From Chloroflexota bacterium (lineage in GTDB: Bacteria; Chloroflexota; Anaerolineae; Aggregatilineales; Phototrophicaceae): a stretch of DNA of 64,000 bases. Position numbers and translations under genes: made by a program. Of the stretch, positions 1 through 64,000 are shown piece by piece. The notes under the pieces were generated by a model that made no database searches, was not told the origin of the DNA, and was given only the letters and a program-made list of their open reading frames with translations. How positions within the stretch are numbered: position 1 is the stretch's first letter; every line of letters starts with the position of its first letter. Location of the stretch: positions 248,001-312,000 of the forward strand of contig JACRPS010000010.1 of the NCBI GenBank assembly GCA_016223085.1. Direction: 5' to 3'.

Positions 1-893
1 TACTGGTCGCGCAGCGTGATCGAAGCCGGCCCCATATGCAGCGAACCTTCCTGCATGGCGCTGAAACGCGCTGCTTCGTCGGGATAGCTGACAAACTCCA
101 CCGTGTCCAGGTAGGGCAGGCTCTTGCCATCCGCGCCCATCTGCCAGTAATCCTCGCGGCGTTTGAAGCGAATGTATTCGTCCGGCACGTGTTCTTCAAT
201 CGTGAACGGCCCGGTGCCCCAAGGGTTGGTGAAGAAATCGCCCGGCCAATCTGAAGGCAGAATCGCGGCGTGATACAGGAACAGCGTGTAAATGAAGTCG
301 CCGACTACGCGGTTGGTGAAGAAGTTGACGGTATAATCATCCACCTTTTCGACACCGGTCACATAGTTGGCCGCGCCCGCCCAGCCAGAACTGTTGTCCG
401 GGTTCAGCAGCCGCTCGAAGGTAAACACCACGTCATCGGCATTAAAATCCTTACCATGATTAAACTTCACGCCTTCGCGCAGCGTGACGGTCCAGGTTTT
501 GCCATCTTCCGAGGGCATCCAACTGGTCGCCAGCGAGGGCTGTAAGTTCAGGTCGGGGTCGAGAACCACCAGATAATCGCAAATCTGGCGGACGTAGTTG
601 GACACAAACACCATGTCCAGGCGCGCCGGGTCATCAAAGCGGCGGGTGTCAATGCCCAGCGAGTTATAGATGGTCCCGCCGCGTACTGGTGCCATGTCCT
701 GCGCCAGCCGCGCCGGACGTGCCAGCAGGCGTTCGCGCGGCGGCAGCAGGCTGATCGCCATTGCGCTGGCGCCGACGGTCGAGGCGAAGCGTAAAAACTC
801 GCGGCGCGAAATCCGGTTTTGAGTGTACTGGAAGTGTGCCTCCCGTACCCGTTCTTCGTTGGCTTTTATAGCCTTTGGCCCAAACAGCTTCAT
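1..893 (-). CDS. Tat-exported peptide-type ABC solute-binding protein, partial
   Basis: This is the N-terminal 297 codons of a family 5 (oligopeptide/nickel type) extracellular solute-binding protein; the C-terminus lies beyond the left window edge. Reading from ATG at 893, a long N-region is followed by SRREFLR (twin Arg at residues 30-31) and a short hydrophobic run, a twin-arginine export signal. The mature part has family 5 hallmarks: a DYLVVLDPDLNLQPSLATSW segment, then WTVTLREGVKFNHGKDFNADD and a WGTGPF motif. It would capture a small peptide or similar ligand at the cell surface for an ABC importer whose membrane genes are not in view. It is divergent from the amine-catabolism genes and shares their promoter region, so the ligand may be related to that pathway; this is inference. 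Confidence 0.88.
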   Translation of the reverse strand, partial: MKLFGPKAIKANEERVREAHFQYTQNRISRREFLRFASTVGASAMAISLLPPRERLLARPARLAQDMAPVRGGTIYNSLGIDTRRFDDPARLDMVFVSNYVRQICDYLVVLDPDLNLQPSLATSWMPSEDGKTWTVTLREGVKFNHGKDFNADDVVFTFERLLNPDNSSGWAGAANYVTGVEKVDDYTVNFFTNRVVGDFIYTLFLYHAAILPSDWPGDFFTNPWGTGPFTIEEHVPDEYIRFKRREDYWQMGADGKSLPYLDTVEFVSYPDEAARFSAMQEGSLHMGPASITLRDQ

Positions 894-962
894 CTCTATT
901 CTCCTGATAAATAAGCCTATTTTCGTAATTTGGTGCGGAAAAACCGGGTAAAACTGAATGCC

Positions 963-977
963 ACAGGCAAAGCCTGT
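963..977. repeat. Inverted repeat in leader of solute-binding protein gene
   Basis: ACAGGC and GCCTGT are separated by AAA, giving a perfect 6-bp inverted repeat. It lies between the leftward -10 box and the ATG at 893, so it would be in the transcript leader or act as a DNA operator site. No family is recognised. Confidence 0.4.
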
Positions 978-996
978 AACCTATCCTACAACTGTG

Positions 997-1026
997 AGCA
1001 TAACGCGAAACGCAATCGCCTGTCAA
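997..1026 (-). promoter_or_regulatory. Leftward promoter of the solute-binding protein gene
   Basis: On the minus strand TTGACA (1026-1021) is followed by an 18-base spacer and TATGCT (1002-997). The -35 matches consensus fully and the -10 matches four of six. The predicted start lies about 100 bases before the ATG at 893. Confidence 0.5.
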
Positions 1027-1037
1027 GCTACTTGACA
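1021..1037. promoter_or_regulatory. Palindrome formed by two back-to-back -35 boxes
   Basis: TGTCAAG, CTA, CTTGACA: a perfect 7-bp inverted repeat. Its left arm read on the minus strand is the -35 of the solute-binding protein gene and its right arm is the -35 of the dioxygenase gene. RNA polymerase could hardly occupy both at once, so the two directions should compete or be controlled together. Confidence 0.6.
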
Positions 1038-1061
1038 CTGATCGTAACAGCGAATTACAAT
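1032..1061 (+). promoter_or_regulatory. Rightward promoter of the amine-catabolism genes
   Basis: TTGACA (1032-1037), an 18-base spacer and TACAAT (1056-1061): perfect -35 and a 5/6 -10. The predicted start is near 1068, only some 16-30 bases before the candidate ATGs of the PhyH gene. Confidence 0.65.
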
Positions 1062-1079
1062 CACCTGTAGGACAGGTGA
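1061..1079. promoter_or_regulatory. Operator-like inverted repeat at the predicted start site
   Basis: TCACCTGT and ACAGGTGA flank AGG, a perfect 8-bp inverted repeat. It overlaps the last base of the -10 box and the expected transcription start, the position expected of a repressor site. The right arm also overlaps the ribosome-binding region of the following gene. No regulator gene is adjacent. Confidence 0.5.
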
Positions 1080-1083
1080 CAGG

Positions 1084-1980
1084 ATGATAAGGAATGGTAT
1101 GCTGACGAATGCCGACCTGGAACAGTATCAGCGCGACGGTTATCTCGTCGTGCGCGGATTATTTTCACCGGAAGAAGTCGCTTTTTACCGTAACCACTAT
1201 ATGGCGCTGCGTGAAAGCGGCTCTTACGAGGGCGACTATGCCGGCGTGCCGCGCATTCTGGGGAACTCCGCCAAAACGGGCGATCTGCTGAAGGATGATG
1301 AACCTGACCCGCTCAAAGCGTACCCGCGCATGATTCATATGCACCGCTGGGATGAGGTTAGCCGGCGCTGGCTGCTGGACACGCGCCTGCGCGAAACGCT
1401 TACGGCGCTGCTGGGCGTGGAGCCGTTCGCCGTGCAGACGATGCTGTACTTCAAACCGCCGGGGGCGCGCGGGCAGGCCATGCACCAGGATCAGTATTAC
1501 CTGAAGGTGCAGCCGGGTACGTCAATGGCGGCCTGGCTGGCGCTCGACGACTGCGACGAGGCCAACGGCTGTATGCAGATGGTACCGGGCAGCCATACGT
1601 GGGATGTCCTGTGTACGATCAAAGCCGATACGACACAGAGCTTTACCGACGTGACTGTGCCGCTGCCGGAAGGCGCAAAACCTGTGCCGCAGATTATGAA
1701 AGCGGGCGACGTGCTGTTTTTCAACGGCCAGATGGTGCACGGCAGTTTCCCGAACACAACCACCAACCGCTTTCGCCGGTCGCTGATCGGCCATTACATC
1801 GTTGGCGATGCGCAAAAAGTAGCGGAGTTTTACCATCCCGCGCTGCGGATGGACGGCAGTGTGGTTGAACTGGGCAAGAGCGAAGGCGGCGGCTCGTGCG
1901 GCGTGTGGGTGGAACGCGACGGCGCGCCTGTGATCGAGATGACCGGCCTCAGCGGCGCGCGGGCCGAGGAACACGAATAG
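1084..1980 (+). CDS. Phytanoyl-CoA dioxygenase (PhyH) family protein
   Basis: A 298-residue Fe(II)/2-oxoglutarate-dependent oxygenase of the PhyH family. The iron site is visible as H134-x-D136 (in MHQDQYY) and distal H219 (MVHGS), and R231 in FRRSLIGHY is placed to bind 2-oxoglutarate. Length is normal for the family. The start is uncertain: the ATG at 1084 has GGTGA just upstream, but the ATG at 1099 (protein beginning MLTNADLEQYQRDGY) has AAGGAA four bases before it and fits the family N-terminus equally well. It is the first gene behind the rightward promoter. Its substrate is unknown; next to demethylation genes a hydroxylation of a methylated amine or an uptake-linked substrate is conceivable, but that is inference. 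Confidence 0.88.
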   Translation: MIRNGMLTNADLEQYQRDGYLVVRGLFSPEEVAFYRNHYMALRESGSYEGDYAGVPRILGNSAKTGDLLKDDEPDPLKAYPRMIHMHRWDEVSRRWLLDTRLRETLTALLGVEPFAVQTMLYFKPPGARGQAMHQDQYYLKVQPGTSMAAWLALDDCDEANGCMQMVPGSHTWDVLCTIKADTTQSFTDVTVPLPEGAKPVPQIMKAGDVLFFNGQMVHGSFPNTTTNRFRRSLIGHYIVGDAQKVAEFYHPALRMDGSVVELGKSEGGGSCGVWVERDGAPVIEMTGLSGARAEEHE

Positions 1981-1990
1981 AAAACGACCC

Positions 1991-2018
1991 GTAGGGACAC
2001 GATAGATCGTGTCCCTAC
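1991..2018. repeat. GTAGGG palindromic repeat, copy 1
   Basis: GTAGGGACACGAT (1991-2003) and ATCGTGTCCCTAC (2006-2018), perfect 13-bp arms around AG, just after the PhyH stop codon. Member of the dispersed family discussed in the findings. Confidence 0.8.
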
Positions 2019-2062
2019 GATTACATCTGCAAGAATAGGGTTTTGTTTAAGGAGTGAGGTTG

Positions 2063-3100
2063 ATGGCTGGGTTGCTGGAACGGCTGCAAAAAGATGTGGT
2101 GCTGGGCGCGGAAGGCTACCTGTTTGAACTGGAACGGCGCGGCTACCTGAAGGCCGGGGCATACGTGCCGGAAGTGGTGATCGAACACCCCAACGCCGTC
2201 GCCGAACTGCACCGTGAATTTTTACGCGCGGGGGCAGAAGTGATGGTCGCGTTTACGTATTACGGGCACCGCGCCAAGATGCGCGCCATCGGGCGCGAGG
2301 GCGATCTGGAACGGCTGAACCGTGATGCCGTGCGGCTGGCAAAGTCGGTGGCAAACGAGGGCGGCGCGCTGGTGGCCGGGAACGTCTGCAACACGTGGGA
2401 ATATGACCCGCAGAAGCCGGAAGAGTCGGAACAGGTCGTGCGCCCGATGTTTGAGGAGCAGGTGCAGTGGGCGTGTGAAGAAGGCGCCGACTTCTTTATC
2501 GCGGAAACGTTCAACCATCTGGGCGAAGCCCTGATCGCGCTGGACGTGATTAAGCAGACCGGACTGCCGGCGATGGTCACGTTTGCCGCCAAGAACGAAA
2601 CCAGCTATGACGACCAGCCCTGGGAAGACGCCTGCAAGATTCTGGAAGATCACGGCGCGGACGTGGTCGGCCTGAATTGCAGCCGGGGGCCGGACCTGAT
2701 GCTGGAATTGATCGAACGCATCCGCCCGAAAGTATCCTGCTATGTGGCGGCGCAGCCCGTACCTTACCATACCACCCACGAACAGCCCTATTTTCAGGTG
2801 CTCACCGATCCGCACGGCAACCGCGCCTTCCCGGTCGCGCTCGACCCGTTCCTGCACACCCGCTTTGAAATGGCCGATTTCGCCCGGCGAGCGCGGGACA
2901 TCGGCGTGAATTACATCGGCATCTGCTGCGGCGGCGCGCCGCATCATGTTCGGGCGATGGCCGAAGCGCTGGGGCGCACCGTGCCCGCCAGCGCCTATTC
3001 GCCGGACCTGTCGCTGCACCCGGTACTGGGCGCGAAGGCCGAAACCAAAGCGAAAGTCCAGCGGCATTTGCAGGATTTTGACCTGAAGCAGCAGTCGTAG
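2063..3100 (+). CDS. Betaine-homocysteine-type S-methyltransferase
   Basis: 345 residues of the homocysteine S-methyltransferase fold (BHMT / Pfam S-methyl_trans). The three zinc cysteines are present: one in GLNCSRGP and a pair in GICCGG near the C-terminus. The family moves a methyl group from betaine-like or sulfonium donors to homocysteine, giving methionine. The start at 2063 is chosen because AAGGAG (2049-2054) lies eight bases upstream; an in-frame GTG at 2054 would overlap that ribosome site. It stands between the PhyH gene and soxB and so probably performs the first demethylation of a betaine, with later genes removing the remaining methyl groups. It has no cobalamin-binding module, so it is not a MetH. 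Confidence 0.85.
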   Translation: MAGLLERLQKDVVLGAEGYLFELERRGYLKAGAYVPEVVIEHPNAVAELHREFLRAGAEVMVAFTYYGHRAKMRAIGREGDLERLNRDAVRLAKSVANEGGALVAGNVCNTWEYDPQKPEESEQVVRPMFEEQVQWACEEGADFFIAETFNHLGEALIALDVIKQTGLPAMVTFAAKNETSYDDQPWEDACKILEDHGADVVGLNCSRGPDLMLELIERIRPKVSCYVAAQPVPYHTTHEQPYFQVLTDPHGNRAFPVALDPFLHTRFEMADFARRARDIGVNYIGICCGGAPHHVRAMAEALGRTVPASAYSPDLSLHPVLGAKAETKAKVQRHLQDFDLKQQS

Positions 3101-3107
3101 GTGTATC

Positions 3108-4343
3108 GTGCTCCAGTTAATCCGTCATGGACTGAATGGCAAGCGGCCTTTCCCGCGCATGTGGCGAGAACATGAGCTGAAAGACCGCTACGAGGTGGTC
3201 ATCATCGGTGGCGGGGTGCATGGGCTGGCGGCGGCCTATTATCTGGCGCGCGATCATGGCATCACCGATGTGGCCGTGCTGGAAAAAAACTACATTGGCA
3301 GCGGTGGCAGCGGGCGCAATACGACCATCATCCGGTCGAATTACCTGACGCCGGAAGGTGTGCTGTTCTACGACGAAAGTGTGAAACTGTACGAAACGCT
3401 GGCGCTGGAACTGAACTTCAATCTGCTGTTCAGCCAGCGCGGCCACCTGACGCTGGCTCACAACGACAGTTCGGTGCGGACGATGCGCTGGCGCGCCGAG
3501 GTGAACCAGCTTCAGGGGGTGGACAGCCGCCTGATCTGGCCGGACGAAATCGCGCGGCTGTGCCCGCAGCTTGACCTGAGCGACCATCCCCGCTACCCGA
3601 TTCTGGCGGCGCTGTATCACCCGCCGGGCGGCGTGATCCGGCATGACGCGGTGGTATGGGGCTACGCGCGCGGCGCGGATTTACGCGGCGTCCACATCCA
3701 CCAGAAAACAGAGGTCACGGGTATTGACGTGACCAATAGCCGCGTGACCGGCGTTCGCACCACGCGCGGCACGATCAAAACCGGCGTGGTGCTGAACGCG
3801 ACGGCGGGCTGGGCGACACTCATCAGTGATATGGCGGGCGTGCGCCTGCCGATCACCACCCATCCGCTGCAAGCCTGCGTCAGCGAATCGCTTAAGCCGT
3901 TCCTGAATGTGATTATTGTGTCGGGGTCGCTGCATGTTTACGTCAGCCAGTCCGACCGGGGCGAGCTGGTGATGGGCGCGTCGGTTGACCCGTATACCTC
4001 GTACTCGCTCGACTCGACGCTGGGCTTTCTGGAAGGCTTAAGCGGCCATCTGCTGGAACTGATGCCCAGCCTGGCGCGCGTGAAAATCCTGCGCCAGTGG
4101 GCCGGGCTGTGTGACATGACGCCGGACTACAGCCCGATCATGGGTTTTACGCCGGTCGAGGGTTTTCTGGTGGACGTGGGCTGGGGCACGTATGGCTTCA
4201 AGGCGGGGCCGGTCAGCGGCAAACGCATGGCGGAACTGATCGCCACCGACCGGACGCCTGATCTGCTCGCGCCGTTCCGCCTGTCGCGCTTCGAGGAAGG
4301 GCGGCTGGTGGGTGAAAAGGGCGCGGCGTCGGTCGGGCATTAG
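3108..4343 (+). CDS. soxB: Sarcosine oxidase subunit beta
   Basis: A 411-residue DAO-family flavoprotein. The FAD dinucleotide-binding motif is VVIIGGGVHGLAAAYYLA (glycines 34-36). H179, in GGVIRHDAVVWGYARG, corresponds to the histidine that carries covalent FMN in heterotetrameric sarcosine oxidase; that assignment rests on recalled family knowledge. The beta subunit oxidises the N-methyl group of sarcosine, and electrons then pass to the alpha subunit. GTG at 3108 is seven bases after the previous stop, with AGG before it. The gene is followed by soxD, soxA and soxG in the classic soxBDAG order, which makes the assignment firm even though DAO proteins are hard to tell apart by sequence. Confidence 0.88.
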   Translation: MLQLIRHGLNGKRPFPRMWREHELKDRYEVVIIGGGVHGLAAAYYLARDHGITDVAVLEKNYIGSGGSGRNTTIIRSNYLTPEGVLFYDESVKLYETLALELNFNLLFSQRGHLTLAHNDSSVRTMRWRAEVNQLQGVDSRLIWPDEIARLCPQLDLSDHPRYPILAALYHPPGGVIRHDAVVWGYARGADLRGVHIHQKTEVTGIDVTNSRVTGVRTTRGTIKTGVVLNATAGWATLISDMAGVRLPITTHPLQACVSESLKPFLNVIIVSGSLHVYVSQSDRGELVMGASVDPYTSYSLDSTLGFLEGLSGHLLELMPSLARVKILRQWAGLCDMTPDYSPIMGFTPVEGFLVDVGWGTYGFKAGPVSGKRMAELIATDRTPDLLAPFRLSRFEEGRLVGEKGAASVGH

Positions 4344-4533
4344 ACTTTTACGATATTAGAGAGGCGAGTCCGTAAAACACGCCAGACGTTTAAACGTCTG
4401 GCTATCCATCAGACAAGCCCGCTAGAGGGGCTGAAGAATACAGGGACTAAAGAGCGCCTTCAGTGCGCTTGGTTTTTCTGTCAGCCAGACGGCTTTAGCC
4501 TCTGGCGATAAACTGGATATAGGTTTGCTGACT
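4344..4533. repeat. soxB-soxD spacer with several hairpins
   Basis: No gene is seen in this 190-base gap. It holds a perfect 22-base palindrome at 4381-4402 (GCCAGACGTTT and its complement), an imperfect AGCCC/GGGCT hairpin near 4416-4432, AGCGC/GCGCT followed by a T-run near 4453-4477, and a hairpin at 4484-4506 with GCCAGA/TCTGGC arms around GGCTTTAGCC. The first and last share GCCAGACG at the left and TCTGGC at the right, suggesting two copies of another small palindromic element. The T-run hairpin could attenuate transcription inside the sox operon. Confidence 0.55.
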
Positions 4534-4791
4534 ATGTTATTACTTACCTGTCCTAACTGCGGCGAACGCAATGTGGCGGAATTCCGGTTCGGCGGCGAAG
4601 CGGTTAAACGCCCCGCGCCGGAGGATGTGAACCGCGCCACGTGGGCGGACTACCTGTACCTGCGGCGCAATACCAACGGCATGCAGCGCGAATGGTGGTA
4701 TCACACGCCATGCGGCTGCTGGTTTGTGGCGGAGCGCCATACCAGAACGCAGGATGTGTCGCATACGGCCTTCTGGTCGCCGGAAGGGTAG
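4534..4791 (+). CDS. soxD: Sarcosine oxidase subunit delta
   Basis: An 85-residue zinc-binding small subunit of heterotetrameric sarcosine oxidase. Zinc ligands are visible as C6 and C9 (CPNCG) and H57 and C60 (HTPCGCW). The motif EFRFGGE and the ending VSHTAFW are typical of SoxD. ATG at 4534 is preferred over an upstream in-frame TTG at 4525, because the AGG at 4521-4523 is then correctly spaced and the protein starts directly with the usual MLLL-x-CPxCG. It is separated from soxB by 190 bases of hairpins but lies only six bases before soxA. Confidence 0.9.
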   Translation: MLLLTCPNCGERNVAEFRFGGEAVKRPAPEDVNRATWADYLYLRRNTNGMQREWWYHTPCGCWFVAERHTRTQDVSHTAFWSPEG

Positions 4792-4797
4792 GGTATC

Positions 4798-7701
4798 GTG
4801 TCCGTAAAGATCACCGGGAATAATCGCCGCTTACCCACCGCGCGGTCGCAGACGATCAACCGGGGGAAAAGCATTCAGTTCACCTTCAACGGTAAAACCT
4901 ACACCGCTTATGAGGGTGATACGATTGCGTCCGCGCTGGCGGCGTCCGGCGTGACCACGTTCAGCCGCTCGTTTAAGTATCACCGGCGGCGCGGGCTGCT
5001 GTGCGCGGCGGGGAACTGCCCGAACTGCCTCGTCCACGCCGGCGACGAACCGAACGTGCGAAGCTGCGTGACGCCGGTCAGCGAAGGCTTGAAGGTGCGG
5101 TCGCAAAATGCCTGGCCGTCGCTGGAACGCGACGTGATGAGCCTGACGCAACTGGTTGACCGCTTCCTGCCGGCGGGTTTTTACTACAAAGCCTTCATGC
5201 GCCCGCGCGCCCTGTGGCCGTATTACGAGGAGATTTTGCGCCATGCGGCGGGGCTTGGTGAAGTCGTGCCGGCCACGAAGCCGGGCGAGTTTGATAAAGT
5301 CTACAAACACGCCGATGTAGCAGTAGTCGGCGGCGGCCCGGCAGGGCTGCGCGCCGCGCTGGCGGCGGCTAATCAGGGCGCGAACGTCATGCTGCTGGAC
5401 AGCGAACCGGCGCTCGGCGGGCATTTACGATACGCCACGCATGATATCGGCGGCCAACCTGCTTACCAGTACGCGGCGGCGCTGGCGGCGGAAGTGGCGG
5501 CGCATCCTCGAATTGATGTCATGACGAATACAACGGCATTTGGCTGTTACAAAGACCTTTGGCTGGGCGCGGTCAGCGGCGACCGCCTTATCAAGCTGCG
5601 CGCACGGGCGCTGGTGGTGGCTGCTGGCGCGTATGAGATTCCGCCCGTGTTTGAGAATAACGATCTGCCGGGGGTAATGCTTGGTTCGGCGGCGCAGCGG
5701 TTGGTGAACCTGTGGGGTGTGCGCCCCGGCACAACCGCTGTCGTCGTTTCCGCCAACGCGCGCGGCCTGCATCTGGCGCGAGAACTGGAACAGGCGGGCA
5801 TCACCATTGCGGCGGTAGCAGAACTGCGCGACCAGCCGGAGGCCGGTCTCATAACCGCGATTAACGCCCCGGCGCTGACCGGCGCGGCTATCGTTCGGGC
5901 GAACGGCAGTCGCCATGTTGAAAGTATTGTGGTTCGGGCAGGCGGGCAGGAGCGCAAAATCGCCTGTGATCTGCTGGCGCTGTCCACCGGCTATCTGCCC
6001 GCCAATGAACTGATGCTTCAGGCGGGCGGCAAAGTGGCCTGGGACGAGGCGCTGCACGAATTTCTGCCGTCGTCCGTGCCACCGGGCATTTTTGTGGCCG
6101 GTGAAGCCGCCGGCGCGCATACCCTGGCGGATATCGAACGCGAAGGCGAGCTTGCGGGCATCGAAGCCGCGCTCAAAGCCAGGTACGGCGATGCAGACGC
6201 ACAGGCGCGCCGCGATACGTTAGCCGCGCAGACCGCCGATGCGCGGTCCCGGCGCGTGGCGTGGAGCGCCGCTGAGGCCGACAACGCAGCAGGCAAACGG
6301 GATTTTGCCTGTTACTGTGAAGATGTGACGCGCAAGGACATCCAGCAGTCCATTGACGAGGGCTACAGCAGCATCGAACTGCTGAAACGTTACAGTACGG
6401 TCAGCATGGGACCGTGCCAGGGTAAAATGTGCAATACGGCGCTGGTGCAGTTGTGCGCGGCGCATACCGGGCAAACGGTGCGCGACACCGGTACGACGAC
6501 CGCGCGCCCTCCGGTGCGTCCGGTGACGATGGGCGCGCTGGGCGGGCGGCTGATGGAGCCCGTGCGGCTGTCGCCGATGCACGAGTGGCACGTGGCGCGC
6601 GGCGCGAAGATGATGAACGCCGGACTGTGGAAACGACCGGAGCACTATGGCGACCCGGTGGCGGAAGTGCGCGCCGTGCGCGAAGGCGTGGCGCTGATTG
6701 ACATCAGCACGCTGGGCAAAATCCACCTCCATGGACCGGACGTGCCGGTGCTGCTGGAACGGCTGTATACCAACCGCTGGCGTAAGCTGGACGTGGGGCG
6801 CGTGCGTTACGGTATTATGGTCAATAACGAAGGCGTGGTGATGGATGACGGCGTGACCGCCCACCTGAGCGATAATTTCTATTACATGACGGCCACCTCC
6901 GGCGGTGCGGCGGCGGTGTACGAGTGGATTGAATCGTGGCTGCAAACCGGCTGGTTGCTCAACGTTCACGCGCTGGACGCGACCGAACTGCGCGCCGCGA
7001 TGAACCTGACCGGGCCGTTCGCGCGCCAGGTGCTGGCAAAAGTGACTGACGGTGTTGACCTGAGCAACGAGGCGTTCCCCTACATGCACGCGCGTGAAGC
7101 GACGGTTGCCGGAGCGCCGGCGCTGCTGCTGCGCGTCGGCTTTACCGGCGAACTGGGTTATGAGATTCACGTGCCCGCCGGTTACGGCCTGTGCGTGTGG
7201 GAAGCCCTGATGGACGCCGGGCGCGAGTTTGGCATCCTGCCGTTTGGTGTGGAAGCGCAGCGCGTACTGCGGCTGGAAAAAGGCCACATCATTGTCGGTC
7301 AGGACACCGACGGCCTGACGAACCCGCTGGAAGCCGGGCTGGACGGACTGGTGAAACTGGATAAAGACGACTTCATCGGTAAAACGTCGCTGGTGCTAGC
7401 CGGGGAACGCGCGGTCGAAAAGCGGCTGGTGGGGTTCACCATGCCGGATGGCACACTGCCGGAAGAAGGCAACCAGATCGTGCGCCCCGGCAAAGGGCCG
7501 CTGGGGCTGGAAATCATCGGACGTATCACCAGCACGCGCTACAGTCCAACCCTCAAGCAGGTGATCGGCCTGTGCTGGCTACCGGCGGCGCTGGCCGAAC
7601 CCGGTCACGACTTCACCGTGCGCGTGCGCGGCGAACTGAAAACCGGGCGCGTGGCGGCGCTGCCGTTTTACGACCCGGACGAAACGTGCCTGCGGGCGTG
7701 A
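4798..7701 (+). CDS. soxA: Sarcosine oxidase subunit alpha with two iron-sulfur motifs
   Basis: 967 residues in the SoxA layout: N-terminal ferredoxin-like region, NAD-binding domain (GGGPAGLRAALAAANQG from G178), BFD-like segment and C-terminal GcvT/T-protein fold (about 590-960) that passes the one-carbon unit to tetrahydrofolate. Unusually, the N-terminus keeps a full plant-type [2Fe-2S] set, C69-x4-C74-x2-C77 and C90, and the BFD-like segment keeps C505-x-C507, C540 and C545 (CYCEDVT, GPCQGKMC). Classical SoxA, as I recall it, has lost these cysteines (FVDFQNDVT and MATDQGK at the second site). The enzyme may therefore hand electrons to another acceptor through Fe-S clusters and act as a dehydrogenase rather than an oxidase. 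GTG start at 4798 with AGGG upstream. Confidence 0.88.
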   Translation: MSVKITGNNRRLPTARSQTINRGKSIQFTFNGKTYTAYEGDTIASALAASGVTTFSRSFKYHRRRGLLCAAGNCPNCLVHAGDEPNVRSCVTPVSEGLKVRSQNAWPSLERDVMSLTQLVDRFLPAGFYYKAFMRPRALWPYYEEILRHAAGLGEVVPATKPGEFDKVYKHADVAVVGGGPAGLRAALAAANQGANVMLLDSEPALGGHLRYATHDIGGQPAYQYAAALAAEVAAHPRIDVMTNTTAFGCYKDLWLGAVSGDRLIKLRARALVVAAGAYEIPPVFENNDLPGVMLGSAAQRLVNLWGVRPGTTAVVVSANARGLHLARELEQAGITIAAVAELRDQPEAGLITAINAPALTGAAIVRANGSRHVESIVVRAGGQERKIACDLLALSTGYLPANELMLQAGGKVAWDEALHEFLPSSVPPGIFVAGEAAGAHTLADIEREGELAGIEAALKARYGDADAQARRDTLAAQTADARSRRVAWSAAEADNAAGKRDFACYCEDVTRKDIQQSIDEGYSSIELLKRYSTVSMGPCQGKMCNTALVQLCAAHTGQTVRDTGTTTARPPVRPVTMGALGGRLMEPVRLSPMHEWHVARGAKMMNAGLWKRPEHYGDPVAEVRAVREGVALIDISTLGKIHLHGPDVPVLLERLYTNRWRKLDVGRVRYGIMVNNEGVVMDDGVTAHLSDNFYYMTATSGGAAAVYEWIESWLQTGWLLNVHALDATELRAAMNLTGPFARQVLAKVTDGVDLSNEAFPYMHAREATVAGAPALLLRVGFTGELGYEIHVPAGYGLCVWEALMDAGREFGILPFGVEAQRVLRLEKGHIIVGQDTDGLTNPLEAGLDGLVKLDKDDFIGKTSLVLAGERAVEKRLVGFTMPDGTLPEEGNQIVRPGKGPLGLEIIGRITSTRYSPTLKQVIGLCWLPAALAEPGHDFTVRVRGELKTGRVAALPFYDPDETCLRA

Positions 7702-7723
7702 AGTGTTGAATGCGGAAATTTGC

Positions 7724-7753
7724 GTAGGGGAGGGTGTTTAGACTCTCCCCTAC
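7724..7753. repeat. GTAGGG palindromic repeat, copy 2
   Basis: GTAGGGGAGGGT (7724-7735) pairs with GACTCTCCCCTAC (7741-7753) with one G-T wobble. It lies between soxA and soxG. The open frame of soxG runs back through it to 7720, but that extension is repeat sequence, not gene. Confidence 0.7.
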
Positions 7754-7779
7754 AAAAACGAGATTTGGAAGGTAAAGAT

Positions 7780-8406
7780 ATGACTCTCCCCACCCGCAGC
7801 CATCTCCCCATTGCGCTGCCGCTGAACGTGACCGCGCCGGACGTGCTGCTGGAACGGCTGCGCGCCGGGGTTGGCGTTGGGTACGCGGCGACCTTAGGAT
7901 TGCTGAATCTGCGCGGGTACAACGCAGGGACACTCGTGCGGCAGGTGTACAGTACGGGAGTGGATACCGTTGGCGCGGTCGCCCGTGTGTCCGACGGCCT
8001 GCTGGCGTGGCTGCGGCGGGACGAACTCGTGCTGCTGTCGCCCGGCCTAGCAGATGCGCTCGACCGCCTGCAAGCCGCGTCCGCTGAATCCCTGCTGACG
8101 CTGACCGACCTGACTCACGGGCGCGGTTTCCTCGTGCTGGCTGGAGCGCGGGCGGCGGACGTGCTGCCGAAAGTGTGCAGCCTTAACTTTAGCGAGGCCG
8201 CGTTTCCCGACCATCGTGCGGCGCAGGCGATGCTGGCGAAGGTGCGGGCGCTCATCCTCCGTGCTGACATGGCGCAGCTTCCGGTGTATCACGTCATCGT
8301 AGACCGGTCGCTGGCGGCTTACGGGTGCGATGTGCTGCTCGACGCCGCGCAGGAATTTGACGGGGTGACGTTTGATTATAACGTGATTGAGGGTAACGTT
8401 CGGTAG
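7780..8406 (+). CDS. soxG: Sarcosine oxidase subunit gamma
   Basis: A 208-residue SoxG-like protein, the small gamma subunit that packs against alpha in heterotetrameric sarcosine oxidase and has a GcvT-related fold without catalytic residues. It is recognised by position after soxA, by length, and by segments such as LRRDELVLLSPG, LVLAGARAADVLPKVCSLNF and YHVIVDRSLAAYGCDVLLDA. ATG 7780 is chosen because GGAAGG lies eight bases upstream; the in-frame ATG at 7720 would translate the palindromic repeat. The TAG stop (8404-8406) is supplied by the first bases of the next palindromic repeat, so the original stop may have been displaced when the element arrived. Confidence 0.78.
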   Translation: MTLPTRSHLPIALPLNVTAPDVLLERLRAGVGVGYAATLGLLNLRGYNAGTLVRQVYSTGVDTVGAVARVSDGLLAWLRRDELVLLSPGLADALDRLQAASAESLLTLTDLTHGRGFLVLAGARAADVLPKVCSLNFSEAAFPDHRAAQAMLAKVRALILRADMAQLPVYHVIVDRSLAAYGCDVLLDAAQEFDGVTFDYNVIEGNVR

Positions 8407-8430
8407 GGGCACGGCATGCCGTGCCCCTAC
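8403..8430. repeat. GTAGGG palindromic repeat, copy 3
   Basis: A 28-base perfect palindrome: GTAGGGGCACGGCA followed by its exact complement. It is identical to copy 5 at 13000. Bases 8404-8406 form the stop codon of soxG. Confidence 0.85.
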
Positions 8431-8481
8431 TACACAAATCACAGTTGTGCCGGGATAAGATTGAGCGTTTGAGGGAAAAAC

Positions 8482-9807
8482 ATGCCGGTTTTACCGAAAT
8501 CCAAAAAGTTCGTGGTCATCGGCGCCGGGATGCACGGTCTGAGTACCGCATGGCATCTGGCGAAGGAACTGAAAGCGCGTGGCATAGGTTCTGGCGAGGA
8601 CATTGTGGTGCTGGACAAAACCAGCCCCGGCGCGGGCGCGTCCGGCATCGCCTGCGGGGTGATTCGCAACTTCTACTACCAGCCGGCGATGGGCGAGGTG
8701 ATGCGCGTCAGCGTCGAAGTGTGGGAGGAAAACGCGCAGGATTTGCACTATCACGGCGTCGGTTACATGGCGCTGGTCGGGCCGGTTCAGGACAGCGATT
8801 TGCAAAGCATTTACGAGCGGCAGCAGAAAAGCGGCTACCGTTCCGACCTGATCTGCGGCGAGCAGCAGGTGTATGATTACATGCGCGGCCTGTTCCCGGA
8901 CTGGAAGGCGCGCAGCCTGACCACCTGTCTGCACGAAAAACAGGGTGGGTTCGCCTTCAATATCTCGTCGGTGCTGGGGCTGGTGCGGAAGGTAGAAAGC
9001 GAAGGCGTGAGCATCCTGTCCGGCGTGGAGGTGACGGGCTTCACCCGCAGCGGCGATACGATCACTGCCGTGCAGACCCATCACGGCACGATTGAAACGG
9101 GACAGATCATCATTGGCGTCGGCCCCTGGATTAAAGGGCTGTGGACAATGCTCGGCCTGCCGAACACGATTGACATCCGCAAGCCGAACTGCGACGTGGT
9201 GAAAGACTGGCCGATGTGGACGTACTGGCGCTTGCAGGAGGGGGAAATCCGTGTCAACCCGGCAGAGTACGTCACCGCCGACGGCGCGTATCCACCTGTG
9301 ATTCACGTCGATTCGACCGAGCCGCTGATTTCCGACCGAACTGGGCAGGTGATTACGGACAAGCTGTGGGGCATTTACTTCAAGCGCGACAAACGCGGCG
9401 TGCAGGGCGGCGCGGTGCCGGACAATCTCGGCACGGACGCGCAGGTTGACCCCTACGGCCCGGACAGCCCGTATTACACGGTGAACGACGATTTCATTGA
9501 TTACTGGACTGCCGGGCTGGCACACTGCATGGATCGTTTCGAGGGTTGCAGCGCGGCCTATCACCGCGCGCCGTCCGGCGGGGTTGGCGCGTTCACAGCG
9601 GACAGCTTCCCGGTTTTTGACCGGATGCTGCCAAACGTATACGTGATCGCTGACAGCAATCATGGTTACAAGATGATCGGCGTCGGCAAGGAAGTGGCGC
9701 GCGTGCTGATGGGCGAACACAGCAGCGTGTTACATCCGTTCCGCTTCGCGCGCTTTGCCGAGGGCGATCTGCATCCCGTATCAAACAGCCCGTACCCCTG
9801 GAGTTGA
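8482..9807 (+). CDS. DAO-family FAD-dependent oxidoreductase
   Basis: 441 residues of the DAO flavoprotein family, with the dinucleotide motif FVVIGAGMHGLSTAWHLA at the N-terminus and the family C-terminal segment VYVIADSNHGYKMIGVGKEVARVL. It resembles single-subunit sarcosine or dimethylglycine-oxidising enzymes and SoxB, but is more distant from the soxB at 3108 than a duplicate would be, and lacks a GcvT domain. GAGGGA before the ATG supports the start. Placed after soxG and six bases before a URO-D-type gene, it could oxidise dimethylglycine or a related N-methyl amine upstream of sarcosine. The exact substrate cannot be read from sequence. Confidence 0.8.
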   Translation: MPVLPKSKKFVVIGAGMHGLSTAWHLAKELKARGIGSGEDIVVLDKTSPGAGASGIACGVIRNFYYQPAMGEVMRVSVEVWEENAQDLHYHGVGYMALVGPVQDSDLQSIYERQQKSGYRSDLICGEQQVYDYMRGLFPDWKARSLTTCLHEKQGGFAFNISSVLGLVRKVESEGVSILSGVEVTGFTRSGDTITAVQTHHGTIETGQIIIGVGPWIKGLWTMLGLPNTIDIRKPNCDVVKDWPMWTYWRLQEGEIRVNPAEYVTADGAYPPVIHVDSTEPLISDRTGQVITDKLWGIYFKRDKRGVQGGAVPDNLGTDAQVDPYGPDSPYYTVNDDFIDYWTAGLAHCMDRFEGCSAAYHRAPSGGVGAFTADSFPVFDRMLPNVYVIADSNHGYKMIGVGKEVARVLMGEHSSVLHPFRFARFAEGDLHPVSNSPYPWS

Positions 9808-9816
9808 TGCGCGTTG

Positions 9817-10857
9817 ATGAATATCCGCGAACGGCTGGAAGCGTTCTGGTCGGGCGAACGGCCTGACCAGATTCCCTACACGATTTACCAGTGGGAATGG
9901 CGGCATACCGCCGATGACCCGTGCTGGCCGAAGTTGTTCCGGCAGGGTTTGGGCGTGACATGGCACATCCCCACCACGCGGGAGATCATGCCCGGTGTGG
10001 AGGAGCAGATTGACCGTGCTTACCAGAACGGCGTCCTGCACGAACGGCGCACGCTGCGAACGCCAATCGGCGAAATCACCGAAACATATGTGGATGGCTG
10101 GCGGCAGAAGTACCTGCTGGAAACGGCGTCGGACTACGCTGTGATGACGTATATCGTCCGGCATACGTTTGTTGAGCCGGATTACGAGTCGTATCAGGCG
10201 CAGGTGGCGCAGTTGGGCGCGGAGGCCGTGCCGCTGGTGCATGTGCGCCGCACGCCGCTGCAAACGATTCTGGTAGATTACGCCGGGCAGGAGAATTTCG
10301 CCTATCAGGTGTTTGATCTGGCCGACGAGATGCAGGAACTGTACGATGCGCTGCTGGTGAACTTCCGCCGCACCATTGAGATCGTGGCGGAAGGGCCGGG
10401 GCGCTGTGTCTACATCCTCGAAAACCTGTCGGCGGACATGCTGGGGCCGGAACGCTACCGCCGCTGGCATCTGCCGGTGTACGAAGAACTGTTCCCAGTG
10501 TTACACGCGGCGGGCAAGGTCATCAGCACGCACTATGACGGCAAGCTGTCCACCTGCAAAGACCTGATCGCCCGCGCGCCGATGGACATCATTGAGTCAC
10601 TGACGCCGCCGCCGGAAGGTGACCTGACACTGGCGGAAGCGCGGGCGGCCTGGCCGGACAAGTGTTTCTGGTCGAACCTCAATATCGGCTGTTACGCGCT
10701 GCCCCCGGCAGAACTCAAGGCGCTGGTGCTAAACCGCGTGCAGCAGGCCGCGCCGGACGGGCGGCGGCTGGCGTTTGAAGTGTCGGAGCAGTTCCCGGCC
10801 AACTGGCGCGAATCGCTGGCGGTCGTGCTGGACGCGCTGCGCGAGACGCGGGCGTGA
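9817..10857 (+). CDS. Uroporphyrinogen decarboxylase (URO-D) family protein
   Basis: 346 residues with the URO-D fold seen in corrinoid-dependent methyltransferases (MtaA, CmuA, MtbA relatives) as well as in HemE. The segments VISTHYDGKLS and MDIIESLTPPPEGDLTLAEA fit uncharacterised members rather than HemE. Family members in amine loci transfer methyl groups to or from a corrinoid, so this one may be an auxiliary methyltransferase of the locus; no corrinoid protein is seen nearby. ATG 9817 is preferred over a TTG immediately before it; no strong ribosome site is visible, and translation may be coupled to the gene ending at 9807. It ends the rightward cluster, facing the radical SAM gene. A second URO-D protein occurs at 55261. 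Confidence 0.78.
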   Translation: MNIRERLEAFWSGERPDQIPYTIYQWEWRHTADDPCWPKLFRQGLGVTWHIPTTREIMPGVEEQIDRAYQNGVLHERRTLRTPIGEITETYVDGWRQKYLLETASDYAVMTYIVRHTFVEPDYESYQAQVAQLGAEAVPLVHVRRTPLQTILVDYAGQENFAYQVFDLADEMQELYDALLVNFRRTIEIVAEGPGRCVYILENLSADMLGPERYRRWHLPVYEELFPVLHAAGKVISTHYDGKLSTCKDLIARAPMDIIESLTPPPEGDLTLAEARAAWPDKCFWSNLNIGCYALPPAELKALVLNRVQQAAPDGRRLAFEVSEQFPANWRESLAVVLDALRETRA

Positions 10858-10888
10858 TTCGTTGAATGGGAGAGAATGAGGAAGATAG

Positions 10889-10917
10889 GTAGGGGCGAAC
10901 CGTCGGTTCGCCCCTAC
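10889..10917. repeat. GTAGGG palindromic repeat, copy 4
   Basis: GTAGGGGCGAACC and GGTTCGCCCCTAC, perfect 13-bp arms around GTC, between two convergent genes. Like copy 2 it is followed by AAAAAC. With no T-run on either strand it is at best a weak terminator. Confidence 0.8.
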
Positions 10918-10958
10918 AAAAACCCATTACCAATTTAAGCGTCAAGAACCATCGGGAG

Positions 10959-12890
10959 TTACCCCACCAGCACGACGTTCGGCGCTCGCTCGCCGCTGTC
11001 ACTGGCGCGTTTGCGGTCTGACACTGGTTTTACCGGCGGGCATTCCCACGCCATTGGCTCGGTTTGGGCGCGCAGGTCTTTAAACTTCGGCAGGATGCCA
11101 CAGGCAAAACAGCGGTCGCGGCAGTCCACACGCGTTTCGCCCTTCAGGCTCATCAGGTAGTCTTCCTTCAGGAATTTTTTGTGTACGGCGGCGTCAATGT
11201 GATCCCAGGGGAATACCTCGTCTATGTCTCGTTCGCGGTGGGTATAGAACCAGGGCGTTAAACCCGCTTCCTCAAAGGCTTGCAGCCAACGGTCATGATG
11301 GTGCTCGCTGTCCCAGGCGTCGAACTTGCAGCCCAGTTCCCAGGCGCGGTAAATGACGCGCCCCAGCCGTCGGTCGCCCCGGCTGAGGAAGCCTTCAAAC
11401 TCGCTCGACTCCACGTCGTTCCAGCGCAAATGCAGGCCGTGACCGCGTAGCTGCTCCATCAGCATTTTCTGTTTCTGTTGCACCATGTCGCGGGTGTCCT
11501 GCGGCACCCACTGGAACGGCGTGTGCGGCTTGGGGATGAAGGTGCTGACGCCGATGTTGACGTTGGCCTTGCCACCCAGCAGCTTGCGGCCTTCTGCCAG
11601 CACGGCCTTACACAGGTTGATGATCGCCTGCACGTCGTCCAGCGTTTCTTCCGGGTGGCCGATCATGAAGTAAAACTTGATCGTGCGCCAGCCGCGCGAG
11701 TACACGGCGCGGGCGGTGTCCAACACCTGCTCGTCCGGCACGTATTTGTTGATGAGCGCGCGCATCTTCTCGGTGGCCGCTTCCGGCGCGAAGGTGAAAC
11801 CGCTGCGGCGCGTGTCGCCCAGCTTGTCCAGCAGGTCGGCGCTGGCGCTTTCGATACGCAGACTGGGCAGGCTGAGGCTGAGGCCGGAATCGTGATACTG
11901 CTCGTGGATGGCGTCTACCAGTTCGTGCACGTAGACGTAATCCGACGACGACAGGCTGAGCAGGCTGATCTCCTCGAAGCCGGTGTTGGCGATAATTTCG
12001 CCAATCGCCTGCATCACTTCCGGCACGGGACGCTCGCGCACCGGGCGCGTAATCATGCCGGCGTGGCAGAAGCGGCAGCCGCGCGTGCAGCCGCGCATGA
12101 TCTCGATAGGCGCGCGGTTGTGTACCGTGTCAATGTTTGGCACGAGGAAGCGTGTGAACGGCTGGGGCAGCACCGGCACGATGCGTTTGAGCACCCGCGC
12201 TGGGACTTCCGGCGTGTTCGGCCTGACCTCCGCCACCGTACCGTCATCATGATAGGCAACGTCGTAGAAGCGCGGCACATACATACCCTGAATCGCGGCA
12301 ATCGCGCGGAGCTGCTCGTCCCGGTTGTGACCGCGTAGGGCCTGGAGCGTCCGGGCGACTTCGACGATGATTTCTTCGCCTTCACCGATCACAAAGGCGT
12401 CAATAAAATCGGCCATCGGTTCGGGGTTGTAACAGGCGTGGCCGCCCGCGATCACCAGTGGATACGACTCGTCGCGGTCACGGCTGTGGACCGGCATCCC
12501 GGCCAGATCGAGCAGATTTAGGACATTGGTGTAAAGCTGCTCATACGGTAAACTCACGCCGATCAAATCAAAGTCGCGGATGCGGTGCTTGCTTTCAAGC
12601 GAATATAGCGGGATGTCGTGCTGGCGCATCAGGGCTTCCAGGTCAACCCAGGGGCTGAAGACTCGCTCCGCCAGCATATCCGGCTGGTTGTTGATCTGCT
12701 CATACAGCAGCATGATACCCAGGTTCGACATGCCGATGTCATAGATGTCGGGGAAGGCGAGCGCCACTTTAAAATCGGTGCTGTCCCAGTTCTTCACGAC
12801 GCTGTTATATTCACCGCCAACGTACCGACCGGGCTTGGTGACCTGGAGCAGGATACGGTCAAGCTGGCGTTCGATCTGGTCAGGGCGCAT
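10959..12890 (-). CDS. B12-binding radical SAM protein (TIGR03960 type)
   Basis: 643 residues. The N-terminal half is a cobalamin-binding-like domain (FPDIYDIGMSNLG, GHACYNPEPMADFIDAFVIGEGE), followed by a radical SAM domain with C268-x3-C272-x2-C275 (CTRGCRFCHAG). It ends with a Cys-containing tail, RDRCFACGILPKF. This is the TIGR03960 family, which usually sits next to or fused with a DUF2344 protein; here that partner is at 28825, about 16 kb away. The family's reaction is not established to my knowledge. The start at 12890 is chosen because GGAAGGAAG precedes it; an in-frame ATG at 12905 would use that ribosome site as codons. Confidence 0.9.
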   Translation of the reverse strand: MRPDQIERQLDRILLQVTKPGRYVGGEYNSVVKNWDSTDFKVALAFPDIYDIGMSNLGIMLLYEQINNQPDMLAERVFSPWVDLEALMRQHDIPLYSLESKHRIRDFDLIGVSLPYEQLYTNVLNLLDLAGMPVHSRDRDESYPLVIAGGHACYNPEPMADFIDAFVIGEGEEIIVEVARTLQALRGHNRDEQLRAIAAIQGMYVPRFYDVAYHDDGTVAEVRPNTPEVPARVLKRIVPVLPQPFTRFLVPNIDTVHNRAPIEIMRGCTRGCRFCHAGMITRPVRERPVPEVMQAIGEIIANTGFEEISLLSLSSSDYVYVHELVDAIHEQYHDSGLSLSLPSLRIESASADLLDKLGDTRRSGFTFAPEAATEKMRALINKYVPDEQVLDTARAVYSRGWRTIKFYFMIGHPEETLDDVQAIINLCKAVLAEGRKLLGGKANVNIGVSTFIPKPHTPFQWVPQDTRDMVQQKQKMLMEQLRGHGLHLRWNDVESSEFEGFLSRGDRRLGRVIYRAWELGCKFDAWDSEHHHDRWLQAFEEAGLTPWFYTHRERDIDEVFPWDHIDAAVHKKFLKEDYLMSLKGETRVDCRDRCFACGILPKFKDLRAQTEPMAWECPPVKPVSDRKRASDSGERAPNVVLVG

Positions 12891-12931
12891 GAGACTTCCT
12901 TCCATGACCTATTTCGCTGACAGGGATGAAC

Positions 12932-12937
12932 ATTATA
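12932..12937 (-). promoter_or_regulatory. -10 element of the radical SAM gene
   Basis: TATAAT on the minus strand, about 40 bases before the chosen start at 12890. No good -35 is seen 16-19 bases upstream. Confidence 0.4.
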
Positions 12938-12999
12938 ACGGCAATCGTCTGGTGAGGGTAGTTGTAATGGGAGCGCGGAGTGGTGAAGCCTGTGGGCAT

Positions 13000-13027
13000 G
13001 TAGGGGCACGGCATGCCGTGCCCCTAC
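13000..13027. repeat. GTAGGG palindromic repeat, copy 5
   Basis: A 28-base perfect palindrome identical to copy 3, in the gap between divergent genes. Confidence 0.85.
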
Positions 13028-13211
13028 GCCAAATGTCCTCACAATTCCCCACTTCCTGCGGTCAGACCATCCCGCCCAGTGGATCTTCCGTACTATTCCT
13101 CTTGCTGGCTTCTGGCGCGAACGGTGTTTCTGGTGCTAATCTGGGATATAAGCCGGTGGTGGCGTGGCATGTAATGATGGAAAACCTGAGTGCGTTACCA
13201 AAGGTGAGGCC

Positions 13212-13712
13212 ATGAACGCTGATATGATTCGCATGCTGTTTGATTATAACTATGGCGCACACCGCCGTCTGTGGGACAGCATCGTGTGCCTGACGGACGA
13301 ACAGTTCACGCAGGAAGTGGATTATTCCATCGGCTCGGTTCGCAACCACATGATTCACCTGATGAATACTGATTTGCGCTGGCTGGCACGGCTGCAAAAT
13401 GCGCCCTTGCCGGAACGGCTGCTCGAAGCGGACTTCACGACAATAGAAGTTGCCCGCCGCCGGTGGTCGCAGGTGGAGGCGGCCATGCTGGACTATGCTG
13501 CCGGGCTGCGGGATGAACAGCTAAACGACATCATTCACTACGATATGCCGCATCGGGGCGGGGCGAAAAGCGATCCGCGCTGGCAGATTCTGGTCCACCT
13601 TGTCAATCACGGCACCGATCACCGGGCGCAGGTGCTGCCCATCCTGCACCGGATGGGTGCGCCAACGTTTGAGCAGGATTTGATGATTTATCTGTGGGGC
13701 AAAGGACAATAA
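13212..13712 (+). CDS. DinB-family putative metal-dependent protein
   Basis: 166 residues of the DinB/YfiT four-helix-bundle superfamily. Three possible metal histidines are placed as in the family: one in VRNHMIHLMNTDLRWL and two in HLVNHGTDHRAQVL. Members include thiol-dependent transferases (bacillithiol or mycothiol S-transferases) and many of unknown function. The start at ATG 13212 has AAAGGTGAGG before it and gives the typical beginning MNADMIRMLFDYNYGAHRRL; an in-frame start at 13164 has no such support. It lies four bases before a roadblock-domain gene, so the two are probably cotranscribed. Confidence 0.82.
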   Translation: MNADMIRMLFDYNYGAHRRLWDSIVCLTDEQFTQEVDYSIGSVRNHMIHLMNTDLRWLARLQNAPLPERLLEADFTTIEVARRRWSQVEAAMLDYAAGLRDEQLNDIIHYDMPHRGGAKSDPRWQILVHLVNHGTDHRAQVLPILHRMGAPTFEQDLMIYLWGKGQ

Positions 13713-13716
13713 CCGT

Positions 13717-14175
13717 ATGGATTGGTTCGACCGGCTGGTTGGCAACCGGCACATCGAAGCCGTGATTCTGACCAACAATCAGGGGCATTTGCTGCGGTCG
13801 TCGCGGTTGCTCGGCGGCGAAGACGAGGTGCTGCCGTCCATGCTGCAGGCGATGGAGGTGCTGGCGCAGACGCTGACGGCGGAGTTTGGCTGTGGCGAGG
13901 CGCGCATGATCCACGTGGCAACGGAAATGGGCCATCTGATGCTGTTCCCGCTGCTGAATTCCACCTATTTTCTGGTGATGCTGACCGACCGAAACGTGCC
14001 GCTGGCGCTCGTGCTGGTGGAAGTGGACCGTATTCTGCGTAAGCTGACACTGGACGATCTCGCGGCATACGAGCGACCGGCGCTACTGCCGGAAGAGTCC
14101 GGGGATATGGAGGCCCAGGAAATTATCGAAGCGGTTGAGGCCTGGCTGCGCCGCCGCCCATCTGATAGTAATTAA
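13717..14175 (+). CDS. Roadblock/LC7-like small protein
   Basis: 152 residues. The pattern HIEAVILTNNQGHLLRSSRL followed by alternating strands and helices (ARMIHVATEMGHLMLFPL, YFLVMLTDRNVPLALV) is that of the roadblock/LC7 (longin-like) fold, which in bacteria regulates small Ras-like GTPases or polarity systems. No MglA-like GTPase is in this window. The acidic C-terminal tail (SGDMEAQEIIEAVEAWL) is a predicted helix. It follows the DinB gene by four bases. The fold call is by eye and needs a profile comparison. Confidence 0.65.
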   Translation: MDWFDRLVGNRHIEAVILTNNQGHLLRSSRLLGGEDEVLPSMLQAMEVLAQTLTAEFGCGEARMIHVATEMGHLMLFPLLNSTYFLVMLTDRNVPLALVLVEVDRILRKLTLDDLAAYERPALLPEESGDMEAQEIIEAVEAWLRRRPSDSN

Positions 14176-14228
14176 GTCCTGATTTTACTGTTTTCACGCA
14201 ATCCCCCGTGCAGTATTAATTTTCGTTA

Positions 14229-14237
14229 TGTTATAAT
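14229..14237 (+). promoter_or_regulatory. Extended -10 promoter of the C2H2 protein gene
   Basis: TGTTATAAT (14229-14237) is a TGN-extended -10. No good -35 is seen. The predicted start near 14244 leaves a leader of about 45 bases. Confidence 0.5.
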
Positions 14238-14260
14238 CTGATTAGTATCGTTTTTTGTCG

Positions 14261-14278
14261 GTTGTCTAACCTGACAAC
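14261..14278 (+). promoter_or_regulatory. Leader hairpin next to the ribosome site of the C2H2 gene
   Basis: GTTGTC and GACAAC flank TAACCT, a perfect 6-bp hairpin ending one base before the GGGAG ribosome site (14279-14283). It could modulate translation or act as a DNA operator. Confidence 0.4.
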
Positions 14279-14289
14279 GGGAGAATGTC

Positions 14290-14475
14290 GTGAGCAACGC
14301 GCGACCGTCTCAACTGCCGGAAGAAAAGGCTACCAAGTCTGAAACCCCTCAGTGCCCGTACTGCCAGCGGCACTTCCGCACGCTGGACGATCTGACTTTC
14401 CACATCGTCACCCGTCACACCCAGAGTGGCAAAACGACTGGGCTGGCTCAAGCTGCCAGCGCGGGAAGCGGTTAA
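14290..14475 (+). CDS. Small protein with one C2H2 zinc finger
   Basis: 61 residues starting at GTG 14290, six bases after GGGAG. Residues 22-43 form CPYCQRHFRTLDDLTFHIV followed by TRH, i.e. C-x2-C-x12-H-x4-H with the F and L of a classical C2H2 finger. Flanks are hydrophilic (SQLPEEKATKSETPQ before, a Gly/Ser/Ala tail after). Single-finger C2H2 proteins are uncommon in bacteria; they may bind DNA, RNA or protein. It has its own promoter and a leader hairpin and stands alone between the roadblock gene and a convergent kinase gene. Function unknown. Confidence 0.72.
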   Translation: MSNARPSQLPEEKATKSETPQCPYCQRHFRTLDDLTFHIVTRHTQSGKTTGLAQAASAGSG

Positions 14476-14490
14476 CCTTCATTCCCGTAA

Positions 14491-15402
14491 TCATCGGTTC
14501 GAGAGCAGATATTTCAACCGTTGATCGCGCTCCTGAACGCTGATCTGTGTCACGTCCAGCACACCAACGTGTTCGATGCAGAACGAGGCGGCAACCGCGC
14601 CCATCGCACCGGCTTCGGCCAAACGCTTTCCCTGTACCATCCCCAATAAAAAAGCGCCACAGTAGGTATTGCCCGCGCCGGTCTGATCTATGATTTGTTT
14701 CACTGGATACGTTCCGACAGCCACCCGTTCACCGGAAGCCCGGCTGCCCACGAGTGACCCCCGCGCGCCCAGCCGCAGTGCGACGACGTTTGCGCCATCC
14801 TCAAACAGCATGTCCAGCAGTTCATCGGGCGACAAATTCCCGTAAATGGCGCTGGCTTCGGCCCGATTGGGCGAAACGATGTCCACGCGGCCTGTCTGTA
14901 ACACCTCACGGAGCTGCTTCCGACAGCCGGGCAGCATCACCTGCTGCAGCGGCTCCCACAGGATGAGGCCGGGTAGCACGTCCAGCCAGGCGCGTATTCC
15001 GTCGAAGCCTTGCAGCAGATAAAACCCCGTGCTGGTTTGATATTCTGACGGAAAGTGCTCTGGCTGCGCCCCCTGCGTGAAGGGTTCGATCTCCCGCACG
15101 CGGTAGAGTTCGCGGCGCGTGCCGTCGTCCTCAAAAATCTGCCAGGCGCGCATTTGGGGCAGCGGTAGTTCGCGGAGGCCGGTGGTATCCAGATGCTGTT
15201 CCAGCCGGGCGCGGGCGGTCTCCGGCAAGCCCTGTCCGGTCACGGCCACGATGCCGGGGCGCTCGCTCCACAGCGCCGCGCCCATCAGCGCATGGACAAC
15301 CCCGCCGCCAAGCTGTCCCATGTAGGTCTGACCGGTTGGCAGCACAATGTCGTCAATAAACACCGCGCCAATGCCCACCAGCCGAGGCGCAGTATTCGTC
15401 AT
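14491..15402 (-). CDS. PfkB-family carbohydrate kinase, catalytic Asp replaced
   Basis: 303 residues of the ribokinase/PfkB family: N-terminal GIGAVFIDDIVLPTG, sugar-binding MGQLGGGVVHALMGAALWS, and the C-terminal signature region IIDQTGAGNTYCGAFLLG. In most members this signature is GAGD and the Asp is the catalytic base; here it is Asn. The start overlaps the end of psuG by four bases (15399-15402), so the pair is translationally coupled. In other bacteria psuG pairs with the PfkB kinase PsuK, which phosphorylates pseudouridine, and this is the natural role to propose. The Asn either means an altered mechanism, as in fungal Mak32-like members with GGGN, or loss of kinase activity. Confidence 0.8.
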   Translation of the reverse strand: MTNTAPRLVGIGAVFIDDIVLPTGQTYMGQLGGGVVHALMGAALWSERPGIVAVTGQGLPETARARLEQHLDTTGLRELPLPQMRAWQIFEDDGTRRELYRVREIEPFTQGAQPEHFPSEYQTSTGFYLLQGFDGIRAWLDVLPGLILWEPLQQVMLPGCRKQLREVLQTGRVDIVSPNRAEASAIYGNLSPDELLDMLFEDGANVVALRLGARGSLVGSRASGERVAVGTYPVKQIIDQTGAGNTYCGAFLLGMVQGKRLAEAGAMGAVAASFCIEHVGVLDVTQISVQERDQRLKYLLSNR

Positions 15403-16316
15403 GCCAGCAGCGATTGCAGCGCCAGGGCGATCTGCCCGCCCACGCGCGCGTTGTTTTGCAGCAGCGAGACGTTGGCGCGGCGCGACTCGCCTTCTGTCAG
15501 TTCGGCCACGCGCTTGAGCACAAACGGCGTTACGTCTTTTCCGTGAATACCCTGCGCTGCTGCCTCGTCGGTGGCCTGTTGGATGGCCGCTTCGGCAGTG
15601 GTGGCGGGCAGTTCGTCCGCCTGGGGCACCGGCACAGTGATGAGGTAGCCGTGAGTTAGCCCAAGCTGTAACCCGGCAGCGATGATGCGGGCGGCCTGTT
15701 CGGGCGTGTCCACACAGGCGTCAATCGGCAGGCCGCTGCTGCGAGTATAAAACGCCGGCAGCGTGCTGGTGCCCAGTCCGATCACCGGCACGCCCTGCGT
15801 TTCCAGCACCTCCAGCGTTAGCGGCAGGTCGAGGATAGATTTGGCGCCGGCGCAGACGACCGCAACCAGCGTCCGCCCCAGTTCAATCAAATCCGCTGAC
15901 ACGTCAAACGGGTGGCCGCGATGCACGCCGCCGATGCCGCCGGTTGCAAAGATACGGATGCCGGCCATGTGCGCCACAATCATCGTTCCGGCGACGGTCG
16001 TAGCTGCATCCTCGCCCAGGCCAACGGCAATCGAAAAATCGCGGCGGCTGCATTTTCGTACCGAACCGGCGGGCGCGGCGGCCAACCGTTCGATGTCGCC
16101 CGTCGAGAGGCCAACCGTGATCTGACCTTTCAGTACGGCGATGGTGGCTGGAACCGCGCCAGCGTCCCGGATGGCCGTTTCCATCGCCAGCGCCGTTTCG
16201 ACATTCGCGGGGTAGGGCAGGCCGTGTGTAATGAGCGTGGATTCAAGCGCGACGACGGCGCGTTGGTCGCGCAGTGCGTCGGCCACTTCAGGCGATAGGT
16301 GCAGGTTCGGATTCAT
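15399..16316 (-). CDS. psuG: Pseudouridine-5'-phosphate glycosidase
   Basis: 305 residues matching PsuG (indigoidine synthase A family), which reversibly splits pseudouridine 5'-phosphate into uracil and ribose 5-phosphate using a Mn2+-bound site and a catalytic lysine. Conserved blocks seen are VVALESTLITHGLPYPAN, the IAVLKGQITVGL lysine block, KCSRRDF, GIRIFATGGIGGVHRG and VCAGAKSILDLPLTLE. The start at 16316 follows GAGG and gives MNPNLHLSPEV; an in-frame GTG at 16343 lies inside a palindromic repeat. Coupled to the downstream PfkB kinase, forming a pseudouridine salvage or disposal pair. No transporter or regulator is attached. Confidence 0.93.
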   Translation of the reverse strand: MNPNLHLSPEVADALRDQRAVVALESTLITHGLPYPANVETALAMETAIRDAGAVPATIAVLKGQITVGLSTGDIERLAAAPAGSVRKCSRRDFSIAVGLGEDAATTVAGTMIVAHMAGIRIFATGGIGGVHRGHPFDVSADLIELGRTLVAVVCAGAKSILDLPLTLEVLETQGVPVIGLGTSTLPAFYTRSSGLPIDACVDTPEQAARIIAAGLQLGLTHGYLITVPVPQADELPATTAEAAIQQATDEAAAQGIHGKDVTPFVLKRVAELTEGESRRANVSLLQNNARVGGQIALALQSLLA

Positions 16317-16333
16317 AACGCCTCGTACATATT

Positions 16334-16361
16334 GTAGGGACACGATATATTGTGTCCCTAC
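16334..16361. repeat. GTAGGG palindromic repeat, copy 6
   Basis: GTAGGGACACGAT and ATTGTGTCCCTAC pair over 13 bases with one G-T wobble. It lies in the predicted psuG leader, between promoter and start codon. Confidence 0.78.
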
Positions 16362-16377
16362 GATGATTTTCGGCCTG

Positions 16378-16386
16378 ATTGTACCA
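16378..16386 (-). promoter_or_regulatory. Extended -10 promoter of psuG
   Basis: TGGTACAAT on the minus strand is a TGN-extended -10. Transcription from it would pass through repeat copy 6 before reaching psuG. Confidence 0.4.
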
Positions 16387-16402
16387 TGTGGTGAGAAAAG
16401 GG

Positions 16403-16433
16403 GACTGGCCCGCGATCCGGGCGCGGGCCAGTC
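16403..16433 (-). terminator. Terminator of the giant secreted protease gene
   Basis: Minus strand: GACTGGCCCGCG, a 7-base loop, CGCGGGCCAGTC, then CCCTTTTCTC. A 12-bp perfect stem with a short T-run, starting 17 bases after the stop codon. Confidence 0.7.
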
Positions 16434-16449
16434 GAACGGGGGTCATCGG

Positions 16450-19400
16450 CTAAGGCAGCACCTGGAGCGCGTCCACGCTCAGGACTTTGCCATAGTCCCA
16501 GTTTTCGATCACGATCTGGTGCGTGTCCGCCTTGCCAAAGCCGTAGAAGGCGACTGGCGTGAAGTAGGTCGTGCGTGTGGACTGGCTGAAGTCGGTGCAA
16601 TCCTGGCCTTCATCGGTGGTCACGCACAGGCGAATCTTGCGGCTGGCGCGGGTGCTGCCAGTCTGGTACAGCACCAGCGCGTTACCATCCACCTCTACCT
16701 GGGCAATCGTGCCGACGGCAGTGGTATTATGCTCGGTGCGCTGCCAGGGGCCACGTGCCGGGCCGTAGGGTGTGGACAGGAGTGTCCAGAAGGCCGAGGG
16801 ACTGTAAGCGATGTTCGGGTTGGTGTCGTCATGGAGTGGGCCGCTTGCCAGCGCCGCGCCCGGCGCGCCAAACACTACCACCGCATCCACCTGTAGCCAG
16901 TCTGTCAGTGGCACACCGGCGGGCGGCGTGTCAATGTGGCGCAACTCCGCTACATAGACCCCGTTGGGCAGGCCGTGTATCGCAAAGGCATACTGGTATG
17001 CGGTGATTGGGTTGGGGCGGTCGCCGTTGACGGCCAGCCAGGTCGGTTCGCCGCTGCCGGCGCTGGTATCAGTGGTCACGGTCTGGCAGGTTTCGCCCGT
17101 GCCGTCAAACGTGCCATCGAAGGCGGTCTTCAGAACGTAACACAGCCGCATGTCCGAACCGTAAGCATCGGCCTGCGTTAGCACTGAGAAACCCGTACCG
17201 CTGAATTCGAGCGCGATGGCGGCGTTGGCTGTTTTGGTACGAACCAGCGTGCCGCCGTAGGCGCGGGTAGATTTCACCGTTGTCCAGGATGAGCCACCGG
17301 TGTTCAGCAAACCATTGTTACCCACCAGGAAGCTGTCGTAGATGCCCGGTGTCAGCGTCGTGCCGAAGATGACCTGGAAGCCGTCAATACGGAACTGCCC
17401 CGTCGTCAACGTGCGGAACGAGAGTGTGACGTTGGCCGCATTCGCCAGTACCGGCAGATTGGTGCTGTTGAGCACAATCTGGTTTTCGGTCTTCAGGTTG
17501 GTGATCCTGATGCAGTCAGCAGTTGTCACGTTGTTGGCACAGACCAGCACTTCTCCAGAGTTGAGACTGCTGGCCGGGCCGGTGTACAGGATGACGGTCG
17601 CGGCGCTGGCATTGTTCAGCCGCAGCGTCGCCACTGGGCCGGCGTAGGCGCTGGATAGGCGCTTGCTGTTGTCCACCACGCCGACATAGCTGCCGCCGCT
17701 GAAGCCGCGCGCCGCCGTGCCGCTGAAGGTGTTCCAGCGATTGGCGGGCAGCAGTTGCAGAACCTTCACGCCGCCGCTGGCTGCATCCTCGTTGAATTGG
17801 CCGGACGTGGTGATCGCGGGTGGCAGTGCCTCGCCGAAGATGCGCACGAAGTCAATCACCAGCCGGACGGGCGCGTAACGCGGGTTGCGCGGCGGGACAT
17901 TCGTTTCGGCGTTGCGGACGCGCACGAAGTAGGGGGTCGCAGGGTTCAGCCCGGTGACGGTGCGGCTGGTCGTGTAACTGGCCGTAGACCTCTCGTTCTG
18001 GTAGATGTAACATCTGCTGGTTGCGTCAGCCCAATCGGCGTCGCCGTCCGTATCGTAGCAGATTTCCATCTCGCCGCCGTACAGGTCGGCCAGCGCACCG
18101 ACCTCGAAGCCGGTCGCGCTCACAAAGCTGAATTCCATCGTGGCGGTGTCGTCGCTTGTCCAGCGCGCCTGCCCGCCGGAGTAGCTAGCGCTGAAGATGC
18201 TCGTCCAGGCCACTTCAGGCGGGTTCACCGTACCGTTCTGGAACTTCAGCCCCGGATGCACATCTTCGTACAGGCCGGGTTGCAGTGGCGCGGCGCTGCT
18301 GCCGATCTCGATGGCGTCCAGCGTCAGCGTACCGGCGTCGAGCGTGGTGATCGAAACCCGGCGTTCGCCGGTGTAACCCGCGTCCACCAGTGGGACGGCG
18401 ATGGTTGGCTGCGTGCCCGTGCCGGTGTTGTTCAGCACCGTGACACAGCTTCGGTTGCCGTTATCCACCCGCTGCGAGCAGACTTCCATCGGGGCGTTGC
18501 CCGCGCCGACGTTGCGGTAGATGATGATGGAGTCCGCGTTGAAGGTGCGGAACAGCAGACCCGCGCCGATGACATTGGCAATCGTGTCGTAGTTCTTGCC
18601 GGAGTAACGCGCCGCTGCGGTGCCACTGACCGAGCGCCAGCCCTGACCGTAGTACAGGAACCGGCCATCGGCAGCGCGGTTGGCGTAGCTGGTTTCGTAG
18701 CGTGTGCCGACGGTGTCCAGCCGGTTGGCAGGCTGCGCGTCATCGTAAATCTGGATGGCGTCCACATGCATCGTGATTGGCGTGGCGGTCGGCAGGTGCG
18801 GCGCTGGCGTGTTGTTGTCCGCCAGCATTTGCACCGAAGCGGTGTAGTCACCGTCCTGCAAACCGAGGATCGTCCGGGCGGCGCGGTAGCGGGCAGCCGC
18901 GCTCTGGTTGTCGTAGGTCGTGCAGTCGCCCGCCTGCGTTTGCGCCAGGTTTAGCCCCAGACCGCTCGCCCAGCAGATTTCTACCGCGTCGGCTTTTGCG
19001 TCGAACACGAAGTAGACCGAGAAGCCCGTGCCGTTGAAATCAAACAGCACATGGTCGCCTGCCGTTTGCGTCTGGTGGACCGAACCGCCGGAGGCGCTGG
19101 TGACAGTTGGCGTTGTAAACGTGCCGGTATATTCCAGGCTGCCAAAGCTGTCTTCGTAGTACCCGGCGGTCAGCGCCGCGCCGGCGTTCGTCGAACGCAC
19201 GAAGTCCAGCGGCATGGGCTTGCCATCAGCGTTGCGCAGCAGAACCCAGCGCAGGCCGCTTCCGGTTAGCGTTACCGATTGCGTTTGCTGGAAGCCAGCC
19301 CCAACGTTGGAAATGGTGGCCGGATTCGCGTTAGGCGTTGTGCCGCAGTTCTTCGAGCCATCGGCGCTGAACGCACCCGCGCAGACCGCTACGCTGCCAT

Positions 19401-22400
19401 AGGTGGACTTCAGTTCGCGTCCGTATTCAAACGCGCTTGTGTTGAGTTCAAAGTAGACCGCCGCGCCGCGCATACTGCCGATATGCTGGCTGCCGCCGGA
19501 TGCCGCTGCTGCCGCCACTTCGTTGAAACTGAAGTACGGGAAGTAGACGATGCGCGGGTCAATGTTTTCCACGCCGCCGGTTACGGATGCGGCGATGTCG
19601 CTCACGTCGCCCAGCACGTCCACCCGGTCAACCAGCAGCGGTTTGGTGGGGTCGAGATTCGTCAGCACCACATCGTATTCGCCCGGCGCAAAACCGACGT
19701 AGGTCAGCGCCGACGGCGCCCGGGCGCTGCTGATTGCGGTGTTCGCGTTGGGCGTGGGCAGGGACACCGGTGCGCCTTCCACCGTCAGCGAGTAGTTGCG
19801 GCTGGTCAACGTACTTTCCGCCAGCACGATGCTGAAGCCCGTGCCGTTGAAGGTAAACGACAGCGTTTGCCCGCTGCTGCCAAGCGCCGTGCTCTTGACG
19901 CGCCTGTCGGTGGCGCTGGCTTCAGTCAGGAAGCCGGATGCCCAGTTACCGCCATAAGTCAACTGGCCGCTGTTTTCCTGGTGGATACCAGGGAGCAGTG
20001 CGCCCGTTGTGTTCAGCACGCCAATCGCGTCCACGATCAGAGTTGTGCCCGGCGTCAGGTTGGTGATGCTAACCTGATAGTTGCCGACCGCACCCAGCGT
20101 GAAGGTGGTGTTGCTGCTGCCAACCAGCGTGACGGTTGTGGGTGAACAGGTACGCGTGAAGGGGGACGCGGCCAGCGTGGCGCAGAACTGCACGTTGGTG
20201 CTGGTTGAGCCGATGTGGTGCAGCACTACTACGTTAGCGCCCGTCACGGCGAAGCTCAGCGTCGCGCCCAGACGGTTGCTGGTGTGGTTGCTCTGGTTGA
20301 GGTTCGCCGGCGCGCGGCTGCCCAGGTTTACCGTCCAGGCGGCGTTGCTCGGCCCATACAGGAACAGCGGCTTGCCATCGGCAGCGTGGGCGTTGTCGTC
20401 GTAAATGCCGGGTGACAGCGCCGGGCTGTACTGGCCGTAGATTTCGATGCCGTCTACTGTGAACTTGTTGCGCGTGCCATCGGTTTCAGTGATCGTGACC
20501 TTGTAGGTGTCATAGGGCAGGCCGGTTACGCTGTGGGCGTGGCCGTAGTACGTCACGCTACGGTTGCCGGTCACATCCACCGTGTACGAAGCATCCGGCG
20601 GGTCAGGTATCTCGTTAACGACGATTTGCAGGTTGCTGCTGGCGCTGTCAACCAGCGTGAGCAGCGAGAAACCCGTGCCCTCAAACTCAAACGTGAGACT
20701 CGCCCCTGGCACAGTGGACTGCATGGCCGCGCCGTTGGCGTAGCTGCTGGAGGTGATGTTGCGCCAGTCGTTGACCGTATCGTTGAGATTCGGGTCAGTC
20801 GTGGCGTTGTAAATCAAACCCTCGGTGGTTTCGGTGTACAGGCCGGGTTGCAGCGGCGCGGCGTCCAGCAGTTCGATGGCGTCCAGGTTGAACGTACCGG
20901 CATTCAGCGTCGTGATCGAAACGACGTGCGGGCCAGTACTGCCCAGGTTGACGTTGTAGGCCGACTGGTAAGCCGTGCCGCCGTCGCTGCGGATGTCCAC
21001 GCAGGTGAACAGGTTGTAGTCCACCACGAATGTGCCGGCGGTATAGGGCGCGTAACACAGGCGCAGTGGCGCGTAGCCCGAACGCAGATCGCGGTACAGG
21101 CGGACCGTGTCGGCACCGTTGGTGCGGAAGACGATGCCTGCGCCATAGGCTTTCACCTGGTCGTAGTTCTGGCCGGAATAGCGGCTCGCCGCCGTGCCGG
21201 TGAACGACCGCCACAGGCTGCCCAGGTAGTTCAACTGGTTACTGGCAGCCCGGTTGGCGAAGCTGGTTTCATGGCGCGCGCCGTTTGGCAGCGGCGTCAG
21301 TTCGTTCAGGTCCTGCCAGCGGTCGCCGTAGACACGAATCGCGTCCACCTGCATGGAATTGCCGCTGATGACCGTGCCGGTGACGGTATAGTTCGCGCCG
21401 ATATGCTGGATGACCGCCGCGTAGGTGCTGTCTTCCAGCCCGGCGACAGTGCGAGCCGCCTGATACACGGCGGTGGCGCTGTAGTTGTTAAACTGGCTGC
21501 ACGTGCCGTTTGTCAGCACATTGTCTACCGTCGCGGTTTGCGCCACATCTTTCAGCCAGCACAGTTGTACCGGACCGCCGCGATTATCCAGCGTGAACAG
21601 CGTCGAGAAGCCGGTGCCTTCAAAGCGGAAGAACACACCCTCGTTCTGTTCCTTGATAAACGCCACGCTGCCGCCGGAGGCGCGCGTGTTGTTGACCGTC
21701 GTGACCGAGCTGTCCGGCGCGGTGCCATCATTGCACGGGAAGCCGGGCTGGTCGTCGTCGAAGTAACACAGGTTCGGCACGTTCTGTTCGTAGATGCTCG
21801 CCTGCAGCGGCGCGGACGACGACAGCACCTGCACACGGTCCAGGTTAAACGGCTGGTTGGTCAGGCTGAAGATTTCGACCGTGTGCGCCCCGTTGCTGCC
21901 CGGCGTGCCCCAACCCTGCGGGCCAAAGTCGCTTTCGGCGATCACCAGCGGGTTATGGGTCACCAGGGGTGCGGTTGTGGTGCGCAGGGGTTTGGTGACA
22001 CAGAAGGTATTCTGGGTGTCCGCCGGGTGCAGTTGCCCGCGATCCACGCACACCATGATGCTGGTGCTGTCGGTGGTCGTGGCGTAGCGCCACCACGAGA
22101 AGCTGGTGGCATCATTGGGAATCTGGAAGCTGAAGAACGGCCCGGCCTTCGTCACCGTCGAGATGATGCTGGTCAGGCTGTTGCCGGACGTGCGGGTGTT
22201 GTTGGTGTCCAGCAGCCAGGTGTCCTCCAGCCCACCGCCAAACAGGATGCGATCCCGGTCGGTGTCCTCGGTTGTGCCCAGCGGCAGGACGCCGGCGATC
22301 TGGCGGTCAAAGACAACGATGGAGTCAATCACCATGCGCCCGGTCGCCGGAAGCGAGTCAATGTGCAGCGTGACTTCGTGTTCGATGTCCGGGTTAAAGC

Positions 22401-25400
22401 CGTAGAACGGGCGGTACACGTTCCAGATGGGCGCCGTGCCCGCGCCGAGCGCGTTGTCAAACTGCTGGCAGCGCTGGGGCGTGCCCGTGTCTGCCGGGGC
22501 GACGCAGATGGTGTACTTCGCGCCCTGCCGGGGGAGGGTACGTGTCTGTTCCAGCGCCGTGCCGATGGCAAAGCCGGTGCCCCTGAACGTAAACGTCACG
22601 TCGGCGACGCCCGCGTTGGTGGTTGCCATCGCAATCCCGTTGGACGTGCCCCGGTCGGTGATTTCGTTCCAGCCGAAGAACAGCGGCAGCATCTGCGTCT
22701 CGCGGACTTCATGGAAGCCGGGCAGCAGCACCGTGTTATCCACCAGCACGCCGATGGCGTCAATGTTCAGGATGGCATTGGCGCGGCTGATGATCTCGAC
22801 CGTGTGCGCTTCACCCTGGCGCAGCCGGGTGCACGCGACTGTGTAAGCCGTTGCCTGCCGGTTGGAGATGTAGAAGCCGTTGTTGGGTGTGGTGGTCGTT
22901 TTGATACCGGTCGCCGCCGTCGTCCGGCAGGTGATGCCGGCGCGGGTGGCAACCTTGCTGCCATTCCAGTTCAGCGGCTGGTCGTCCACCCGCAGTTCCC
23001 AGAAGCTGCCAGTGGTCGCGCCCTGCATATACAGCGCGAAGCCGGTGCCAACAAACTTGAAGCTGGCGGTCGCACCGGACTTGACGCTGCGGTGCAGCGT
23101 GTTGTTGATGTTACCTTCGCTGTAGAGCGGCGACCAGTTGGTGTCGTAGGTGAAGGCGAAGCTGGTATCGTCGTGCAGGCCACCATAGGGCAGGGACGAC
23201 ACAACTTCAACCTCGACCGTGTTGGTGGTCGCGGTGCTTTCGTTGACGGTGTAGCGGAAGCTGAACGTGCCTTTTTCGCCGGACTCGGCCAGCAGTTCAA
23301 CGAGGCTGTCGTCATCATTGTTGGCGTTGTTGATGGCCGCCTGAATCGCAGCTTCGGAGATGTTCAGCGCGCCCGCGTTCGGCGGATTCAGGCTGCCGGG
23401 AACCAGCGCATAGGTATACGGGTAATCCGCGCCGGGGGTATCCGTCCACAGCGGCGTGCCGTTCGGGCCAAGATCGTCCTCGATCTCGCCATCTTCCGAA
23501 TAGAAGAAGTTGTCGTCAAAGCTGACGTAAGGCCGCAGCTTAAACCGGATGATCGTTGCCGGCTCGGTGGGCGGGGCGGCCTCGACCGTCACCGCCTGAT
23601 TGATCGGCTGGGTAAGCTGGGAGTCATTCGTCGGTGTGATGAGCACCGTCACCGTGCCGGGGCTGTCGTTGGTGGCGGTGGTGTTGCCGGCCAGGTCCTG
23701 CACGTGGTAGGTGAACGTCACCTGCGAACCCGCCGGTGCGCCGACCGTGTACAGGTTCTTCGGCGGGCAGTAGGTCGCCTGCGTTTCGTTGGTGGCCGGG
23801 TCCACCGTCAGCTTCAACGGTTGGCCACCGCAGGCATTGGCCGGGTTGGTATCGTACATCGTCGGGTAATCGCTGATGGTGTAGGTGTACGGTGGGAAAC
23901 CCCCTTCGCCGACCAGCGAAACGATGATGGGCGCGGGTTTGCCGGCATCTGCCGGGGGTGTTGTCAGGACACGGTCTTCTTCGACCGCCGTAGTGCTGAT
24001 GTCGGCGGCGCTGATGGCGCGGTATTCGTAAGCGCCGATGTCAATCGTGCCGTTTTCGATGCGGTTGCGGTTCAGCACGTCCCTGTCAGGCAGGCCGCTG
24101 GCGAGCGCGTTGCTGCCGTCGTCCACGCCGTCGTCGGGGCTGGATGTGGCGGCGCCGACAATCTGATAGGGGTCATTCGGGGCGATGGTCGGGCCAATCA
24201 CCCGAAAGGCGGCAGGTGCTGCACTCAGTTCCAGGCGGTTGCCATTGCCCGCCTCAATGGGGTTAACGCAGATACCGCCGTAAGCGTTCTGACCAACGAT
24301 CGTTGGGTTGCCGCTCATGAATATCCAGTTGAACTGCGCGCCCAGTTCGGGGCCGCTGCTGGAGCCAATCCGGTGACACTGCGCGCTGCCCACGTCGGCA
24401 TCGGCCAATGGCGAGTTCACGGTGTTGTCATAAAACAGGTTGTTGAAAATGTCCCAGTTGCCGCTGCCGTTGGTGGGCGAGGAGTCCGGCTGCCCACGCA
24501 GAATGATGGCGCTGGTATCGCCAGCGCCGATGGATTTGTGGCCGGCGACGGTGTTATTGATAAAGCGGAAGCGGCGTCCCGGATTGAGGTGGACAACCGG
24601 GCCGGTATTGGTGTTGTTGGAGAAGGCGTTGCCGAAGACGCTCACCTGTCGGCTGTCATCATTGCGAACCAGGATAATGGACAGCGTGCCGTTGTTAAGA
24701 AAACGGTTGTTATAGATGTTGGCGACGCTGTTGTTGATATTCACCACCGGCTCATAGATGCCAGCGCCCGGTGCTTCTGTGCTGTTATTGGCGATAAAGC
24801 TGTTGAACTGGAGCGTGATCGGGGTCGAAGTGCCGGAACCGTCAGTAATGTTGACGCCGGCGCCCAGGCGGCTGTTGTTATCGCGGAAGATGTTATTTTC
24901 GACCACCACGCTCTGGCTGCCAATGCCCTGATACCCGCCGACAATAACCGGGTTGCCGCCAACGATCTTCGTAAACAGGTTGTTGCGAACGATAGAACCA
25001 CTGGAATCGCCCAGCGAGATACCAGCTAACGTATTAAACAGCGGGGCGGTGGTGTGGCGGCTGGCGGTTCGGAACACAAAACCATCAACGGTGATGTTAT
25101 CGGCAGTGATAAAAATGCCGCCGCCGCCTCTGGCACCATCATCGTAACCGGTGATGTTCACCCAGAAGATACTGTCCGGCGTAGTGGATTGGTCAATAGC
25201 CCGATTCTGATTCTGGAAGATTTGCCGCGCCCGGTCATACGAGATCATCCTGACGCCGTCAGTTACCGCGCCGTCCAATATGTTAACGGGGGTAACGTAC
25301 TCACCCGGCATCAGAATCACGCAGTCGCCGGCATTGGCGCGGGCCAGGGCGTGCGCCGGGTGCAGGTACGGGTTGGCGAGGCTGTTGCCATACGTGCCGT

Positions 25401-28400
25401 CGAAGGTGGCGGTCAGCTTGTTCGGGTCAACAAAGCGCAGCGTGCCGGTGCCGCAGCTTAATCCGGCTTCCGAGGTCACGCTGTTGATGATCGGATAATC
25501 CGGCTGCGGGTTGCCCAGCACAGCCAGCCCGGCGCCGGTGCGCATGTCGAAGCCGTTGGCTTCCTCACTTTGCGCGTCGTACAGGTCAACAGCGTGGGAT
25601 TGCAGATAATTGATGATTTCGTCACGGGTGTTCGCGCCGATGTTGGCATTGGGATTGGAACGAATCAGCGCCGCCAGCCCGGCGATATGGGCCGCTGCCG
25701 CCGACGTGCCGGTGAAGCCAGTATCCTCTGCTGGGTCGCCAGGGTTGCAGTCAAACCGGGCGCCCTGCGAGGTGGTGACGCCGGCCACACTGGCAATGTC
25801 CGGCTTAAAGGCGGTACGGGATGTAAATGGGCCGGTCAGCGGCGCGCCGCCGCCCGCGCTAAAAATCGGCCCGCGGGAGCTATCCGCTTCCAGCGGAAAA
25901 CCGTCCACCGGGTAGGAGCAGACCGCGCCGACCGTGAAGGCATTGGGCGAGTCGGCAGGGCGGCCAATCGTGCTGGTGGTGTTGATGTTGGTGGCCGAGC
26001 CGGTCACGCTGTTGACTTTGCCGTTTCCAGTCACCTGCACCTGCACGTAGGCCGGGCCGTTGGCAACCGCGCTGATGGTTAAATCAGCGGTGCAGGTCGG
26101 GTCGCTGGTTGTGCCGCAGGTGTTGTCAATCACAAACTGGTGCGCCGGCGCCTGCGTCGGCAGTCGAGGTGTGTAAGCTGCCGCGTGCTGCAGCGACATG
26201 GTCAGGTCTTTCGTCGGGGCAACGGTGTTCCAGTCATCCCAACTGACGTTTACCCGGTCGCCCCGGCTGACGCTAAGGCTAACAGTCGTTGTGCCGATGG
26301 CATAATTGAAGCTGGCGAAACGCCCGGTATTGTTGCCCGCGCTGACGATGACCAACCGCCCCGCGTTTTTTGCGGCGGTGATCTGGTCATACATCGTGCC
26401 GGAAGCATCCAGACCTTCGTCACCGTCGCCCGGGCTGGCGACCACGCCCACGTCCATCGTAATCAGGATGATGGGAAAGCCGGCGGAGTTCGCCGCACTG
26501 ATGCGGGTGGCGAGTTCCGAAGCAGTGGTGGCGCGGTACAGCGTCATCCGCGCGTTGGGCGCGAGGTCGCACAGTACTTCGGCCACGCGCGTGCCGTGAT
26601 TGGTCGTGCCGACGCCGCCCACCGGGACGCGACTGGGCAGGCAGGTGGTGGGAAGTTCGGCAGCGGGCACACTCGAAATACCGGCAAAGCCGGTGTCAAT
26701 CACGGCGATGCTTGTGCCCGCGCCTTTGATGTTGGCAACATGCCAGTCGTTCACGCCCAGGATGTCAAAGCCTTCGGTGACTGCCGTGCCGCTGGGGGCC
26801 GCTGGCGGCGCGTCCGCCGAACCGGTTGATGCCGCCTGCGCAGCAGGGCGAATCTGGATAATCGGGTCGGCGTTAACGAGCGCGATAAACCCGGCTAGCG
26901 GGACAAGGGCTTCGACGTGGTAATCGCTGACAAATGTCACTTCGCCGCCAACGGCAGCCACAATCGGCGCGACGGTGGCGCCAGTCTGGCCTTCCGCCGC
27001 CCACACTTCCACCGTCAGCCGCATCTGTTCGTCCAGCGGCAGGAAGGTTTCGTTGGCCTGCTGGACCGCTCCGGCCTCGTCGCCGGCGGCGTACAGTTCA
27101 ACCACTTTCACCAGTACCGGCGCGAGTTTCGCCTTTTCATCCTCCGTCAGAGCCATTGGAGCGGGTGTCACGGCTTCCAGCAGCGCCGTCGGCACGTACA
27201 CGGCGATGTCGTCCAGCAGCGCGGCACCGGTGGCGGCAAACGCCAGTTGCCCGCCGGGAAGCGGCGCGGCGTCGGTGAAGTCCAGTTCAGCCGTGCCGTT
27301 CAGGCTGGCGGTGAGGTGCCCACCCTGTACGACCAGATTCAGCGCGTGCCAGGTGTTCGGCGCGTGCGCCGCCGGGATGCTGGCAAGGGGTACCAAACCC
27401 ACGCCATCATTGCGATACAGCACGGTTTGCGCGGCCTCAATCGCCAGCACGTAGCCGCTGCCATCGCTGGTGCGGAAGGGAATGCTGATACCCGAAGGCG
27501 CGCCATCCACCGCTTCCAGCAGAGTCAGCCGCGCTTCCAGACGGAAATCGGTCAGGTAGGGCGGGTTGGTGGGCAGCAGGCTGCTGCCTGCCGCCAGTTG
27601 CAGCGCGTGGTTGGCGTCGCCGTCCGCGACGATGCTGCCCTCACCGGTCAGCGTCCAGCCGGTTAGTTCGCCCTCAAAATCGGCGCCGAGGAGAAGTATT
27701 TCCGGTTCAGGGGTGGCTTCGGGCGTCTGCTCCGGCGTAACTTCCGGCGGCAGTGTCGCTTCCGGTGTCTGTTCCGGCGTGACTTCTGGCGCAACTGTCG
27801 CTTCGGGCGTCTGCTCCGGTGTGACTTCCGGCGTCAGTTCCGGTGTTGTCTCCGGCGGAGCGGTCGGTTCGGCAGTCACTTCCAGAGTGGGGATGGCCGT
27901 CGGCGGAATCACGGGCGGCGTGATCGGTGCAGTCAGGGCGCTGACCGATACTTCATCCAGGCTGAGGCCGCCGGTGGCGGTGCCAAAAACGACCAGTCCC
28001 GGCGGCAGCGGATTCGGGTCGGTGTACACGATCTGCGGCGCGCCGTTGACGGTGACAACGATCAGACCGGCATAAACCTGAAGGTTCAGGGTGTGCCACA
28101 GGACAGGCACGCCTTCCGGCAGTGGGGGCTGCGCCGCGCCCTGCGCTAGCAGCCCCGCGCCGCGATAGAGGGCGACGCTGCCGCTGGAATCGAGCGATAC
28201 GGTGTAATTTTCCGCGCCGCTGCGGACGGCCACGCTGGCAGTTTTGCCGCTTTCAACCCGCAGGCGCGCTGACAGCGCAAAATCCGAAACAACAAACGCG
28301 CTGATCGTCGCGACCTGTTCCGGTTCGCCGGTGGTTAAAAACAGGTTGCCGTTATCGTTCACCATGCCCCAGCCGGGCGTCAGCAGCCAGCCGTCAGGAT

Positions 28401-28698
28401 TGCCGTCCTGGAAATCGTCGCTGAAGGATGTGGGCAGCGTGGGTACGGCGGTTGGCTGTTCGGTGACTATGGGCGTTACTTGCGCCGTTGGGGCGGCAGT
28501 GGGTTCGCCGGTGGCTTCGACGGTTGGCGGTGGAGGCGCGTCAGCCGGGGTTTCCTCCGGCGTGGGTTCTTCGGTTGCCTCCTGGGCGCGCACGGTGCTG
28601 ACCAGCGACGCCAGCGGCAGCGCCAGGTTGAAGACGAGCGAAAAGACGGTTAAGCCCGTGACCAGCACGTTTAACCATCGTTTATGCAGGGAGTTCAT
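16450..28698 (-). CDS. Giant secreted subtilisin-like protein with beta-helix and ~15 repeats
   Basis: 4082 residues, uninterrupted. A signal peptide (WLNVLVTGLTVFSLVFNLAL, cut near VRAQ) leads into Pro/Thr/Glu-rich linkers with 14-residue units of the type PEVTPEQTPEAT, alternating with two concanavalin-like (LamG/DUF1080-like) domains. Next is a complete S8 domain: D668 (AVIDTGF), H701 (NHGTRVAE), oxyanion N789 (SAGNN), S999 (GFTGTSAAAAH). Residues about 1150-1470 form a right-handed beta-helix rich in NNIF and NNRFLNN turns. From about 1840 to the end run some 15 units of about 150 residues with W, G-SV, F-GTGF and VDAI-V motifs, most with two cysteines. No LPXTG, membrane anchor or dockerin is seen. 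ATG 28698 follows GGAGG and lies downstream of a good promoter, so in-frame starts further upstream are rejected. Confidence 0.9.
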   Translation of the reverse strand: MNSLHKRWLNVLVTGLTVFSLVFNLALPLASLVSTVRAQEATEEPTPEETPADAPPPPTVEATGEPTAAPTAQVTPIVTEQPTAVPTLPTSFSDDFQDGNPDGWLLTPGWGMVNDNGNLFLTTGEPEQVATISAFVVSDFALSARLRVESGKTASVAVRSGAENYTVSLDSSGSVALYRGAGLLAQGAAQPPLPEGVPVLWHTLNLQVYAGLIVVTVNGAPQIVYTDPNPLPPGLVVFGTATGGLSLDEVSVSALTAPITPPVIPPTAIPTLEVTAEPTAPPETTPELTPEVTPEQTPEATVAPEVTPEQTPEATLPPEVTPEQTPEATPEPEILLLGADFEGELTGWTLTGEGSIVADGDANHALQLAAGSSLLPTNPPYLTDFRLEARLTLLEAVDGAPSGISIPFRTSDGSGYVLAIEAAQTVLYRNDGVGLVPLASIPAAHAPNTWHALNLVVQGGHLTASLNGTAELDFTDAAPLPGGQLAFAATGAALLDDIAVYVPTALLEAVTPAPMALTEDEKAKLAPVLVKVVELYAAGDEAGAVQQANETFLPLDEQMRLTVEVWAAEGQTGATVAPIVAAVGGEVTFVSDYHVEALVPLAGFIALVNADPIIQIRPAAQAASTGSADAPPAAPSGTAVTEGFDILGVNDWHVANIKGAGTSIAVIDTGFAGISSVPAAELPTTCLPSRVPVGGVGTTNHGTRVAEVLCDLAPNARMTLYRATTASELATRISAANSAGFPIILITMDVGVVASPGDGDEGLDASGTMYDQITAAKNAGRLVIVSAGNNTGRFASFNYAIGTTTVSLSVSRGDRVNVSWDDWNTVAPTKDLTMSLQHAAAYTPRLPTQAPAHQFVIDNTCGTTSDPTCTADLTISAVANGPAYVQVQVTGNGKVNSVTGSATNINTTSTIGRPADSPNAFTVGAVCSYPVDGFPLEADSSRGPIFSAGGGAPLTGPFTSRTAFKPDIASVAGVTTSQGARFDCNPGDPAEDTGFTGTSAAAAHIAGLAALIRSNPNANIGANTRDEIINYLQSHAVDLYDAQSEEANGFDMRTGAGLAVLGNPQPDYPIINSVTSEAGLSCGTGTLRFVDPNKLTATFDGTYGNSLANPYLHPAHALARANAGDCVILMPGEYVTPVNILDGAVTDGVRMISYDRARQIFQNQNRAIDQSTTPDSIFWVNITGYDDGARGGGGIFITADNITVDGFVFRTASRHTTAPLFNTLAGISLGDSSGSIVRNNLFTKIVGGNPVIVGGYQGIGSQSVVVENNIFRDNNSRLGAGVNITDGSGTSTPITLQFNSFIANNSTEAPGAGIYEPVVNINNSVANIYNNRFLNNGTLSIILVRNDDSRQVSVFGNAFSNNTNTGPVVHLNPGRRFRFINNTVAGHKSIGAGDTSAIILRGQPDSSPTNGSGNWDIFNNLFYDNTVNSPLADADVGSAQCHRIGSSSGPELGAQFNWIFMSGNPTIVGQNAYGGICVNPIEAGNGNRLELSAAPAAFRVIGPTIAPNDPYQIVGAATSSPDDGVDDGSNALASGLPDRDVLNRNRIENGTIDIGAYEYRAISAADISTTAVEEDRVLTTPPADAGKPAPIIVSLVGEGGFPPYTYTISDYPTMYDTNPANACGGQPLKLTVDPATNETQATYCPPKNLYTVGAPAGSQVTFTYHVQDLAGNTTATNDSPGTVTVLITPTNDSQLTQPINQAVTVEAAPPTEPATIIRFKLRPYVSFDDNFFYSEDGEIEDDLGPNGTPLWTDTPGADYPYTYALVPGSLNPPNAGALNISEAAIQAAINNANNDDDSLVELLAESGEKGTFSFRYTVNESTATTNTVEVEVVSSLPYGGLHDDTSFAFTYDTNWSPLYSEGNINNTLHRSVKSGATASFKFVGTGFALYMQGATTGSFWELRVDDQPLNWNGSKVATRAGITCRTTAATGIKTTTTPNNGFYISNRQATAYTVACTRLRQGEAHTVEIISRANAILNIDAIGVLVDNTVLLPGFHEVRETQMLPLFFGWNEITDRGTSNGIAMATTNAGVADVTFTFRGTGFAIGTALEQTRTLPRQGAKYTICVAPADTGTPQRCQQFDNALGAGTAPIWNVYRPFYGFNPDIEHEVTLHIDSLPATGRMVIDSIVVFDRQIAGVLPLGTTEDTDRDRILFGGGLEDTWLLDTNNTRTSGNSLTSIISTVTKAGPFFSFQIPNDATSFSWWRYATTTDSTSIMVCVDRGQLHPADTQNTFCVTKPLRTTTAPLVTHNPLVIAESDFGPQGWGTPGSNGAHTVEIFSLTNQPFNLDRVQVLSSSAPLQASIYEQNVPNLCYFDDDQPGFPCNDGTAPDSSVTTVNNTRASGGSVAFIKEQNEGVFFRFEGTGFSTLFTLDNRGGPVQLCWLKDVAQTATVDNVLTNGTCSQFNNYSATAVYQAARTVAGLEDSTYAAVIQHIGANYTVTGTVISGNSMQVDAIRVYGDRWQDLNELTPLPNGARHETSFANRAASNQLNYLGSLWRSFTGTAASRYSGQNYDQVKAYGAGIVFRTNGADTVRLYRDLRSGYAPLRLCYAPYTAGTFVVDYNLFTCVDIRSDGGTAYQSAYNVNLGSTGPHVVSITTLNAGTFNLDAIELLDAAPLQPGLYTETTEGLIYNATTDPNLNDTVNDWRNITSSSYANGAAMQSTVPGASLTFEFEGTGFSLLTLVDSASSNLQIVVNEIPDPPDASYTVDVTGNRSVTYYGHAHSVTGLPYDTYKVTITETDGTRNKFTVDGIEIYGQYSPALSPGIYDDNAHAADGKPLFLYGPSNAAWTVNLGSRAPANLNQSNHTSNRLGATLSFAVTGANVVVLHHIGSTSTNVQFCATLAASPFTRTCSPTTVTLVGSSNTTFTLGAVGNYQVSITNLTPGTTLIVDAIGVLNTTGALLPGIHQENSGQLTYGGNWASGFLTEASATDRRVKSTALGSSGQTLSFTFNGTGFSIVLAESTLTSRNYSLTVEGAPVSLPTPNANTAISSARAPSALTYVGFAPGEYDVVLTNLDPTKPLLVDRVDVLGDVSDIAASVTGGVENIDPRIVYFPYFSFNEVAAAAASGGSQHIGSMRGAAVYFELNTSAFEYGRELKSTYGSVAVCAGAFSADGSKNCGTTPNANPATISNVGAGFQQTQSVTLTGSGLRWVLLRNADGKPMPLDFVRSTNAGAALTAGYYEDSFGSLEYTGTFTTPTVTSASGGSVHQTQTAGDHVLFDFNGTGFSVYFVFDAKADAVEICWASGLGLNLAQTQAGDCTTYDNQSAAARYRAARTILGLQDGDYTASVQMLADNNTPAPHLPTATPITMHVDAIQIYDDAQPANRLDTVGTRYETSYANRAADGRFLYYGQGWRSVSGTAAARYSGKNYDTIANVIGAGLLFRTFNADSIIIYRNVGAGNAPMEVCSQRVDNGNRSCVTVLNNTGTGTQPTIAVPLVDAGYTGERRVSITTLDAGTLTLDAIEIGSSAAPLQPGLYEDVHPGLKFQNGTVNPPEVAWTSIFSASYSGGQARWTSDDTATMEFSFVSATGFEVGALADLYGGEMEICYDTDGDADWADATSRCYIYQNERSTASYTTSRTVTGLNPATPYFVRVRNAETNVPPRNPRYAPVRLVIDFVRIFGEALPPAITTSGQFNEDAASGGVKVLQLLPANRWNTFSGTAARGFSGGSYVGVVDNSKRLSSAYAGPVATLRLNNASAATVILYTGPASSLNSGEVLVCANNVTTADCIRITNLKTENQIVLNSTNLPVLANAANVTLSFRTLTTGQFRIDGFQVIFGTTLTPGIYDSFLVGNNGLLNTGGSSWTTVKSTRAYGGTLVRTKTANAAIALEFSGTGFSVLTQADAYGSDMRLCYVLKTAFDGTFDGTGETCQTVTTDTSAGSGEPTWLAVNGDRPNPITAYQYAFAIHGLPNGVYVAELRHIDTPPAGVPLTDWLQVDAVVVFGAPGAALASGPLHDDTNPNIAYSPSAFWTLLSTPYGPARGPWQRTEHNTTAVGTIAQVEVDGNALVLYQTGSTRASRKIRLCVTTDEGQDCTDFSQSTRTTYFTPVAFYGFGKADTHQIVIENWDYGKVLSVDALQVLP
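27690..27860 (-). repeat. 42-base coding tandem repeats (PEVTPEQTPEAT linker)
   Basis: About three imperfect 14-codon units inside the giant gene encode a Pro-Glu-Thr linker. The DNA copies differ at synonymous sites, so they are not fresh duplications. Confidence 0.7.
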
Positions 28699-28735
28699 AA
28701 CGGCCTCCGAAATGAACGCGGGTTGGCGTATGCGC

Positions 28736-28764
28736 AGTATAGACGTGCCTTGCCAACCGGCCAA
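28736..28764 (-). promoter_or_regulatory. Promoter of the giant secreted protease gene
   Basis: Minus strand TTGGCC (28764-28759), 17-base spacer, TATACT (28741-28736). Predicted start near 28730 gives a leader of about 30 bases before ATG 28698. Confidence 0.55.
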
Positions 28765-28824
28765 TAGCACAAATGGAATAACAGGCTGTCTTAACTACCG
28801 CTCAATACTGGATTCTGTTACGGC

Positions 28825-29505
28825 TCATTTGTCAGGAAACTGTTCAGTTTCGTCGGCCAGATGCAGGCGGAAGCGGTGAACCGACACCAGTTGATCGTCC
28901 AGCCCCAGTTCCTTGAGCAGATCGTCCGGGCGCAGGTTGCCCTGGTCGCCAACTGCCAGATGCGCGATCAGGTCGCCGTTGTCGTCAAGGTGCAGGCCGA
29001 AAATCAGCGGGCGCAGGTTCACCGTGACCGATTTACCTTTGCGTTCGCGCTGGCTGTCCACCGTTGCCGCGCCGAGCAGCGTATCAATCCGTTGCTGCAA
29101 CCGGTCGCGGCTGATGCCATCCTCAAACCGCAGGCGGTACTCGGCGCTGCGGACACGGGTTTGCAGCGCCGGGCTGCGGACGGGCACTTCGACCACTGAA
29201 TAGATGCGCAGGCCGGGCGGGCTGACCGCCAGCAGCCGTTCGATCAGACCGTCGAGCATGATGGGTTCTTTCAGTGACACGTCCACGATTTCGCACTCGC
29301 TGGTGATGCCCAGCGGCAGCGCCGTCGCCAGGGCGATGCGGGGGTGGGGATTAAACCCTTCAGAGTATAAAATCGGCAGATTGGCGCGGCGCAGCACCCG
29401 TTCCCACAGCTTGGCCGTGTCAAGATGACCGGTGTATTTGAGCGCGTCAAATTTGCCGAAGGTGATGTGCAGCCGCTGCTTGATCGGGGTGTTATCGTTT
29501 TTCAT
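28825..29505 (-). CDS. DUF2344 protein (TIGR03936 type), radical SAM partner
   Basis: 226 residues of the DUF2344 family. Diagnostic segments are LHITFGKFDALKYTGHLD, WERVLRRANLPILYSEGFNP and HPRIALATALPLGITSE. In many bacteria this domain is fused to or adjacent to the TIGR03960 radical SAM protein, encoded here at 10959 on the same strand but 16 kb downstream, beyond the giant gene and the psuG pair. It is probably a substrate-binding or accessory component; the reaction is unknown. Only a weak ribosome site (GGAAT) is visible. It lies divergent from the small membrane protein at 29594. Confidence 0.88.
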   Translation of the reverse strand: MKNDNTPIKQRLHITFGKFDALKYTGHLDTAKLWERVLRRANLPILYSEGFNPHPRIALATALPLGITSECEIVDVSLKEPIMLDGLIERLLAVSPPGLRIYSVVEVPVRSPALQTRVRSAEYRLRFEDGISRDRLQQRIDTLLGAATVDSQRERKGKSVTVNLRPLIFGLHLDDNGDLIAHLAVGDQGNLRPDDLLKELGLDDQLVSVHRFRLHLADETEQFPDK

Positions 29506-29538
29506 ATGATTCCAGTGCTAGATTGGGTTGAGGCCGAT

Positions 29539-29567
29539 TTGGTCACAATCTTATTCCGGGGTAAAAT
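29539..29567 (+). promoter_or_regulatory. Possible promoter of the small membrane protein pair
   Basis: TTGGTC (29539-29544), 17-base spacer, TAAAAT (29562-29567). Partial match to consensus, about 27 bases before ATG 29594. Confidence 0.4.
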
Positions 29568-29593
29568 CACGGTATCAAACGTTGGGAGCATCC

Positions 29594-30037
29594 ATGTTAC
29601 CAGATCGGCAAATTCTGGCTGAACAGGCGCACCGCCGCGAAACCCGCCTCTACATCATCTTACCACTGGTCGTGGGGATTGTCGTGGTGGTGGCCGGCGG
29701 GGTGATCGCGCTGCTGCTGCCGCAGCGTCTGCAGGTGTCGCTGATCGCCGACCTGCTGGTGACGGTGCTGCTGCTGTGCCCGTCGGTGCTGTGCCTGTTC
29801 GCGGTCGCTATCGGTTTCGTGGCGGCTGCCGCCGCGATGAACAAGGCGCATACCGGCGCGGGCAAGCTGCTGGGGCGGGCGGAAGGGCTGTCGGCGCGGA
29901 TGCTGGATACGACCAATCGGGCGACCGAAACGATTAATCAGAAAACGATCAATTTAAGTGTGAAGCTGGCCTTTTTAGAGAAGCTGCTGGACGTGTACGA
30001 ACGCCCGGCGCTGCCACCAAAGGATGAACGGAAATGA
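29594..30037 (+). CDS. Small protein with two transmembrane segments
   Basis: 147 residues. Two hydrophobic segments (LYIILPLVVGIVVVVAGGVI and LLVTVLLLCPSVLCLFAVAI) are followed by a hydrophilic C-terminal part, ATETINQKTINLSVKLAFLE, likely helical. No family recognised. ATG 29594 has GGGAGC upstream; an in-frame ATG at 29528 lies before the predicted promoter. Its last four bases overlap the next gene's ATGA, so the two are translationally coupled and may form one small membrane complex. Confidence 0.65.
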   Translation: MLPDRQILAEQAHRRETRLYIILPLVVGIVVVVAGGVIALLLPQRLQVSLIADLLVTVLLLCPSVLCLFAVAIGFVAAAAAMNKAHTGAGKLLGRAEGLSARMLDTTNRATETINQKTINLSVKLAFLEKLLDVYERPALPPKDERK

Positions 30038-30276
30038 ACATCACAAAATCCACACCGGATTGGAAAATGCGCGTGTATGCAGTCGGCGCGGTCGCCGGGG
30101 CGCTGTTCGGCCTGTTTACATCGTATCTGTACGCCCGTGCGGCGGAGGAAGACATGCTGGGGGATAAGGCCAAACCGAGGTCGCCTTCCACTGGTGAACT
30201 GGTGACGCTGGGGCTGGCGGCGCTGGGACTGGTGCGGCAGATTTCCGAACTGGGCAAACCGCCAAAAAGGCGATAA
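30034..30276 (+). CDS. Small membrane protein
   Basis: 80 residues with one clear transmembrane segment (VYAVGAVAGALFGLFTSYLY) and a second weaker hydrophobic stretch (LVTLGLAALGLVRQI) ending in a basic tail. No family recognised. Coupled by a 4-base overlap to the preceding membrane protein and closed by a terminator at 30301. Confidence 0.65.
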   Translation: MNITKSTPDWKMRVYAVGAVAGALFGLFTSYLYARAAEEDMLGDKAKPRSPSTGELVTLGLAALGLVRQISELGKPPKRR

Positions 30277-30291
30277 TTTGTTCTAAATTTG

Positions 30292-30300
30292 TGGTATAAT
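30292..30300 (+). promoter_or_regulatory. Extended -10 promoter of the SRAP gene
   Basis: TGGTATAAT is a consensus TGN-extended -10. The predicted start near 30307 lies inside the hairpin that follows, so the SRAP transcript would not contain the full terminator stem. Confidence 0.55.
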
Positions 30301-30336
30301 ACAGGGACGAGCCGGTGCTTTGTCCCTGTTTGTTTT
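30301..30336 (+). terminator. Terminator of the small membrane protein pair
   Basis: ACAGGGAC (30301-30308) pairs with GTCCCTGT (30322-30329), followed by TTGTTTTG. It sits directly on the -10 element of the next gene, a compact terminator-promoter arrangement. Confidence 0.6.
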
Positions 30337-30351
30337 GTCAAGGAAGGGTGT

Positions 30352-31014
30352 ATGTGCGGGCGATTTGTTTTAACGGCCAACCCGGAAGCGATTCAGCAGG
30401 AATTTCATCTGACCAACGTCCCCGACCTGCCGCCGCGCTATAACATCGCGCCGACGCAGCCGGTCGCGGTTATCAGCAACGACAACCCGCGCGAACTGAC
30501 TTTTTACAAATGGGGGCTGATTCCGTCCTGGGCGAAGGACGCGGCCATCGGCAACAAGATGATTAACGCCCGCGCCGAGTCGGTAGCGGAGAAGCCGGCT
30601 TTCCGCGCGGCCTTCAAGCGGCGGCGCTGCATCCTGCCGTCGGACGGTTTTTACGAGTGGCAGGAACGCGATGGCAAGAAAGTGCCGCTGTTTATCCATC
30701 TGGAAGACCGCAAGCTGTTTGGGTTGGCGGGACTGTGGGAAATCTGGCACAGCCCGGAAGGCGATACCGTTCGATCCTGCACCATTTTGACGACCGATGC
30801 GAACGACTTCATGCAGCCGATTCATAACCGGATGCCGGTGATTCTGCGGAAAGAAGATTACGACCTGTGGCTGGCGCCGGATGAACCACCGTCGGACGTG
30901 CTGCAAGGGCTGCTGCGGCCCTACGATTCCGCGCCGATGCGCGCTTACGAGGTGTCGAAGATGGTGAACCGCCCCGGCAACGACGTGCCGGAACTCATCG
31001 CGCCGGTGGCGTAA
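30352..31014 (+). CDS. SRAP domain protein (YedK/HMCES type)
   Basis: 220 residues of the SOS-response-associated peptidase (SRAP) family, which shields abasic sites in single-stranded DNA by forming a covalent thiazolidine through the N-terminal cysteine. The protein begins M-CGRF, so Cys2 becomes the N-terminus after Met removal. The other active-site residues are in place: Asn in INARAES, Glu in GFYEWQE and His in PIHNRMPVI. Start ATG 30352 is fixed by the need for Cys2 and by AGGAAGG upstream; in-frame starts further upstream would block the active site. Single gene with its own promoter. Confidence 0.95.
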   Translation: MCGRFVLTANPEAIQQEFHLTNVPDLPPRYNIAPTQPVAVISNDNPRELTFYKWGLIPSWAKDAAIGNKMINARAESVAEKPAFRAAFKRRRCILPSDGFYEWQERDGKKVPLFIHLEDRKLFGLAGLWEIWHSPEGDTVRSCTILTTDANDFMQPIHNRMPVILRKEDYDLWLAPDEPPSDVLQGLLRPYDSAPMRAYEVSKMVNRPGNDVPELIAPVA

Positions 31015-31057
31015 ACATCATTTCAGCCGCACGGCAATGTTTTGTTGAGGTGAGGTT

Positions 31058-31066
31058 GTAGGGGCA
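31058..31066 (+). repeat. Half copy of the GTAGGG palindrome
   Basis: GTAGGGGCA, the left arm only, with no complementary right arm downstream. It marks the left edge of an AT-richer segment and now serves as the ribosome-binding region of the HEAT gene. Confidence 0.4.
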
Positions 31067-31071
31067 GTGAC

Positions 31072-31977
31072 ATGAACGAGATTCTTCCTAACTCGACGCT
31101 CTCTGAACTTATAGACAAACTGGTAGCTGGAGAGTTAGTTGAGCAAATCGAGGCACGTACTGCCCTTACCAAACTTGGCTCCGCAGCAGTTGAGCCACTT
31201 ATACAGTTATTGCAGAATTCTCAATACATATACTCGTGGTGGTTAGTAGCTGCAATTTTAGGGAATGTAGGAGATAAGCGTGTTGTTGAGCCGCTAACGG
31301 AGTTACTGAAAAACCCAGCCTCTTTTGATGCAGGATTGGCACGAAAATATACCGCTTGGGCACTCGGCAAGCTGAAAGACCCAAGAGCCGTTGATGAACT
31401 GATTAAGGTTTTGCATGACCGAATTCATGACGATTCGGAAGATGATTATGTCGTTGATGAACCAGATGTTGAAACCATTGAAGCGGCTATTTGGGCTTTG
31501 ACTGAAATTGGCGATCTACAAGCCATTGAACCCATCATTCAAAGATTACTTGAAGGTGATTACTGGCAAGAGGGGGAATTTCTGGCTAAATGGGGAGAAC
31601 CTGCATTAAAATTACTCTTGGATGCCTTAAACAATGATGATGACAGTATCAGAGGCTACGCTGCATCTTTATTGGGCGAAATGGGTGATTCGAGAGCTGT
31701 CGAGCCACTCATAAACTTGCTTCAAAATGATAGAAGCGATAGGGTCAGACATCATGCCGCTTACGGATTAGGTGAATTGCGCGACCCTCGTGCTTACGAT
31801 GCCCTGTTAACTGCTCTCAATGATAGTTATGAGCAGACACGAGTCTATGCTGCGATGGGATTAGGACATTTAAAGGACAGACGTGCGCTTGATGCTCTAA
31901 AAAAAGCTGCTCACGATGAACAGTCTGTTGTCCGAAATTCTGCTGAATGGGCTATTAATTGGATTGGAGAATCCTGA
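31072..31977 (+). CDS. HEAT-repeat protein (PBS-lyase-like), atypical composition
   Basis: 301 residues, built of roughly eight HEAT/PBS-lyase-type helical repeats recognisable by VEPLIQLLQN, VVEPLTELLKN, AVDELIKVLHD, AIEPIIQRLLEG, AVEPLINLLQNDRSDRVRHHAAYGLGEL and ALDALKKAAHDEQSVVRNSA. Such solenoids are protein-binding scaffolds; some act with phycobilin lyases, but no lyase context exists here. Two 60-base stretches counted by eye have about 42-43% GC, against about 67% in the neighbouring SRAP gene, and codons are A/T-ending, pointing to recent acquisition. The HEAT protein at 45182 has host-like composition and is not a close copy. Confidence 0.85.
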   Translation: MNEILPNSTLSELIDKLVAGELVEQIEARTALTKLGSAAVEPLIQLLQNSQYIYSWWLVAAILGNVGDKRVVEPLTELLKNPASFDAGLARKYTAWALGKLKDPRAVDELIKVLHDRIHDDSEDDYVVDEPDVETIEAAIWALTEIGDLQAIEPIIQRLLEGDYWQEGEFLAKWGEPALKLLLDALNNDDDSIRGYAASLLGEMGDSRAVEPLINLLQNDRSDRVRHHAAYGLGELRDPRAYDALLTALNDSYEQTRVYAAMGLGHLKDRRALDALKKAAHDEQSVVRNSAEWAINWIGES

Positions 31978-31985
31978 ATTTACGG

Positions 31986-32210
31986 TTATTCAGGCTTTGC
32001 AACCAAATTCTGTAACGCTACTATGCCTTCCGTTTCGGGACTAAAAACGTAGTCCGAAGCATCCAGAATTTCGATACCAACTATCCGCCCATCAGGAGCG
32101 TAGTTTACGGCAACTTCTTCGGTTAACCGTTGGGTTGTGACCTGTGCGGGGTCATCCAGAAAGCGGATGTAAAGCGCGTCAACCTGCGAATCATACGTGA
32201 TTTTCATCAT
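31986..32210 (-). CDS. DUF2283 family protein
   Basis: 74 residues matching DUF2283: MKITYDSQVDALYIRF at the start and VNYAPDGRIVGIEILDASDYV in the middle. These small proteins often accompany DUF4258 proteins, and the pair behaves in genome surveys like a toxin-antitoxin-type module; this one lies 12 bases after such a gene. AGGAT upstream supports the start. AT-richer than flanking genes. Confidence 0.85.
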   Translation of the reverse strand: MMKITYDSQVDALYIRFLDDPAQVTTQRLTEEVAVNYAPDGRIVGIEILDASDYVFSPETEGIVALQNLVAKPE

Positions 32211-32222
32211 TGTTATCCTACA

Positions 32223-32489
32223 CTAAAAGTAGTAGGTAAATACCGTTACCACCACTAACCTGTCTGGTTCTTCGGCAACAATCACGAATACCTGCTTTAC
32301 AGCATACTCTTTTTCGGCCCAAACATCATTATACTGGATGTTTTTGCGGAATCCGGTTCGATTTTTCTTGGCGGGAACTTCCTCACCTGATTGAATGACT
32401 TCAAGTACTTCTACCTCTTTCGCCCCGCGCTCGATCATTTGCTGTTGAGCGTGTTGGGATATTTCAATCGGTTTACTACGATCTGCCAT
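32223..32489 (-). CDS. DUF4258 family protein
   Basis: 88 residues of the DUF4258 family: ISQHAQQQMIERGAKEVEVLEVI, then strands ending in LVVVTVFTYY. The fold resembles RelE/ParE-like small toxins, and with the DUF2283 gene 12 bases downstream it may form a toxin-antitoxin-like unit; activity is not shown. It begins five bases after the ftsK stop codon on the same strand, so it may be transcribed by readthrough from ftsK. Confidence 0.82.
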   Translation of the reverse strand: MADRSKPIEISQHAQQQMIERGAKEVEVLEVIQSGEEVPAKKNRTGFRKNIQYNDVWAEKEYAVKQVFVIVAEEPDRLVVVTVFTYYF

Positions 32490-32494
32490 ACAAT

Positions 32495-35020
32495 CTATTT
32501 CCCCCTTGCGCGCTTCTCCATAATCTCCTTGAAGGGGTCCTGGCCGGGTTTAATCAGCACCTTGCGGGTGCGGCCTCCGGCTTCGGCTTCACCCACCACG
32601 CCCAGTTCGTAGAGCAAATCCATCACACGGGCAGCGCGCGGGTAGCCCAGGCCAAGCCGCCGCTGAATCAGCGAGGCGGACGCTTCGCCTTCGGCGATCA
32701 CCAGTTCAATCGCCTTTTCCAGCATCGGGTCGGTTTCGGCCAGGAATTCGCGCCGAGTCAGGCCGCGTTCCCAGGGGCCGATGCCAACGTCCTCGGTTTT
32801 GCCTTTGGCGACCTGCTCCTCGTGCCATGTCTTCCAATGGTTGACAATGGCGCGTACCTCGTCGTCCGACACGTAACAGCCCTGCAAACGACGCGGGCCG
32901 GCAGCGTCCGACGCCAGATAGAGCATGTCGCCCTTGCCGAGCAGGTTTTCCGCGCCGACCGAATCCAGAATGACACGCGAGTCCACGCTGGACGCGACCG
33001 AAAACGCGATGCGCGAGGGGAAATTGGCTTTAATCAGGCCGGTGATCACGTCCACGCTGGGGCGCTGCGTGGCGACGACCAGGTGCATCCCGACAGCGCG
33101 CGCCATCTGCGCCAGCCGCGTGATCGTCTTTTCCGTTTCTTCCGGGCGGGACAGCATCAGATCGCCGATTTCGTCCACGAGAATGACGATGTACGGCAGA
33201 TATTCGTCTTTCTGGCGGCGGCTGAGGCGCGAGTTGTAGATGTCAATGTTGCGGGCGGCGTACTCTTCCAGCAGCTTGTAGCGCCGGTCCATCTCGCGGG
33301 TGCACCAGCGCAGCACGCCGATGATGCGCTCCTGGTCGGTTTCGACCGGCCCCATCAGGTGCGGCAGGCCGTTAAAACGGCTCAGTTCGACCATCTTGGG
33401 GTCGAGCATGATGAGCTTGATTTTGTCGGGCGTGTTATTCAGCACCAGCGCGGCAGTCATAGCGGCGATACAGACCGACTTGCCGGAGCCGGTCGTGCCG
33501 GCGATCAGCAGGTGCGGCATCTGCGCCAGATCAACGGCCAGCGGCGCGCCGGAGACATCGCGCCCTAACGGGATAAACAGTGGCGATTTGGCCTTCGCCA
33601 GTTGATCCTGAAACGTCTTGCTTTCGAAGACCGAACGCAGCGCGACGATGCTGGGGTTGCGGTTTGGCACTTCGATGCCGACATAGCTGTGACCGGGGAC
33701 GGGCGCTTCGATACGCAGACGTTTGGCGGACAGCGCCAGCGCCAGGTCACTGGAGAGCGACGCGATTTTGCTGACGCGGGTGCGCTGCAGGACCGTTTCG
33801 CCTTCATCGGTGGTGGTTTCGCGGAAGGGCTGGACGGCGTACTGCGTCACCGTCGGGCCGACTTTCACTTCCACCACGTCCACGTCAATGTCAAATTCGA
33901 GCAGCGTGTTTTCGATCAGCACGACGTTGGTATTGATTTCCTGCTCGTCCGGCATGTTCAGTTCGATGTCGCGCAGTAGCTCCAGCGGCGGCAGGCTCAC
34001 ATCGCGCTTGGGCACGCGCTTGATCTCTTTCATATCCGCGACGGTGAAATAGCGTTTCACCCGCCCGTCCGGGCGTTCGACCTGCTGGATGCCTTTTACC
34101 TTTTTGCCCTTAAACGTGCCAATAGCGTTAAAGTTCAGTTTGAGATCGTCTGGTTGCGTCAGGGGCAAATCGTGTTCCAGCGTCGGCAGCACTTCTTTGG
34201 CTGCTGGTGCTGCACCGGGGCGCAGCGACGGCGGCAGGTCTGCCGGGTTAATCCGCACCCGCACAATCATGCTGCTGGTCGCGCGGCGTGTGGGTGGGGC
34301 GGGCGGCTCCAACGGGTTATCCGGCAGGGCCGGGGCGGTCGGCTGGCGCTGGCGGCGGGGTTTAGGCGGCTGCGCCATCTTCTCGGCGAAGGCATCCAGC
34401 CGCTGGATGCTCCACTTCAGCGCGGTCTGAATGTGGCGGCGGCGCATCCCCAGCACAACGCCCACGCTGACGATCAAAACCGCGCTATAAAATATCAGGG
34501 CAGTGGTGGAACCGAGCAGACCGCTGATGGCCGAACTGAGCGCCCAGCCGATGTAACCACCGCCGCGACCGGCACGGGCAATGGCGCGCAGCTCCGGGTC
34601 GCCGCTGTACAGGTGTAGCAGCGCCAGCAGCGCGAGGAAGGCGAGTTCCAGCGCCAGCATCCGCCGCGCCGAAAACTTCACCGAGATGTTCAGCTTCGGC
34701 AGCAGGATAAACACGCCCAGGCCGAAGATGCCCACCGATACCAGAATACTGCCGTAACCGAACAGGCTGGTCAACGCGTTTGACCAGGCGTTGGCGATGG
34801 TCGCGTCCGACGCCAGGTTAAACAGCGACAGAAACGATACGATGCCAAACACGATCAGCACAATCGCGGCGATCTCGTCGCCCCAGGGTGGCAGGCTGTC
34901 GAACAGCGCGTCCCAGAACTCCGGCTTCACCGTGTACTGCTTTGGCGCTGGCGGCGGAGTCTTGGTTGCAGGTTTTTTGTTATTCTCTGGCGGTTTACCA
35001 GCCGATTTGTGCTGCGCCAT
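32495..35020 (-). CDS. ftsK: FtsK/SpoIIIE-type DNA translocase
   Basis: 841 residues. Four N-terminal transmembrane segments (for example IVLIVFGIVSFLSLFNL and MLALELAFLALLALLHLY) precede a Pro-rich linker (PPKPRRQRQPTAPALPDN), the alpha-beta motor with Walker A LLIAGTTGSGKSV and Walker B YIVILVDEIGDLML, and a C-terminal winged-helix gamma domain (SLIQRRLGLGYPRAARVMDL) that in other FtsK proteins reads orientation sequences. It pumps chromosomal DNA through the septum. ATG 35020 follows GAGG; an extension of the frame to 35128 runs through a palindromic repeat and is rejected. Middle region is shorter than in E. coli FtsK, similar to SpoIIIE. Confidence 0.95.
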   Translation of the reverse strand: MAQHKSAGKPPENNKKPATKTPPPAPKQYTVKPEFWDALFDSLPPWGDEIAAIVLIVFGIVSFLSLFNLASDATIANAWSNALTSLFGYGSILVSVGIFGLGVFILLPKLNISVKFSARRMLALELAFLALLALLHLYSGDPELRAIARAGRGGGYIGWALSSAISGLLGSTTALIFYSAVLIVSVGVVLGMRRRHIQTALKWSIQRLDAFAEKMAQPPKPRRQRQPTAPALPDNPLEPPAPPTRRATSSMIVRVRINPADLPPSLRPGAAPAAKEVLPTLEHDLPLTQPDDLKLNFNAIGTFKGKKVKGIQQVERPDGRVKRYFTVADMKEIKRVPKRDVSLPPLELLRDIELNMPDEQEINTNVVLIENTLLEFDIDVDVVEVKVGPTVTQYAVQPFRETTTDEGETVLQRTRVSKIASLSSDLALALSAKRLRIEAPVPGHSYVGIEVPNRNPSIVALRSVFESKTFQDQLAKAKSPLFIPLGRDVSGAPLAVDLAQMPHLLIAGTTGSGKSVCIAAMTAALVLNNTPDKIKLIMLDPKMVELSRFNGLPHLMGPVETDQERIIGVLRWCTREMDRRYKLLEEYAARNIDIYNSRLSRRQKDEYLPYIVILVDEIGDLMLSRPEETEKTITRLAQMARAVGMHLVVATQRPSVDVITGLIKANFPSRIAFSVASSVDSRVILDSVGAENLLGKGDMLYLASDAAGPRRLQGCYVSDDEVRAIVNHWKTWHEEQVAKGKTEDVGIGPWERGLTRREFLAETDPMLEKAIELVIAEGEASASLIQRRLGLGYPRAARVMDLLYELGVVGEAEAGGRTRKVLIKPGQDPFKEIMEKRARGK

Positions 35021-35063
35021 AAACCTCGAACAAGCAATGAGCGATTGGCGGTTGGCAGTTGGT

Positions 35064-35092
35064 GTAGAGACATGGCGCCGCCATGTCCCTAC
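35064..35092. repeat. GTAGGG palindromic repeat, copy 7
   Basis: GTAGAGACATGGC and GCCATGTCCCTAC flank GCC; one A-C mismatch near the tip. Upstream of ftsK. Immediately left of it, 35041-35062 carries a GCGATTGGC...GGCAGTTGG segment resembling one at 54171. Confidence 0.75.
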
Positions 35093-35186
35093 GACGTTGC
35101 CCAATGCAGCCAAGCGCCGGTCTAGCAAACAATGGTTCTATTATAGCCGTCTTTGATTGGTTTGCCGCAAGCAGACTGAAGCATCC

Positions 35187-35215
35187 AAAAAGGCCAGAGC
35201 GAAAACCCTGGCCTT
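35187..35215 (-). terminator. Terminator of the S1-domain gene
   Basis: Minus strand: AAGGCCAG, a 10-base loop, CTGGCCTT running into TTTTT. A strong intrinsic terminator about 50 bases after the S1 gene stop codon. Confidence 0.85.
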
Positions 35216-35265
35216 CTGGTATTCAGGCTGAACCGGACACAGACGATAGTCCCGGCAATTCCAGG

Positions 35266-36252
35266 TTACTGGCTGGGACGCAGACTTAGACCCAACCGGC
35301 GCGCCTGACTGTCAATGCTCAGGATGCGCGCTTCCACGTACTGGCCTTCGCTCACGACGTTACGCGGGTGGAGGAAGTGCCCTTCCGCCAGTTCCGAGAC
35401 GTGAATCAGCCCTTCCAGACCTTCTTCAATGCAGGCGAACGCGCCAAAATCAACGACGTTGGTAATCACACCCTGGACGATTTCGCCAACCTGATACCGT
35501 TCACTGACGGTCTTCCAGGGGTCGGGATGCAGGCGTTTGATGCTGAGCGCCACGCGCCCGGCGTCCCGGTCTACGTCCAGTACGTACACGTTCACAATCT
35601 GCCCGCGCTGGAGCATGTCGGACGGATGACCGACGCGCCCCCAGCTTAATTCGCTGATGTGAATCAGCCCTTCCAGCCCGCCCAGGTCCACAAACGCGCC
35701 GAAGTCACATAGATTGGTGATCGAGCCGGAGACACAATCCCCTGGTTGCAGCCGGTGCAGAATCTGGGCACGCTCACCCGGTTGAACGTGCGCGGCGCGT
35801 TCCGACAGAATCAGGCGATTTTGCTCCGCGTTGAGTTCGATCACCCGCAGTTTGAGCCTTTGCCCAATCCAGGAGATCAACGCGCGGCGGCGGACGATGC
35901 TGTTGGCGGTAACCGGAAACTCGGTGAGCTGGCTGGCCGGAACGAAGCCGTGCAGGCTGCGCCACTCCACCAGCAGGCCGCCGCGATTGTAGCCGACCAC
36001 CGGCAGTTCAACGACTTCATCGTTGTCCATGATGCGCTGCATCTCAACCCAGTCGGCATCGGTCATGGTGCCGGTAGTGAGATGCCCATTGGAATGATAT
36101 GGGGCGTCCGCGTAGTCTACAGCGTCGTCGTTCGCGGCGGCCAATGGCGATACCTCGGCGCCTTCCCCTTCGCTGAGTAGCGCAGACCAGTAACCTTCGT
36201 CTAACTGTGGTGGCAGTGATGGAGAGTCCTGCCGGTGAATGTTTGTCGACAT
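35266..36252 (-). CDS. S1 RNA-binding domain protein (ribosomal S1-like)
   Basis: 328 residues with three S1 OB-fold domains, following an acidic N-terminal extension of about 70 residues: VVELPVVGYNRGGLLVEW..., then GDCVSGSITNLCDFGAFVDLG and GEIVQGVITNVVDFGAFACIE. The last two carry the classical GLIHISELS / GLIHVSELA motif; the first is diverged. This is the arrangement of short bacterial ribosomal protein S1 homologues, which help mRNA bind the ribosome; it could equally be an RNA-turnover factor. It has its own extended -10 promoter, a leader hairpin (36284-36300) and a strong terminator, so it is a single-gene unit. S1 often represses its own translation. Confidence 0.85.
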   Translation of the reverse strand: MSTNIHRQDSPSLPPQLDEGYWSALLSEGEGAEVSPLAAANDDAVDYADAPYHSNGHLTTGTMTDADWVEMQRIMDNDEVVELPVVGYNRGGLLVEWRSLHGFVPASQLTEFPVTANSIVRRRALISWIGQRLKLRVIELNAEQNRLILSERAAHVQPGERAQILHRLQPGDCVSGSITNLCDFGAFVDLGGLEGLIHISELSWGRVGHPSDMLQRGQIVNVYVLDVDRDAGRVALSIKRLHPDPWKTVSERYQVGEIVQGVITNVVDFGAFACIEEGLEGLIHVSELAEGHFLHPRNVVSEGQYVEARILSIDSQARRLGLSLRPSQ

Positions 36253-36317
36253 CCGCTTCCCCTTGAAATAACACTAATTGGCGTGAGAGGTAGGGTTAGA
36301 ACCTATTTCCCTGGCAA

Positions 36318-36326
36318 ATTATAACA
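36318..36326 (-). promoter_or_regulatory. Extended -10 promoter of the S1-domain gene
   Basis: TGTTATAAT on the minus strand, a consensus TGN-extended -10, about 65 bases before the start codon. The leader contains a TAGG/CCTA hairpin. Confidence 0.55.
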
Positions 36327-36357
36327 CTGTATCTACCCGGCTGAACCTTGACATCTA

Positions 36358-38283
36358 TCATGCTTTTGTACGCGCATGTTCCATTTCTATCAGCGTATCG
36401 GCCACCGCTTCGATGGCGATGCGCTGTTTTCGGTACAGGTCCGGCTCGCTTAACGCCAGCCGCAGCGCCACATCGCGCACCTTGTTTTTCTCGATGAAGC
36501 GTTGTTCCAGTATATTATAGATGGTCCATTCAGGACTCAGCAGTTTGCGCTCACCCGGCGGGCGCTGCTTTTCGATGGCGGCCAGCAGCACCGCCCGCAG
36601 CGCGCGCGCCGGGTTGTTGCTGTTGTCTGGCAGGGCGCTCTGGACGATGCCCAATTCCAGGAGGCGGCTGCTGGTCAGGCCGGGGCCGCCCCAGTAGTGC
36701 CGCAGCGCCGCCCGCACCTGGTCTATAAACTGCTCGCGGTCAATCGCGCCGTTTTCCATCAGCGGCTGCGGCCCACGCCCGTGTTTGAATTCCACATCGG
36801 CGGCACGGGTGCGGGTCACGTTGATCTGCGGCAGCAGCCCTTCCAGCGCGGCGTAAATCTCGGATTGCAGCCGCATGTCATCCAACGTTTCAGCAGCGCG
36901 GCGCGCCAGCGACCGGAAGGTGCGTTCCTCGTCGGTGGTCAGGTTAATTTCCGGCGCGCGCGCCTGGATACCCATAAAACCGATCAGGATGCGGCTGCCG
37001 TCCTCGCTGGCGGTACGCTTGCTGTAAAGCGGGACAATCCAGTACGAATGCCACGACAGCAAGCCGGTTTCCTGCTCCAAATCGGCTGTTTCCAGCAGCG
37101 CCAGCAGCGTGGGGCGTTCGTCCTCCAGCCACTGCGCGCTGGGCCGCGCCGGGCCGGTCGCGGCGACCACCTCTGCGCCGTTCTCGCCCAGCGAGACTAC
37201 AAACGCTGTGCTGACCTGAAGGTAATCGCAGATCGCGCCCACAATCGCGTCCAGAAGCTGCTGCAAATCGGCGCGGGTCAGCAGGCGTTCGCTCAGGTTT
37301 TGCAGCTTGCCAAGCTGGTCGCCGTCCTCTGACGAGTAAATCAGGTGTTTTTCCAGCCAGGGCAGGATGATGGCGACCGTCCACTGCCACAGCAGCACCA
37401 CCGCCACGACCGCGAACGGCATCAGGCTGTCGCCGGGCAGGCCGATGATGCGGGTGGCCGGTGTCATAAAGATGATAATCACCAGCGCCAGTAGCCCGGT
37501 GGCCGGGCCGCGCAGCATAAACCGCAGCAGGTCGGCCTTCACTACCCGGTCGGGAACGCGCGTCCCGAAGAAGGACAGCGGATACGACAGAAACAGCAGC
37601 ATCAGAATGATGACCAGATTGCTGGCGTTGACCAGAAACAGCATCGCCAGCGTATCGGTTTCGCTCTGGCCGAGGACTACCGAATACGGGAAAATGCCCA
37701 ATGCTGGCGTCAGCAGCGCGAACTGCAAGTAGCCCATACGGCGGCGCGTGTCACGCGTGAGGCAGCGTTTGCGGGCGCGCTGGACATTAATGAGCGCCAC
37801 GCCGGTAGCGATGAGGAAATAGGCAAAATAGACCGGGAACACGGGCCCGGCGCGCAGCACCACCGATTGGGCGCGAAAGACCGGCTGCATCAGGACGTTG
37901 CTGAAGGCCGCCAGGATGATAAACATCGAGCCGATCAGGTACAGGATGCGAGCGACGCGGCGGCGGCGCCCCCGCGAGGGCAGACCGGTGGTTGCCAGCA
38001 GCGCGTCGGACAGGTGAAACATGGCCGCCGGCATCAGCGCGATACCGATCCACTGGAGGCGCAGAATCGCGTCCACTGTGCGCAGGCTTGGCCCCAGTGC
38101 TACCAGTACGTCGCCGATGTAAACAATCGTCACGCAGGCCAGCACAATGCCGGAGGTGCGGGCGACGCGGTTGCGCAGGTTGCGGGTGAGGTTGTAGAGC
38201 AGCATGGACGCGGACACCACGACGATGGCCGCCGTCAGCGTTTCGTTGAGCGAGCGCAGCAGAACCAGGAACAGATCGTTCAT
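36358..38283 (-). CDS. 7TM-GAF membrane sensor-like protein without kinase domain
   Basis: 641 residues. The first 320 hold seven to nine transmembrane helices in the pattern of the histidine-kinase 7TM sensor domain (LTAAIVVVSASMLLYNL, IVLACVTIVYIGDVLVALGP and so on). A GAF-like domain follows (LTRADLQQLLDAIVGAICDYL, STAFVVSLGENGAEVVA), then a helical C-terminus. No HisKA box, HATPase, GGDEF or response-regulator motif is seen, so it cannot phosphorylate by itself. The final segment (VRDVALRLALSEPDLYRKQR) is helix-rich and may bind a partner. It is the last gene of the rpoD operon, eight bases after a GNAT gene. Probably an integral-membrane ligand or redox sensor; function unknown. Confidence 0.7.
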   Translation of the reverse strand: MNDLFLVLLRSLNETLTAAIVVVSASMLLYNLTRNLRNRVARTSGIVLACVTIVYIGDVLVALGPSLRTVDAILRLQWIGIALMPAAMFHLSDALLATTGLPSRGRRRRVARILYLIGSMFIILAAFSNVLMQPVFRAQSVVLRAGPVFPVYFAYFLIATGVALINVQRARKRCLTRDTRRRMGYLQFALLTPALGIFPYSVVLGQSETDTLAMLFLVNASNLVIILMLLFLSYPLSFFGTRVPDRVVKADLLRFMLRGPATGLLALVIIIFMTPATRIIGLPGDSLMPFAVVAVVLLWQWTVAIILPWLEKHLIYSSEDGDQLGKLQNLSERLLTRADLQQLLDAIVGAICDYLQVSTAFVVSLGENGAEVVAATGPARPSAQWLEDERPTLLALLETADLEQETGLLSWHSYWIVPLYSKRTASEDGSRILIGFMGIQARAPEINLTTDEERTFRSLARRAAETLDDMRLQSEIYAALEGLLPQINVTRTRAADVEFKHGRGPQPLMENGAIDREQFIDQVRAALRHYWGGPGLTSSRLLELGIVQSALPDNSNNPARALRAVLLAAIEKQRPPGERKLLSPEWTIYNILEQRFIEKNKVRDVALRLALSEPDLYRKQRIAIEAVADTLIEMEHARTKA

Positions 38284-38291
38284 GCCGAACC

Positions 38292-38846
38292 TCAGCGCAG
38301 GGATTGGCCGAAGAACAGGGCAATGTCCTGATTCGGGAAATACTGGTCGTTATAACCGCAGAACGTAAAACCTGCCGTGCGGCAGAAGACAATGGCCGGA
38401 TAATTGCGGGTATCCATTTCCGCCGTGAGCTGGTCGAGGCCGTGCTCCTTCGCCCACTGTCGGGCAACGTTGACCAGCCGCGTCCCGATGCGCCGCCGGC
38501 GGAACGGGCGCGAGACGACCATATCCTGAATCCGCGCCATCCGGTAAGCCGGGTCGGTTCGCATCGTCAGGTAAGCCAGGATGCCCTGCCCGTCCTTGCT
38601 GGCGACCACCAGAAAACACTGGTCTGGCGGCAGCGCCAGCCGCAGTCGGTATTCATCCGCCGGATAGTCCGCTTCCAGCGTGCGTGGCAGGCGCTGGGTT
38701 TTAAACGAAATCTGATAATCGCCGGGCTGTTCGTTCACCGTCATCTGCCAGACGTGATCGGTGTCGTAGCGGTGGTCAAGCGCCAGACAGGCGGCAAGGT
38801 CGCTTTCCAGGCCATCCCGGATAACAATACTGAGTAACGTGGACAT
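38292..38846 (-). CDS. GNAT family N-acetyltransferase
   Basis: 184 residues. The acetyl-CoA loop is the R/Q-x-x-G-x-G/A variant in VSRPFRRRRIGTRLVNVARQWA, preceded by the strand CFLVVASKDGQGILAYLTMR and followed by LDQLTAEMDTRNYPAIVFCRTAGF, a typical GNAT ending. Substrate unknown. It is the third gene of the rpoD operon, between a LiaF-like membrane protein and the 7TM-GAF protein, with gaps of ten bases or less. Confidence 0.85.
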   Translation of the reverse strand: MSTLLSIVIRDGLESDLAACLALDHRYDTDHVWQMTVNEQPGDYQISFKTQRLPRTLEADYPADEYRLRLALPPDQCFLVVASKDGQGILAYLTMRTDPAYRMARIQDMVVSRPFRRRRIGTRLVNVARQWAKEHGLDQLTAEMDTRNYPAIVFCRTAGFTFCGYNDQYFPNQDIALFFGQSLR

Positions 38847-38855
38847 GGCGCACCT

Positions 38856-39641
38856 TCAGGTTAAATAAGCGTCCCCGAACGTGCCGTGCAGGGTAATTTC
38901 GACCAGCGGGGCAGAGGCATCAGCATCCAGCGAGACGTACAAACCCGGTTCCGGCTGTTCGTAGCGGCGGTCATCGGCGTGAACGCGGAACAGCCCGCCG
39001 GCGTGGTTGGTAATCATCACCCGATAACCCACCGGCGTAATCAGGTGGATGTTCCCCAGCGTCGAATGCAGGCGCACCGGGCCGAGCGATTCACGCGGGG
39101 CGGTGAGACGGATGTCGCCAATGCCGGTGGCGATCACCGCTTCCTGCAAAATCAGACCGGAGAGATCGAAATTAACGTTGCCCAGGTGGGTGCTGATGAG
39201 GATTTGCCAGGGTAGATCGCCCGCCAGTCCCATTTCCCAGTCGGCCAACGAATACCAGGGGGTGGCAGCGCGATCCATTCTGAGATAAGTATGCGTATCG
39301 TTGACACTCATGAAGGGGCGGGAGTTGCCGGCGTACTGCCCGGCGATCAGGCGGCCTTCGCGCTGGAGAGCGCGAAGGCTTACGTCAATGTCGCCCGCGC
39401 TGATTTCCAGCGTGGCCGATTCAACGCTGCCGCGCGTGATGCCAAAGGTGCGGGCCTCGGCGCTAGGAATCAGGTCGCCGCGCAGCAGGATGCCTGCCCC
39501 CGCGACGACCAGCAGCAGCGGCCACAGCGCCGTGACGTTAAAGTTCTCCAGCAGGAGGAAATTATGCAGCAGCAGGACCACGCCGACGGCGGCGAGTCCC
39601 AGCGGCCACAACCAGGGGCCGCGCGAACCTTTGGCTGGCAA
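38856..39641 (-). CDS. LiaF-like membrane protein
   Basis: 261 residues. Two short transmembrane segments (LWPLGLAAVGVVLLLHNFLLL and ALWPLLLVVAGAGILLRG) match the LiaI/LiaF-type N-terminal module, and the rest is a beta-rich outer domain with repeated strands (LEISAGDIDVSL, NVNFDLSGLILQEAVIATGIGDIRL, VRLHSTLGNIHLITP), the DUF2154-like/adhesin-like beta-helix of LiaF proteins. In Firmicutes, LiaF restrains an envelope-stress two-component system; here no LiaSR is adjacent, and the gene follows rpoD by six bases. Confidence 0.75.
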   Translation of the reverse strand: MPAKGSRGPWLWPLGLAAVGVVLLLHNFLLLENFNVTALWPLLLVVAGAGILLRGDLIPSAEARTFGITRGSVESATLEISAGDIDVSLRALQREGRLIAGQYAGNSRPFMSVNDTHTYLRMDRAATPWYSLADWEMGLAGDLPWQILISTHLGNVNFDLSGLILQEAVIATGIGDIRLTAPRESLGPVRLHSTLGNIHLITPVGYRVMITNHAGGLFRVHADDRRYEQPEPGLYVSLDADASAPLVEITLHGTFGDAYLT

Positions 39642-39647
39642 GGGTGT

Positions 39648-40892
39648 CTACTCCTCGTACAGATAATCCCGAAGGATAACGTGAGCCGAGGATTGGCGCA
39701 AGCGGTTAAGCGCCTGGGCCTCCAACTGGCGCACCCGTTCGCGGGTGACGCCGATGGTTTGCCCCACCTCTTCCAGGGTATACACGCGCCCGTCTTCGAG
39801 TCCGTAGCGCAGCCGTAAAATCTGCGCCTCGCGGGTGGGCAGGCGGTTCAACGCCCGTTCCAACTGCTCGTGGAGCAGGTGGGTTGCCACTTCTTCCGAC
39901 GGCGCGGGGCTGCTGACATCTTCGACAAAATCGCCGAAGGTCGAGTCGCCTTCCTCGTCAATCGGAGTCTCCAAACTAACCGGATGGCGTGCGATCTCCA
40001 GCAGGTTTTCGATCTTGTCCGGCGTGGTTTCCATACCTTCCGCCAGTTCTTCAATCGAAGGTTCGCGCCCCAGTTCCTGAATCAGATTCAACTGCACCCG
40101 GCGCATCCGGTTTAACTGGTCGCCCATATGCACCGGCACGCGAATCGTGCGCCCCTGGTCGGCGACGGCGCGGCTGACCGCCTGCCGAATCCACCAGGTG
40201 GCATAGGTGCTGAACTTGTGGCCGCGCTGGTATTCAAACTTGTTGGTGGCCCGAATCAGGCCGATGTTGCCCTCCTGAATTAAATCCAGGAACGGCACAC
40301 CCCGGCCAATATACTTCTTGGCGACGCTGATGACGAGCCGCGCGTTGGCGCGCACCAGATGCTCCTGGGCGGCTTCGCCGTCATTGATAAGGCGGTAAAG
40401 CTCGTCAACGTCATCTTCGCCCAGCGCGTCACCGTATTCGTCAAGCTGCTCTTTCGCCAGCTTGCCCGCTTCCATACGCTTGGCAAGCGCCACTTCTTCC
40501 TCGGCAGTCAGCAGCGGCACCCGGCCAGCCTCTTTCAGGTACAGGCCAACCACGTCGTCGGTATCAATCGCCTGCTGATAGCCAGCATCTTCGATCAGGT
40601 CTTCATCCAGTTCGGCCAACGCCAGTTCCGGTTCTTCGTCCTCAACCAGATCGAGATCGGCATCGGGTGGAAGTTCCTCCGGGAACTGCGATTCCAACTG
40701 GTCCGCAGATAGCACCTCAATACCGGCTTCGGCCAGACCGTCCATCACCTCATCCAGCAGGTTGATGTCACGCTCGGCTTCCGGTATGAGCGCCAGAATA
40801 TCATCGTAGGTTATAGCCCCCTGTTCCTGGGCTTTTTGCATCAGTTGAGCGCGTAGCTGCTCTTTGCGATCTTGTACCATCAGCATCATCAT
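39648..40892 (-). CDS. rpoD: Principal RNA polymerase sigma factor (sigma-70)
   Basis: 414 residues of a group 1 sigma-70. Region 1.2 ([20 protein letters not shown]), region 2.1-2.4 ([56 protein letters not shown]), region 3 ([20 protein letters not shown]) and region 4 ([36 protein letters not shown]) are complete. Region 1.1 is short and acidic, and the large non-conserved insert of proteobacterial RpoD is absent. The N-terminus MMMLM gives several possible starts with no strong ribosome site. It heads a four-gene operon and is preceded by a 240-base region with a promoter and a palindrome. Many promoters in this window have the extended -10 this factor should read. Confidence 0.95.
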
Positions 40893-41084
40893 AGGTCACT
40901 ACAGACACAAAGCCTTGCTCTCCAGGTAGCAAGGCAGTTCAACACAAGCCTGGATTATGACGTAAACTGAGCGAAAAGGCGACGTTTCAGGCTGGAATTA
41001 GCAGGAAATGCTTCGCGCCGACTCTAGGACAGGCCAACTTTATTGCGCCGGAACCTCCAGCACAATAAATCCAATTCGCATTGA

Positions 41085-41105
41085 TAATACACTTTCAGTG
41101 TATTA
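41085..41105. promoter_or_regulatory. Operator-like palindrome in the rpoD promoter
   Basis: TAATACACT and AGTGTATTA flank TTC: a perfect 9-bp inverted repeat just downstream of the predicted -10 of rpoD and covering the likely start site. Typical geometry for a repressor site. Confidence 0.5.
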
Positions 41106-41109
41106 ATTA

Positions 41110-41137
41110 CATTAACGCGGCAAACCGGCCTTGTCAA
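41110..41137 (-). promoter_or_regulatory. Promoter of rpoD
   Basis: Minus strand TTGACA (41137-41132), 17-base spacer, TAATGT. The -35 is perfect and overlaps the stop codon of the upstream DUF4340 gene; the -10 is weak, which with the palindrome suggests regulated expression. The leader is about 200 bases. Confidence 0.5.
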
Positions 41138-41709
41138 GTTAACGGTGGATGTGCAAGCTGCATCGCCAGATAGTCCACCGGCGCGCGTTCCAACAGGTAA
41201 AGCTCCTGGCGGTCATCCACCAGCGCGTAATACACCGTCCGTGAACCCGATAACGTCCCAATAGCGACGGCATGACCCTCACCATTCCGCAGCAGAACTT
41301 CGATAAACAGGTTGCCGTTTGGATTAAAACCGTATTCCCGCAGGTTGGTGCTGTCGGTCAGCGGCAGCGTACGCTCGTAATACAGCAGCACCACCGTTCG
41401 GGCAATAATAGACGCGGTGTCCGTGTCCAATCTTTCGTCAGCAGTGGCATCGGGCGCCGTCCACTGGCCGTCCGCGCCCCGGCTGATGAGAAACTCAATA
41501 TCGGAGTTCGGGTCGCGCAGCCGTATCGCCTGAATATCTAACACGGCCATGTCGGGAAAGACACGCGAATAGACCGGCGTGCCCTGCGCGGTTACGGTGG
41601 CCCGCAGCGATGCCAGCGATGGCGCTGGCTGGGGGCGGGTTTGCAGCACAGCGACCGCCGCCAGTGCCAGGAACAGCAGCAGCAGGACCAGCAGCACACG
41701 GCGGTTCAC
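41134..41709 (-). CDS. DUF4340-type membrane-anchored protein
   Basis: 191 residues with one N-terminal transmembrane segment (VLLVLLLLFLALAAVAVLQ) and a beta-rich outer domain (VYSRVFPDMAVLDIQAIRLRD, WTAPDATADERLDTDTASII, LREYGFNPNGNLFIEVLL) typical of DUF4340 proteins, which are encoded with GldG-type ABC systems. The start is taken as GTG 41709, which overlaps the GldG stop in a GTGA arrangement with GAGG upstream; an in-frame ATG at 41736 would overlap that gene by 31 bases. Last gene of the ABC operon. Confidence 0.75.
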   Translation of the reverse strand: MNRRVLLVLLLLFLALAAVAVLQTRPQPAPSLASLRATVTAQGTPVYSRVFPDMAVLDIQAIRLRDPNSDIEFLISRGADGQWTAPDATADERLDTDTASIIARTVVLLYYERTLPLTDSTNLREYGFNPNGNLFIEVLLRNGEGHAVAIGTLSGSRTVYYALVDDRQELYLLERAPVDYLAMQLAHPPLT

Positions 41710-43364
41710 GCCTGCAGCCTCTGCCGCCGCAGCCATACGGCCAGCCCGGTCAGCAGCACCAGCCCTGGCATCAGAATGACGGTGATGAAAGCGATCAAAT
41801 CCAGTGTCTGCGTGCTGACAAACACCATCGGCAGGCCAGTGGTGAACGCCTGCGGTTTGAAGTTGATGCGTTCGCCGAAGCGGGTTAACCAGGCGATGCT
41901 GTCCGTAAACAGGATACCGTTGCCGCCGGTGCCGACCATGCCATTGGTGACAAAATCGCTGTCGCCGATCAGTACGACACGCCCGTTGGTCTGCTGGATA
42001 TTGGCCCAGGCGACGGTCGTCAGCGGCCCGGGGATGTCCTGACCGGCGTCGAACTGATAGGTGTTGGTTTCCGCCAACGCGCGGAAGTTGGTTTCGCCGT
42101 AGCTGTTCTGCGAGGTCAGAATCACGCGACCGTTAGCGACATCCGGCGGCGGGCTGTCGTTCACCTCCAGCGCCCGCGCCACCGTAAACAGCGTCGGCGT
42201 TTCGTCAGAGTTGAGCCGCGCGCCGATGTCCGTGTCAGTAAAGACGGCGGCGCTGATGATGTCCAGCGGTGATTGGGCGCTGGCGCCGGGGTCGTTTTCG
42301 ACCGCTACCGCGTCCCGCGCGCGGATGCCAAACGTATCCCACAGGAAGCGGTTCAACGCGCCATCCTGCCGCAAAAACGCATCCTCGTTAAACAGCGGGT
42401 CGGCCAGAATCAGCAATGCCCCGCCGCCTTTGACATAACTGCCGAGGAGTTGAACTTCTGCCTCGGTATAGTCCTGCGTTGGGCGCGCCAGGATGATGGC
42501 TGCGGCGTTGGCCGGGATGCTGCTGCCGGACTGCGCCAAATCCGCTACGTTCAGCACCGACGTAATTACGCCGTTGGCGCGCATCCCGTCGTTTATGGCG
42601 GACAAACCCTGCTGCGACGTATCAAACGGGCTGAGCGCACCGTTGCTGGTGTCAAAATAGACCGTAAGCGTGCCGGCGGCCAGCAGGCGGGCAATCGCGC
42701 CGGTCAGGTCCCGTTCCTGGTTGGATGGTTCAGGGCCACGCTCAATCGGCACGCGCATCAGGGTATTCAGGTTGGGCGTGCCGTCCGGGTTGAGATACGA
42801 GATAAATACCGAGCCGTCCTCGGTGACGCCAAAAGCATTACGCTGGGCGGCGTTGACGTCCGGGTCAATGTACTCGCGGGTGATGCGGCCATCGGTCGCC
42901 ACCTCATACAGCCGGAAGAACTGGTCGTCCACCTCGCGCAGTTGCAGTGCGCGTGGCGAATAAAAGCCGGTGATGCGAATCGGCTGCGTCACCTGCCGCA
43001 GTATCCCCAGCGACTCGCTGCTAAGGGTGAACCGCTGGCCCTCGGTCATGTCGAGCGTCAGCACGGCGCGCTGTAAAACGATGTACGTCAGCGCGACGAT
43101 GCCGATCAGCAGCAGCGTGCCAAACACGGCGACCGTGCCGTAGCGCGCCTGTCGTCCGGTGACAAAGCCAACAAATTCCTGCGGTGACAGCAGCGCCCAC
43201 AGACCCAGACCAGCCGCGCCCGCGACCAGCAGCCCGATGATGATTGGCGTCAGCCCGCCCTGCCACAGCAGGCCGATGATGCCCAGCAGCGCCGCGCCGC
43301 CGCCGATAAAACCGGCCCACTGGCCGAGCTGGTTGCGCCGGATGATAACTGCTTCCCGACTCAT
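41706..43364 (-). CDS. GldG-family ABC-associated membrane protein
   Basis: 552 residues. N-terminal transmembrane helices (GFIGGGAALLGIIGLLW, IIIGLLVAGAAGLGLWALL, VAVFGTLLLIGIVALTYIVL) are followed by LDMTEGQRFTLS, the hallmark beginning of the GldG outer domain, then a substrate-binding-like fold (VLNVADLAQ, AAAIILARPTQDYTEAEVQLL, GGALLILADPLF) and a C-terminal transmembrane helix. ATG 43364 overlaps the permease stop codon in a TGATG arrangement with AGGTGG before it. In Bacteroidetes GldA/F/G are needed for gliding; homologues in other phyla are of unknown role, probably export or surface assembly. Confidence 0.85.
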   Translation of the reverse strand: MSREAVIIRRNQLGQWAGFIGGGAALLGIIGLLWQGGLTPIIIGLLVAGAAGLGLWALLSPQEFVGFVTGRQARYGTVAVFGTLLLIGIVALTYIVLQRAVLTLDMTEGQRFTLSSESLGILRQVTQPIRITGFYSPRALQLREVDDQFFRLYEVATDGRITREYIDPDVNAAQRNAFGVTEDGSVFISYLNPDGTPNLNTLMRVPIERGPEPSNQERDLTGAIARLLAAGTLTVYFDTSNGALSPFDTSQQGLSAINDGMRANGVITSVLNVADLAQSGSSIPANAAAIILARPTQDYTEAEVQLLGSYVKGGGALLILADPLFNEDAFLRQDGALNRFLWDTFGIRARDAVAVENDPGASAQSPLDIISAAVFTDTDIGARLNSDETPTLFTVARALEVNDSPPPDVANGRVILTSQNSYGETNFRALAETNTYQFDAGQDIPGPLTTVAWANIQQTNGRVVLIGDSDFVTNGMVGTGGNGILFTDSIAWLTRFGERINFKPQAFTTGLPMVFVSTQTLDLIAFITVILMPGLVLLTGLAVWLRRQRLQA

Positions 43365-44092
43365 CAGCGCCACCTGTGCGATTCAACAATACGGGTGGTG
43401 ATAAACAGCATCACGACCATAATCCCGGCATAATAAGCTACATCCTCGGCGCGCAGCAGGCCGACGGCAAACGATGTGCTGAAGTGGCCGCCCAGTGAAA
43501 GCTGGCGCAGCACCCGCGCCAGATCGAGATTCGCCACAATTTCCCCGGCGATGTCGCCCAGCCACAGCAGCAGCAGCACGCTCATGCTGAGGAAAGCGGC
43601 GACGATCTGGTTCTCCGTCAGCGACGAAAACAGCAGGCCAACGGCCAGCGTTGCACCGCCATACAGCCAGATGCCGATGTAGGCGCTCACGGCCAGACCC
43701 AAATCCGGCTGGGTGATTGCCAGCAGAATGAACTGGTAGGTGAAGGTCAGTAACAGCAGAATGGTGTAATAAAACCACGCACTCAGGAATTTGCCGATGA
43801 CTACTGCTGTATCGGACACCGGCGCGGTCAGCAGCAGTTCCAGCGTGCCTTCGCGGCTTTCTTCCGCCAGCATCCGCATCGTCAGCAGCGGGGCGAAGAA
43901 TACCATCGCCAGCGCCAAGAACGATGGAATCAGCGCCGGGTCGGCGGGTTTTTGTGTCAGGCTGAAGGTCAGGTCGCTGTTAAACAGCAGGCCGGTGAGC
44001 AGCAACAGGGCGAAGGCGATTAGATACGCAACGGGCGAGGCGAAATACTGCCCAACCTCGCGCCAGAAAATCGTTCCTGTTCCGCGCAGCAT
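43364..44092 (-). CDS. ABC transporter permease (GldF/NosY type)
   Basis: 242 residues, six transmembrane segments, ABC-2 type permease. Characteristic pieces are FWREVGQYFASPVAYLIAF at the start and RMLAEESREGTLELLLTAPV in the cytoplasmic loop, the coupling-helix motif of this family. It forms a translationally linked set with the ATPase (four-base gap) and the GldG-like protein (TGATG overlap). Confidence 0.9.
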   Translation of the reverse strand: MLRGTGTIFWREVGQYFASPVAYLIAFALLLLTGLLFNSDLTFSLTQKPADPALIPSFLALAMVFFAPLLTMRMLAEESREGTLELLLTAPVSDTAVVIGKFLSAWFYYTILLLLTFTYQFILLAITQPDLGLAVSAYIGIWLYGGATLAVGLLFSSLTENQIVAAFLSMSVLLLLWLGDIAGEIVANLDLARVLRQLSLGGHFSTSFAVGLLRAEDVAYYAGIMVVMLFITTRIVESHRWR

Positions 44093-44095
44093 GGG

Positions 44096-45007
44096 TTATT
44101 TCCCCCTGCCGACCAGATCGAGGAAGATGTCTTCCAGCGTCATGGCGACCGGACGCAGTTCCAGCAGGCGGTAGCCCGCCCGTGTTACCCGGTCGGCCAC
44201 TTCGCCGCGTACATCGGTGCGCGCCCTCACAACAAAACCGTTGCCCTGCGCCGTGACGGATTCAACGCCGGTCAGCGCCTTCAGCAGCTTGGCGCCGGCC
44301 TCTTTGCCCGCGCCAGCGATCTCCACGTACAGCGACAGCCCGTGCTGAAGCTGCGTCCGTAGCGTGTCTGGCGTGCCCTGCGCGATGATTTTGCCCCGGT
44401 TGATAATCACCACCCGGTCGCAGACCTGTTCCGCTTCCGACAGGATGTGCGTGCTGAACAGGACGGTGTGATGCTTGCCCAGGTCGCGCACGGCCTCGCG
44501 CACTTCGATCACCTGCTGCGGGTCAATGCCGATTGTCGGCTCGTCCAGAATCACTATCGGCGGGTCATGCACCAGCGCCTGCGCCAGCCCCAGCCGCTGC
44601 CGCAGCCCTTTTGACAGGTTGCGAACCAGCGTATTTCGGCGATCAGTGAGATGCACGCGCTCCAATACTGCGTCCACCCGCGCGCGGGGTTTCTCGACCC
44701 CCCGCAGCTTCGCCCAGAAGGTGACGTAGCCTTTAACGGTCATGTCGGGATAGACCGGCACGCGCTCCGGCAGATAACCGACGCGGCGGCGTACCTCCAG
44801 CGAATCAGCCAGCACGTCAAAGCCGGCAATTCGGGCGCTGCCTTCCGATGGCGGCATGAAACCGGTGAGCATTCGCATCGTCGTCGTTTTGCCCGCACCG
44901 TTTGGCCCCAGCAGGCCGACAACTTCGCCAGGATGGGCTTCAAACGAAATCTGGTCTACGGCCAGATGATAGCCGTAGCGTTTGGTCAGTTTATGGACTT
45001 CGATCAT
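44096..45007 (-). CDS. ABC transporter ATP-binding protein (GldA/CcmA type)
   Basis: 303 residues with Walker A GLLGPNGAGKTTTMRML (G34-T42), signature LSKGLRQRLGLAQAL, Walker B PPIVILDEPTIGIDP and the switch His in VLFSTHILSEAEQV. The C-terminal 80 residues are the regulatory extension common in ABC-2 exporters. It energises the permease encoded next. First gene of the ABC-GldG-DUF4340 operon, with a good promoter at 45074-45102 and repeat copy 8 in the leader. Confidence 0.93.
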   Translation of the reverse strand: MIEVHKLTKRYGYHLAVDQISFEAHPGEVVGLLGPNGAGKTTTMRMLTGFMPPSEGSARIAGFDVLADSLEVRRRVGYLPERVPVYPDMTVKGYVTFWAKLRGVEKPRARVDAVLERVHLTDRRNTLVRNLSKGLRQRLGLAQALVHDPPIVILDEPTIGIDPQQVIEVREAVRDLGKHHTVLFSTHILSEAEQVCDRVVIINRGKIIAQGTPDTLRTQLQHGLSLYVEIAGAGKEAGAKLLKALTGVESVTAQGNGFVVRARTDVRGEVADRVTRAGYRLLELRPVAMTLEDIFLDLVGRGK

Positions 45008-45020
45008 TCAGGATGCACCT

Positions 45021-45048
45021 GTAGGGAAACAGCATGCCGTGTCCCTAC
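45021..45048. repeat. GTAGGG palindromic repeat, copy 8
   Basis: GTAGGGAAACAGC and GCCGTGTCCCTAC flank AT, 13-bp arms with two mismatches. It lies in the transcribed leader of the ABC operon. Confidence 0.7.
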
Positions 45049-45073
45049 GGAAACCAATATTTTAACGATAAGC

Positions 45074-45102
45074 ATCCTACCGCCATCAGGGGGGCGCGTC
45101 AA
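45074..45102 (-). promoter_or_regulatory. Promoter of the ABC-GldG operon
   Basis: Minus strand TTGACG (45102-45097), 17-base spacer, TAGGAT (45079-45074). Good match and spacing; start near 45067. Confidence 0.6.
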
Positions 45103-45146
45103 GCGAATGTTTATGTTTGTGGACAAGGGATAACAAGCGGCGAACA

Positions 45147-45170
45147 GGGGCGACGGCAGCGCCTCGCCCC
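45147..45170 (-). terminator. Hairpin after the Hsp70-HEAT operon
   Basis: Minus strand GGGGCGA, 10-base loop, TCGCCCC, 11 bases after the HEAT gene stop. The T-run is poor (TGTTCGCCGCTTGTT), so termination strength is doubtful. Confidence 0.4.
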
Positions 45171-45181
45171 GCGGTGTAAAC

Positions 45182-46324
45182 TTAGGCGACCGGCATGGCG
45201 GTCTGTTTCGCCCTGGCGCGGTTGGTGACAATCTCATAAGCCACCTTTTTCACGCGGTCGTCGCTGCTGGTCAGCGCATCGTTGAGGATTTCGACCGCAG
45301 CGCGATGGCTGGGCGCATTTGGGTCGTCGTCCATCAGGCTGGTAGATACGCGCACGATCTGCGCTTTCACTTCGCTGTCCATCTCCAGATAATAAGCGCG
45401 TTTGAGGATGCCGGGGGTGCGCTCGTGGCGCAGCCACGCCAGCGGCCAGGTCACGGCCAGCCGCACACCCGGCAGGTCGTCCAGCAGGGCGGTTTCCAGC
45501 GCGTCAATCATCAGGTCAACCGCTTTGCTTTTAGCCACGTCAATTTTAAGGTAATTGGTGGCGTGGAAGAAGCCGCGTAACACCTGCTGGCGCGTTTCGC
45601 CGCCGGTGCGTCCGATCACGCCGGACAGTTCTTCCAGCCACGATTCGCCTGCCAGTTCCAGCAAACTCAGCGTGGCGGCGTATTTCACGTCGGGGTCAGG
45701 GTCGTTCATGGCCTCGCGCACCACCGGCATCGCTTCGGGTGAGTCGTTTTGGCCGAGCGCTTCCAGCGCCTTGATGCGCACTTCCGGGTCCTGCGCTTCC
45801 AGCACCACTTGCAGCACTGGAACGGCGGCGGAGTCCTGACTTTCGCGTAATCCCCAGGCCGCCGCTGCGCGCACGTTGTCCGTTTCGTGCTTCAGCACTT
45901 CGACCATCAACTGGTAGGCGTTCAGTTCACGCAGATCGCACAGTGCGTAAATTGCCGCTTCCCGCACCCGTGAATCGCTGTCCTGTAATGCTAATCGCAG
46001 CAAAGGTTCGGCGGCGAACCAGGAAAAGCCGTACAGGTGGCGGGCGGCGGTGGCACGGGTGCGCGGTTCGGGGTCGTTCAGCGCGTCCGCCAGGATTAGA
46101 CGCGCCTCGCGGTCACCGCGCCGGCTGAGCATCCTGCCGGCGTTATAACGCACGAAAAATTCTTCATTACGCAGCATCGCTGCCGCCGCTTCCAGCGACA
46201 CCGCTTCCGGCGGCAGGACGTTGAGCATCGTCGCCAGATGGCGCGGATTCAGCCGCCGCATCCCCTGTTTGACTCTGGTTTTGACTAAACGTGGTTCGCG
46301 TCCCGTGATTTCCGTTGCCATCAT
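45182..46324 (-). CDS. HEAT-repeat protein partnered with Hsp70
   Basis: 380 residues, about ten HEAT-type repeats (for example AAAMLRNEEFFVRYNAGRML, ARLILADALNDPEPRTRATA, LLRLALQDSDSRVREAAIYA, VLEAQDPEVRIKALEALGQ). A solenoid scaffold for protein-protein contact. It begins five bases after the hsp70-like gene and is surely cotranscribed. Composition matches its neighbours, unlike the HEAT gene at 31072. Possibly a cochaperone or client adaptor of the adjoining Hsp70 protein; inference from the operon only. Confidence 0.85.
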   Translation of the reverse strand: MMATEITGREPRLVKTRVKQGMRRLNPRHLATMLNVLPPEAVSLEAAAAMLRNEEFFVRYNAGRMLSRRGDREARLILADALNDPEPRTRATAARHLYGFSWFAAEPLLRLALQDSDSRVREAAIYALCDLRELNAYQLMVEVLKHETDNVRAAAAWGLRESQDSAAVPVLQVVLEAQDPEVRIKALEALGQNDSPEAMPVVREAMNDPDPDVKYAATLSLLELAGESWLEELSGVIGRTGGETRQQVLRGFFHATNYLKIDVAKSKAVDLMIDALETALLDDLPGVRLAVTWPLAWLRHERTPGILKRAYYLEMDSEVKAQIVRVSTSLMDDDPNAPSHRAAVEILNDALTSSDDRVKKVAYEIVTNRARAKQTAMPVA

Positions 46325-46329
46325 CCCCC

Positions 46330-47925
46330 CTAGTGCAGCGTCACCAGCACCACGTCTTTCAGCAGCGACCTGTTCGTTTTCAGGTCAGTGACCCGTACCC
46401 GAAGCTGGCGGCGGTCGTCAATCATAAACTCGGCTTTCAGACGGTCTTCGCCCGGCTGGCCGGGCGGGTCGAGCCGCGCCAGCATGTTCAGCGCGTTGTC
46501 TGCGTTCAGTGGCACGATCTGCTGGCCGCCCTCATTGGCCTGGGCGACAAACACGGCCTGGCCGTTTTCGTACTGTACTTCGATCATCGCCACCGAGTCC
46601 GTCTCAATCTCGCCGATGACTAACTCAACCTCGCGCTGGTCTGGATGTGCTGCGCCCAGGAACACTTCAATCGGCTGCTCGGTGGGGTAGCGGCTGCCCA
46701 TCGGGATAATTTCGTCGTAGGCGTGCTGGCCGCTGTCCGGGTCGAGATAGCGCAGGCCGTAGCTGTGGGCGAGATAATCTTCCAGGCCGTAACCGGCGGC
46801 CACCTGAAGCGCGCCTTCCGCCACCGAGGTAAACGGCTTGTCGGCATAAACGGCTGTTTCCTTAAAATACTGCCCCAGCGTGCGCTGCACCGAGGGCATC
46901 AGCGACGTGCCGCCGACCATCAGCACGTAATGAATGTCTTCCTTGAAGATGCCGCGCTGGTGGGCGACGTGCATCACTTTGTCTACCACGTGGCGCAGCG
47001 CGGTGTAGAAGCCGTTAGCTTCGAGCAGTGCTTCCAGTTCCGCGCGGGTGATGGTGATGTTGTGCGTTTTCCCCGCCTCAAACCGGATGTCGGCGCTATC
47101 CTCGGTCGAGAGCGCGATTTTTGCCAGTTCGCAGCGGGTCAGCAGGGCAGGATAGCTGCTGCCCAGGTCTTTGGTGGTTAGGTTGGCGCGTTTCAGCACA
47201 TCGGCCAGCAGCCACTGGTCAATATCGCTGCCGCCGATAACGCGCCCGGCCTTCGCAATCACCCTGGCGGTGTGCTGACCGCTGCCACCGCGCAGCAGCT
47301 TGTGCAGGAAGCCGCCGGTTTTCTCGCGGCTTTCGGGTAGCTGCACCATTGACAGGTCGAGCGTCCCGCCGCCAAAGTCAAATACCAGCACGACTGCGCC
47401 CGGCTTCGTGACGGTGTAACCGAGGGCGGCAGCAGTCGATTCGTCCACGATGCGGATTTTTTCCGGCGCGATCTCGTCCATCACCCCGTTCAGCCAGGCG
47501 AGATAGCCCTCAAACGAGGCGACCGGCGCGGTCAGCACCAACTGTTCGATGTCCCTGTCGCCATTGGGCAGGGTGCTGATGAGGCGGCGGATAAAGCTGC
47601 GTCCGGCGTCATGGTCAGTCCAGAGCGTGCCATCAATCTCACGCGGGTCAGGCGCAGGCAGGGCGACAATGCCACGCTTGAAGTTCCGAAACAGGCGGTT
47701 ATCCTTCTGCTGGTCCAGTCCCCGGTCACGCACGTGCTGGCCGACAGTGACGCTGCCTGCGCGGCCTTCGTTCACGTACAGCAGGGAGGGCACGAGCGCC
47801 GGGCGTCCATTTTCCGGCGTGTGCAGCCCCTCCGGCGCGACAATTTCCGCCGTGTTGGTGGTGTCGTTCCAGCGGGCGATGACGGTGTTGGTCGTGCCAA
47901 AGTCAATTGAATATTTATAACCCAT
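46330..47925 (-). CDS. Hsp70 family protein (DnaK-like)
   Basis: 531 residues. ATPase motifs are DFGTTNTVIARW (phosphate 1), VLVFDFGGGTLDLSMV (phosphate 2) and YVLMVGGTSLMPSVQRTLG (adenosine). A beta substrate-binding domain seems present (LGAAHPDQREVELVIGEIE), but the helical lid and C-terminal tail of true DnaK (about 620-640 residues) are missing, so it is a divergent Hsp70 rather than the main chaperone. It heads a two-gene operon with a HEAT protein, suggesting a dedicated client. Confidence 0.88.
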   Translation of the reverse strand: MGYKYSIDFGTTNTVIARWNDTTNTAEIVAPEGLHTPENGRPALVPSLLYVNEGRAGSVTVGQHVRDRGLDQQKDNRLFRNFKRGIVALPAPDPREIDGTLWTDHDAGRSFIRRLISTLPNGDRDIEQLVLTAPVASFEGYLAWLNGVMDEIAPEKIRIVDESTAAALGYTVTKPGAVVLVFDFGGGTLDLSMVQLPESREKTGGFLHKLLRGGSGQHTARVIAKAGRVIGGSDIDQWLLADVLKRANLTTKDLGSSYPALLTRCELAKIALSTEDSADIRFEAGKTHNITITRAELEALLEANGFYTALRHVVDKVMHVAHQRGIFKEDIHYVLMVGGTSLMPSVQRTLGQYFKETAVYADKPFTSVAEGALQVAAGYGLEDYLAHSYGLRYLDPDSGQHAYDEIIPMGSRYPTEQPIEVFLGAAHPDQREVELVIGEIETDSVAMIEVQYENGQAVFVAQANEGGQQIVPLNADNALNMLARLDPPGQPGEDRLKAEFMIDDRRQLRVRVTDLKTNRSLLKDVVLVTLH

Positions 47926-47971
47926 GTGGATGCAGCCTGTCGGGATGGTTGAAACCGATTCCTAATGTTCG

Positions 47972-47980
47972 ATTGTAGCA
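47972..47980 (-). promoter_or_regulatory. Extended -10 promoter of the Hsp70-HEAT operon
   Basis: TGCTACAAT on the minus strand, about 47 bases before the start codon. No heat-shock-type (CIRCE or sigma-32-like) element was noticed. Confidence 0.4.
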
Positions 47981-48026
47981 TCATCTCAATCAGGGAAAAG
48001 TTGAGGAAAAATATGGGAAACGTAAA

Positions 48027-48047
48027 GGACAGCCGTTGTGGCTGTCC
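48027..48047 (-). terminator. Terminator of the YsnF gene pair
   Basis: Minus strand GGACAGCC, 5-base loop, GGCTGTCC, then TTTACGTTT. It closes the pair 48116-50038 before the Hsp70 promoter. Confidence 0.6.
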
Positions 48048-48072
48048 AGACCAGTGAGATTATTCAAAAATG

Positions 48073-48101
48073 GTTGGGACACGGCGCCGCCGTGCCCCAC
48101 C
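48073..48101. repeat. GTAGGG palindromic repeat, diverged copy 9
   Basis: GTTGGGACACGGC and GCCGTGCCCCACC flank GCC. The outer GTAG end has drifted, but the inner arm matches copies 3 and 5. Confidence 0.5.
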
Positions 48102-48115
48102 AGCAAAATGAGCCG

Positions 48116-49363
48116 TTAGCTCACCGCATTGCGGATGCGATTCCAGGCGTGTTGAATGGCGTCCTTAAAATCTTCCCACGGTCCCTGATTGCGCGTTTCC
48201 CAGTCACGGCGGGCGTAGGATTCTACCTCGCTCCAGGTGCGGTACTGGTTGTAGCGCGGGTCGCTGGCAAGCATGTAGCCGTACTGGTACGCTGGCATGT
48301 AAACGCTGTAGTCACGCCCGCGCGAACCGTAGGTGGTGTTGTAGTGGGTACGCCAGTCGGTATCGTAGCTCTCAAACGTGCGCTGGCCGGTACGAGCGCC
48401 CATGTTATCAATTTCAACATCCTGGCGGCGCACCGTGTCCTGCACGGTCTCGGTGTGTTCGTCTACATCCTTGCGGATAACCACTTCCTCCACCACTCGC
48501 GCCTGCTTGGCGACGACCGGTTCTTCAGCGCGTTCGGTTATCTCAACGGTCTGTTCGCGCATTTCAACGGCGTTGGGGTCTACCGGGCGGTCCACCGGAT
48601 GGCGTTCCACCTTCACGTGTTCTTCCCGCAGAGTCACTTCTTCCTGAACCGGTGTCTCCTCGACGACCGTGCGCGCGCGCACTGCGCCGCGTTCGACTTC
48701 GCGCTTGCCAACCTGCAGGTCTTCCTCGATAACCTGCAGGCGGGCTTCGTTGTCATGGCCGCCCTGGCTCATCGTCCGTGTGCCCTGCGCCGACTGCGTG
48801 CCGGTGGTGTGGGCGCTGTAGCTGGTGTCGGAGGCGTCGAAACCTGTCCAGCCGCTGCGGCGCCATTCTTCGGCGCTGCGGCGGATATCCACCGGGCGGT
48901 GGCGGCTCATAATGTCCACCACGCGGTTTTCCCAGTTGTCGTCAATCTGCACTGTGACCAGCGCGCCGCCCCGGCGCACGCCTTCGGCATAATAACCGGC
49001 TTCGTCTTCATTTACACCCATGTCAACCAGGCTGCCGACAATACCGCCGGTCGCTGCACCCGCCGCCGCGCCAACCGCCGCGCCGGTCAGACCGGCCACC
49101 AGCGGCCCGGCGGCGATCACCGGCCCGATGCCGGGGATCAGCATCGCACCCAGGCCAATCAGCCCGCCCACGACGGCGCCAAACCCGGCGCCTTCACCGG
49201 CGGATACGTCATCATCGTCAGTGCCAATGTAACGCTTGTATTCGCCGGAAGCATCGTTGGCAACCAGGCTGATGCGATCACGCGAGAAGCCGGCTTCCAC
49301 CAGGTCTTCAACTACATCGCGTGCCGTGTTGAAGTCTTCGTACAGCGCAACTACTGTTTTCAT
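48116..49363 (-). CDS. General stress protein: YflT-like plus YsnF/AvaK domain
   Basis: 415 residues. The N-terminus (MKTVVALYEDFNTARDVVED, LVEAGFSRDRISLVAND) is a general-stress-17M (YflT/DUF1269-like) domain. A glycine/alanine-rich hydrophobic centre follows (GFGAVVGGLIGLGAMLIPGIG and GAAVGAAAGAATGG, probably membrane-associated), and the C-terminal half is a YsnF/AvaK (DUF2382) domain of paired charged strands (RLQVIEEDLQVGKREVERGA, ERHPVDRPVDPNAVEMREQ). The family is linked to desiccation and general stress, with unknown mechanism. It follows a second DUF2382 gene by 39 bases. Confidence 0.85.
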   Translation of the reverse strand: MKTVVALYEDFNTARDVVEDLVEAGFSRDRISLVANDASGEYKRYIGTDDDDVSAGEGAGFGAVVGGLIGLGAMLIPGIGPVIAAGPLVAGLTGAAVGAAAGAATGGIVGSLVDMGVNEDEAGYYAEGVRRGGALVTVQIDDNWENRVVDIMSRHRPVDIRRSAEEWRRSGWTGFDASDTSYSAHTTGTQSAQGTRTMSQGGHDNEARLQVIEEDLQVGKREVERGAVRARTVVEETPVQEEVTLREEHVKVERHPVDRPVDPNAVEMREQTVEITERAEEPVVAKQARVVEEVVIRKDVDEHTETVQDTVRRQDVEIDNMGARTGQRTFESYDTDWRTHYNTTYGSRGRDYSVYMPAYQYGYMLASDPRYNQYRTWSEVESYARRDWETRNQGPWEDFKDAIQHAWNRIRNAVS

Positions 49364-49402
49364 CGTTCCCTATCTCCTCTACACTCGCTTACCACTGATT
49401 GT

Positions 49403-50038
49403 TTAACCGGATGGCGTATTGCTGGATGTTTCGTCCGGTTCCAATCGCTCCACCAGAACTTCCTCTTTCCTCACCGTGACGGTTTCCGCCGCTGGCACCT
49501 GGCGCTGGTGGCGCGTAACATGGATTTCCTCTTTGAGCACCAGCCGCTTTTCGACCACCAGCATTTCTTCCATCACCGGGATGACGAGCGTATCGCCCTC
49601 CTGGCGCGGGGTGGCGGGTGCGTCCAGCACACGGTTAACCGGCACGCGCTGAACCTCCACGTCTTCCCGCAGCAGGGTTTCATCAACCGTCTGCTCCTCC
49701 TCCCGCACGATTTTGCGCACGCGCACCCGCCCGGTTTCCACCCAGCGTTTGCCAACCGCCACTGCTTCTTCGACGACTGGCAAAACAACCGCGTTGAGGT
49801 CATCGGCGCGGTGAACACGGGTTGGCTCGTTGGCGGCCTGCTGGATGCTACTGAAACTGTGCGGAAAGTAGTAGGTGCCGTTGTCACGCTTAATGAGCAG
49901 ATGGACGGGGAGCAGAACCTGTCGCCCATCGGACAGGAGCAGTGGGACGGACAGGGCCTGTTCGTTGACGTGTGCGGCTTCGATGGTGGCGCGGTCGCCG
50001 TCCCGGTCCAGTACGATGATCGGTTCTGTCTGAGCCAT
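49403..50038 (-). CDS. YsnF/AvaK (DUF2382) domain protein
   Basis: 211 residues. The N-terminal 70 residues look like a PRC-barrel-like strand set (VPLLLSDGRQVLLPVHLLIK, YYFPHSFSSI), then a DUF2382 domain with two repeats (VVLPVVEEAVAVGKRWVETG and LVIPVMEEMLVVEKRLVLKE, each ending RVRV/HVTR). It is paired with the longer YsnF protein downstream. ATG 50038 follows GGAGAGCAGGCGA; an in-frame TTG at 50071 is rejected. Confidence 0.82.
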   Translation of the reverse strand: MAQTEPIIVLDRDGDRATIEAAHVNEQALSVPLLLSDGRQVLLPVHLLIKRDNGTYYFPHSFSSIQQAANEPTRVHRADDLNAVVLPVVEEAVAVGKRWVETGRVRVRKIVREEEQTVDETLLREDVEVQRVPVNRVLDAPATPRQEGDTLVIPVMEEMLVVEKRLVLKEEIHVTRHQRQVPAAETVTVRKEEVLVERLEPDETSSNTPSG

Positions 50039-50149
50039 TCGCCTGCTCTCCGCTCGTCTGACCTCATGCAAGAGGCCGCCAATACTGAACGCTGATTGTA
50101 GTCGGGCAATATTGGACGCTCGTATAAGCAGGCTGATCGCTACGAAATG

Positions 50150-51934
50150 TTAACGCGCTTCTAAAGGTGACAGAGCATGGCCGTTCATCTCGCCGGGGTG
50201 ATAATCCTGCAAACTGGAATTGCCAATAAATTCACGCAGCAGCGACGTGTCCGGGATCATGGCCTGCTGGCGAGGCGACAGCGGCTGCACCCAGCGCAGG
50301 AACGACAGCAGACGCTTGGCTTCAATGTGGGGCGGGGTGTTCGGCTCGACCTGGAGCAGCAGCGGCTCGGCCAATGAGCGCAGCGCCGCCAGTTCATAAA
50401 CCAGCGCGGAGTTAAACATCATGTCAGCGTTTTCCTGGTAGGGGAAGATGTTGCGCCGTTCGCCGGTGCGGACGCTTTGCCAGCGTTTGAGCGTATCCGT
50501 GGCGTTGTAACCGCGCGTACGGGCATCGCGGACGATGCGCCGCAGTAGGCGCACGTCGGTCGTAGGAACACGATTGTGCGCGTCAATATTCAACTGAGTA
50601 AGCGCGGACACATAAACTCGGAAGATTTTGTCGGGCGGGATGGCCGGCACCAGTGCCGGGTTCAGACCGTGAATGCCTTCGATGATGATAATCTGCTTTT
50701 CACGGAGCTGCACCAGTTGCCCCTGCACGCTGCGCCCGGAAACAAAGTCGAAGCGGGGAAGCTGCACCTGCCGACCGTCCATCAGTTCGATCAACTGCTG
50801 GTTAAACAGGGACAGGTTGATCGCGCCCAAAGCTTCAAAATCGTATTCGCCGGTTTCGTCTTTGGGCGTCAGGTCCCGGTTGACAAAGTAGTTGTCCAGT
50901 TCCAACGTAAATGGGTGCAGGCCATGCGCCAGCAGTTGAATCGCCAGCCGTTTGGCGAAAGTCGTTTTACCGGATGACGACGGCCCGGCGATCAGCACCA
51001 GCCGCACGCCCTGATCGTCATGGCGATGCTGGATTTCTCCGGCGATGTGCGAAATCTGCTGCTCGTGCAGCGCTTCCGCCACCAGAATCAATTCATGGAC
51101 GCGGTTTTCCCGCACGATTCGGTTCAGCCGCCCCATGTCTTCCACGTCCAGTCGGTCGAGCCAGGCATCCGCCTGATGAAAGACCGCGCCCAGCTTGCTG
51201 TACGCCGTGATCGGCAGCAGTTGGGTGGGCGACTCCTTCAGCGTGTATTGCAGGATAAAGCCGCCGTTGATGTTCACCAGCCGGAAGTAGCGCAGGTAGC
51301 CAGTGGACGACAGCATGTAGCCATAATAATAGTCGTCGCGTCCGCGCAGGCTGTATAGCGTCAGATCGCTGCGGGTGCGCTGTTCCAGCAGGCGAACCTT
51401 GTCATCATCATCGCGGGCAGTGAACAGCCGCACGGCTTCTTCCAGCGGCACTACGCGCTTGCTGATCGGGTCATCCGCCTGGACAATCGCCCGCATGTGC
51501 GCTTCAAGCTGCGCCAGTTCGTCGTCGGTAAATGGTCCACGATTGAGCAGCTTGCAGTAATAACCGCCTTCGGGAATCGAATAGCGCACGCTGACCTTGA
51601 TGCCCGGCCACAGTTCATCGGCTGCCGTGACCATCAACATGACCAGCGACCGCCGGTAGATGCGACCGCCGTCGCTGCTTGCCAGCACCACCGGGTCGAG
51701 CGTTGCGTCCCGGCGAATCGGGTAGGCCAGTTCGCGCAGCGTGCCGTCAAGAATGCCGCCCATGATGAGGCTGCCGCCGTCGCCAGGTGTGCCGTTCTGT
51801 GCCGCGATCAGAAACGACTCGATGGTGGCGCCAATCGGCCCTTCATAGACACGGCCATCGCTGAACGTCACTCGAATCGAATCACGCGGTTGGGCGGGCG
51901 TGATGAGTTGTTGGGCGGGCATTGTCACGGCCAT
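50150..51934 (-). CDS. TGS-domain uridine kinase-like protein
   Basis: 594 residues. The N-terminal part resembles the TGS and threonyl-tRNA-synthetase N2 editing-like region (VTFSDGRVYEGPIGATIESFL, VRYSIPEGGYYCKLLN). The C-terminal half is a phosphoribulokinase/uridine-kinase P-loop domain with Walker A LVLIAGPSSSGKTTFAKRL (K323), LELDNYFVNRDLTPKDETGE and IIIIEGIHGLNPAL. This architecture occurs in a group of nucleoside kinases (Thermotoga-type), whose substrate here is unknown. ATG 51934 is chosen because the promoter (-10 at 51974-51979) lies downstream of the alternative start at 51985. Divergent from hpt, another nucleoside/base salvage gene. Confidence 0.85.
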   Translation of the reverse strand: MAVTMPAQQLITPAQPRDSIRVTFSDGRVYEGPIGATIESFLIAAQNGTPGDGGSLIMGGILDGTLRELAYPIRRDATLDPVVLASSDGGRIYRRSLVMLMVTAADELWPGIKVSVRYSIPEGGYYCKLLNRGPFTDDELAQLEAHMRAIVQADDPISKRVVPLEEAVRLFTARDDDDKVRLLEQRTRSDLTLYSLRGRDDYYYGYMLSSTGYLRYFRLVNINGGFILQYTLKESPTQLLPITAYSKLGAVFHQADAWLDRLDVEDMGRLNRIVRENRVHELILVAEALHEQQISHIAGEIQHRHDDQGVRLVLIAGPSSSGKTTFAKRLAIQLLAHGLHPFTLELDNYFVNRDLTPKDETGEYDFEALGAINLSLFNQQLIELMDGRQVQLPRFDFVSGRSVQGQLVQLREKQIIIIEGIHGLNPALVPAIPPDKIFRVYVSALTQLNIDAHNRVPTTDVRLLRRIVRDARTRGYNATDTLKRWQSVRTGERRNIFPYQENADMMFNSALVYELAALRSLAEPLLLQVEPNTPPHIEAKRLLSFLRWVQPLSPRQQAMIPDTSLLREFIGNSSLQDYHPGEMNGHALSPLEAR

Positions 51935-51973
51935 ACACAGGTTTCCAGTTTCATTACTACCGGGCGTAACCGC

Positions 51974-52002
51974 ATTATAGAACACATAACGGCGAATCTG
52001 AA
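51974..52002 (-). promoter_or_regulatory. Promoter of the uridine kinase-like gene
   Basis: Minus strand TTCAGA (52002-51997), 17-base spacer, TATAAT (51979-51974). About 40 bases before ATG 51934. Confidence 0.55.
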
Positions 52003-52033
52003 TACAGGGCTTGTGAATTTCGCGTGAGGCCGG

Positions 52034-52042
52034 TGTTATAAT
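52034..52042 (+). promoter_or_regulatory. Extended -10 promoter of hpt-cca
   Basis: TGTTATAAT, consensus TGN-extended -10; leader about 60 bases. It points away from the kinase promoter 32 bases to the left. Confidence 0.55.
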
Positions 52043-52107
52043 GCTCCGTTATTCTTCCATCAACGAATGGGATGAGCCAGCCCGGCTAACCTTATGGAAA
52101 CGGAATC

Positions 52108-52662
52108 ATGAAAGCCTACGAAAAATACCTGAAAGAAGTCCTGATTGATGAAGCCGCGCTGCAACAGCGCGTCCGGGAACTGGGGCATCAGATCACCCAG
52201 GACTATGCCGACTGTGGCGATCTGCTGCTGGTGTGCATCCTGAAGGGCGGTATCATGTTCCTGGTAGACCTGGCCCGGCACATTGACGTGCCGCACGAAA
52301 TGGACTTCCTGGCCGTGTCCAGCTATGGGCGCGGGGCGCGGTCGTCTACCGGCAGCGTGCGGATTGACATGGACTTAAGCGTGCAGGTCGAAGGCCGCCA
52401 CCTGCTGATCGTCGAGGACATCATTGACAGTGGGCAGACGCTGCGCTTTGTGATGGACGTGCTGGAAGCCCGCAAACCGGCCAGCCTCAAGCTGTGCACC
52501 CTGCTGAATAAACCGCAGCGCCGGACGGTGGACATCCCGATTGATTACATCGGCTTCGACATTGAAGACAAGTTTGTGTTTGGCTACGGCCTCGATCTGG
52601 ATGAGAAGTTCCGTAATCTGCCGTTTATTGCCGTCGTCAAGCCGGAAATGGTGTATGGCTAA
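52108..52662 (+). CDS. hpt: Hypoxanthine phosphoribosyltransferase
   Basis: 184 residues of type I purine phosphoribosyltransferase. The PRPP-binding loop is LLIVEDIIDSGQTL, the flexible-loop region SSYGRGARSSTGSVRI, the pyrophosphate loop CILKGGIMFLVDL, and the base-binding end KFVFGYGLDLDEKFRNLPFI. It salvages hypoxanthine and guanine to IMP and GMP in the cytoplasm. It overlaps the next gene by eight bases, so hpt and cca are cotranscribed and coupled. Confidence 0.95.
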   Translation: MKAYEKYLKEVLIDEAALQQRVRELGHQITQDYADCGDLLLVCILKGGIMFLVDLARHIDVPHEMDFLAVSSYGRGARSSTGSVRIDMDLSVQVEGRHLLIVEDIIDSGQTLRFVMDVLEARKPASLKLCTLLNKPQRRTVDIPIDYIGFDIEDKFVFGYGLDLDEKFRNLPFIAVVKPEMVYG

Positions 52663-54157
52663 TCTTGCCGCCCGCCAACCGGAACGCCCGCTGCTCTGGC
52701 CCGATCTGGTGCTGGATTTGCAGGACCTGCTGCGGGAGTCGTCGGCTGAAATTTACCTTGTCGGCGGCGTGGTGCGCGATGCGCTGCTGCACCGTCCACT
52801 GAAGGATGTGGATTTAGCCACATCCGGCGACGGCATCCGGCTGGCGCGGCAGATCGCCAATCATTTTGAGGGCGACTTTTTCCCACTGGATCCGGAACGT
52901 GGGGTAGGCCGGGCGCTGGTGGATACGCCGGAAGGCCGCCTGATTCTGGACGTGGCCGGTTTTCGCGGTGACGGGCTGGCCGCCGATCTGGCCGACCGCG
53001 ATTTTACGATCAATGCGATGGCGGCAGACCTGCGGGGCGATCTGAACCTGCTGATTGACCCGTTGGGTGGAGAACAGGATATTGCGCTCAAACAACTGCG
53101 CCGCTGCCGCGAGGGGGCGATCACCAGCGACCCGATTCGGGTGCTGCGGGCGGCGCGGCAGGGGGCGCAGTTAGGCTTTCGTATTGAGGTGGACACGCTG
53201 CGCGAGGTGAAAACCGCCGCGCCGCTGCTGGCGGGCGCCTCGCCAGAACGGGTCCGCGACGAACTGTTTAAGCTGCTGGCGCTGCCGAAGCCGGTTGGCG
53301 CGCTGCGGGTGGCCGACCAAGTGGGGGCGCTGGAGGTGATTCTGCCGGAGGTGAAGCCGCTGCACGGGCTGCCGCAGAGCCAACCACACGTCTTTGACGG
53401 CTGGCAGCACACGCTGATGGTGGTGGAGACCCTGTCCAACATCTTGGCAACGCTCAGTTACCATCGTTCGGATAACCTTACGGGCGCGTTCGGCCTGGGG
53501 GTGATGGCGACCCAGCTTGACCAATACCGCGCTCAGATTCAAGCCCAGATGGGCACAGCGTGGCCGAACGAACGTCCGCACCGGGCGCTGCTGCTGCTGG
53601 CGGCGCTGCTCCACGACGCGGGCAAGCCGGCCACAGCGCGGCAGGACGAAACCGGGCGCTGGCGCTTCCTGGGGCATGAGACGGTGGGCGCGGAACTGGT
53701 GGCAGCGCGGGCGGAGGCGCTGCGCCTGAGCAACAGCGAACGGGAACGGCTGGTCGCTACTGTGAAGAATCACATGCGCCCACTGCTGCTGGAGGAACTC
53801 ACGCCGCGCGCCATCCACCGCTTCTGGCGGCAGTTGGGCGCTGCCGGGGTGGACGTATGTTTGCTGGCGCTGGCGGATTTTCTGGGAGCGCGCGGGGCGG
53901 AACTGGAACAGGACGACTGGCTGGTTCTGGTTGACCGCGTGCGAACGCTGCTGCACGCCTATTACGACCGGCACGATACGCTGGTTGCGCCGCCGCCGCT
54001 GGTGGACGGTCACCTGTTGATGCAGACGTTTGGCCTGAAGTCCGGGCCGGTTATCGGCCAACTGCTTGACCTCATCCGTGAAGGGCAGGTCGCCGGCGAG
54101 ATTCAGTCGGCTGAGCAGGCGCTGGCTGCCGCCCGGCGATATCTGGACGGTGGTTAG
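52655..54157 (+). CDS. CCA tRNA nucleotidyltransferase with HD domain
   Basis: 500 residues. Class II nucleotidyltransferase head: IYLVGGVVRDALLHRPLKDV with metal-binding D51 and D53 (DVD) and the DFTINAMA and DPIRVLRAARQGAQLGF motifs. The C-terminal half carries an HD phosphohydrolase domain (H320-D321 in LLHDAGKPA, then HETVGAELV, KNHMRP). This layout fits tRNA CCA-adding or A-adding enzymes or the poly(A) polymerase relatives; sequence alone does not separate them. GGAAATGG precedes ATG 52655, which overlaps the end of hpt. HD-bearing enzymes can also remove cyclic phosphates from tRNA ends. Confidence 0.88.
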   Translation: MANLAARQPERPLLWPDLVLDLQDLLRESSAEIYLVGGVVRDALLHRPLKDVDLATSGDGIRLARQIANHFEGDFFPLDPERGVGRALVDTPEGRLILDVAGFRGDGLAADLADRDFTINAMAADLRGDLNLLIDPLGGEQDIALKQLRRCREGAITSDPIRVLRAARQGAQLGFRIEVDTLREVKTAAPLLAGASPERVRDELFKLLALPKPVGALRVADQVGALEVILPEVKPLHGLPQSQPHVFDGWQHTLMVVETLSNILATLSYHRSDNLTGAFGLGVMATQLDQYRAQIQAQMGTAWPNERPHRALLLLAALLHDAGKPATARQDETGRWRFLGHETVGAELVAARAEALRLSNSERERLVATVKNHMRPLLLEELTPRAIHRFWRQLGAAGVDVCLLALADFLGARGAELEQDDWLVLVDRVRTLLHAYYDRHDTLVAPPPLVDGHLLMQTFGLKSGPVIGQLLDLIREGQVAGEIQSAEQALAAARRYLDGG

Positions 54158-54168
54158 CCATTGGCAGG

Positions 54169-54225
54169 TGGCGATTGGCAAACGGCAGTTGTTCTTTCCG
54201 GCTAACCGCTAAAAGCCAATCGCCA
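54169..54225. terminator. Large hairpin between convergent genes
   Basis: TGGCGATTGGC (54169-54179) pairs with GCCAATCGCCA (54215-54225), 11-bp perfect arms around 35 bases that contain a further CGG...CCG pairing. It lies between convergent cca and the ImmA-like gene and may stop transcription both ways. The left arm resembles a segment at 35041. Confidence 0.5.
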
Positions 54226-54230
54226 AACGT

Positions 54231-54662
54231 CTATAAGCCCAGTTCCTTGAGACGCTGCCGGGCGTCATCTTCCGGCACTTCAAAGTGCATACTCATGGTA
54301 ATCGGCGTGCGTGCGCTGGGACTGAGTGCCTTCACCATATCGGCAGGCATAATCAACATACGGGCGAAGGAGCGCAGCAGCGATTCGTCCCGGTCATCCT
54401 TAAAGATTTCGCGCAAGCCGCGTCCCTCGCCCCATTCGCTCTGGATGACATGCCGCGCGAGCAGCCGTGCCAGCGACATACGCGGCGAAAAATGGCCGCC
54501 CGCCCGCAGAAAGCCGACCGACAGTTCGGTGATATCCACCTCATGCCACATATCCGGCTTGGGGCGCTGGAGCATAATTTCAATCGGAATCGGCGGGCTG
54601 GTGATTTCAAACGTCTGAATCAGTTCAGATGCAACGGCCTCAAGTTGGTTCGACTCGGTCAC
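54231..54662 (-). CDS. ImmA/IrrE-like protein lacking the zinc-protease motif
   Basis: 143 residues. The layout follows ImmA/IrrE (COG2856) proteins: LEAVASELIQTFEITSPPIP at the start (the PPxP element), a middle helix, and SFARMLIMPADMVKAL, the counterpart of their FAaeLLMP motif. Where the family has the HExxH zinc motif this protein reads SPRMSLARLLARHVI, so metal peptidase activity is not expected. It may be a noncatalytic binding module. GTG 54662 overlaps the rsmD stop (GTGA), giving translational coupling. The family assignment is by pattern only. Confidence 0.55.
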   Translation of the reverse strand: MTESNQLEAVASELIQTFEITSPPIPIEIMLQRPKPDMWHEVDITELSVGFLRAGGHFSPRMSLARLLARHVIQSEWGEGRGLREIFKDDRDESLLRSFARMLIMPADMVKALSPSARTPITMSMHFEVPEDDARQRLKELGL

Positions 54663-55255
54663 TGGGGCTTCTCCTGCGGTTCGTTGCCGACCGGCGTCGG
54701 TTCGCGGGCGACGAAGAACCATAATAAGGTTTTACCATAACGCCGTTCATCATACGCTTCCAGGTGGGCGAACATGACCGGCTGCTGCTCGGATGGGTCA
54801 ATCTGGACGATGACAATCGTCCCCGGCGGTATCCAGGCCGGGTTGCTGTCCAGGGCTTGCAGGGTTTGCCGCCACAGCGATTTGTACTGTGGCGGCGCAA
54901 TATAGATAAAGTCAAACGTCTGCGGCGGCGGCTGCTTGAGCAGGCGGAAGACATCGGTGCGGCGGATGACGGCGCGGTTGCCCAGGCGGGTCAGCGTCAG
55001 GTTATCCTGTATTGTTTGCACTGCCTGACGATCAATCTCCACAAACACCGCCAGCTTCGCGCCCCGGCTGAGGGCTTCGATACCCACGCTGCCCGTTCCA
55101 GCGAACAGGTCCAGCCACACCGAGTCCAGCACGTCCCGTCCGATGATGCTGAACAGCGCCTCTTTTACTTTATCCATTACCGGGCGCGTGCTGTCCCCCG
55201 GCACCAGTTTGAGCCGCCGACCTTTGGCGCTGCCCGCAATCACCCGAATCGGCAT
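54659..55255 (-). CDS. rsmD: 16S rRNA guanine-N2 methyltransferase RsmD-like
   Basis: 198 residues. MPIRVIAGSAKGRRLKLVPG, STRPVMDKVKEALFSII and motif I VWLDLFAGTGSVGIEALSRG are diagnostic of RsmD, which methylates G966 of 16S rRNA. Motif IV, usually D/N-PPY, is instead FIYIAPPQY here, with Ala in the catalytic acidic position and an extra residue before Tyr. I recall this variant from other Chloroflexota, where it is called RsmD all the same. Overlaps the ImmA-like gene and follows a URO-D gene by five bases. Confidence 0.87.
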   Translation of the reverse strand: MPIRVIAGSAKGRRLKLVPGDSTRPVMDKVKEALFSIIGRDVLDSVWLDLFAGTGSVGIEALSRGAKLAVFVEIDRQAVQTIQDNLTLTRLGNRAVIRRTDVFRLLKQPPPQTFDFIYIAPPQYKSLWRQTLQALDSNPAWIPPGTIVIVQIDPSEQQPVMFAHLEAYDERRYGKTLLWFFVAREPTPVGNEPQEKPQ

Positions 55256-55260
55256 GAGGG

Positions 55261-56241
55261 TTACTCCACCGCCTCGCGCACGGCGCGTAAGTTCGACAGG
55301 GGCGAGGTAATCATGCTGACGCAGCCGGTAGACAGGATGAAGCGGCGCGCGTTAGTCTGGTTGATCGCGTTGCGGGCCTGTTCGCGGATGGCGCTGGGCG
55401 TGCCGTGATGCACATGCTGCCAGCGCGACAGGCCGCCGCAGACCGCGCCGTTAAACATGGACTTGCCGGTGGGGAGGTCGGGTTCGGTTTCCTGATCATG
55501 CCAGTTGATGGCCTGCACCGGAAACTGGCTGCACAGACGGAACATGGGCGACTCGCCATGCAGATGTAGCAGGTTAAACCACCACTTGCCCGGCAGCGCC
55601 TCCAGAATCTTGCGGTCATACGGTAGGCCAAAAGTTTTGTACTCGTCCTCCGACAGCACATCATAACTGGCGTGCTGCACCGCATAAAAAATGCCGGAGA
55701 TACCGGTGCGTTTGAGCGCGTCCACGTAGCGCAGCGTGGTTTCCGTCAGCGTATTCAGGCCGGTATGCACCCGGTCGGGATGCGTGCGGAGATGCCGGGT
55801 GAGCAAGTCTTTACCGGCGATGTTTTTGGCCTGCGCCAGCGGGCTGAAGATGGTTGCCACGATTGGCGCGTCGTCATCCTTCAGGGACTCGCAGACCAGA
55901 TTCAGACATTCCAACTGCTTGCCCAGGCTGCCTCGCGCGGGATCCAGCGGACGCAGTTCCGTCCAGTCCAACGAGCGCGAAACGGCGCGTTTGATATAGG
56001 TGCGGGTGCCTTCCAGGTTGCCTTCCCACACATCCTGCACGCCGTAATCCACGATCAGGTAGCTGCTGGCCGGGGTGACTTTGACGATGTCCCAGTCATA
56101 GGTTTTCTGGAACTCTACCACCGACCGCGCCAGATCGGCGGCACGCTGATCGTCGCCCGGCCAGTGACGCCACAGCGCGACCGGTACACGGTCGGTGGCT
56201 TCGCCAGCGATGGTTCTGGTAAGTCGTTCCCGCTTGTCCAT
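55261..56241 (-). CDS. Uroporphyrinogen decarboxylase (URO-D) family protein
   Basis: 326 residues with the URO-D fold: N-terminal KRERLTRTIAGEATDRVPVA, the LWRHWPGDDQ active-site region, LLHLHGESPMFRLC and the C-terminal STGCVSMITSPLSNLRAVRE. The last block is characteristic of URO-D proteins of the methyltransferase-like and HemE-like groups. It is clearly different from the URO-D protein at 9817. No heme genes surround it, so a HemE role is unproven. Confidence 0.8.
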   Translation of the reverse strand: MDKRERLTRTIAGEATDRVPVALWRHWPGDDQRAADLARSVVEFQKTYDWDIVKVTPASSYLIVDYGVQDVWEGNLEGTRTYIKRAVSRSLDWTELRPLDPARGSLGKQLECLNLVCESLKDDDAPIVATIFSPLAQAKNIAGKDLLTRHLRTHPDRVHTGLNTLTETTLRYVDALKRTGISGIFYAVQHASYDVLSEDEYKTFGLPYDRKILEALPGKWWFNLLHLHGESPMFRLCSQFPVQAINWHDQETEPDLPTGKSMFNGAVCGGLSRWQHVHHGTPSAIREQARNAINQTNARRFILSTGCVSMITSPLSNLRAVREAVE

Positions 56242-56247
56242 GAAACC

Positions 56248-56604
56248 TTACTTGCGCGGCTGGAGGGCAGCGTTAATCTCCGCCAGACGCTGTTTAATCA
56301 TCCGGCTGAGCATCATGTAGCGGTCGTCTTCCGGTGTGTTCGCCAGGTAAAGAGTGTCCCCGCGCGCCTGTTTGCGGACGGCGTTCGCCGCTTCGACCAG
56401 CGCCTGCGTGCGCTCGAAGTACTTGATAGCGGCTTCATACTTGCCCGCCGTGCGCTGCGCCAGCGCCATACCATAATTGGCATCAATATTGTCAGCGTCC
56501 ATCCGCAGGATACGCTCGTATTCGGCAATGGCGGCGTCGGCCTTGCCATCACGCTGGTAACGCCAGGCCTGTCCGATCTGTGCTGCAAGGCTGTCGTTTG
56601 ACAT
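56248..56604 (-). CDS. Small TPR protein
   Basis: 118 residues with two to three tetratricopeptide repeats: AAQIGQAWRYQRDGKADAAI, AEYERILRMDADNIDANYGM and ALAQRTAGKYEAAIKYFERT. TPRs mediate protein contacts. ATG 56604 has AGGAAGCAGGA upstream; an in-frame ATG at 56634 is less well placed. Six bases before the URO-D gene on the same strand. Confidence 0.8.
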   Translation of the reverse strand: MSNDSLAAQIGQAWRYQRDGKADAAIAEYERILRMDADNIDANYGMALAQRTAGKYEAAIKYFERTQALVEAANAVRKQARGDTLYLANTPEDDRYMMLSRMIKQRLAEINAALQPRK

Positions 56605-56687
56605 GATTCCTGCTTCCTCAGGTGGCAATAACATATGCCGTATTTTACTGGCGCAGCGTTATAAACACAAGAAAATCTCAATTTTCC

Positions 56688-56715
56688 GTAGGGCGCACCG
56701 CCGTGCGCCCCTTAC
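56688..56715. repeat. GTAGGG palindromic repeat, copy 10
   Basis: GTAGGGCGCACCG and CGTGCGCCCCTTAC pair imperfectly (one bulge). Between the TPR gene and the large membrane protein gene. Confidence 0.6.
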
Positions 56716-56734
56716 GTAGATGTTTGGGTATTGT

Positions 56735-59026
56735 TCAATCGAGCACGGTCAGCGTCGGCAAATACAACACCGGCCCGATGTTGCGCCCGGTCGCGTCAAA
56801 GAACGTGACGCGATTCTGCGGCAGGCAGTCCGGCGTGCAGGCGAACACTTCCAGCGCCACCTGATACGGGCCGGGTGGCATGGCGCGGTTCAGCGGCAGC
56901 ACATAGCTGGCGGAGACGTAGCGGCTGGTATTCCAGCGGCGGGTTGGGTAGCCGCCGGGGTGGTGGAATGGCTGCTCGTTCCAGCGCGCGCCGGTGCGGA
57001 TATCCAGCAGGTACAGCAGCACGCGGTAGTTTTCCGGCAGGGCGCGCTGCGCCTGCCAGTACAGCGTCAGATCGAGTGTGTCACCGGAGCGAAACTGCGT
57101 TCCGTTCAGGCGGTATGCCAGCACGCTAAGGCCGGCGTCGGTGCGCATGGACAGCGACGTGGCGTGGTTCAGCGCATGTCCCGGCGGCAGGCGCAGCGAC
57201 AGCGGCGAGCCGGGCAGGACGGTCAGTGGCGTGAATAGCGCCGCGCAGCCGAGCGCCAGCGCCACCAGCCGCGCTTCAGCTTTTGTCAGCAGGGTAACAC
57301 CCTGATACACCGGCACGTAGCGGCGGAAGCGCCCCCAGGTGAGGATTAGCGCGATGGCGAGGGCAAGCCACGTGATAAGCCAGGCACCGAGACGCTCCTG
57401 GGTTGACCCCAGTTCCAGCACAAGCTGGCCGCCGCGTACCGGCGGAATCGTAACGCGCGTCAGGTTCGTTTGCGGATGCGGGAACAGGGGTATCAGGAGA
57501 CCATTGAGCGAGGCGCGCCAGCCGGGGAAGTACGCCAGCAGCACGTCCAGTGTAGCGCTGGCGCCGGTGCTGACCTGAAAGCGGCTGCTGTGAGTCTGTT
57601 CGCCCAGAAGCCCAACGCGCACCGGTACGCTGTCAGTCTGGCTGATGCTCACCCGATTGACGCAGCCGGACAGGTAACTTTCGACCAGCAAACGGTTTGG
57701 CGGCAAATGGTTTGGCAGGGTGGAGGGCACAGGCAGCGTCGGCGGCAGCGCCGCCACGCCATAGCCCGACTGTTCGTGCTGGATTTGCGCGGCGGCATCG
57801 TAACCACCAAACGGCTCCGTCACCGGGGGCGGGAGCCAGACCGGCGCGGCCAGAATCCAGATCAGAATCAACGTTGCTGGCAGCGCCACCCGCCGCCAGC
57901 GAGACGGCAGCGAGTCGCGCAGGTTCAGCGCCGCGCTGCCGCCGACGGCAGAGCTGAGGGTTATCACGCCCAGCAGCGCCGTTTCCCCCGGCAGCGCTAG
58001 CACGGTAACCACCGTTGTGACCAGCCCCGTCGCCAGAAAAAACGCCTGAATCGAGCGAAACTGGCGGCAGCGCAGGATGGCCGCCACGCCCAGCCCGGCG
58101 AACGCCAGCGCCGGCAGGCCCAGCGTGAACTGCGGCGGTGGTGTGAGATCGCTGCTGTCAGGTTGCTGCAGGGGCGCAACCAGCCCCGCCAGCGAGAGCC
58201 GGTATGGCGGCGCGGCCAGCGGCGGTCGCCAGTGAATCGCCGGTTGCTCCAGCAGCGCCGGTATCCAGAAACAGGCGGCCATACCCACGCCGAGCAACAG
58301 CCCGGCCATGACCAGCCGCCCGCGCGACCGGCGCAAGGCGAGGCGCTGCCAGAGCGCGAGCGTCAGCACCAGCACTATTCCGGCCAGCGCCAGACCCACG
58401 TGTGTGAACACCAGCGCCGCCGTCAGCAGCGCGACCAGCAGTACGTCCAGCGGGCGGCGGCGGAGCAGCAGTCGGTCGGCGCAGCCCAGCAGCGCGGGCA
58501 GCAGCGCCAGCGCCAGCATAACGGCCAAATCGCCCAGCAGATGCGGCGCGACCAACCCGGTATACGGACTGTAGAGGTATAGAACTGCTGCCAGCAGACC
58601 GGCGGCGGCGTTGGTTCGGCGCGTGACGAGGCTGTAAACGGCTGTGCCCGCCAGCACCAGCGCGAGGATATACGCCAGGCGCACGGCGGACACCGCATCG
58701 CCGGTCAGCAGCACCTGGAGCAGCCCGGCCAGAAACGGTGCGCCGGGTGGATAATAGTGCGGAAGCGGTGCGCCGTAGCCGCCCAGCGCGTAGGGCGACC
58801 AGCGCGGATACAGGCGGCCTTCCTGAAATGCAGCGGCGAAGTTGGCGGCTGCGTAGACGTAATTCTCACTGGCGTTGGTGTGGGGCAGGGTGGGCAGCGC
58901 GATGAACGGCCAGGCGACCAGCAGGCTGAAACCGATCACCAGCAGCAGACCCCAGTCAACCCCGCGCCGCGCCTGGCGCATCCAGTCGGGCAGGTCGGGA
59001 ATGGTAGTATCAATGGCGTGTGTCAT
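56735..59026 (-). CDS. Large YfhO-like polytopic membrane protein
   Basis: 763 residues. About a dozen transmembrane helices (for example GLLLVIGFSLLVAWPFIALP and VLLVALLTAALVFTHVGLAL) and a C-terminal beta-sandwich outer domain (VALEVFACTPDCLPQNRVTF). The first outer loop (SENYVYAAANFAAAFQEGRLYP, then RWSPYALGGYGAPLPHYYPP) matches the 6-pyruvoyl-tetrahydropterin-synthase-related/YfhO family of GT-C-like membrane proteins, thought to transfer sugars from lipid carriers. The acidic residue usual at the loop start is Glu next to Asn, so catalysis is uncertain. ATG 59026 follows GAGG; a frame extension to 59170 overlaps the divergent gene's promoter. Confidence 0.75.
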   Translation of the reverse strand: MTHAIDTTIPDLPDWMRQARRGVDWGLLLVIGFSLLVAWPFIALPTLPHTNASENYVYAAANFAAAFQEGRLYPRWSPYALGGYGAPLPHYYPPGAPFLAGLLQVLLTGDAVSAVRLAYILALVLAGTAVYSLVTRRTNAAAGLLAAVLYLYSPYTGLVAPHLLGDLAVMLALALLPALLGCADRLLLRRRPLDVLLVALLTAALVFTHVGLALAGIVLVLTLALWQRLALRRSRGRLVMAGLLLGVGMAACFWIPALLEQPAIHWRPPLAAPPYRLSLAGLVAPLQQPDSSDLTPPPQFTLGLPALAFAGLGVAAILRCRQFRSIQAFFLATGLVTTVVTVLALPGETALLGVITLSSAVGGSAALNLRDSLPSRWRRVALPATLILIWILAAPVWLPPPVTEPFGGYDAAAQIQHEQSGYGVAALPPTLPVPSTLPNHLPPNRLLVESYLSGCVNRVSISQTDSVPVRVGLLGEQTHSSRFQVSTGASATLDVLLAYFPGWRASLNGLLIPLFPHPQTNLTRVTIPPVRGGQLVLELGSTQERLGAWLITWLALAIALILTWGRFRRYVPVYQGVTLLTKAEARLVALALGCAALFTPLTVLPGSPLSLRLPPGHALNHATSLSMRTDAGLSVLAYRLNGTQFRSGDTLDLTLYWQAQRALPENYRVLLYLLDIRTGARWNEQPFHHPGGYPTRRWNTSRYVSASYVLPLNRAMPPGPYQVALEVFACTPDCLPQNRVTFFDATGRNIGPVLYLPTLTVLD

Positions 59027-59048
59027 AGCCTCATTGTAACGCAGGCGC

Positions 59049-59077
59049 TTGCTTTGCGTTGCTTGCGGTGCTATCCT
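59049..59077 (+). promoter_or_regulatory. Promoter of the GNAT-alaX operon
   Basis: TTGCTT (59049-59054), 17-base spacer, TATCCT (59072-59077) preceded by TGC, giving a TGN extension. About 28 bases before ATG 59105. Confidence 0.45.
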
Positions 59078-59104
59078 CTGTCCGTTTGGCAGGTCAGGGA
59101 ATTC

Positions 59105-59575
59105 ATGGGCGAACCAGTCATCCGGCGGGCGGCGGCAGCCGACCTTTCCGAACTTTCCCGATTGTGGCATGAGAAAAGAACAGTGCAGCAGCAGTTCGAC
59201 CGCCGCCTGACGCTGGCGCCGGATGGTCGCCGCCTGTGGCAGCGCAGCGCGGCGGCCTGGCTGGACGATCAGCGGTGCGCTATGATGGTCGGCGCGGGCG
59301 CTGGCGGCTTGCTGGGTTATGCCATCGGCTGGGTGCAGCCGAATCCCCCCGGCCTGTTACCGGAGTCTATCGGCGCGATCACCGATATTGCGCTCGATGC
59401 TCATGCCTATCAGGGTGGCCTGGGACGGGCGCTGGTGCAGGCGCTGCGCGAGTGGTTTCGCCAGCAGCATATAACCGATGTAGTGGCATATGTCCCTTAC
59501 CGGCAGGCGGTGGAGCAGGCGTTCTGGCGCTCGCTGGGCGCGGTGGAATGGATAGACATCCTGTGGCTGAAGTGA
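59105..59575 (+). CDS. GNAT family N-acetyltransferase
   Basis: 156 residues. The acetyl-CoA loop lies in HAYQGGLGRALVQALREWFR, after the strand IGAITDIALDA, and the end is QAFWRSLGAVEWIDILWLK. ATG 59105 has AGGGA five bases upstream. It is a tandem relative of the next gene: LREWFRQQ...AFWRSLG against LLDWFRQQ...AFWRSFG. The stop overlaps the next start (GTGA). Substrate unknown. Confidence 0.82.
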   Translation: MGEPVIRRAAAADLSELSRLWHEKRTVQQQFDRRLTLAPDGRRLWQRSAAAWLDDQRCAMMVGAGAGGLLGYAIGWVQPNPPGLLPESIGAITDIALDAHAYQGGLGRALVQALREWFRQQHITDVVAYVPYRQAVEQAFWRSLGAVEWIDILWLK

Positions 59576-60057
59576 CCATCCGGCAGATGACTGCCGATGA
59601 CGCCGACGCGATTGCCGGGTTGTGGCAGCAGTTGGTGGATTATCACCGCCGGCTTGACCCTAACCTGCCCGGCGCGGCGCATGGTGGCGCAAAACGCTAC
59701 GCGCGGCGGCTGGTGCAGCGCCTGGATGACCCCTATACGAGGGCATTTGTGGCGGAACGGGATGGGCAGGTCGTCGGGTTTGTTCTGGGTATGGTTGTGG
59801 ATTTGATGGCTGACATTTTTGACCAGGAACCGGGCGGCTTTCTGGCGGATATTTACGTCCAACCGGATTATCGTCGTCAGGGTATTGGGCATATGCTTGT
59901 CGAGGCGCTGCTGGACTGGTTTCGCCAGCAGCGCGTGGCCTATTTCGAGTGGCAGGTGGCCGTCCGGAATGAAGCAGGCCGCGCATTCTGGCGCTCGTTC
60001 GGTGGTCGGGAAGTGATGGTACGGATGCGGGCGGATTTGAAGGACGGCGGACGATGA
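59572..60057 (+). CDS. GNAT family N-acetyltransferase, tandem relative
   Basis: 161 residues. VTIRQMTADDADAIAGLW at the start and the acetyl-CoA loop VQPDYRRQGIGHMLVEALLD (Q/R-x-x-G-x-G in RRQGIG) make it a standard GNAT. It appears to have arisen by duplication with the preceding gene. The start is uncertain: GTG 59572 overlaps the previous stop, ATG 59548 would add eight residues. Coupled to alaX by a four-base overlap. Confidence 0.85.
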   Translation: MTIRQMTADDADAIAGLWQQLVDYHRRLDPNLPGAAHGGAKRYARRLVQRLDDPYTRAFVAERDGQVVGFVLGMVVDLMADIFDQEPGGFLADIYVQPDYRRQGIGHMLVEALLDWFRQQRVAYFEWQVAVRNEAGRAFWRSFGGREVMVRMRADLKDGGR

Positions 60058-60764
60058 CCCAACTGCTTTACCAGACCGACAGTTATATCAAAGAATTTTC
60101 GGCGGTGGTTACGGGGGTGGACGCCGAGCAGCACGGCGTATACCTGGACCGGACGGCGTTTTATCCGGGCGGCGGCGGACAGCCCAACGATACCGGTTGG
60201 TTGATCGCCAGCGATCAGCGGTACACGGTGACGAAGGTCGTCAAGGGCAATCTGCACATCATCGCCGAAGAGGACTTACCTGCCGTTGGTCAGACTGTGC
60301 AGGGAATCCTGGATTGGGAGCGCCGCTACCGGCTGATGCGGACGCACACGGCCATGCATATCCTGTGTGGCGTGGTCTGGCGTGACTATGGCGCGAGCGT
60401 GACCGGCGGCAACATGGAGCTGCTGGAAGGCCGGATGGACTTCGAGTTTGAACGGCTGCAAAAGGAACTGGTCAGCGAGATCGAAGCGAAGATCAACGCG
60501 GAAGTCGCGGCGGCGCGCGAGGTGCAGGTGAAGATTCTGCCGCGCGAGGAAGCCTTCCAGATTCCCGACCTGATTCGCACCAAAATAAACCTGCTGCCAG
60601 AGGGGATTCAGGAAGTTCGCACGGTGGAAATCGTTGGGCTGGATTTGCAGGCGGACGGCGGCACGCACGTCGCCAATACCCGCGAGGTGGGCACAATTCG
60701 CATCGCCGATTACAAAAGCAAGGGCGGTATCAATAAACGTATCTACATCAAATTGGACGAGTAG
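60054..60764 (+). CDS. alaX: Alanyl-tRNA editing protein AlaX
   Basis: 236 residues of the free-standing editing domain related to alanyl-tRNA synthetase; it hydrolyses Ser- or Gly-tRNA(Ala) made by mistake. The zinc pair H98-x3-H102 is in RTHTAMHIL, the second site in LQADGGTHVANTREVG supplies H205 but has Asp201 where AlaRS has Cys, a form I recall from AlaX proteins. The N-terminal glycine-rich block DRTAFYPGGGGQPNDTG is complete. Its TAG stop codon (60762-60764) is formed by palindromic repeat copy 11. Confidence 0.92.
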   Translation: MTQLLYQTDSYIKEFSAVVTGVDAEQHGVYLDRTAFYPGGGGQPNDTGWLIASDQRYTVTKVVKGNLHIIAEEDLPAVGQTVQGILDWERRYRLMRTHTAMHILCGVVWRDYGASVTGGNMELLEGRMDFEFERLQKELVSEIEAKINAEVAAAREVQVKILPREEAFQIPDLIRTKINLLPEGIQEVRTVEIVGLDLQADGGTHVANTREVGTIRIADYKSKGGINKRIYIKLDE

Positions 60765-60787
60765 GGACACGACACATCGTGTCCGAC
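60761..60787. repeat. GTAGGG palindromic repeat, copy 11 (end eroded)
   Basis: GTAGGGACACGA and TCGTGTCC pair, but the right end reads GAC instead of CTAC after a small deletion. It supplies the stop codon of alaX. Confidence 0.65.
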
Positions 60788-60794
60788 AAGAACC

Positions 60795-61802
60795 ATGATC
60801 GGCAAGACGTTACAGAATATCCAGATTTTCCTCGGCCCGGCGCGGGTGCGTATCTTCATCGTCTGGTTTGCGCTGACCGGCCTCGCCAGCCTGGTGCTCA
60901 ACGCGGTTGTGAACCAGTACAACTGGGTGCGCCCGGTGCAATCGCTGATTGTGATTGCATTTTTGATCGGAACGGGAATCATCATTGGCGGACGGCTGTC
61001 GCCCGGGGAGCGCGGGCGTTGGGCCGGCATCCTGACGCCGGCCTTGATCGCCGTGTTGATCGCGCTGCTGATCGCGCCGCAGTACAGCGCCGCGCTGATC
61101 GGTGGGGCGCTCGGTTGGATTGTGGCGGGCCTGCTGCTCACCCGCAGCCGGATGCCGATGGCGTATAAAGAAGCTGTGCGCTACCTGCGCAAGAACCAGT
61201 ACGAGCAGGCCGTGAAGGTGATGGATCGGGTTATAAAGGAAGAACCGGGTAATCCCAATCATTACCGTTTTCGCGCCGAAGTGCTGCGTGTGTGGGGCAA
61301 GCTCGACCGCGCTATCCGCGATTACCGGAAGATGACGGAACTCGCGCCGGAGTCGGCGCTGGCGTTTAACGGGTTGGCCGAAGTCTATCTCCAGGTCGGC
61401 AAATATGCTGATGCGCTCGAAGCGGCGCGCAAGGCCAATCAGCTTGCGCCGGACGACTGGGTGACGTATTACAACCTGGGCATGATTGAAGACCGGTTGA
61501 AGCAGTCGGCGGCGGTGGTGGAACACCTGCAACGAGCACTGGCGCTGAAGGTGAAGGAAAAGCGTCACCGTGCCCTGATCCATTTTTACCTGGCGCGGGC
61601 CTACAGCCGTCTGGGAGATGAGGCGGCGGCTCGGGAACAGGTTAAGGCGCTCAAGGGACAGTTTGCCGGGCTGGAAGAATGGGAAACGATTCTCAGGAGT
61701 GACCAGGCTGATACGCTGCGCGCCGTGCTGGGCGCGGACGTGCAGGCGGCGCAGGCATTAGCCGCCGATGACATCGGGCCAACTGCACTTAAAGAAGGAT
61801 GA
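60795..61802 (+). CDS. Membrane-anchored TPR protein
   Basis: 335 residues: three or four N-terminal transmembrane segments (IFIVWFALTGLASLVLNAVV, SLIVIAFLIGTGIIIGG, ILTPALIAVLIALLIA) and a cytoplasmic TPR region (AVRYLRKNQYEQAVKVMDRV, AIRDYRKMTELAPESALAFN, YADALEAARKANQLAPDDW). First of three consecutive membrane-TPR genes; the next start overlaps its end. No clear ribosome site, since its start abuts repeat copy 11. Function unknown. Confidence 0.75.
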   Translation: MIGKTLQNIQIFLGPARVRIFIVWFALTGLASLVLNAVVNQYNWVRPVQSLIVIAFLIGTGIIIGGRLSPGERGRWAGILTPALIAVLIALLIAPQYSAALIGGALGWIVAGLLLTRSRMPMAYKEAVRYLRKNQYEQAVKVMDRVIKEEPGNPNHYRFRAEVLRVWGKLDRAIRDYRKMTELAPESALAFNGLAEVYLQVGKYADALEAARKANQLAPDDWVTYYNLGMIEDRLKQSAAVVEHLQRALALKVKEKRHRALIHFYLARAYSRLGDEAAAREQVKALKGQFAGLEEWETILRSDQADTLRAVLGADVQAAQALAADDIGPTALKEG

Positions 61803-61804
61803 CC

Positions 61805-62677
61805 ATGCGCCGCTGGGTTCAGCCGTTTTTTCTGTTTGCCAGCCTGCTGCTGGCATTTGTCGGCGTGGCACTGTTTGCTGGCGGGCTGCTGGCGGAACTC
61901 TTGTCTTCGCGTAGTCAGTCACCAGAAGGATTGTCGCCGGCGATTCAGTGGGCGTTAACCGGCCTGTGTCTGGCGATTGTGATGATGACCGTATGGTTTG
62001 TAGTGGTCGGTTGGATGCTGGCGCGGCAGTCGCGGGCGCTCGGCTCCGGCTACGGTGATGCCTACCGCCTGATCGAAGCCTTCCGCTTCCGCGAGGCGAT
62101 TCCGCTGCTGGAACGCTCCATTCGAGAGGGCAAGGAAACCGCCGAAGTGCTGATGCTGCTCACCAGCGCCTATGCCTATACCGGGCAGTTGGGGAAAGCG
62201 CAGGCGACTGCCGACCGCGCAGTACGGCTGTTCCCGGATGACGCCGCCGCTTACACCACGCTGGCGAATGGCTACCGGATGCAGGCCATGTATGATGAAG
62301 CGGCGCGCGCGCTGCTGCAAGCCACCGAACTGGACCCCGACCAGCCGGTGATCTGGGCAGAACTGGGCTTTGCCTATCACTTCGCCGGCAATCGCGAGAA
62401 AGCAGTGGAGGCCTTCAAACGCGCGGCACAGCAACCCATGCCGGCCATGTACGGCGTGCGCGTGTATTATCATCTGGCCCAGGCCTACCAGACCAGCGGC
62501 GAGGCCGAACAGGCCGCCCGGTCGGCGGCCCGGATGATGAGCGCCCGCGATGGCCTGACCGCCTGGAAATCCAACCTGAACGCGCTGGAGGGCACGGCCT
62601 ACGGGCAGGCGCTGCGCTACGAAATCGCTGCCGTCGAGCAGGCGCTGGTCGAAGCCGACGCGGCAAATCTGGGATAA
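61805..62677 (+). CDS. Membrane-anchored TPR protein
   Basis: 290 residues: two N-terminal transmembrane segments (FFLFASLLLAFVGVALFAGG, ALTGLCLAIVMMTVWFVVVG) and TPR units (AYAYTGQLGKAQATADRAVR, ANGYRMQAMYDEAARALLQA, LGFAYHFAGNREKAVEAFKR). ATG 61805 is preferred for its AAGG spacing; ATG 61799 would overlap the preceding gene in an ATGA arrangement and is equally possible. Same architecture as both neighbours. Confidence 0.75.
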   Translation: MRRWVQPFFLFASLLLAFVGVALFAGGLLAELLSSRSQSPEGLSPAIQWALTGLCLAIVMMTVWFVVVGWMLARQSRALGSGYGDAYRLIEAFRFREAIPLLERSIREGKETAEVLMLLTSAYAYTGQLGKAQATADRAVRLFPDDAAAYTTLANGYRMQAMYDEAARALLQATELDPDQPVIWAELGFAYHFAGNREKAVEAFKRAAQQPMPAMYGVRVYYHLAQAYQTSGEAEQAARSAARMMSARDGLTAWKSNLNALEGTAYGQALRYEIAAVEQALVEADAANLG

Positions 62678-62692
62678 ATTCGTTTAATCCAC

Positions 62693-62722
62693 GTAGGGGC
62701 ATGGCACCGCCATGTCCCTATG
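62693..62722. repeat. GTAGGG palindromic repeat, copy 12
   Basis: GTAGGGGCATGGC and GCCATGTCCCTA flank ACC; one G-T wobble. An ATG in its right arm (62712) is in frame with the next gene but is not the likely start. Confidence 0.72.
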
Positions 62723-62738
62723 GCACAACGCGGGATTC

Positions 62739-63536
62739 ATGGGACGCTTAACTGCCTACATATTCAGCCGCTTTCGCCAGTGGGAACACCCGGCGCAGGT
62801 TGGCATGGCGCTGGCACTGGCGCTGCTGCTGGTCACGCTGGCGGTGGCAGCAGTCGGCCCCGCGAACCTGCGGCAGCCGGCGCTGATCGGGGCGTTTGGG
62901 CTGCTGTTTGCCGCGCAAATCATTTTTATGTGGGCGAACCGCCATCTGGTCACGCCGTTCACGCGGGCGCAGCGGGCCTATCTGGCGGAGGATTTTGCGA
63001 CAGCGCGGCAGATTCTGGAAACGCTGGACACGGCGGGTCAGGCCAACGTCCGTGCCTTAACGCTGCTCGGTAATACCTACAGACAATTGGGATTGTTGGG
63101 CGAAAGTGAAGATGCCTTAACAAAAGCCCTTAATTTTGACCCCGCTGACCCCTTTCCCCGCTACGGATTTGGGCGTACACTGCTGGTAAAGGGGTTGTAC
63201 GCTGACGCCGCCGAAGCCATTGCCCGCGCTCTGGCAGATGGCGCGCCGCCGGTTGTCCGTATTGATCTGGCGGAGGCGCTGTACCGGCAGGGGCGGGAGT
63301 CAGAAGCGCGTCCTATCCTGCAAACCGACCGGGTGATCGTCCAGGAGCCGTACCGTTTGCTGCTCGTGGATTATTTGCTGTATCGGATGGGGGCGGGCGA
63401 ACCGCCTGCCGCAGCCGTAGTGCGGGACGGACTGCCATTCTGGCAGGACCAGGCACGGCGCTTCCAGCACACCCCGTATGGTCAGGCACTGCTGGACGAC
63501 GTGCGGCAGATGCAGGCACTACTGGAGGAAAAGTAA
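62739..63536 (+). CDS. Membrane-anchored TPR protein
   Basis: 265 residues: two N-terminal transmembrane segments (VGMALALALLLVTLAVAAVG, IGAFGLLFAAQIIFMW) and TPR-type helices (AYLAEDFATARQILETLDT, LLGNTYRQLGLLGESEDALT, KALNFDPADPFPRYGFG). Start taken at ATG 62739 (MGRLTAYIFSRF), because the in-frame ATG 62712 lies in the palindromic repeat. Third of the series; its TAATG end overlaps the next start. Confidence 0.78.
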   Translation: MGRLTAYIFSRFRQWEHPAQVGMALALALLLVTLAVAAVGPANLRQPALIGAFGLLFAAQIIFMWANRHLVTPFTRAQRAYLAEDFATARQILETLDTAGQANVRALTLLGNTYRQLGLLGESEDALTKALNFDPADPFPRYGFGRTLLVKGLYADAAEAIARALADGAPPVVRIDLAEALYRQGRESEARPILQTDRVIVQEPYRLLLVDYLLYRMGAGEPPAAAVVRDGLPFWQDQARRFQHTPYGQALLDDVRQMQALLEEK

Positions 63537-64000
63537 TGCTCGGACGTGATGGCAACATCTCGATCATTCGTGTGGGGACGATTGCCGCGATCATCGGCAT
63601 TCTCGTCATCATCGGCGGCGTGGTATCGTTCTTCATTGATCGCGCGTCGCATCAGGTACCGCTGGAAATCGAGGTTTACCCCGGCGCGGTGCTGTGGGGG
63701 CAGCGCACCCATTCCGGCACAGCGCGCACCGTTTATTATCAGGTGGCGAATGCGTCGCCGGACGAGGTGAAGGATTTTTACCAGCAGAAGATGGATCAGT
63801 TTTACCCATCGGATGTGGAACTGGAACTGCGCACATGCAAGCGTAGCCCGCTGAGTGGTAACTTCCCCGAATATGATCGGGGCGAACCCGGCGTTGCCGC
63901 CTACCAGTGGAGCTGCATGTTTGACCGTTCGGGCTTCCAGATCACGCAGTCCACGCGGGTGAATATCCAGCCCGGCATCCAGTCCAACGGCACGGCGGGC
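63536..64000 (+). CDS. Membrane protein with outer domain, partial
   Basis: The first 155 codons are present and the gene runs off the right edge. One transmembrane segment (VGTIAAIIGILVIIGGVVSFFI) precedes an outer domain beginning VPLEIEVYPGAVLWGQ, with VYYQVANASPDEVKDFYQQK and two cysteines. The DEVKDFYQQKM stretch recalls small bacterial proteins that compare pseudo-energies of paired domains; no family is firmly recognised. GGAGG lies seven bases before the ATG, which overlaps the previous stop codon. Confidence 0.65.
   Translation, partial: MLGRDGNISIIRVGTIAAIIGILVIIGGVVSFFIDRASHQVPLEIEVYPGAVLWGQRTHSGTARTVYYQVANASPDEVKDFYQQKMDQFYPSDVELELRTCKRSPLSGNFPEYDRGEPGVAAYQWSCMFDRSGFQITQSTRVNIQPGIQSNGTAG

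Follow-up and report, generated by a model that had tools for sequence, protein, structure and literature searches.

The stretch of DNA considered here (hereafter the window; 64,000 nucleotides from a Chloroflexota bacterium, contig JACRPS010000010.1, positions 248,001 to 312,000 of the forward strand) carries a gene resembling that for the alpha subunit of heterotetrameric sarcosine oxidase, SoxA, the product of which contains two groups of four cysteines spaced as in [2Fe-2S] proteins. The question thus arises whether these eight residues are genuine cluster sites, whether they are peculiar to this gene, how they relate in descent to the enzymes devoid of them, and what kind of enzyme they would serve. 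A preliminary description had proposed a sarcosine dehydrogenase sending electrons to a ferredoxin, quinone or cobalamin pathway instead of oxygen. In the literature searched, we found no description of two [2Fe-2S] clusters in a SoxA, nor a report of a purified eight-cysteine member.

Domains and cysteine motifs of SoxA

The gene and the elements of its product are located as follows.

4798 to 7701, plus strand: soxA-like gene with GTG start and TGA stop, 967 amino acids
5002 to 5067, plus strand: plant-type [2Fe-2S] sequence motif with conserved spacing, C69-X4-C74-X2-C77-X12-C90
6310 to 6432, plus strand: BFD-type [2Fe-2S] motif, C505-X-C507-X32-C540-X4-C545 (Fer2_BFD, 30.9 bits)
6577 to 7674, plus strand: GcvT folate-binding and C-terminal barrel domains, residues 594-959 of SoxA

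The domains follow one another in the order Fer2_4, pyridine-nucleotide-disulphide-like, A3/BFD and GcvT (T-protein), and all five Pfam matches exceed their own gathering scores (Fer2_4 112.5 bits, SO_alpha_A3 87.0, Fer2_BFD as listed, GCV_T 248.3 and GCV_T_C 69.8), while the score against the NCBIfam model TIGR01372 (923.3 bits) lies below the cut-off of 1164. An AlphaFold2 model without cofactors, built from a 22-row alignment, reached a mean pLDDT of 86.8. In this model residues 7-583 resemble the alpha subunit of L-proline dehydrogenase (1y56_A; Z 39.1, rmsd 2.2 over 472 residues) and residues 589-967 resemble T-protein 1woo (Z 48.5, rmsd 1.6 over 360 residues); as a whole the model matches the sarcosine oxidase alpha chain 1vrq_A with Z 50.4, but with an rmsd of 9.5 over 890 residues. 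Within the T-protein domain Asp683-Asp684-Gly685 is invariant in the 22 aligned rows.

The protein has 14 cysteines in total, among them the eight of the two motifs. When it was shuffled 20,000 times with composition kept, the first pattern (CX4CX2CX11-12C) appeared once and the second (CXCX15-40CX4C) 9 times, and the two never occurred together. The eight cysteines are genuine, properly positioned and beyond chance, and in this respect the preliminary description is borne out by Pfam, by the shuffles and by conservation in 22 of 22 relatives. It had also held that classical SoxA has neither cluster; in the solved oxygen-using enzymes 1vrq_A and 2gag_A a residue other than cysteine stands at every aligned position covered, both alignments ending before C90 and leaving the fourth plant-type position uncovered. 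Thus no oxygen-using SoxA sharing the eight cysteines appeared in the alignment.

Partner subunits and neighbouring genes

SoxA is encoded within a run of eight genes (1084-10857) spaced 6 to 181 bases apart, which a divergent ABC transporter precedes; locus L044 has the same arrangement.

1 to 893, minus strand: 5' part of a divergently oriented oligopeptide-type ABC solute-binding-protein gene (SBP_bac_5)
1084 to 1980, plus strand: PhyH-family (Fe(II)/2-oxoglutarate) oxygenase, 298 amino acids, first gene of the run (PhyH, 133.3 bits; kept in L044)
2054 to 3100, plus strand: betaine-homocysteine-methyltransferase-like (BHMT-like) gene, 348 amino acids (S-methyl_trans, 151.7 bits; mammalian BHMT 1umy, 202.4 bits)
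3108 to 4343, plus strand: soxB, FAD-binding catalytic subunit, 411 amino acids (DAO, 235.9 bits; 1vrq_B, 396.9 bits)
3642 to 3644, plus strand: His179 of SoxB, matching the histidine that links FMN in solved SoxB
4525 to 4791, plus strand: soxD, 88 amino acids with CPNC and CGC motifs, Cys 9, 12, 63 and 65 (SoxD, 94.3 bits)
7720 to 8406, plus strand: soxG-like subunit gene, 228 amino acids, divergent in sequence (Pfam SoxG, 31.3 bits against 21)
8482 to 9807, plus strand: DAO2, second DAO-family flavoprotein, 441 amino acids (DAO, 112.8 bits)
9814 to 10857, plus strand: URO-D-like protein, a possible methyltransferase, 347 amino acids (weak, 20.4 bits against the Pfam cut-off of 23.9; kept in L044)

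The other genes of the transporter (permeases, ATPase) lie upstream of the window and were seen in L119. Base composition marks no island, GC content being 62.3% in the cluster and 61.1% in the part of the window that follows. All four subunits are encoded, in the order soxB-soxD-soxA-soxG. The preliminary description called the SoxB, SoxD and SoxG around SoxA normal, which was slightly generous for the weak SoxG, and SoxB (510.3 bits against 529.45, TIGR01373), SoxD (83.8 against 116.5) and SoxG (54.4 against 143.95) all score below their NCBIfam cut-offs. The FMN-linking histidine, which is H173 in the SoxB of 2GAG according to PMC9045290, occupies its column in 75 of 75 SoxB sequences examined. 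SoxB columns 95, 141, 167, 183 and 270 separate two groups, with no mechanism suggested.

The BHMT-like protein has cysteines C209, C291 and C292, which we take to be candidate zinc ligands. DAO2 homologues were found in L044, L040, L041 and L043. A BHMT-like gene adjoins soxA in the window and also in L044 and in L040, MTTB was recognised by Pfam in L041, L043 and L163, and the count by homology places an MTTB homologue beside SoxA in L041 and L147; in the latter a glyA homologue adjoins the Sox cluster. Since betaine demethylases of the two kinds are thus swapped ahead of it, SoxBDAG would, on this reading of the neighbours, handle the secondary amine left over, for which sarcosine is the simplest choice.

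Spread of the cysteine set and direction of change

Homologues were collected from a phylum-wide sample (matches in 44 of 301 genomes), a class sample (14 of 249) and plasmids (409 matching records), and a scan of GTDB contigs confirmed 205 of 225 pattern matches, the best 80 of which were kept as 79 distinct loci. After same-core duplicates and partial genes were left out, 85 distinct full-length SoxA were aligned. All eight cysteines occur in 22 of them, none in 62 and a single stray cysteine in one (L050); as the sequences were selected for their likeness to the window protein and taken from plasmids, 22 of 85 is not a natural frequency. In the 22, each cysteine is conserved at 100% with the spacing CX4CX2CX12C and CXCX32CX4C, and in SoxA free of the set acids often take their place, E or D at position 74 (63 of 63) and D at position 505 (61 of 63). 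Partial genes outside the 85 comprise one with all eight cysteines (L053), several with the four BFD cysteines in the part aligned (L068, L054, L034/L056 and the shorter L152-L156), one with the four plant-type cysteines (L159) and three with none of the eight (L048, L058, L033); L148, the gene of which contains an internal stop, lacks cysteine at each of the seven positions covered.

The eight-cysteine proteins belong to Chloroflexota (SAR202 included), Planctomycetota, one Bryobacterales genome and one Thermoleophilia genome, the trait being on this sequence comparison the mark of a SoxA family and not peculiar to the window gene. A closely similar eight-cysteine protein (87% identity to that of the window) is present in an Aggregatilineales genome, and a soxA homologue was absent from the eight same-family genomes and the one same-genus genome searched. 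That two sites about 430 residues apart are gained or lost jointly would be best explained by two clusters acting as one unit. The possibility that the cysteines are non-binding remnants in an ordinary sarcosine oxidase is extremely improbable, in spite of cluster-free relatives functioning without them and of biochemistry on the window clade not being found in the literature searched, since remnant cysteines would erode singly, whereas fixed spacing holds in all 22 and no partly decayed set occurs among the 85.

The direction of change was approached with OoxA/NoxA-type opine oxidases as outgroup, the rows of which were made by joining the OoxA/NoxA alpha to its own small [2Fe-2S] subunit, with one single-chain relative added. 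All four outgroup rows have the same eight cysteines in the same columns, those of the plant-type motif standing in the small subunits of OoxA/NoxA, and because the outgroup shares all eight, the eight-cysteine state would be ancestral. In a tree of 53 rows rooted on this outgroup (residues 15-585, the eight cysteine columns removed), eight-cysteine rows are basal and surround one clade with 100/99 support, within which fall the window clade, its sister formed by L147, L149 and L150, and each of the 30 rows devoid of the set. Arthrobacter L142, which scores 1,289 bits to 1vrq_A, sits in the main cluster-free clade, and its placement together with this score connects the solved oxidases with a single cluster-free clade. 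The fewest changes on the rooted tree are two, and a single change is not rejected (AU p = 0.198). A quick-method tree of 49 full-length SoxA without the opine outgroup groups the cluster-free L042 and L043 with the window clade (SH-aLRT 98), which forces two changes; these two relatives, about 55% identical, lie beside the window clade and have no cysteines of the set. SoxA without clusters, the solved oxygen-using enzymes among them, probably arose by joint loss of the clusters, at least once and, as the trees would have it, probably twice. As regards FAD binding by the alpha subunit, as in the OdhABC type, an acid at what is presumably the FAD-ribityl position is found in four of four outgroup rows, in nine of the 22 eight-cysteine rows (E436 in the window) and in none of the 63 others.

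Probable function and relation to known systems

We hold with fair assurance that the product of 3108-8406, a SoxBDAG-type complex keeping two [2Fe-2S] clusters in its alpha subunit, is most likely a tetrahydrofolate-linked dehydrogenase of an N-methyl amino acid, probably sarcosine, within a run for betaine demethylation, with the eight-cysteine state ancestral and the clusters jointly lost elsewhere. By homology, the FAD of SoxB would oxidise the N-methyl group and pass electrons to FMN on His179, a residue that is present and would form the predicted bond. From FMN they would travel to the BFD-type and then to the plant-type cluster of SoxA, the motifs being seen and the clusters with their order being putative, and further to an external one-electron acceptor; the C-terminal T-protein domain would take the one-carbon unit as 5,10-methylene-tetrahydrofolate. 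Among the genes of the run, none was recognised as coding for a ferredoxin, a quinone oxidoreductase or a cytochrome; the genome contains one ETF-alpha gene and a COX1 gene, an ETF-QO domain was not found in it, and this survey names no acceptor for SoxBDAG.

The dehydrogenase reading of the preliminary description is supported in so far as solved SoxA lacks both sets of cysteines and the studied two-motif alpha subunits belong to dehydrogenases that use neither oxygen nor NAD(P)+ (PMC4575208). The purified PpOdhABC, which contains FAD, FMN and [2Fe-2S], is there described as a dehydrogenase and not an oxidase, cytochrome c serving as acceptor and O2 and NAD(P)+ not being used (PMC4575208). 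This argues against a reading in which the clusters are present and the enzyme is nevertheless an oxidase, oxygen reacting at FMN and the clusters being structural or a minor side path. In favour of that reading, the SoxB of the window closely resembles the solved oxidase subunit (396.9 bits) and keeps the FMN histidine, and oxygen is probably available to a genome that carries COX1. However, invariant spacing across distant lineages and joint loss fit electron transfer better than structure, and we consider an oxidase unlikely. Clusters and oxygen use could coexist, and clusters are not required for dehydrogenase behaviour, nor does their loss alone turn an enzyme into an oxidase, since proteobacterial enzymes of the N-methylglutamate route that have no clusters are likewise described as dehydrogenases (PMC5023235).

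These enzymes bring up another reading, by which the window enzyme, like others with eight cysteines, would be an N-methylglutamate dehydrogenase in Fe-S form, acting on N-methylglutamate from methylamine. When homologues within 9 kb of SoxA were counted, those of N-methylglutamate synthase or gamma-glutamylmethylamide synthetase accompanied 10 of the 22 eight-cysteine genes, which speaks for it; BHMT-like or MTTB genes accompanied 5 of 22, and neither type was near the remaining 7, four of which have less than 3.5 kb of flank. The pathway genes were, however, not found within that distance in the window, L044, L040 or L041, and the window clade groups (100/99) with rows outside the eight-cysteine group linked to the pathway, which makes this substrate quite unlikely here. 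The general equation of eight-cysteine SoxA with N-methylglutamate dehydrogenase was rejected, since the same neighbours accompany 16 of 63 genes without the set as against 10 of 22 with it, and the proteobacterial SoxA adjoining N-methylglutamate-synthase genes (L037, L039, L132, L133) have none of the eight cysteines.

Highly improbable is a flow of electrons into a corrinoid methyl-transfer pathway, for instance for reductive reactivation of a corrinoid protein. The URO-D-like gene at the end of the run and MTTB in L041, L043 and L163 hint at it, as does, elsewhere on the contig, a corrinoid protein accompanied by RACo and a homocysteine S-methyltransferase. Yet those genes are about 200 kb away, no MTTB gene was found in the genome, no corrinoid protein was recognised in the sox run, and the URO-D match is below the Pfam cut-off, with no match in a PDB sequence search. 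As the main link this pathway was rejected, and the cobalamin route of the earlier proposal is not supported.

Returning to the tetrahydrofolate-linked dehydrogenase, we lean modestly towards its two-cluster form having given rise, by joint loss, to the oxygen-using heterotetrameric sarcosine oxidase, the window clade and its sister then representing a pre-loss Fe-S sarcosine dehydrogenase of betaine breakdown. The window gene, a two-cluster variant of wider spread than first supposed, thereby bears on the origin of sarcosine oxidase and links two families studied apart, the Fe-S opine/proline dehydrogenases and the heterotetrameric sarcosine oxidases, the direction offered being that of a dehydrogenase which lost two electron-transfer clusters. 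L042/L043 and the window clade form a natural pair for the gain or loss of oxygen as a flavoenzyme acceptor, and genes of Chloroflexota and Planctomycetota annotated as sarcosine oxidase may not produce H2O2.

Among known systems, heterotetrameric sarcosine oxidase (1vrq from Corynebacterium sp. U-96; 2gag) shares the gene order B-D-A-G, the full-length alpha match, the FMN histidine of beta and the T-protein domain, but its solved alphas lack the cysteines at the positions covered, and the four Sox proteins of the window all remain under the curated NCBIfam cut-offs. MgdABCD, an N-methylglutamate dehydrogenase, is a SoxBDAG-type heterotetramer predicted to make methylene-H4F (PMC5023235); many eight-cysteine relatives are located in MgdABCD-like clusters, whereas that of the window is devoid of the other pathway genes. 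The alpha subunit of L-proline dehydrogenase PDH1 from Pyrococcus horikoshii (1y56) corresponds to residues 7-583 and, unlike the window SoxA, has no T-protein domain; 1y56_A has cysteines over the BFD motif and other residues where the alignment covers C69 and C74, so that single-motif states occur outside SoxA. OdhABC, OoxA and NoxA possess both motifs in the same columns and homologous alpha and ferredoxin-like parts, but the latter is a separate gamma subunit there and is fused in the window SoxA (Fer2_4); they act on opines and have no T-protein domain, SoxD or SoxG, in contrast to the GCV_T-bearing protein of the window. For the OdhABC type PMC4575208 defines the motifs as CX4CX2CX11-12C and CXC-X15-20-CX4C, places the one measured cluster of PpOdhABC in gamma and points out another motif in alpha; the second motif of the window SoxA has a gap of X32 in place of X15-20, as does that of OoxA.

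Variant SoxA loci

SoxA-like proteins of reduced length (747-791 aa) are encoded at five Anaerolineae loci (L152-L156), their middle domain being diminished while the T-protein domain is retained at the end. The BFD motif is present in all five and the plant-type motif in four, and these proteins constitute a further Fe-S subfamily. At L163 (genome G517), SoxBDAG is linked with MTTB; the SoxA frame is interrupted there by an internal stop, none of the cluster cysteines is found at the positions read, and this SoxA is possibly a decaying copy.

An insertion is observed at locus L040 between soxG and DAO2:
L040 6193-7710, 506-aa protein with fatty-acid-desaturase domain and C-terminal Rieske domain
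Its product may possibly represent another demethylating oxygenase.

Other genes of the window and its contig

About 200 kb from the window, the same contig (locus L169) carries adjoining genes, which form a corrinoid methyl-transfer set:
L169 6902-10852, corrinoid protein, RACo-type activator and homocysteine S-methyltransferase

Within the window itself, translation gives a large frame, which to the eye seems to combine an export signal with repeats and a stretch of subtilase type:
16450-28770, minus strand, 4106-aa open frame

Opine-oxidase neighbourhood

The opine-oxidase genes of pTi15955 (locus L139) are followed downstream by:
L139 6145-6936, homocysteine S-methyltransferase family gene
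In this respect the locus resembles the window, where a BHMT-like gene adjoins soxB.

Follow-up and report, generated by a model that had tools for sequence, protein, structure and literature searches.

A giant secreted subtilisin-like protein with fifteen predicted jelly-roll repeats, conserved across one family of Anaerolineae

A single gene of Aggregatilineales (an order of Anaerolineae, Chloroflexota) encodes a 4082-residue protein that joins a subtilisin-type (S8) protease to LamG-like domains, a predicted beta-helix and an array of fifteen repeats, for which we propose (with a probability of roughly 55%) the role of a secreted, self-maturing protease tethered by a multivalent glycan-binding rod to the cell surface or matrix. 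The evidence in favour of this reading includes the catalytic tetrad kept in 17/17 sequences, an AxST motif found in all of them, the frozen array of alternating A and B repeats, and the jelly-roll fold matches of the repeat models. The window (i.e., the whole stretch of DNA analysed) spans 64,000 nucleotides, and the features of the gene are listed in Table 1.

The gene occupies positions 16450-28698 (-) within a single open frame without stops (ORF 16450-28770, minus strand). Its 4082 codons read through from ATG 28698, which we consider the likely start because GGAGG stands 5 bases upstream and the orthologues align from that residue (the closest one begins at exactly the same residue). The intact 12.2-kb gene described by an earlier reading made from the sequence alone (hereafter the sequence-only reading) is thus upheld, with a ribosome-binding site and a terminator of its own. 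A promoter-like site ahead of the start codon and a terminator just past the stop suggest a one-gene transcription unit, set among ordinary neighbours (DUF2344 upstream, Indigoidine_A-like PsuG and a PfkB kinase downstream); Rfam and tRNA searches gave no match. Antisense to the gene runs a 1498-aa open frame (20533-25029, plus strand), most likely a GC-rich shadow frame. A chimeric assembly, which would have undone the sequence-only reading, is excluded because orthologues share both the architecture and the flanking genes, and a mobile, plasmid or viral gene was rejected as well (no plasmid match, a single weak viral S8 match, fixed synteny).

Table 1. Features of the giant gene and its product (window positions; res, residues of the protein)
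Feature	Position	Strand	Basis
Promoter-like hexamers TTGGCC-17-TATACT	28736..28764	(-)	consensus scan only
Shine-Dalgarno GGAGG, 5 nt before ATG 28698	28704..28708	(-)	sequence
Sec-type signal peptide, res 1-38 (VRA|QE)	28585..28698	(-)	sequence; conserved in orthologues
LamG-like domain 1, res ~90-255	27934..28431	(-)	PF06439, E 0.00026 on its own
Pro/Thr/Glu linker, res 256-335	27694..27933	(-)	tandem repeat at 27716-27838
LamG-like domain 2, res 336-520	27139..27693	(-)	PF06439, E 5.5e-8
Propeptide-like domain, res 535-645	26764..27096	(-)	17-sequence alignment; no Pfam hit; putative assignment
S8 subtilase domain, res 646-1045 (D668, H701, N789, S999)	25564..26763	(-)	Pfam, 17-sequence alignment, PDB
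Right-handed beta-helix, res ~1081-1560	24019..25458	(-)	AlphaFold2 and VIA-align; PF13229 in 3/20 sequences
Two cadherin-like domains, res 1565-1837	23188..24006	(-)	Foldseek to cadherin EC pairs, E ~1e-4
Array of 15 jelly-roll repeats, BABABABABABABAB, res 1838-4082	16453..23187	(-)	motif, BLAST, profile, AlphaFold2
Intrinsic terminator, 12-pair stem and T-rich tail, 17 nt past the stop	16403..16433	(-)	scan

The protein starts with a signal peptide that carries KR and lacks a twin arginine, so that of the 'Tat/Sec-type' secretion first proposed the Sec part stands and the Tat part falls. As had been remarked, neither end shows an anchor or sorting motif. The two LamG-like domains on Pro-Thr-Glu linkers were recovered by Pfam from the whole protein (PF06439, 42.1 bits over two stretches). 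Directly ahead of the protease lies a domain of ~110 residues that is conserved in all orthologues (17-sequence alignment); we call it propeptide-like, an assignment that stays putative because Pfam does not recognise residues ~535-645. Shortly before the catalytic domain it holds AxST(G/S) (residues 622-626), of which AxST is present in all 17 aligned sequences, a candidate autoprocessing junction that makes self-processing of the protein plausible.

The protease domain scored 46.3 bits against Peptidase_S8 (PF00082, cut-off 21.8), and its closest PDB entry was subtilisin BPN' (E 1.5e-13). Both the Asp/His/Ser triad and the oxyanion Asn (D668, H701, S999 and N789) are invariant in 17/17 sequences, which are 36-70% identical to the protein, in line with the catalytically complete protease of the sequence-only reading; the enzyme is apparently active, judging from these residues. 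With other subtilases it shares the catalytic tetrad and motifs; what sets it apart is a large insertion that separates N789 from S999, together with the 3000 residues of modules downstream. In one orthologue (L064/L098) the loop between the catalytic Asp and His (VIDKAGSHRN) is lost and all four catalytic residues are kept.

The ~150-residue unit of the C-terminal array, of which about fifteen copies had been noticed before, was found fifteen times by a motif, by repeat-versus-repeat BLAST (down to E 3e-36) and by a profile (15 genomic matches, E 3e-42 to 3e-20). The copies are 9-49% identical to each other (mean 21%) and belong to two types, A and B, that alternate strictly here and, one branch aside, in most orthologues; type B has an invariant cysteine pair (64 A-B dyads). 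The likeness of the closest pairs, R4/R10 (38%) and R5/R11 (46%), points to an old block duplication. The repeats matched no Pfam family over its cut-off, which agrees with the initial impression that they fit no family one could name. CE2_N (PF17996) came nearest, its profile reaching 23.0 bits against a cut-off of 27.9 (best single repeat E 0.022), and neither the CE2_N nor a CBM cut-off was reached by any repeat on sequence; relatives of the repeat within the class attain CE2_N with E down to 8e-21. Cleaved_Adhesin (PF07675) gave no hit at E<=10 and none in the 64 dyads at E<=0.01, and nothing significant emerged from PDB sequence searches, whether the query was the whole protein or the profile of the repeat. 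Judged by these profiles, the repeat is a new sequence family, a jelly roll not yet covered by Pfam.

Its fold was approached with an AlphaFold2 model of R10-R11, for which the 64 A-B dyads came from the protein itself and from named genome contigs (pLDDT 96.4, pTM 0.92). The modelled A repeat matches CE2/CEX-associated jelly rolls (Z 12-14; 3nqh 14.4; 2waa 13.3, rmsd 2.5, 114 aligned) and the B repeat matches CBM35/CBM6 (Z 11-12.5; 2w1w 12.5, 1uy1 11.5), with the gingipain Kgp adhesin domains K2/K3 also among the fold matches (Z 11.1); absence of a family from a VIA-align match list does not exclude that family. Foldseek TM values of the two-domain model stay low, since each target aligns to a single domain. 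The new fold that the sequence-only reading had thought possible was therefore rejected: the confident prediction (pLDDT 96) is of a known galactose-binding-type jelly roll, remotely CE2_N-like, and every fold in the protein is already known. The A repeats share their fold (and the sub-threshold score) with the jelly rolls of CE2 and CEX, but stand in a tandem array, without an esterase domain and below the Pfam cut-off. The B repeats are 11-14% identical to CBM35/CBM6, a likeness of fold only, and their carbohydrate binding is putative.

The S8 plus beta-helix architecture is common to 16 further loci in MAGs titled Aggregatilineales, Anaerolineae or Chloroflexi. Throughout one taxonomic family of Anaerolineae, orthologues built in the same way occupy a fixed chromosomal place, some of them in genomes from sludge and reactors. 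In the other families checked within the class, no combination of the S8-beta-helix core with the repeat was seen. Because FtsK, DUF2344, PsuG and PfkB lie beside many of the orthologues, the giant gene appears to be vertically inherited. One orthologue belongs to a genome titled 'Chloroflexi bacterium isolate CFX2', linked to the CFX2 of the literature by name only. Among the nearest relatives, 40 of 61 genomes have repeat-profile matches, often in frames of 3300-5000 aa.

In close relatives each repeat finds its best match in the repeat of the same position (15/15 in L083 and in L081, 14/14 in L080, and 9/9 of the repeats on the contig of L079), and each carries invariant residues of its own. 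This argues that the array is frozen among close relatives, unlike a recombining adhesin, and recombining, phase-variable repeats were rejected for the closest of them. In more distant genera the correspondence is blurred and repeat counts range from 12 to 18. The A/B alternation is lost in the branch L059-L062 and L086-L091, and L059-L062 also lack the DUF2344/PsuG neighbours. Several loci of this branch, in the same genus as the giant gene (L059-L062, L086, L087, L089, L091), hold the S8-beta-helix core without alternation, as a paralogue or relocated copy; L087 (JAPUDW010000131.1) is titled Bacteroidetes and is probably mislabelled, the same contig occurring in a genome placed in the genus of the giant gene.

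Further afield, the repeat was detected in 51 of 298 genomes of the class (E 1e-6) and in 15 of 251 genomes of the phylum (E 1e-7). The search for it in other giant Chloroflexota proteins, advised by the sequence-only reading, yielded three adjacent secreted ones in a single genome (G218; L125:142-16215, G218:C8), with 4-9 copies each and an N-terminal papain-type domain in one, a trypsin-type domain in another and an unassigned N-terminal part in the third. Their repeats are closely similar (mostly 76-81% mean identity), which in contrast to the frozen array would reflect recent expansion. Two further giant frames of the class (L124:270-12416 and L126:4658-18106; 4049 and 4483 aa) have scattered copies, and a 434-aa protein from the same genome as the giant gene (L127:1885-3186, G000:C29) has a single weak one. 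Four repeats follow another S8 domain in G141 (L135). Fusions to a GSDH dehydrogenase domain and to beta-helix proteins show that the repeat is not protease-specific; taken with the papain-, trypsin- and S8-type partners, they suggest a general extracellular module that is frequently combined with proteases.

The array may instead be the product itself, i.e., a structural adhesin or surface fibre whose protease would mainly process its own precursor during assembly, in gingipain/haemagglutinin style. Against the glycan-binding tether speaks that galactose-binding-type jelly rolls can serve a purely structural role. In favour of the fibre, the array accounts for more than half of the protein, with repeat number and order fixed; a fibre is compatible with the confident two-domain model (pTM 0.92), and besides the K2/K3 matches the beta-helix resembles the pneumococcal adhesin PfbA (Z 22.4). 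We nevertheless regard this explanation as doubtful, since the same repeat is joined to other protease classes and enzymes, which points to a tether, and since classical adhesin arrays vary in repeat number whereas this one is constant among close relatives.

The beta-helix bears on another alternative. Residues 1041-1837 were modelled with AlphaFold2 from an alignment of 20 sequences (pLDDT 72.5, pTM 0.65), and VIA-align confirmed the beta-helix of the sequence-only reading, with Z values of 28.0 (RbmB; 298 aligned, rmsd 2.5), 26.6 (an alginate epimerase/lyase), 25.3 (Pel9A) and 22-25 (PL6 lyases). Such neighbours would suit a dual matrix-degrading enzyme, in which the protease and an active polysaccharide-lyase helix were held on their substrate by CBM-like repeats. 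The PL6/PL9 fold is present, yet, judged from an alignment of 20 sequences, the helical coils have no invariant Lys or Arg, the invariant polar columns are mostly Asn, and a near-invariant His (18/20) is Phe in this very protein. Without an invariant Lys/Arg, lyase activity is unlikely and the dual enzyme improbable. The choice-of-anchor Q profile stayed below its cut-off (NF041518, 14.6 versus 25 bits). The stretch between the beta-helix and the repeats, absent from the sequence-only reading, probably corresponds to two cadherin-like domains, matched by Foldseek at moderate pLDDT (Pfam Cadherin_5/Big_9 in 5/20 sequences, this protein not among them). A digestive, essentially soluble scavenging protease with repeats merely for bulk and stability would agree with the lack of an anchor signal and with the extracellular subtilisin-like peptidases expressed by granule heterotrophs (PMC5460018), but is hardly credible given a position-specific conservation of the repeats beyond the needs of a mere spacer.

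We reason that a secreted protease held by a glycan-binding rod would work as follows. The single-gene unit encodes the 4082-aa Sec precursor; the propeptide-like domain (residues ~535-645) would help the protease to fold, and a cut at or near AxST(G/S) would free the N-terminal LamG part. The mature S8 domain, whose tetrad is kept in all orthologues, would then cleave extracellular protein, while the beta-helix, the cadherin-like pair and the fifteen predicted jelly rolls would form a stiff rod (~60 nm, if each domain adds ~4 nm) that may fix the protease to polysaccharide, either on the surface of the cell itself or in the biofilm matrix, each repeat having its own fixed role in the array. 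No anchor is visible, so that retention at the surface is putative; a general tether for secreted proteases would agree with the finding that other Anaerolineae join the same repeat to papain-, trypsin- and S8-type enzymes. More speculatively, the fifteen repeats could be lectin modules, each with its own specialisation, whose order along a rigid rod is frozen in evolution; together they would form a hetero-multivalent 'address' and dock the protease at a single defined site on the filament surface or in the biofilm matrix. Papain- and trypsin-type proteases of other Chloroflexota would have arrived at this principle separately; we put this forward tentatively.

The gingipains RgpA/Kgp of Porphyromonas gingivalis share the plan of signal, propeptide, protease, Ig-like domain and tandem jelly-roll adhesins (PMC10319874). 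The protein described here, from an unrelated phylum, has an S8 instead of a C25 protease, no PF07675 or T9SS-tail hit in Pfam, added beta-helix and LamG domains, and fifteen repeats instead of a few. The gingipains are the nearest functional parallel, their plan being realised here with unrelated parts. Our searches of the literature turned up no description of this protein, its domain combination or its frozen order; what appears new is that fifteen divergent repeats are frozen in position and that the repeat recurs joined to several classes of protease.

Giant genes are comparatively prevalent in Anaerolineae, whose cells live in aggregates, and often encode surface proteins (PMC10608941), the role of which is largely unstudied. 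In anammox granules, filamentous Chloroflexi adjoin extracellular S-layer protein and were proposed to metabolise such matrix protein (PMC10202920), and Chloroflexi genomes from such granules express amino-acid degradation genes (PMC5460018). A giant gene whose catalytic core is conserved, whose locus is fixed and whose array is frozen family-wide offers a concrete candidate for how granule-building filamentous Chloroflexi may hold or digest matrix protein.
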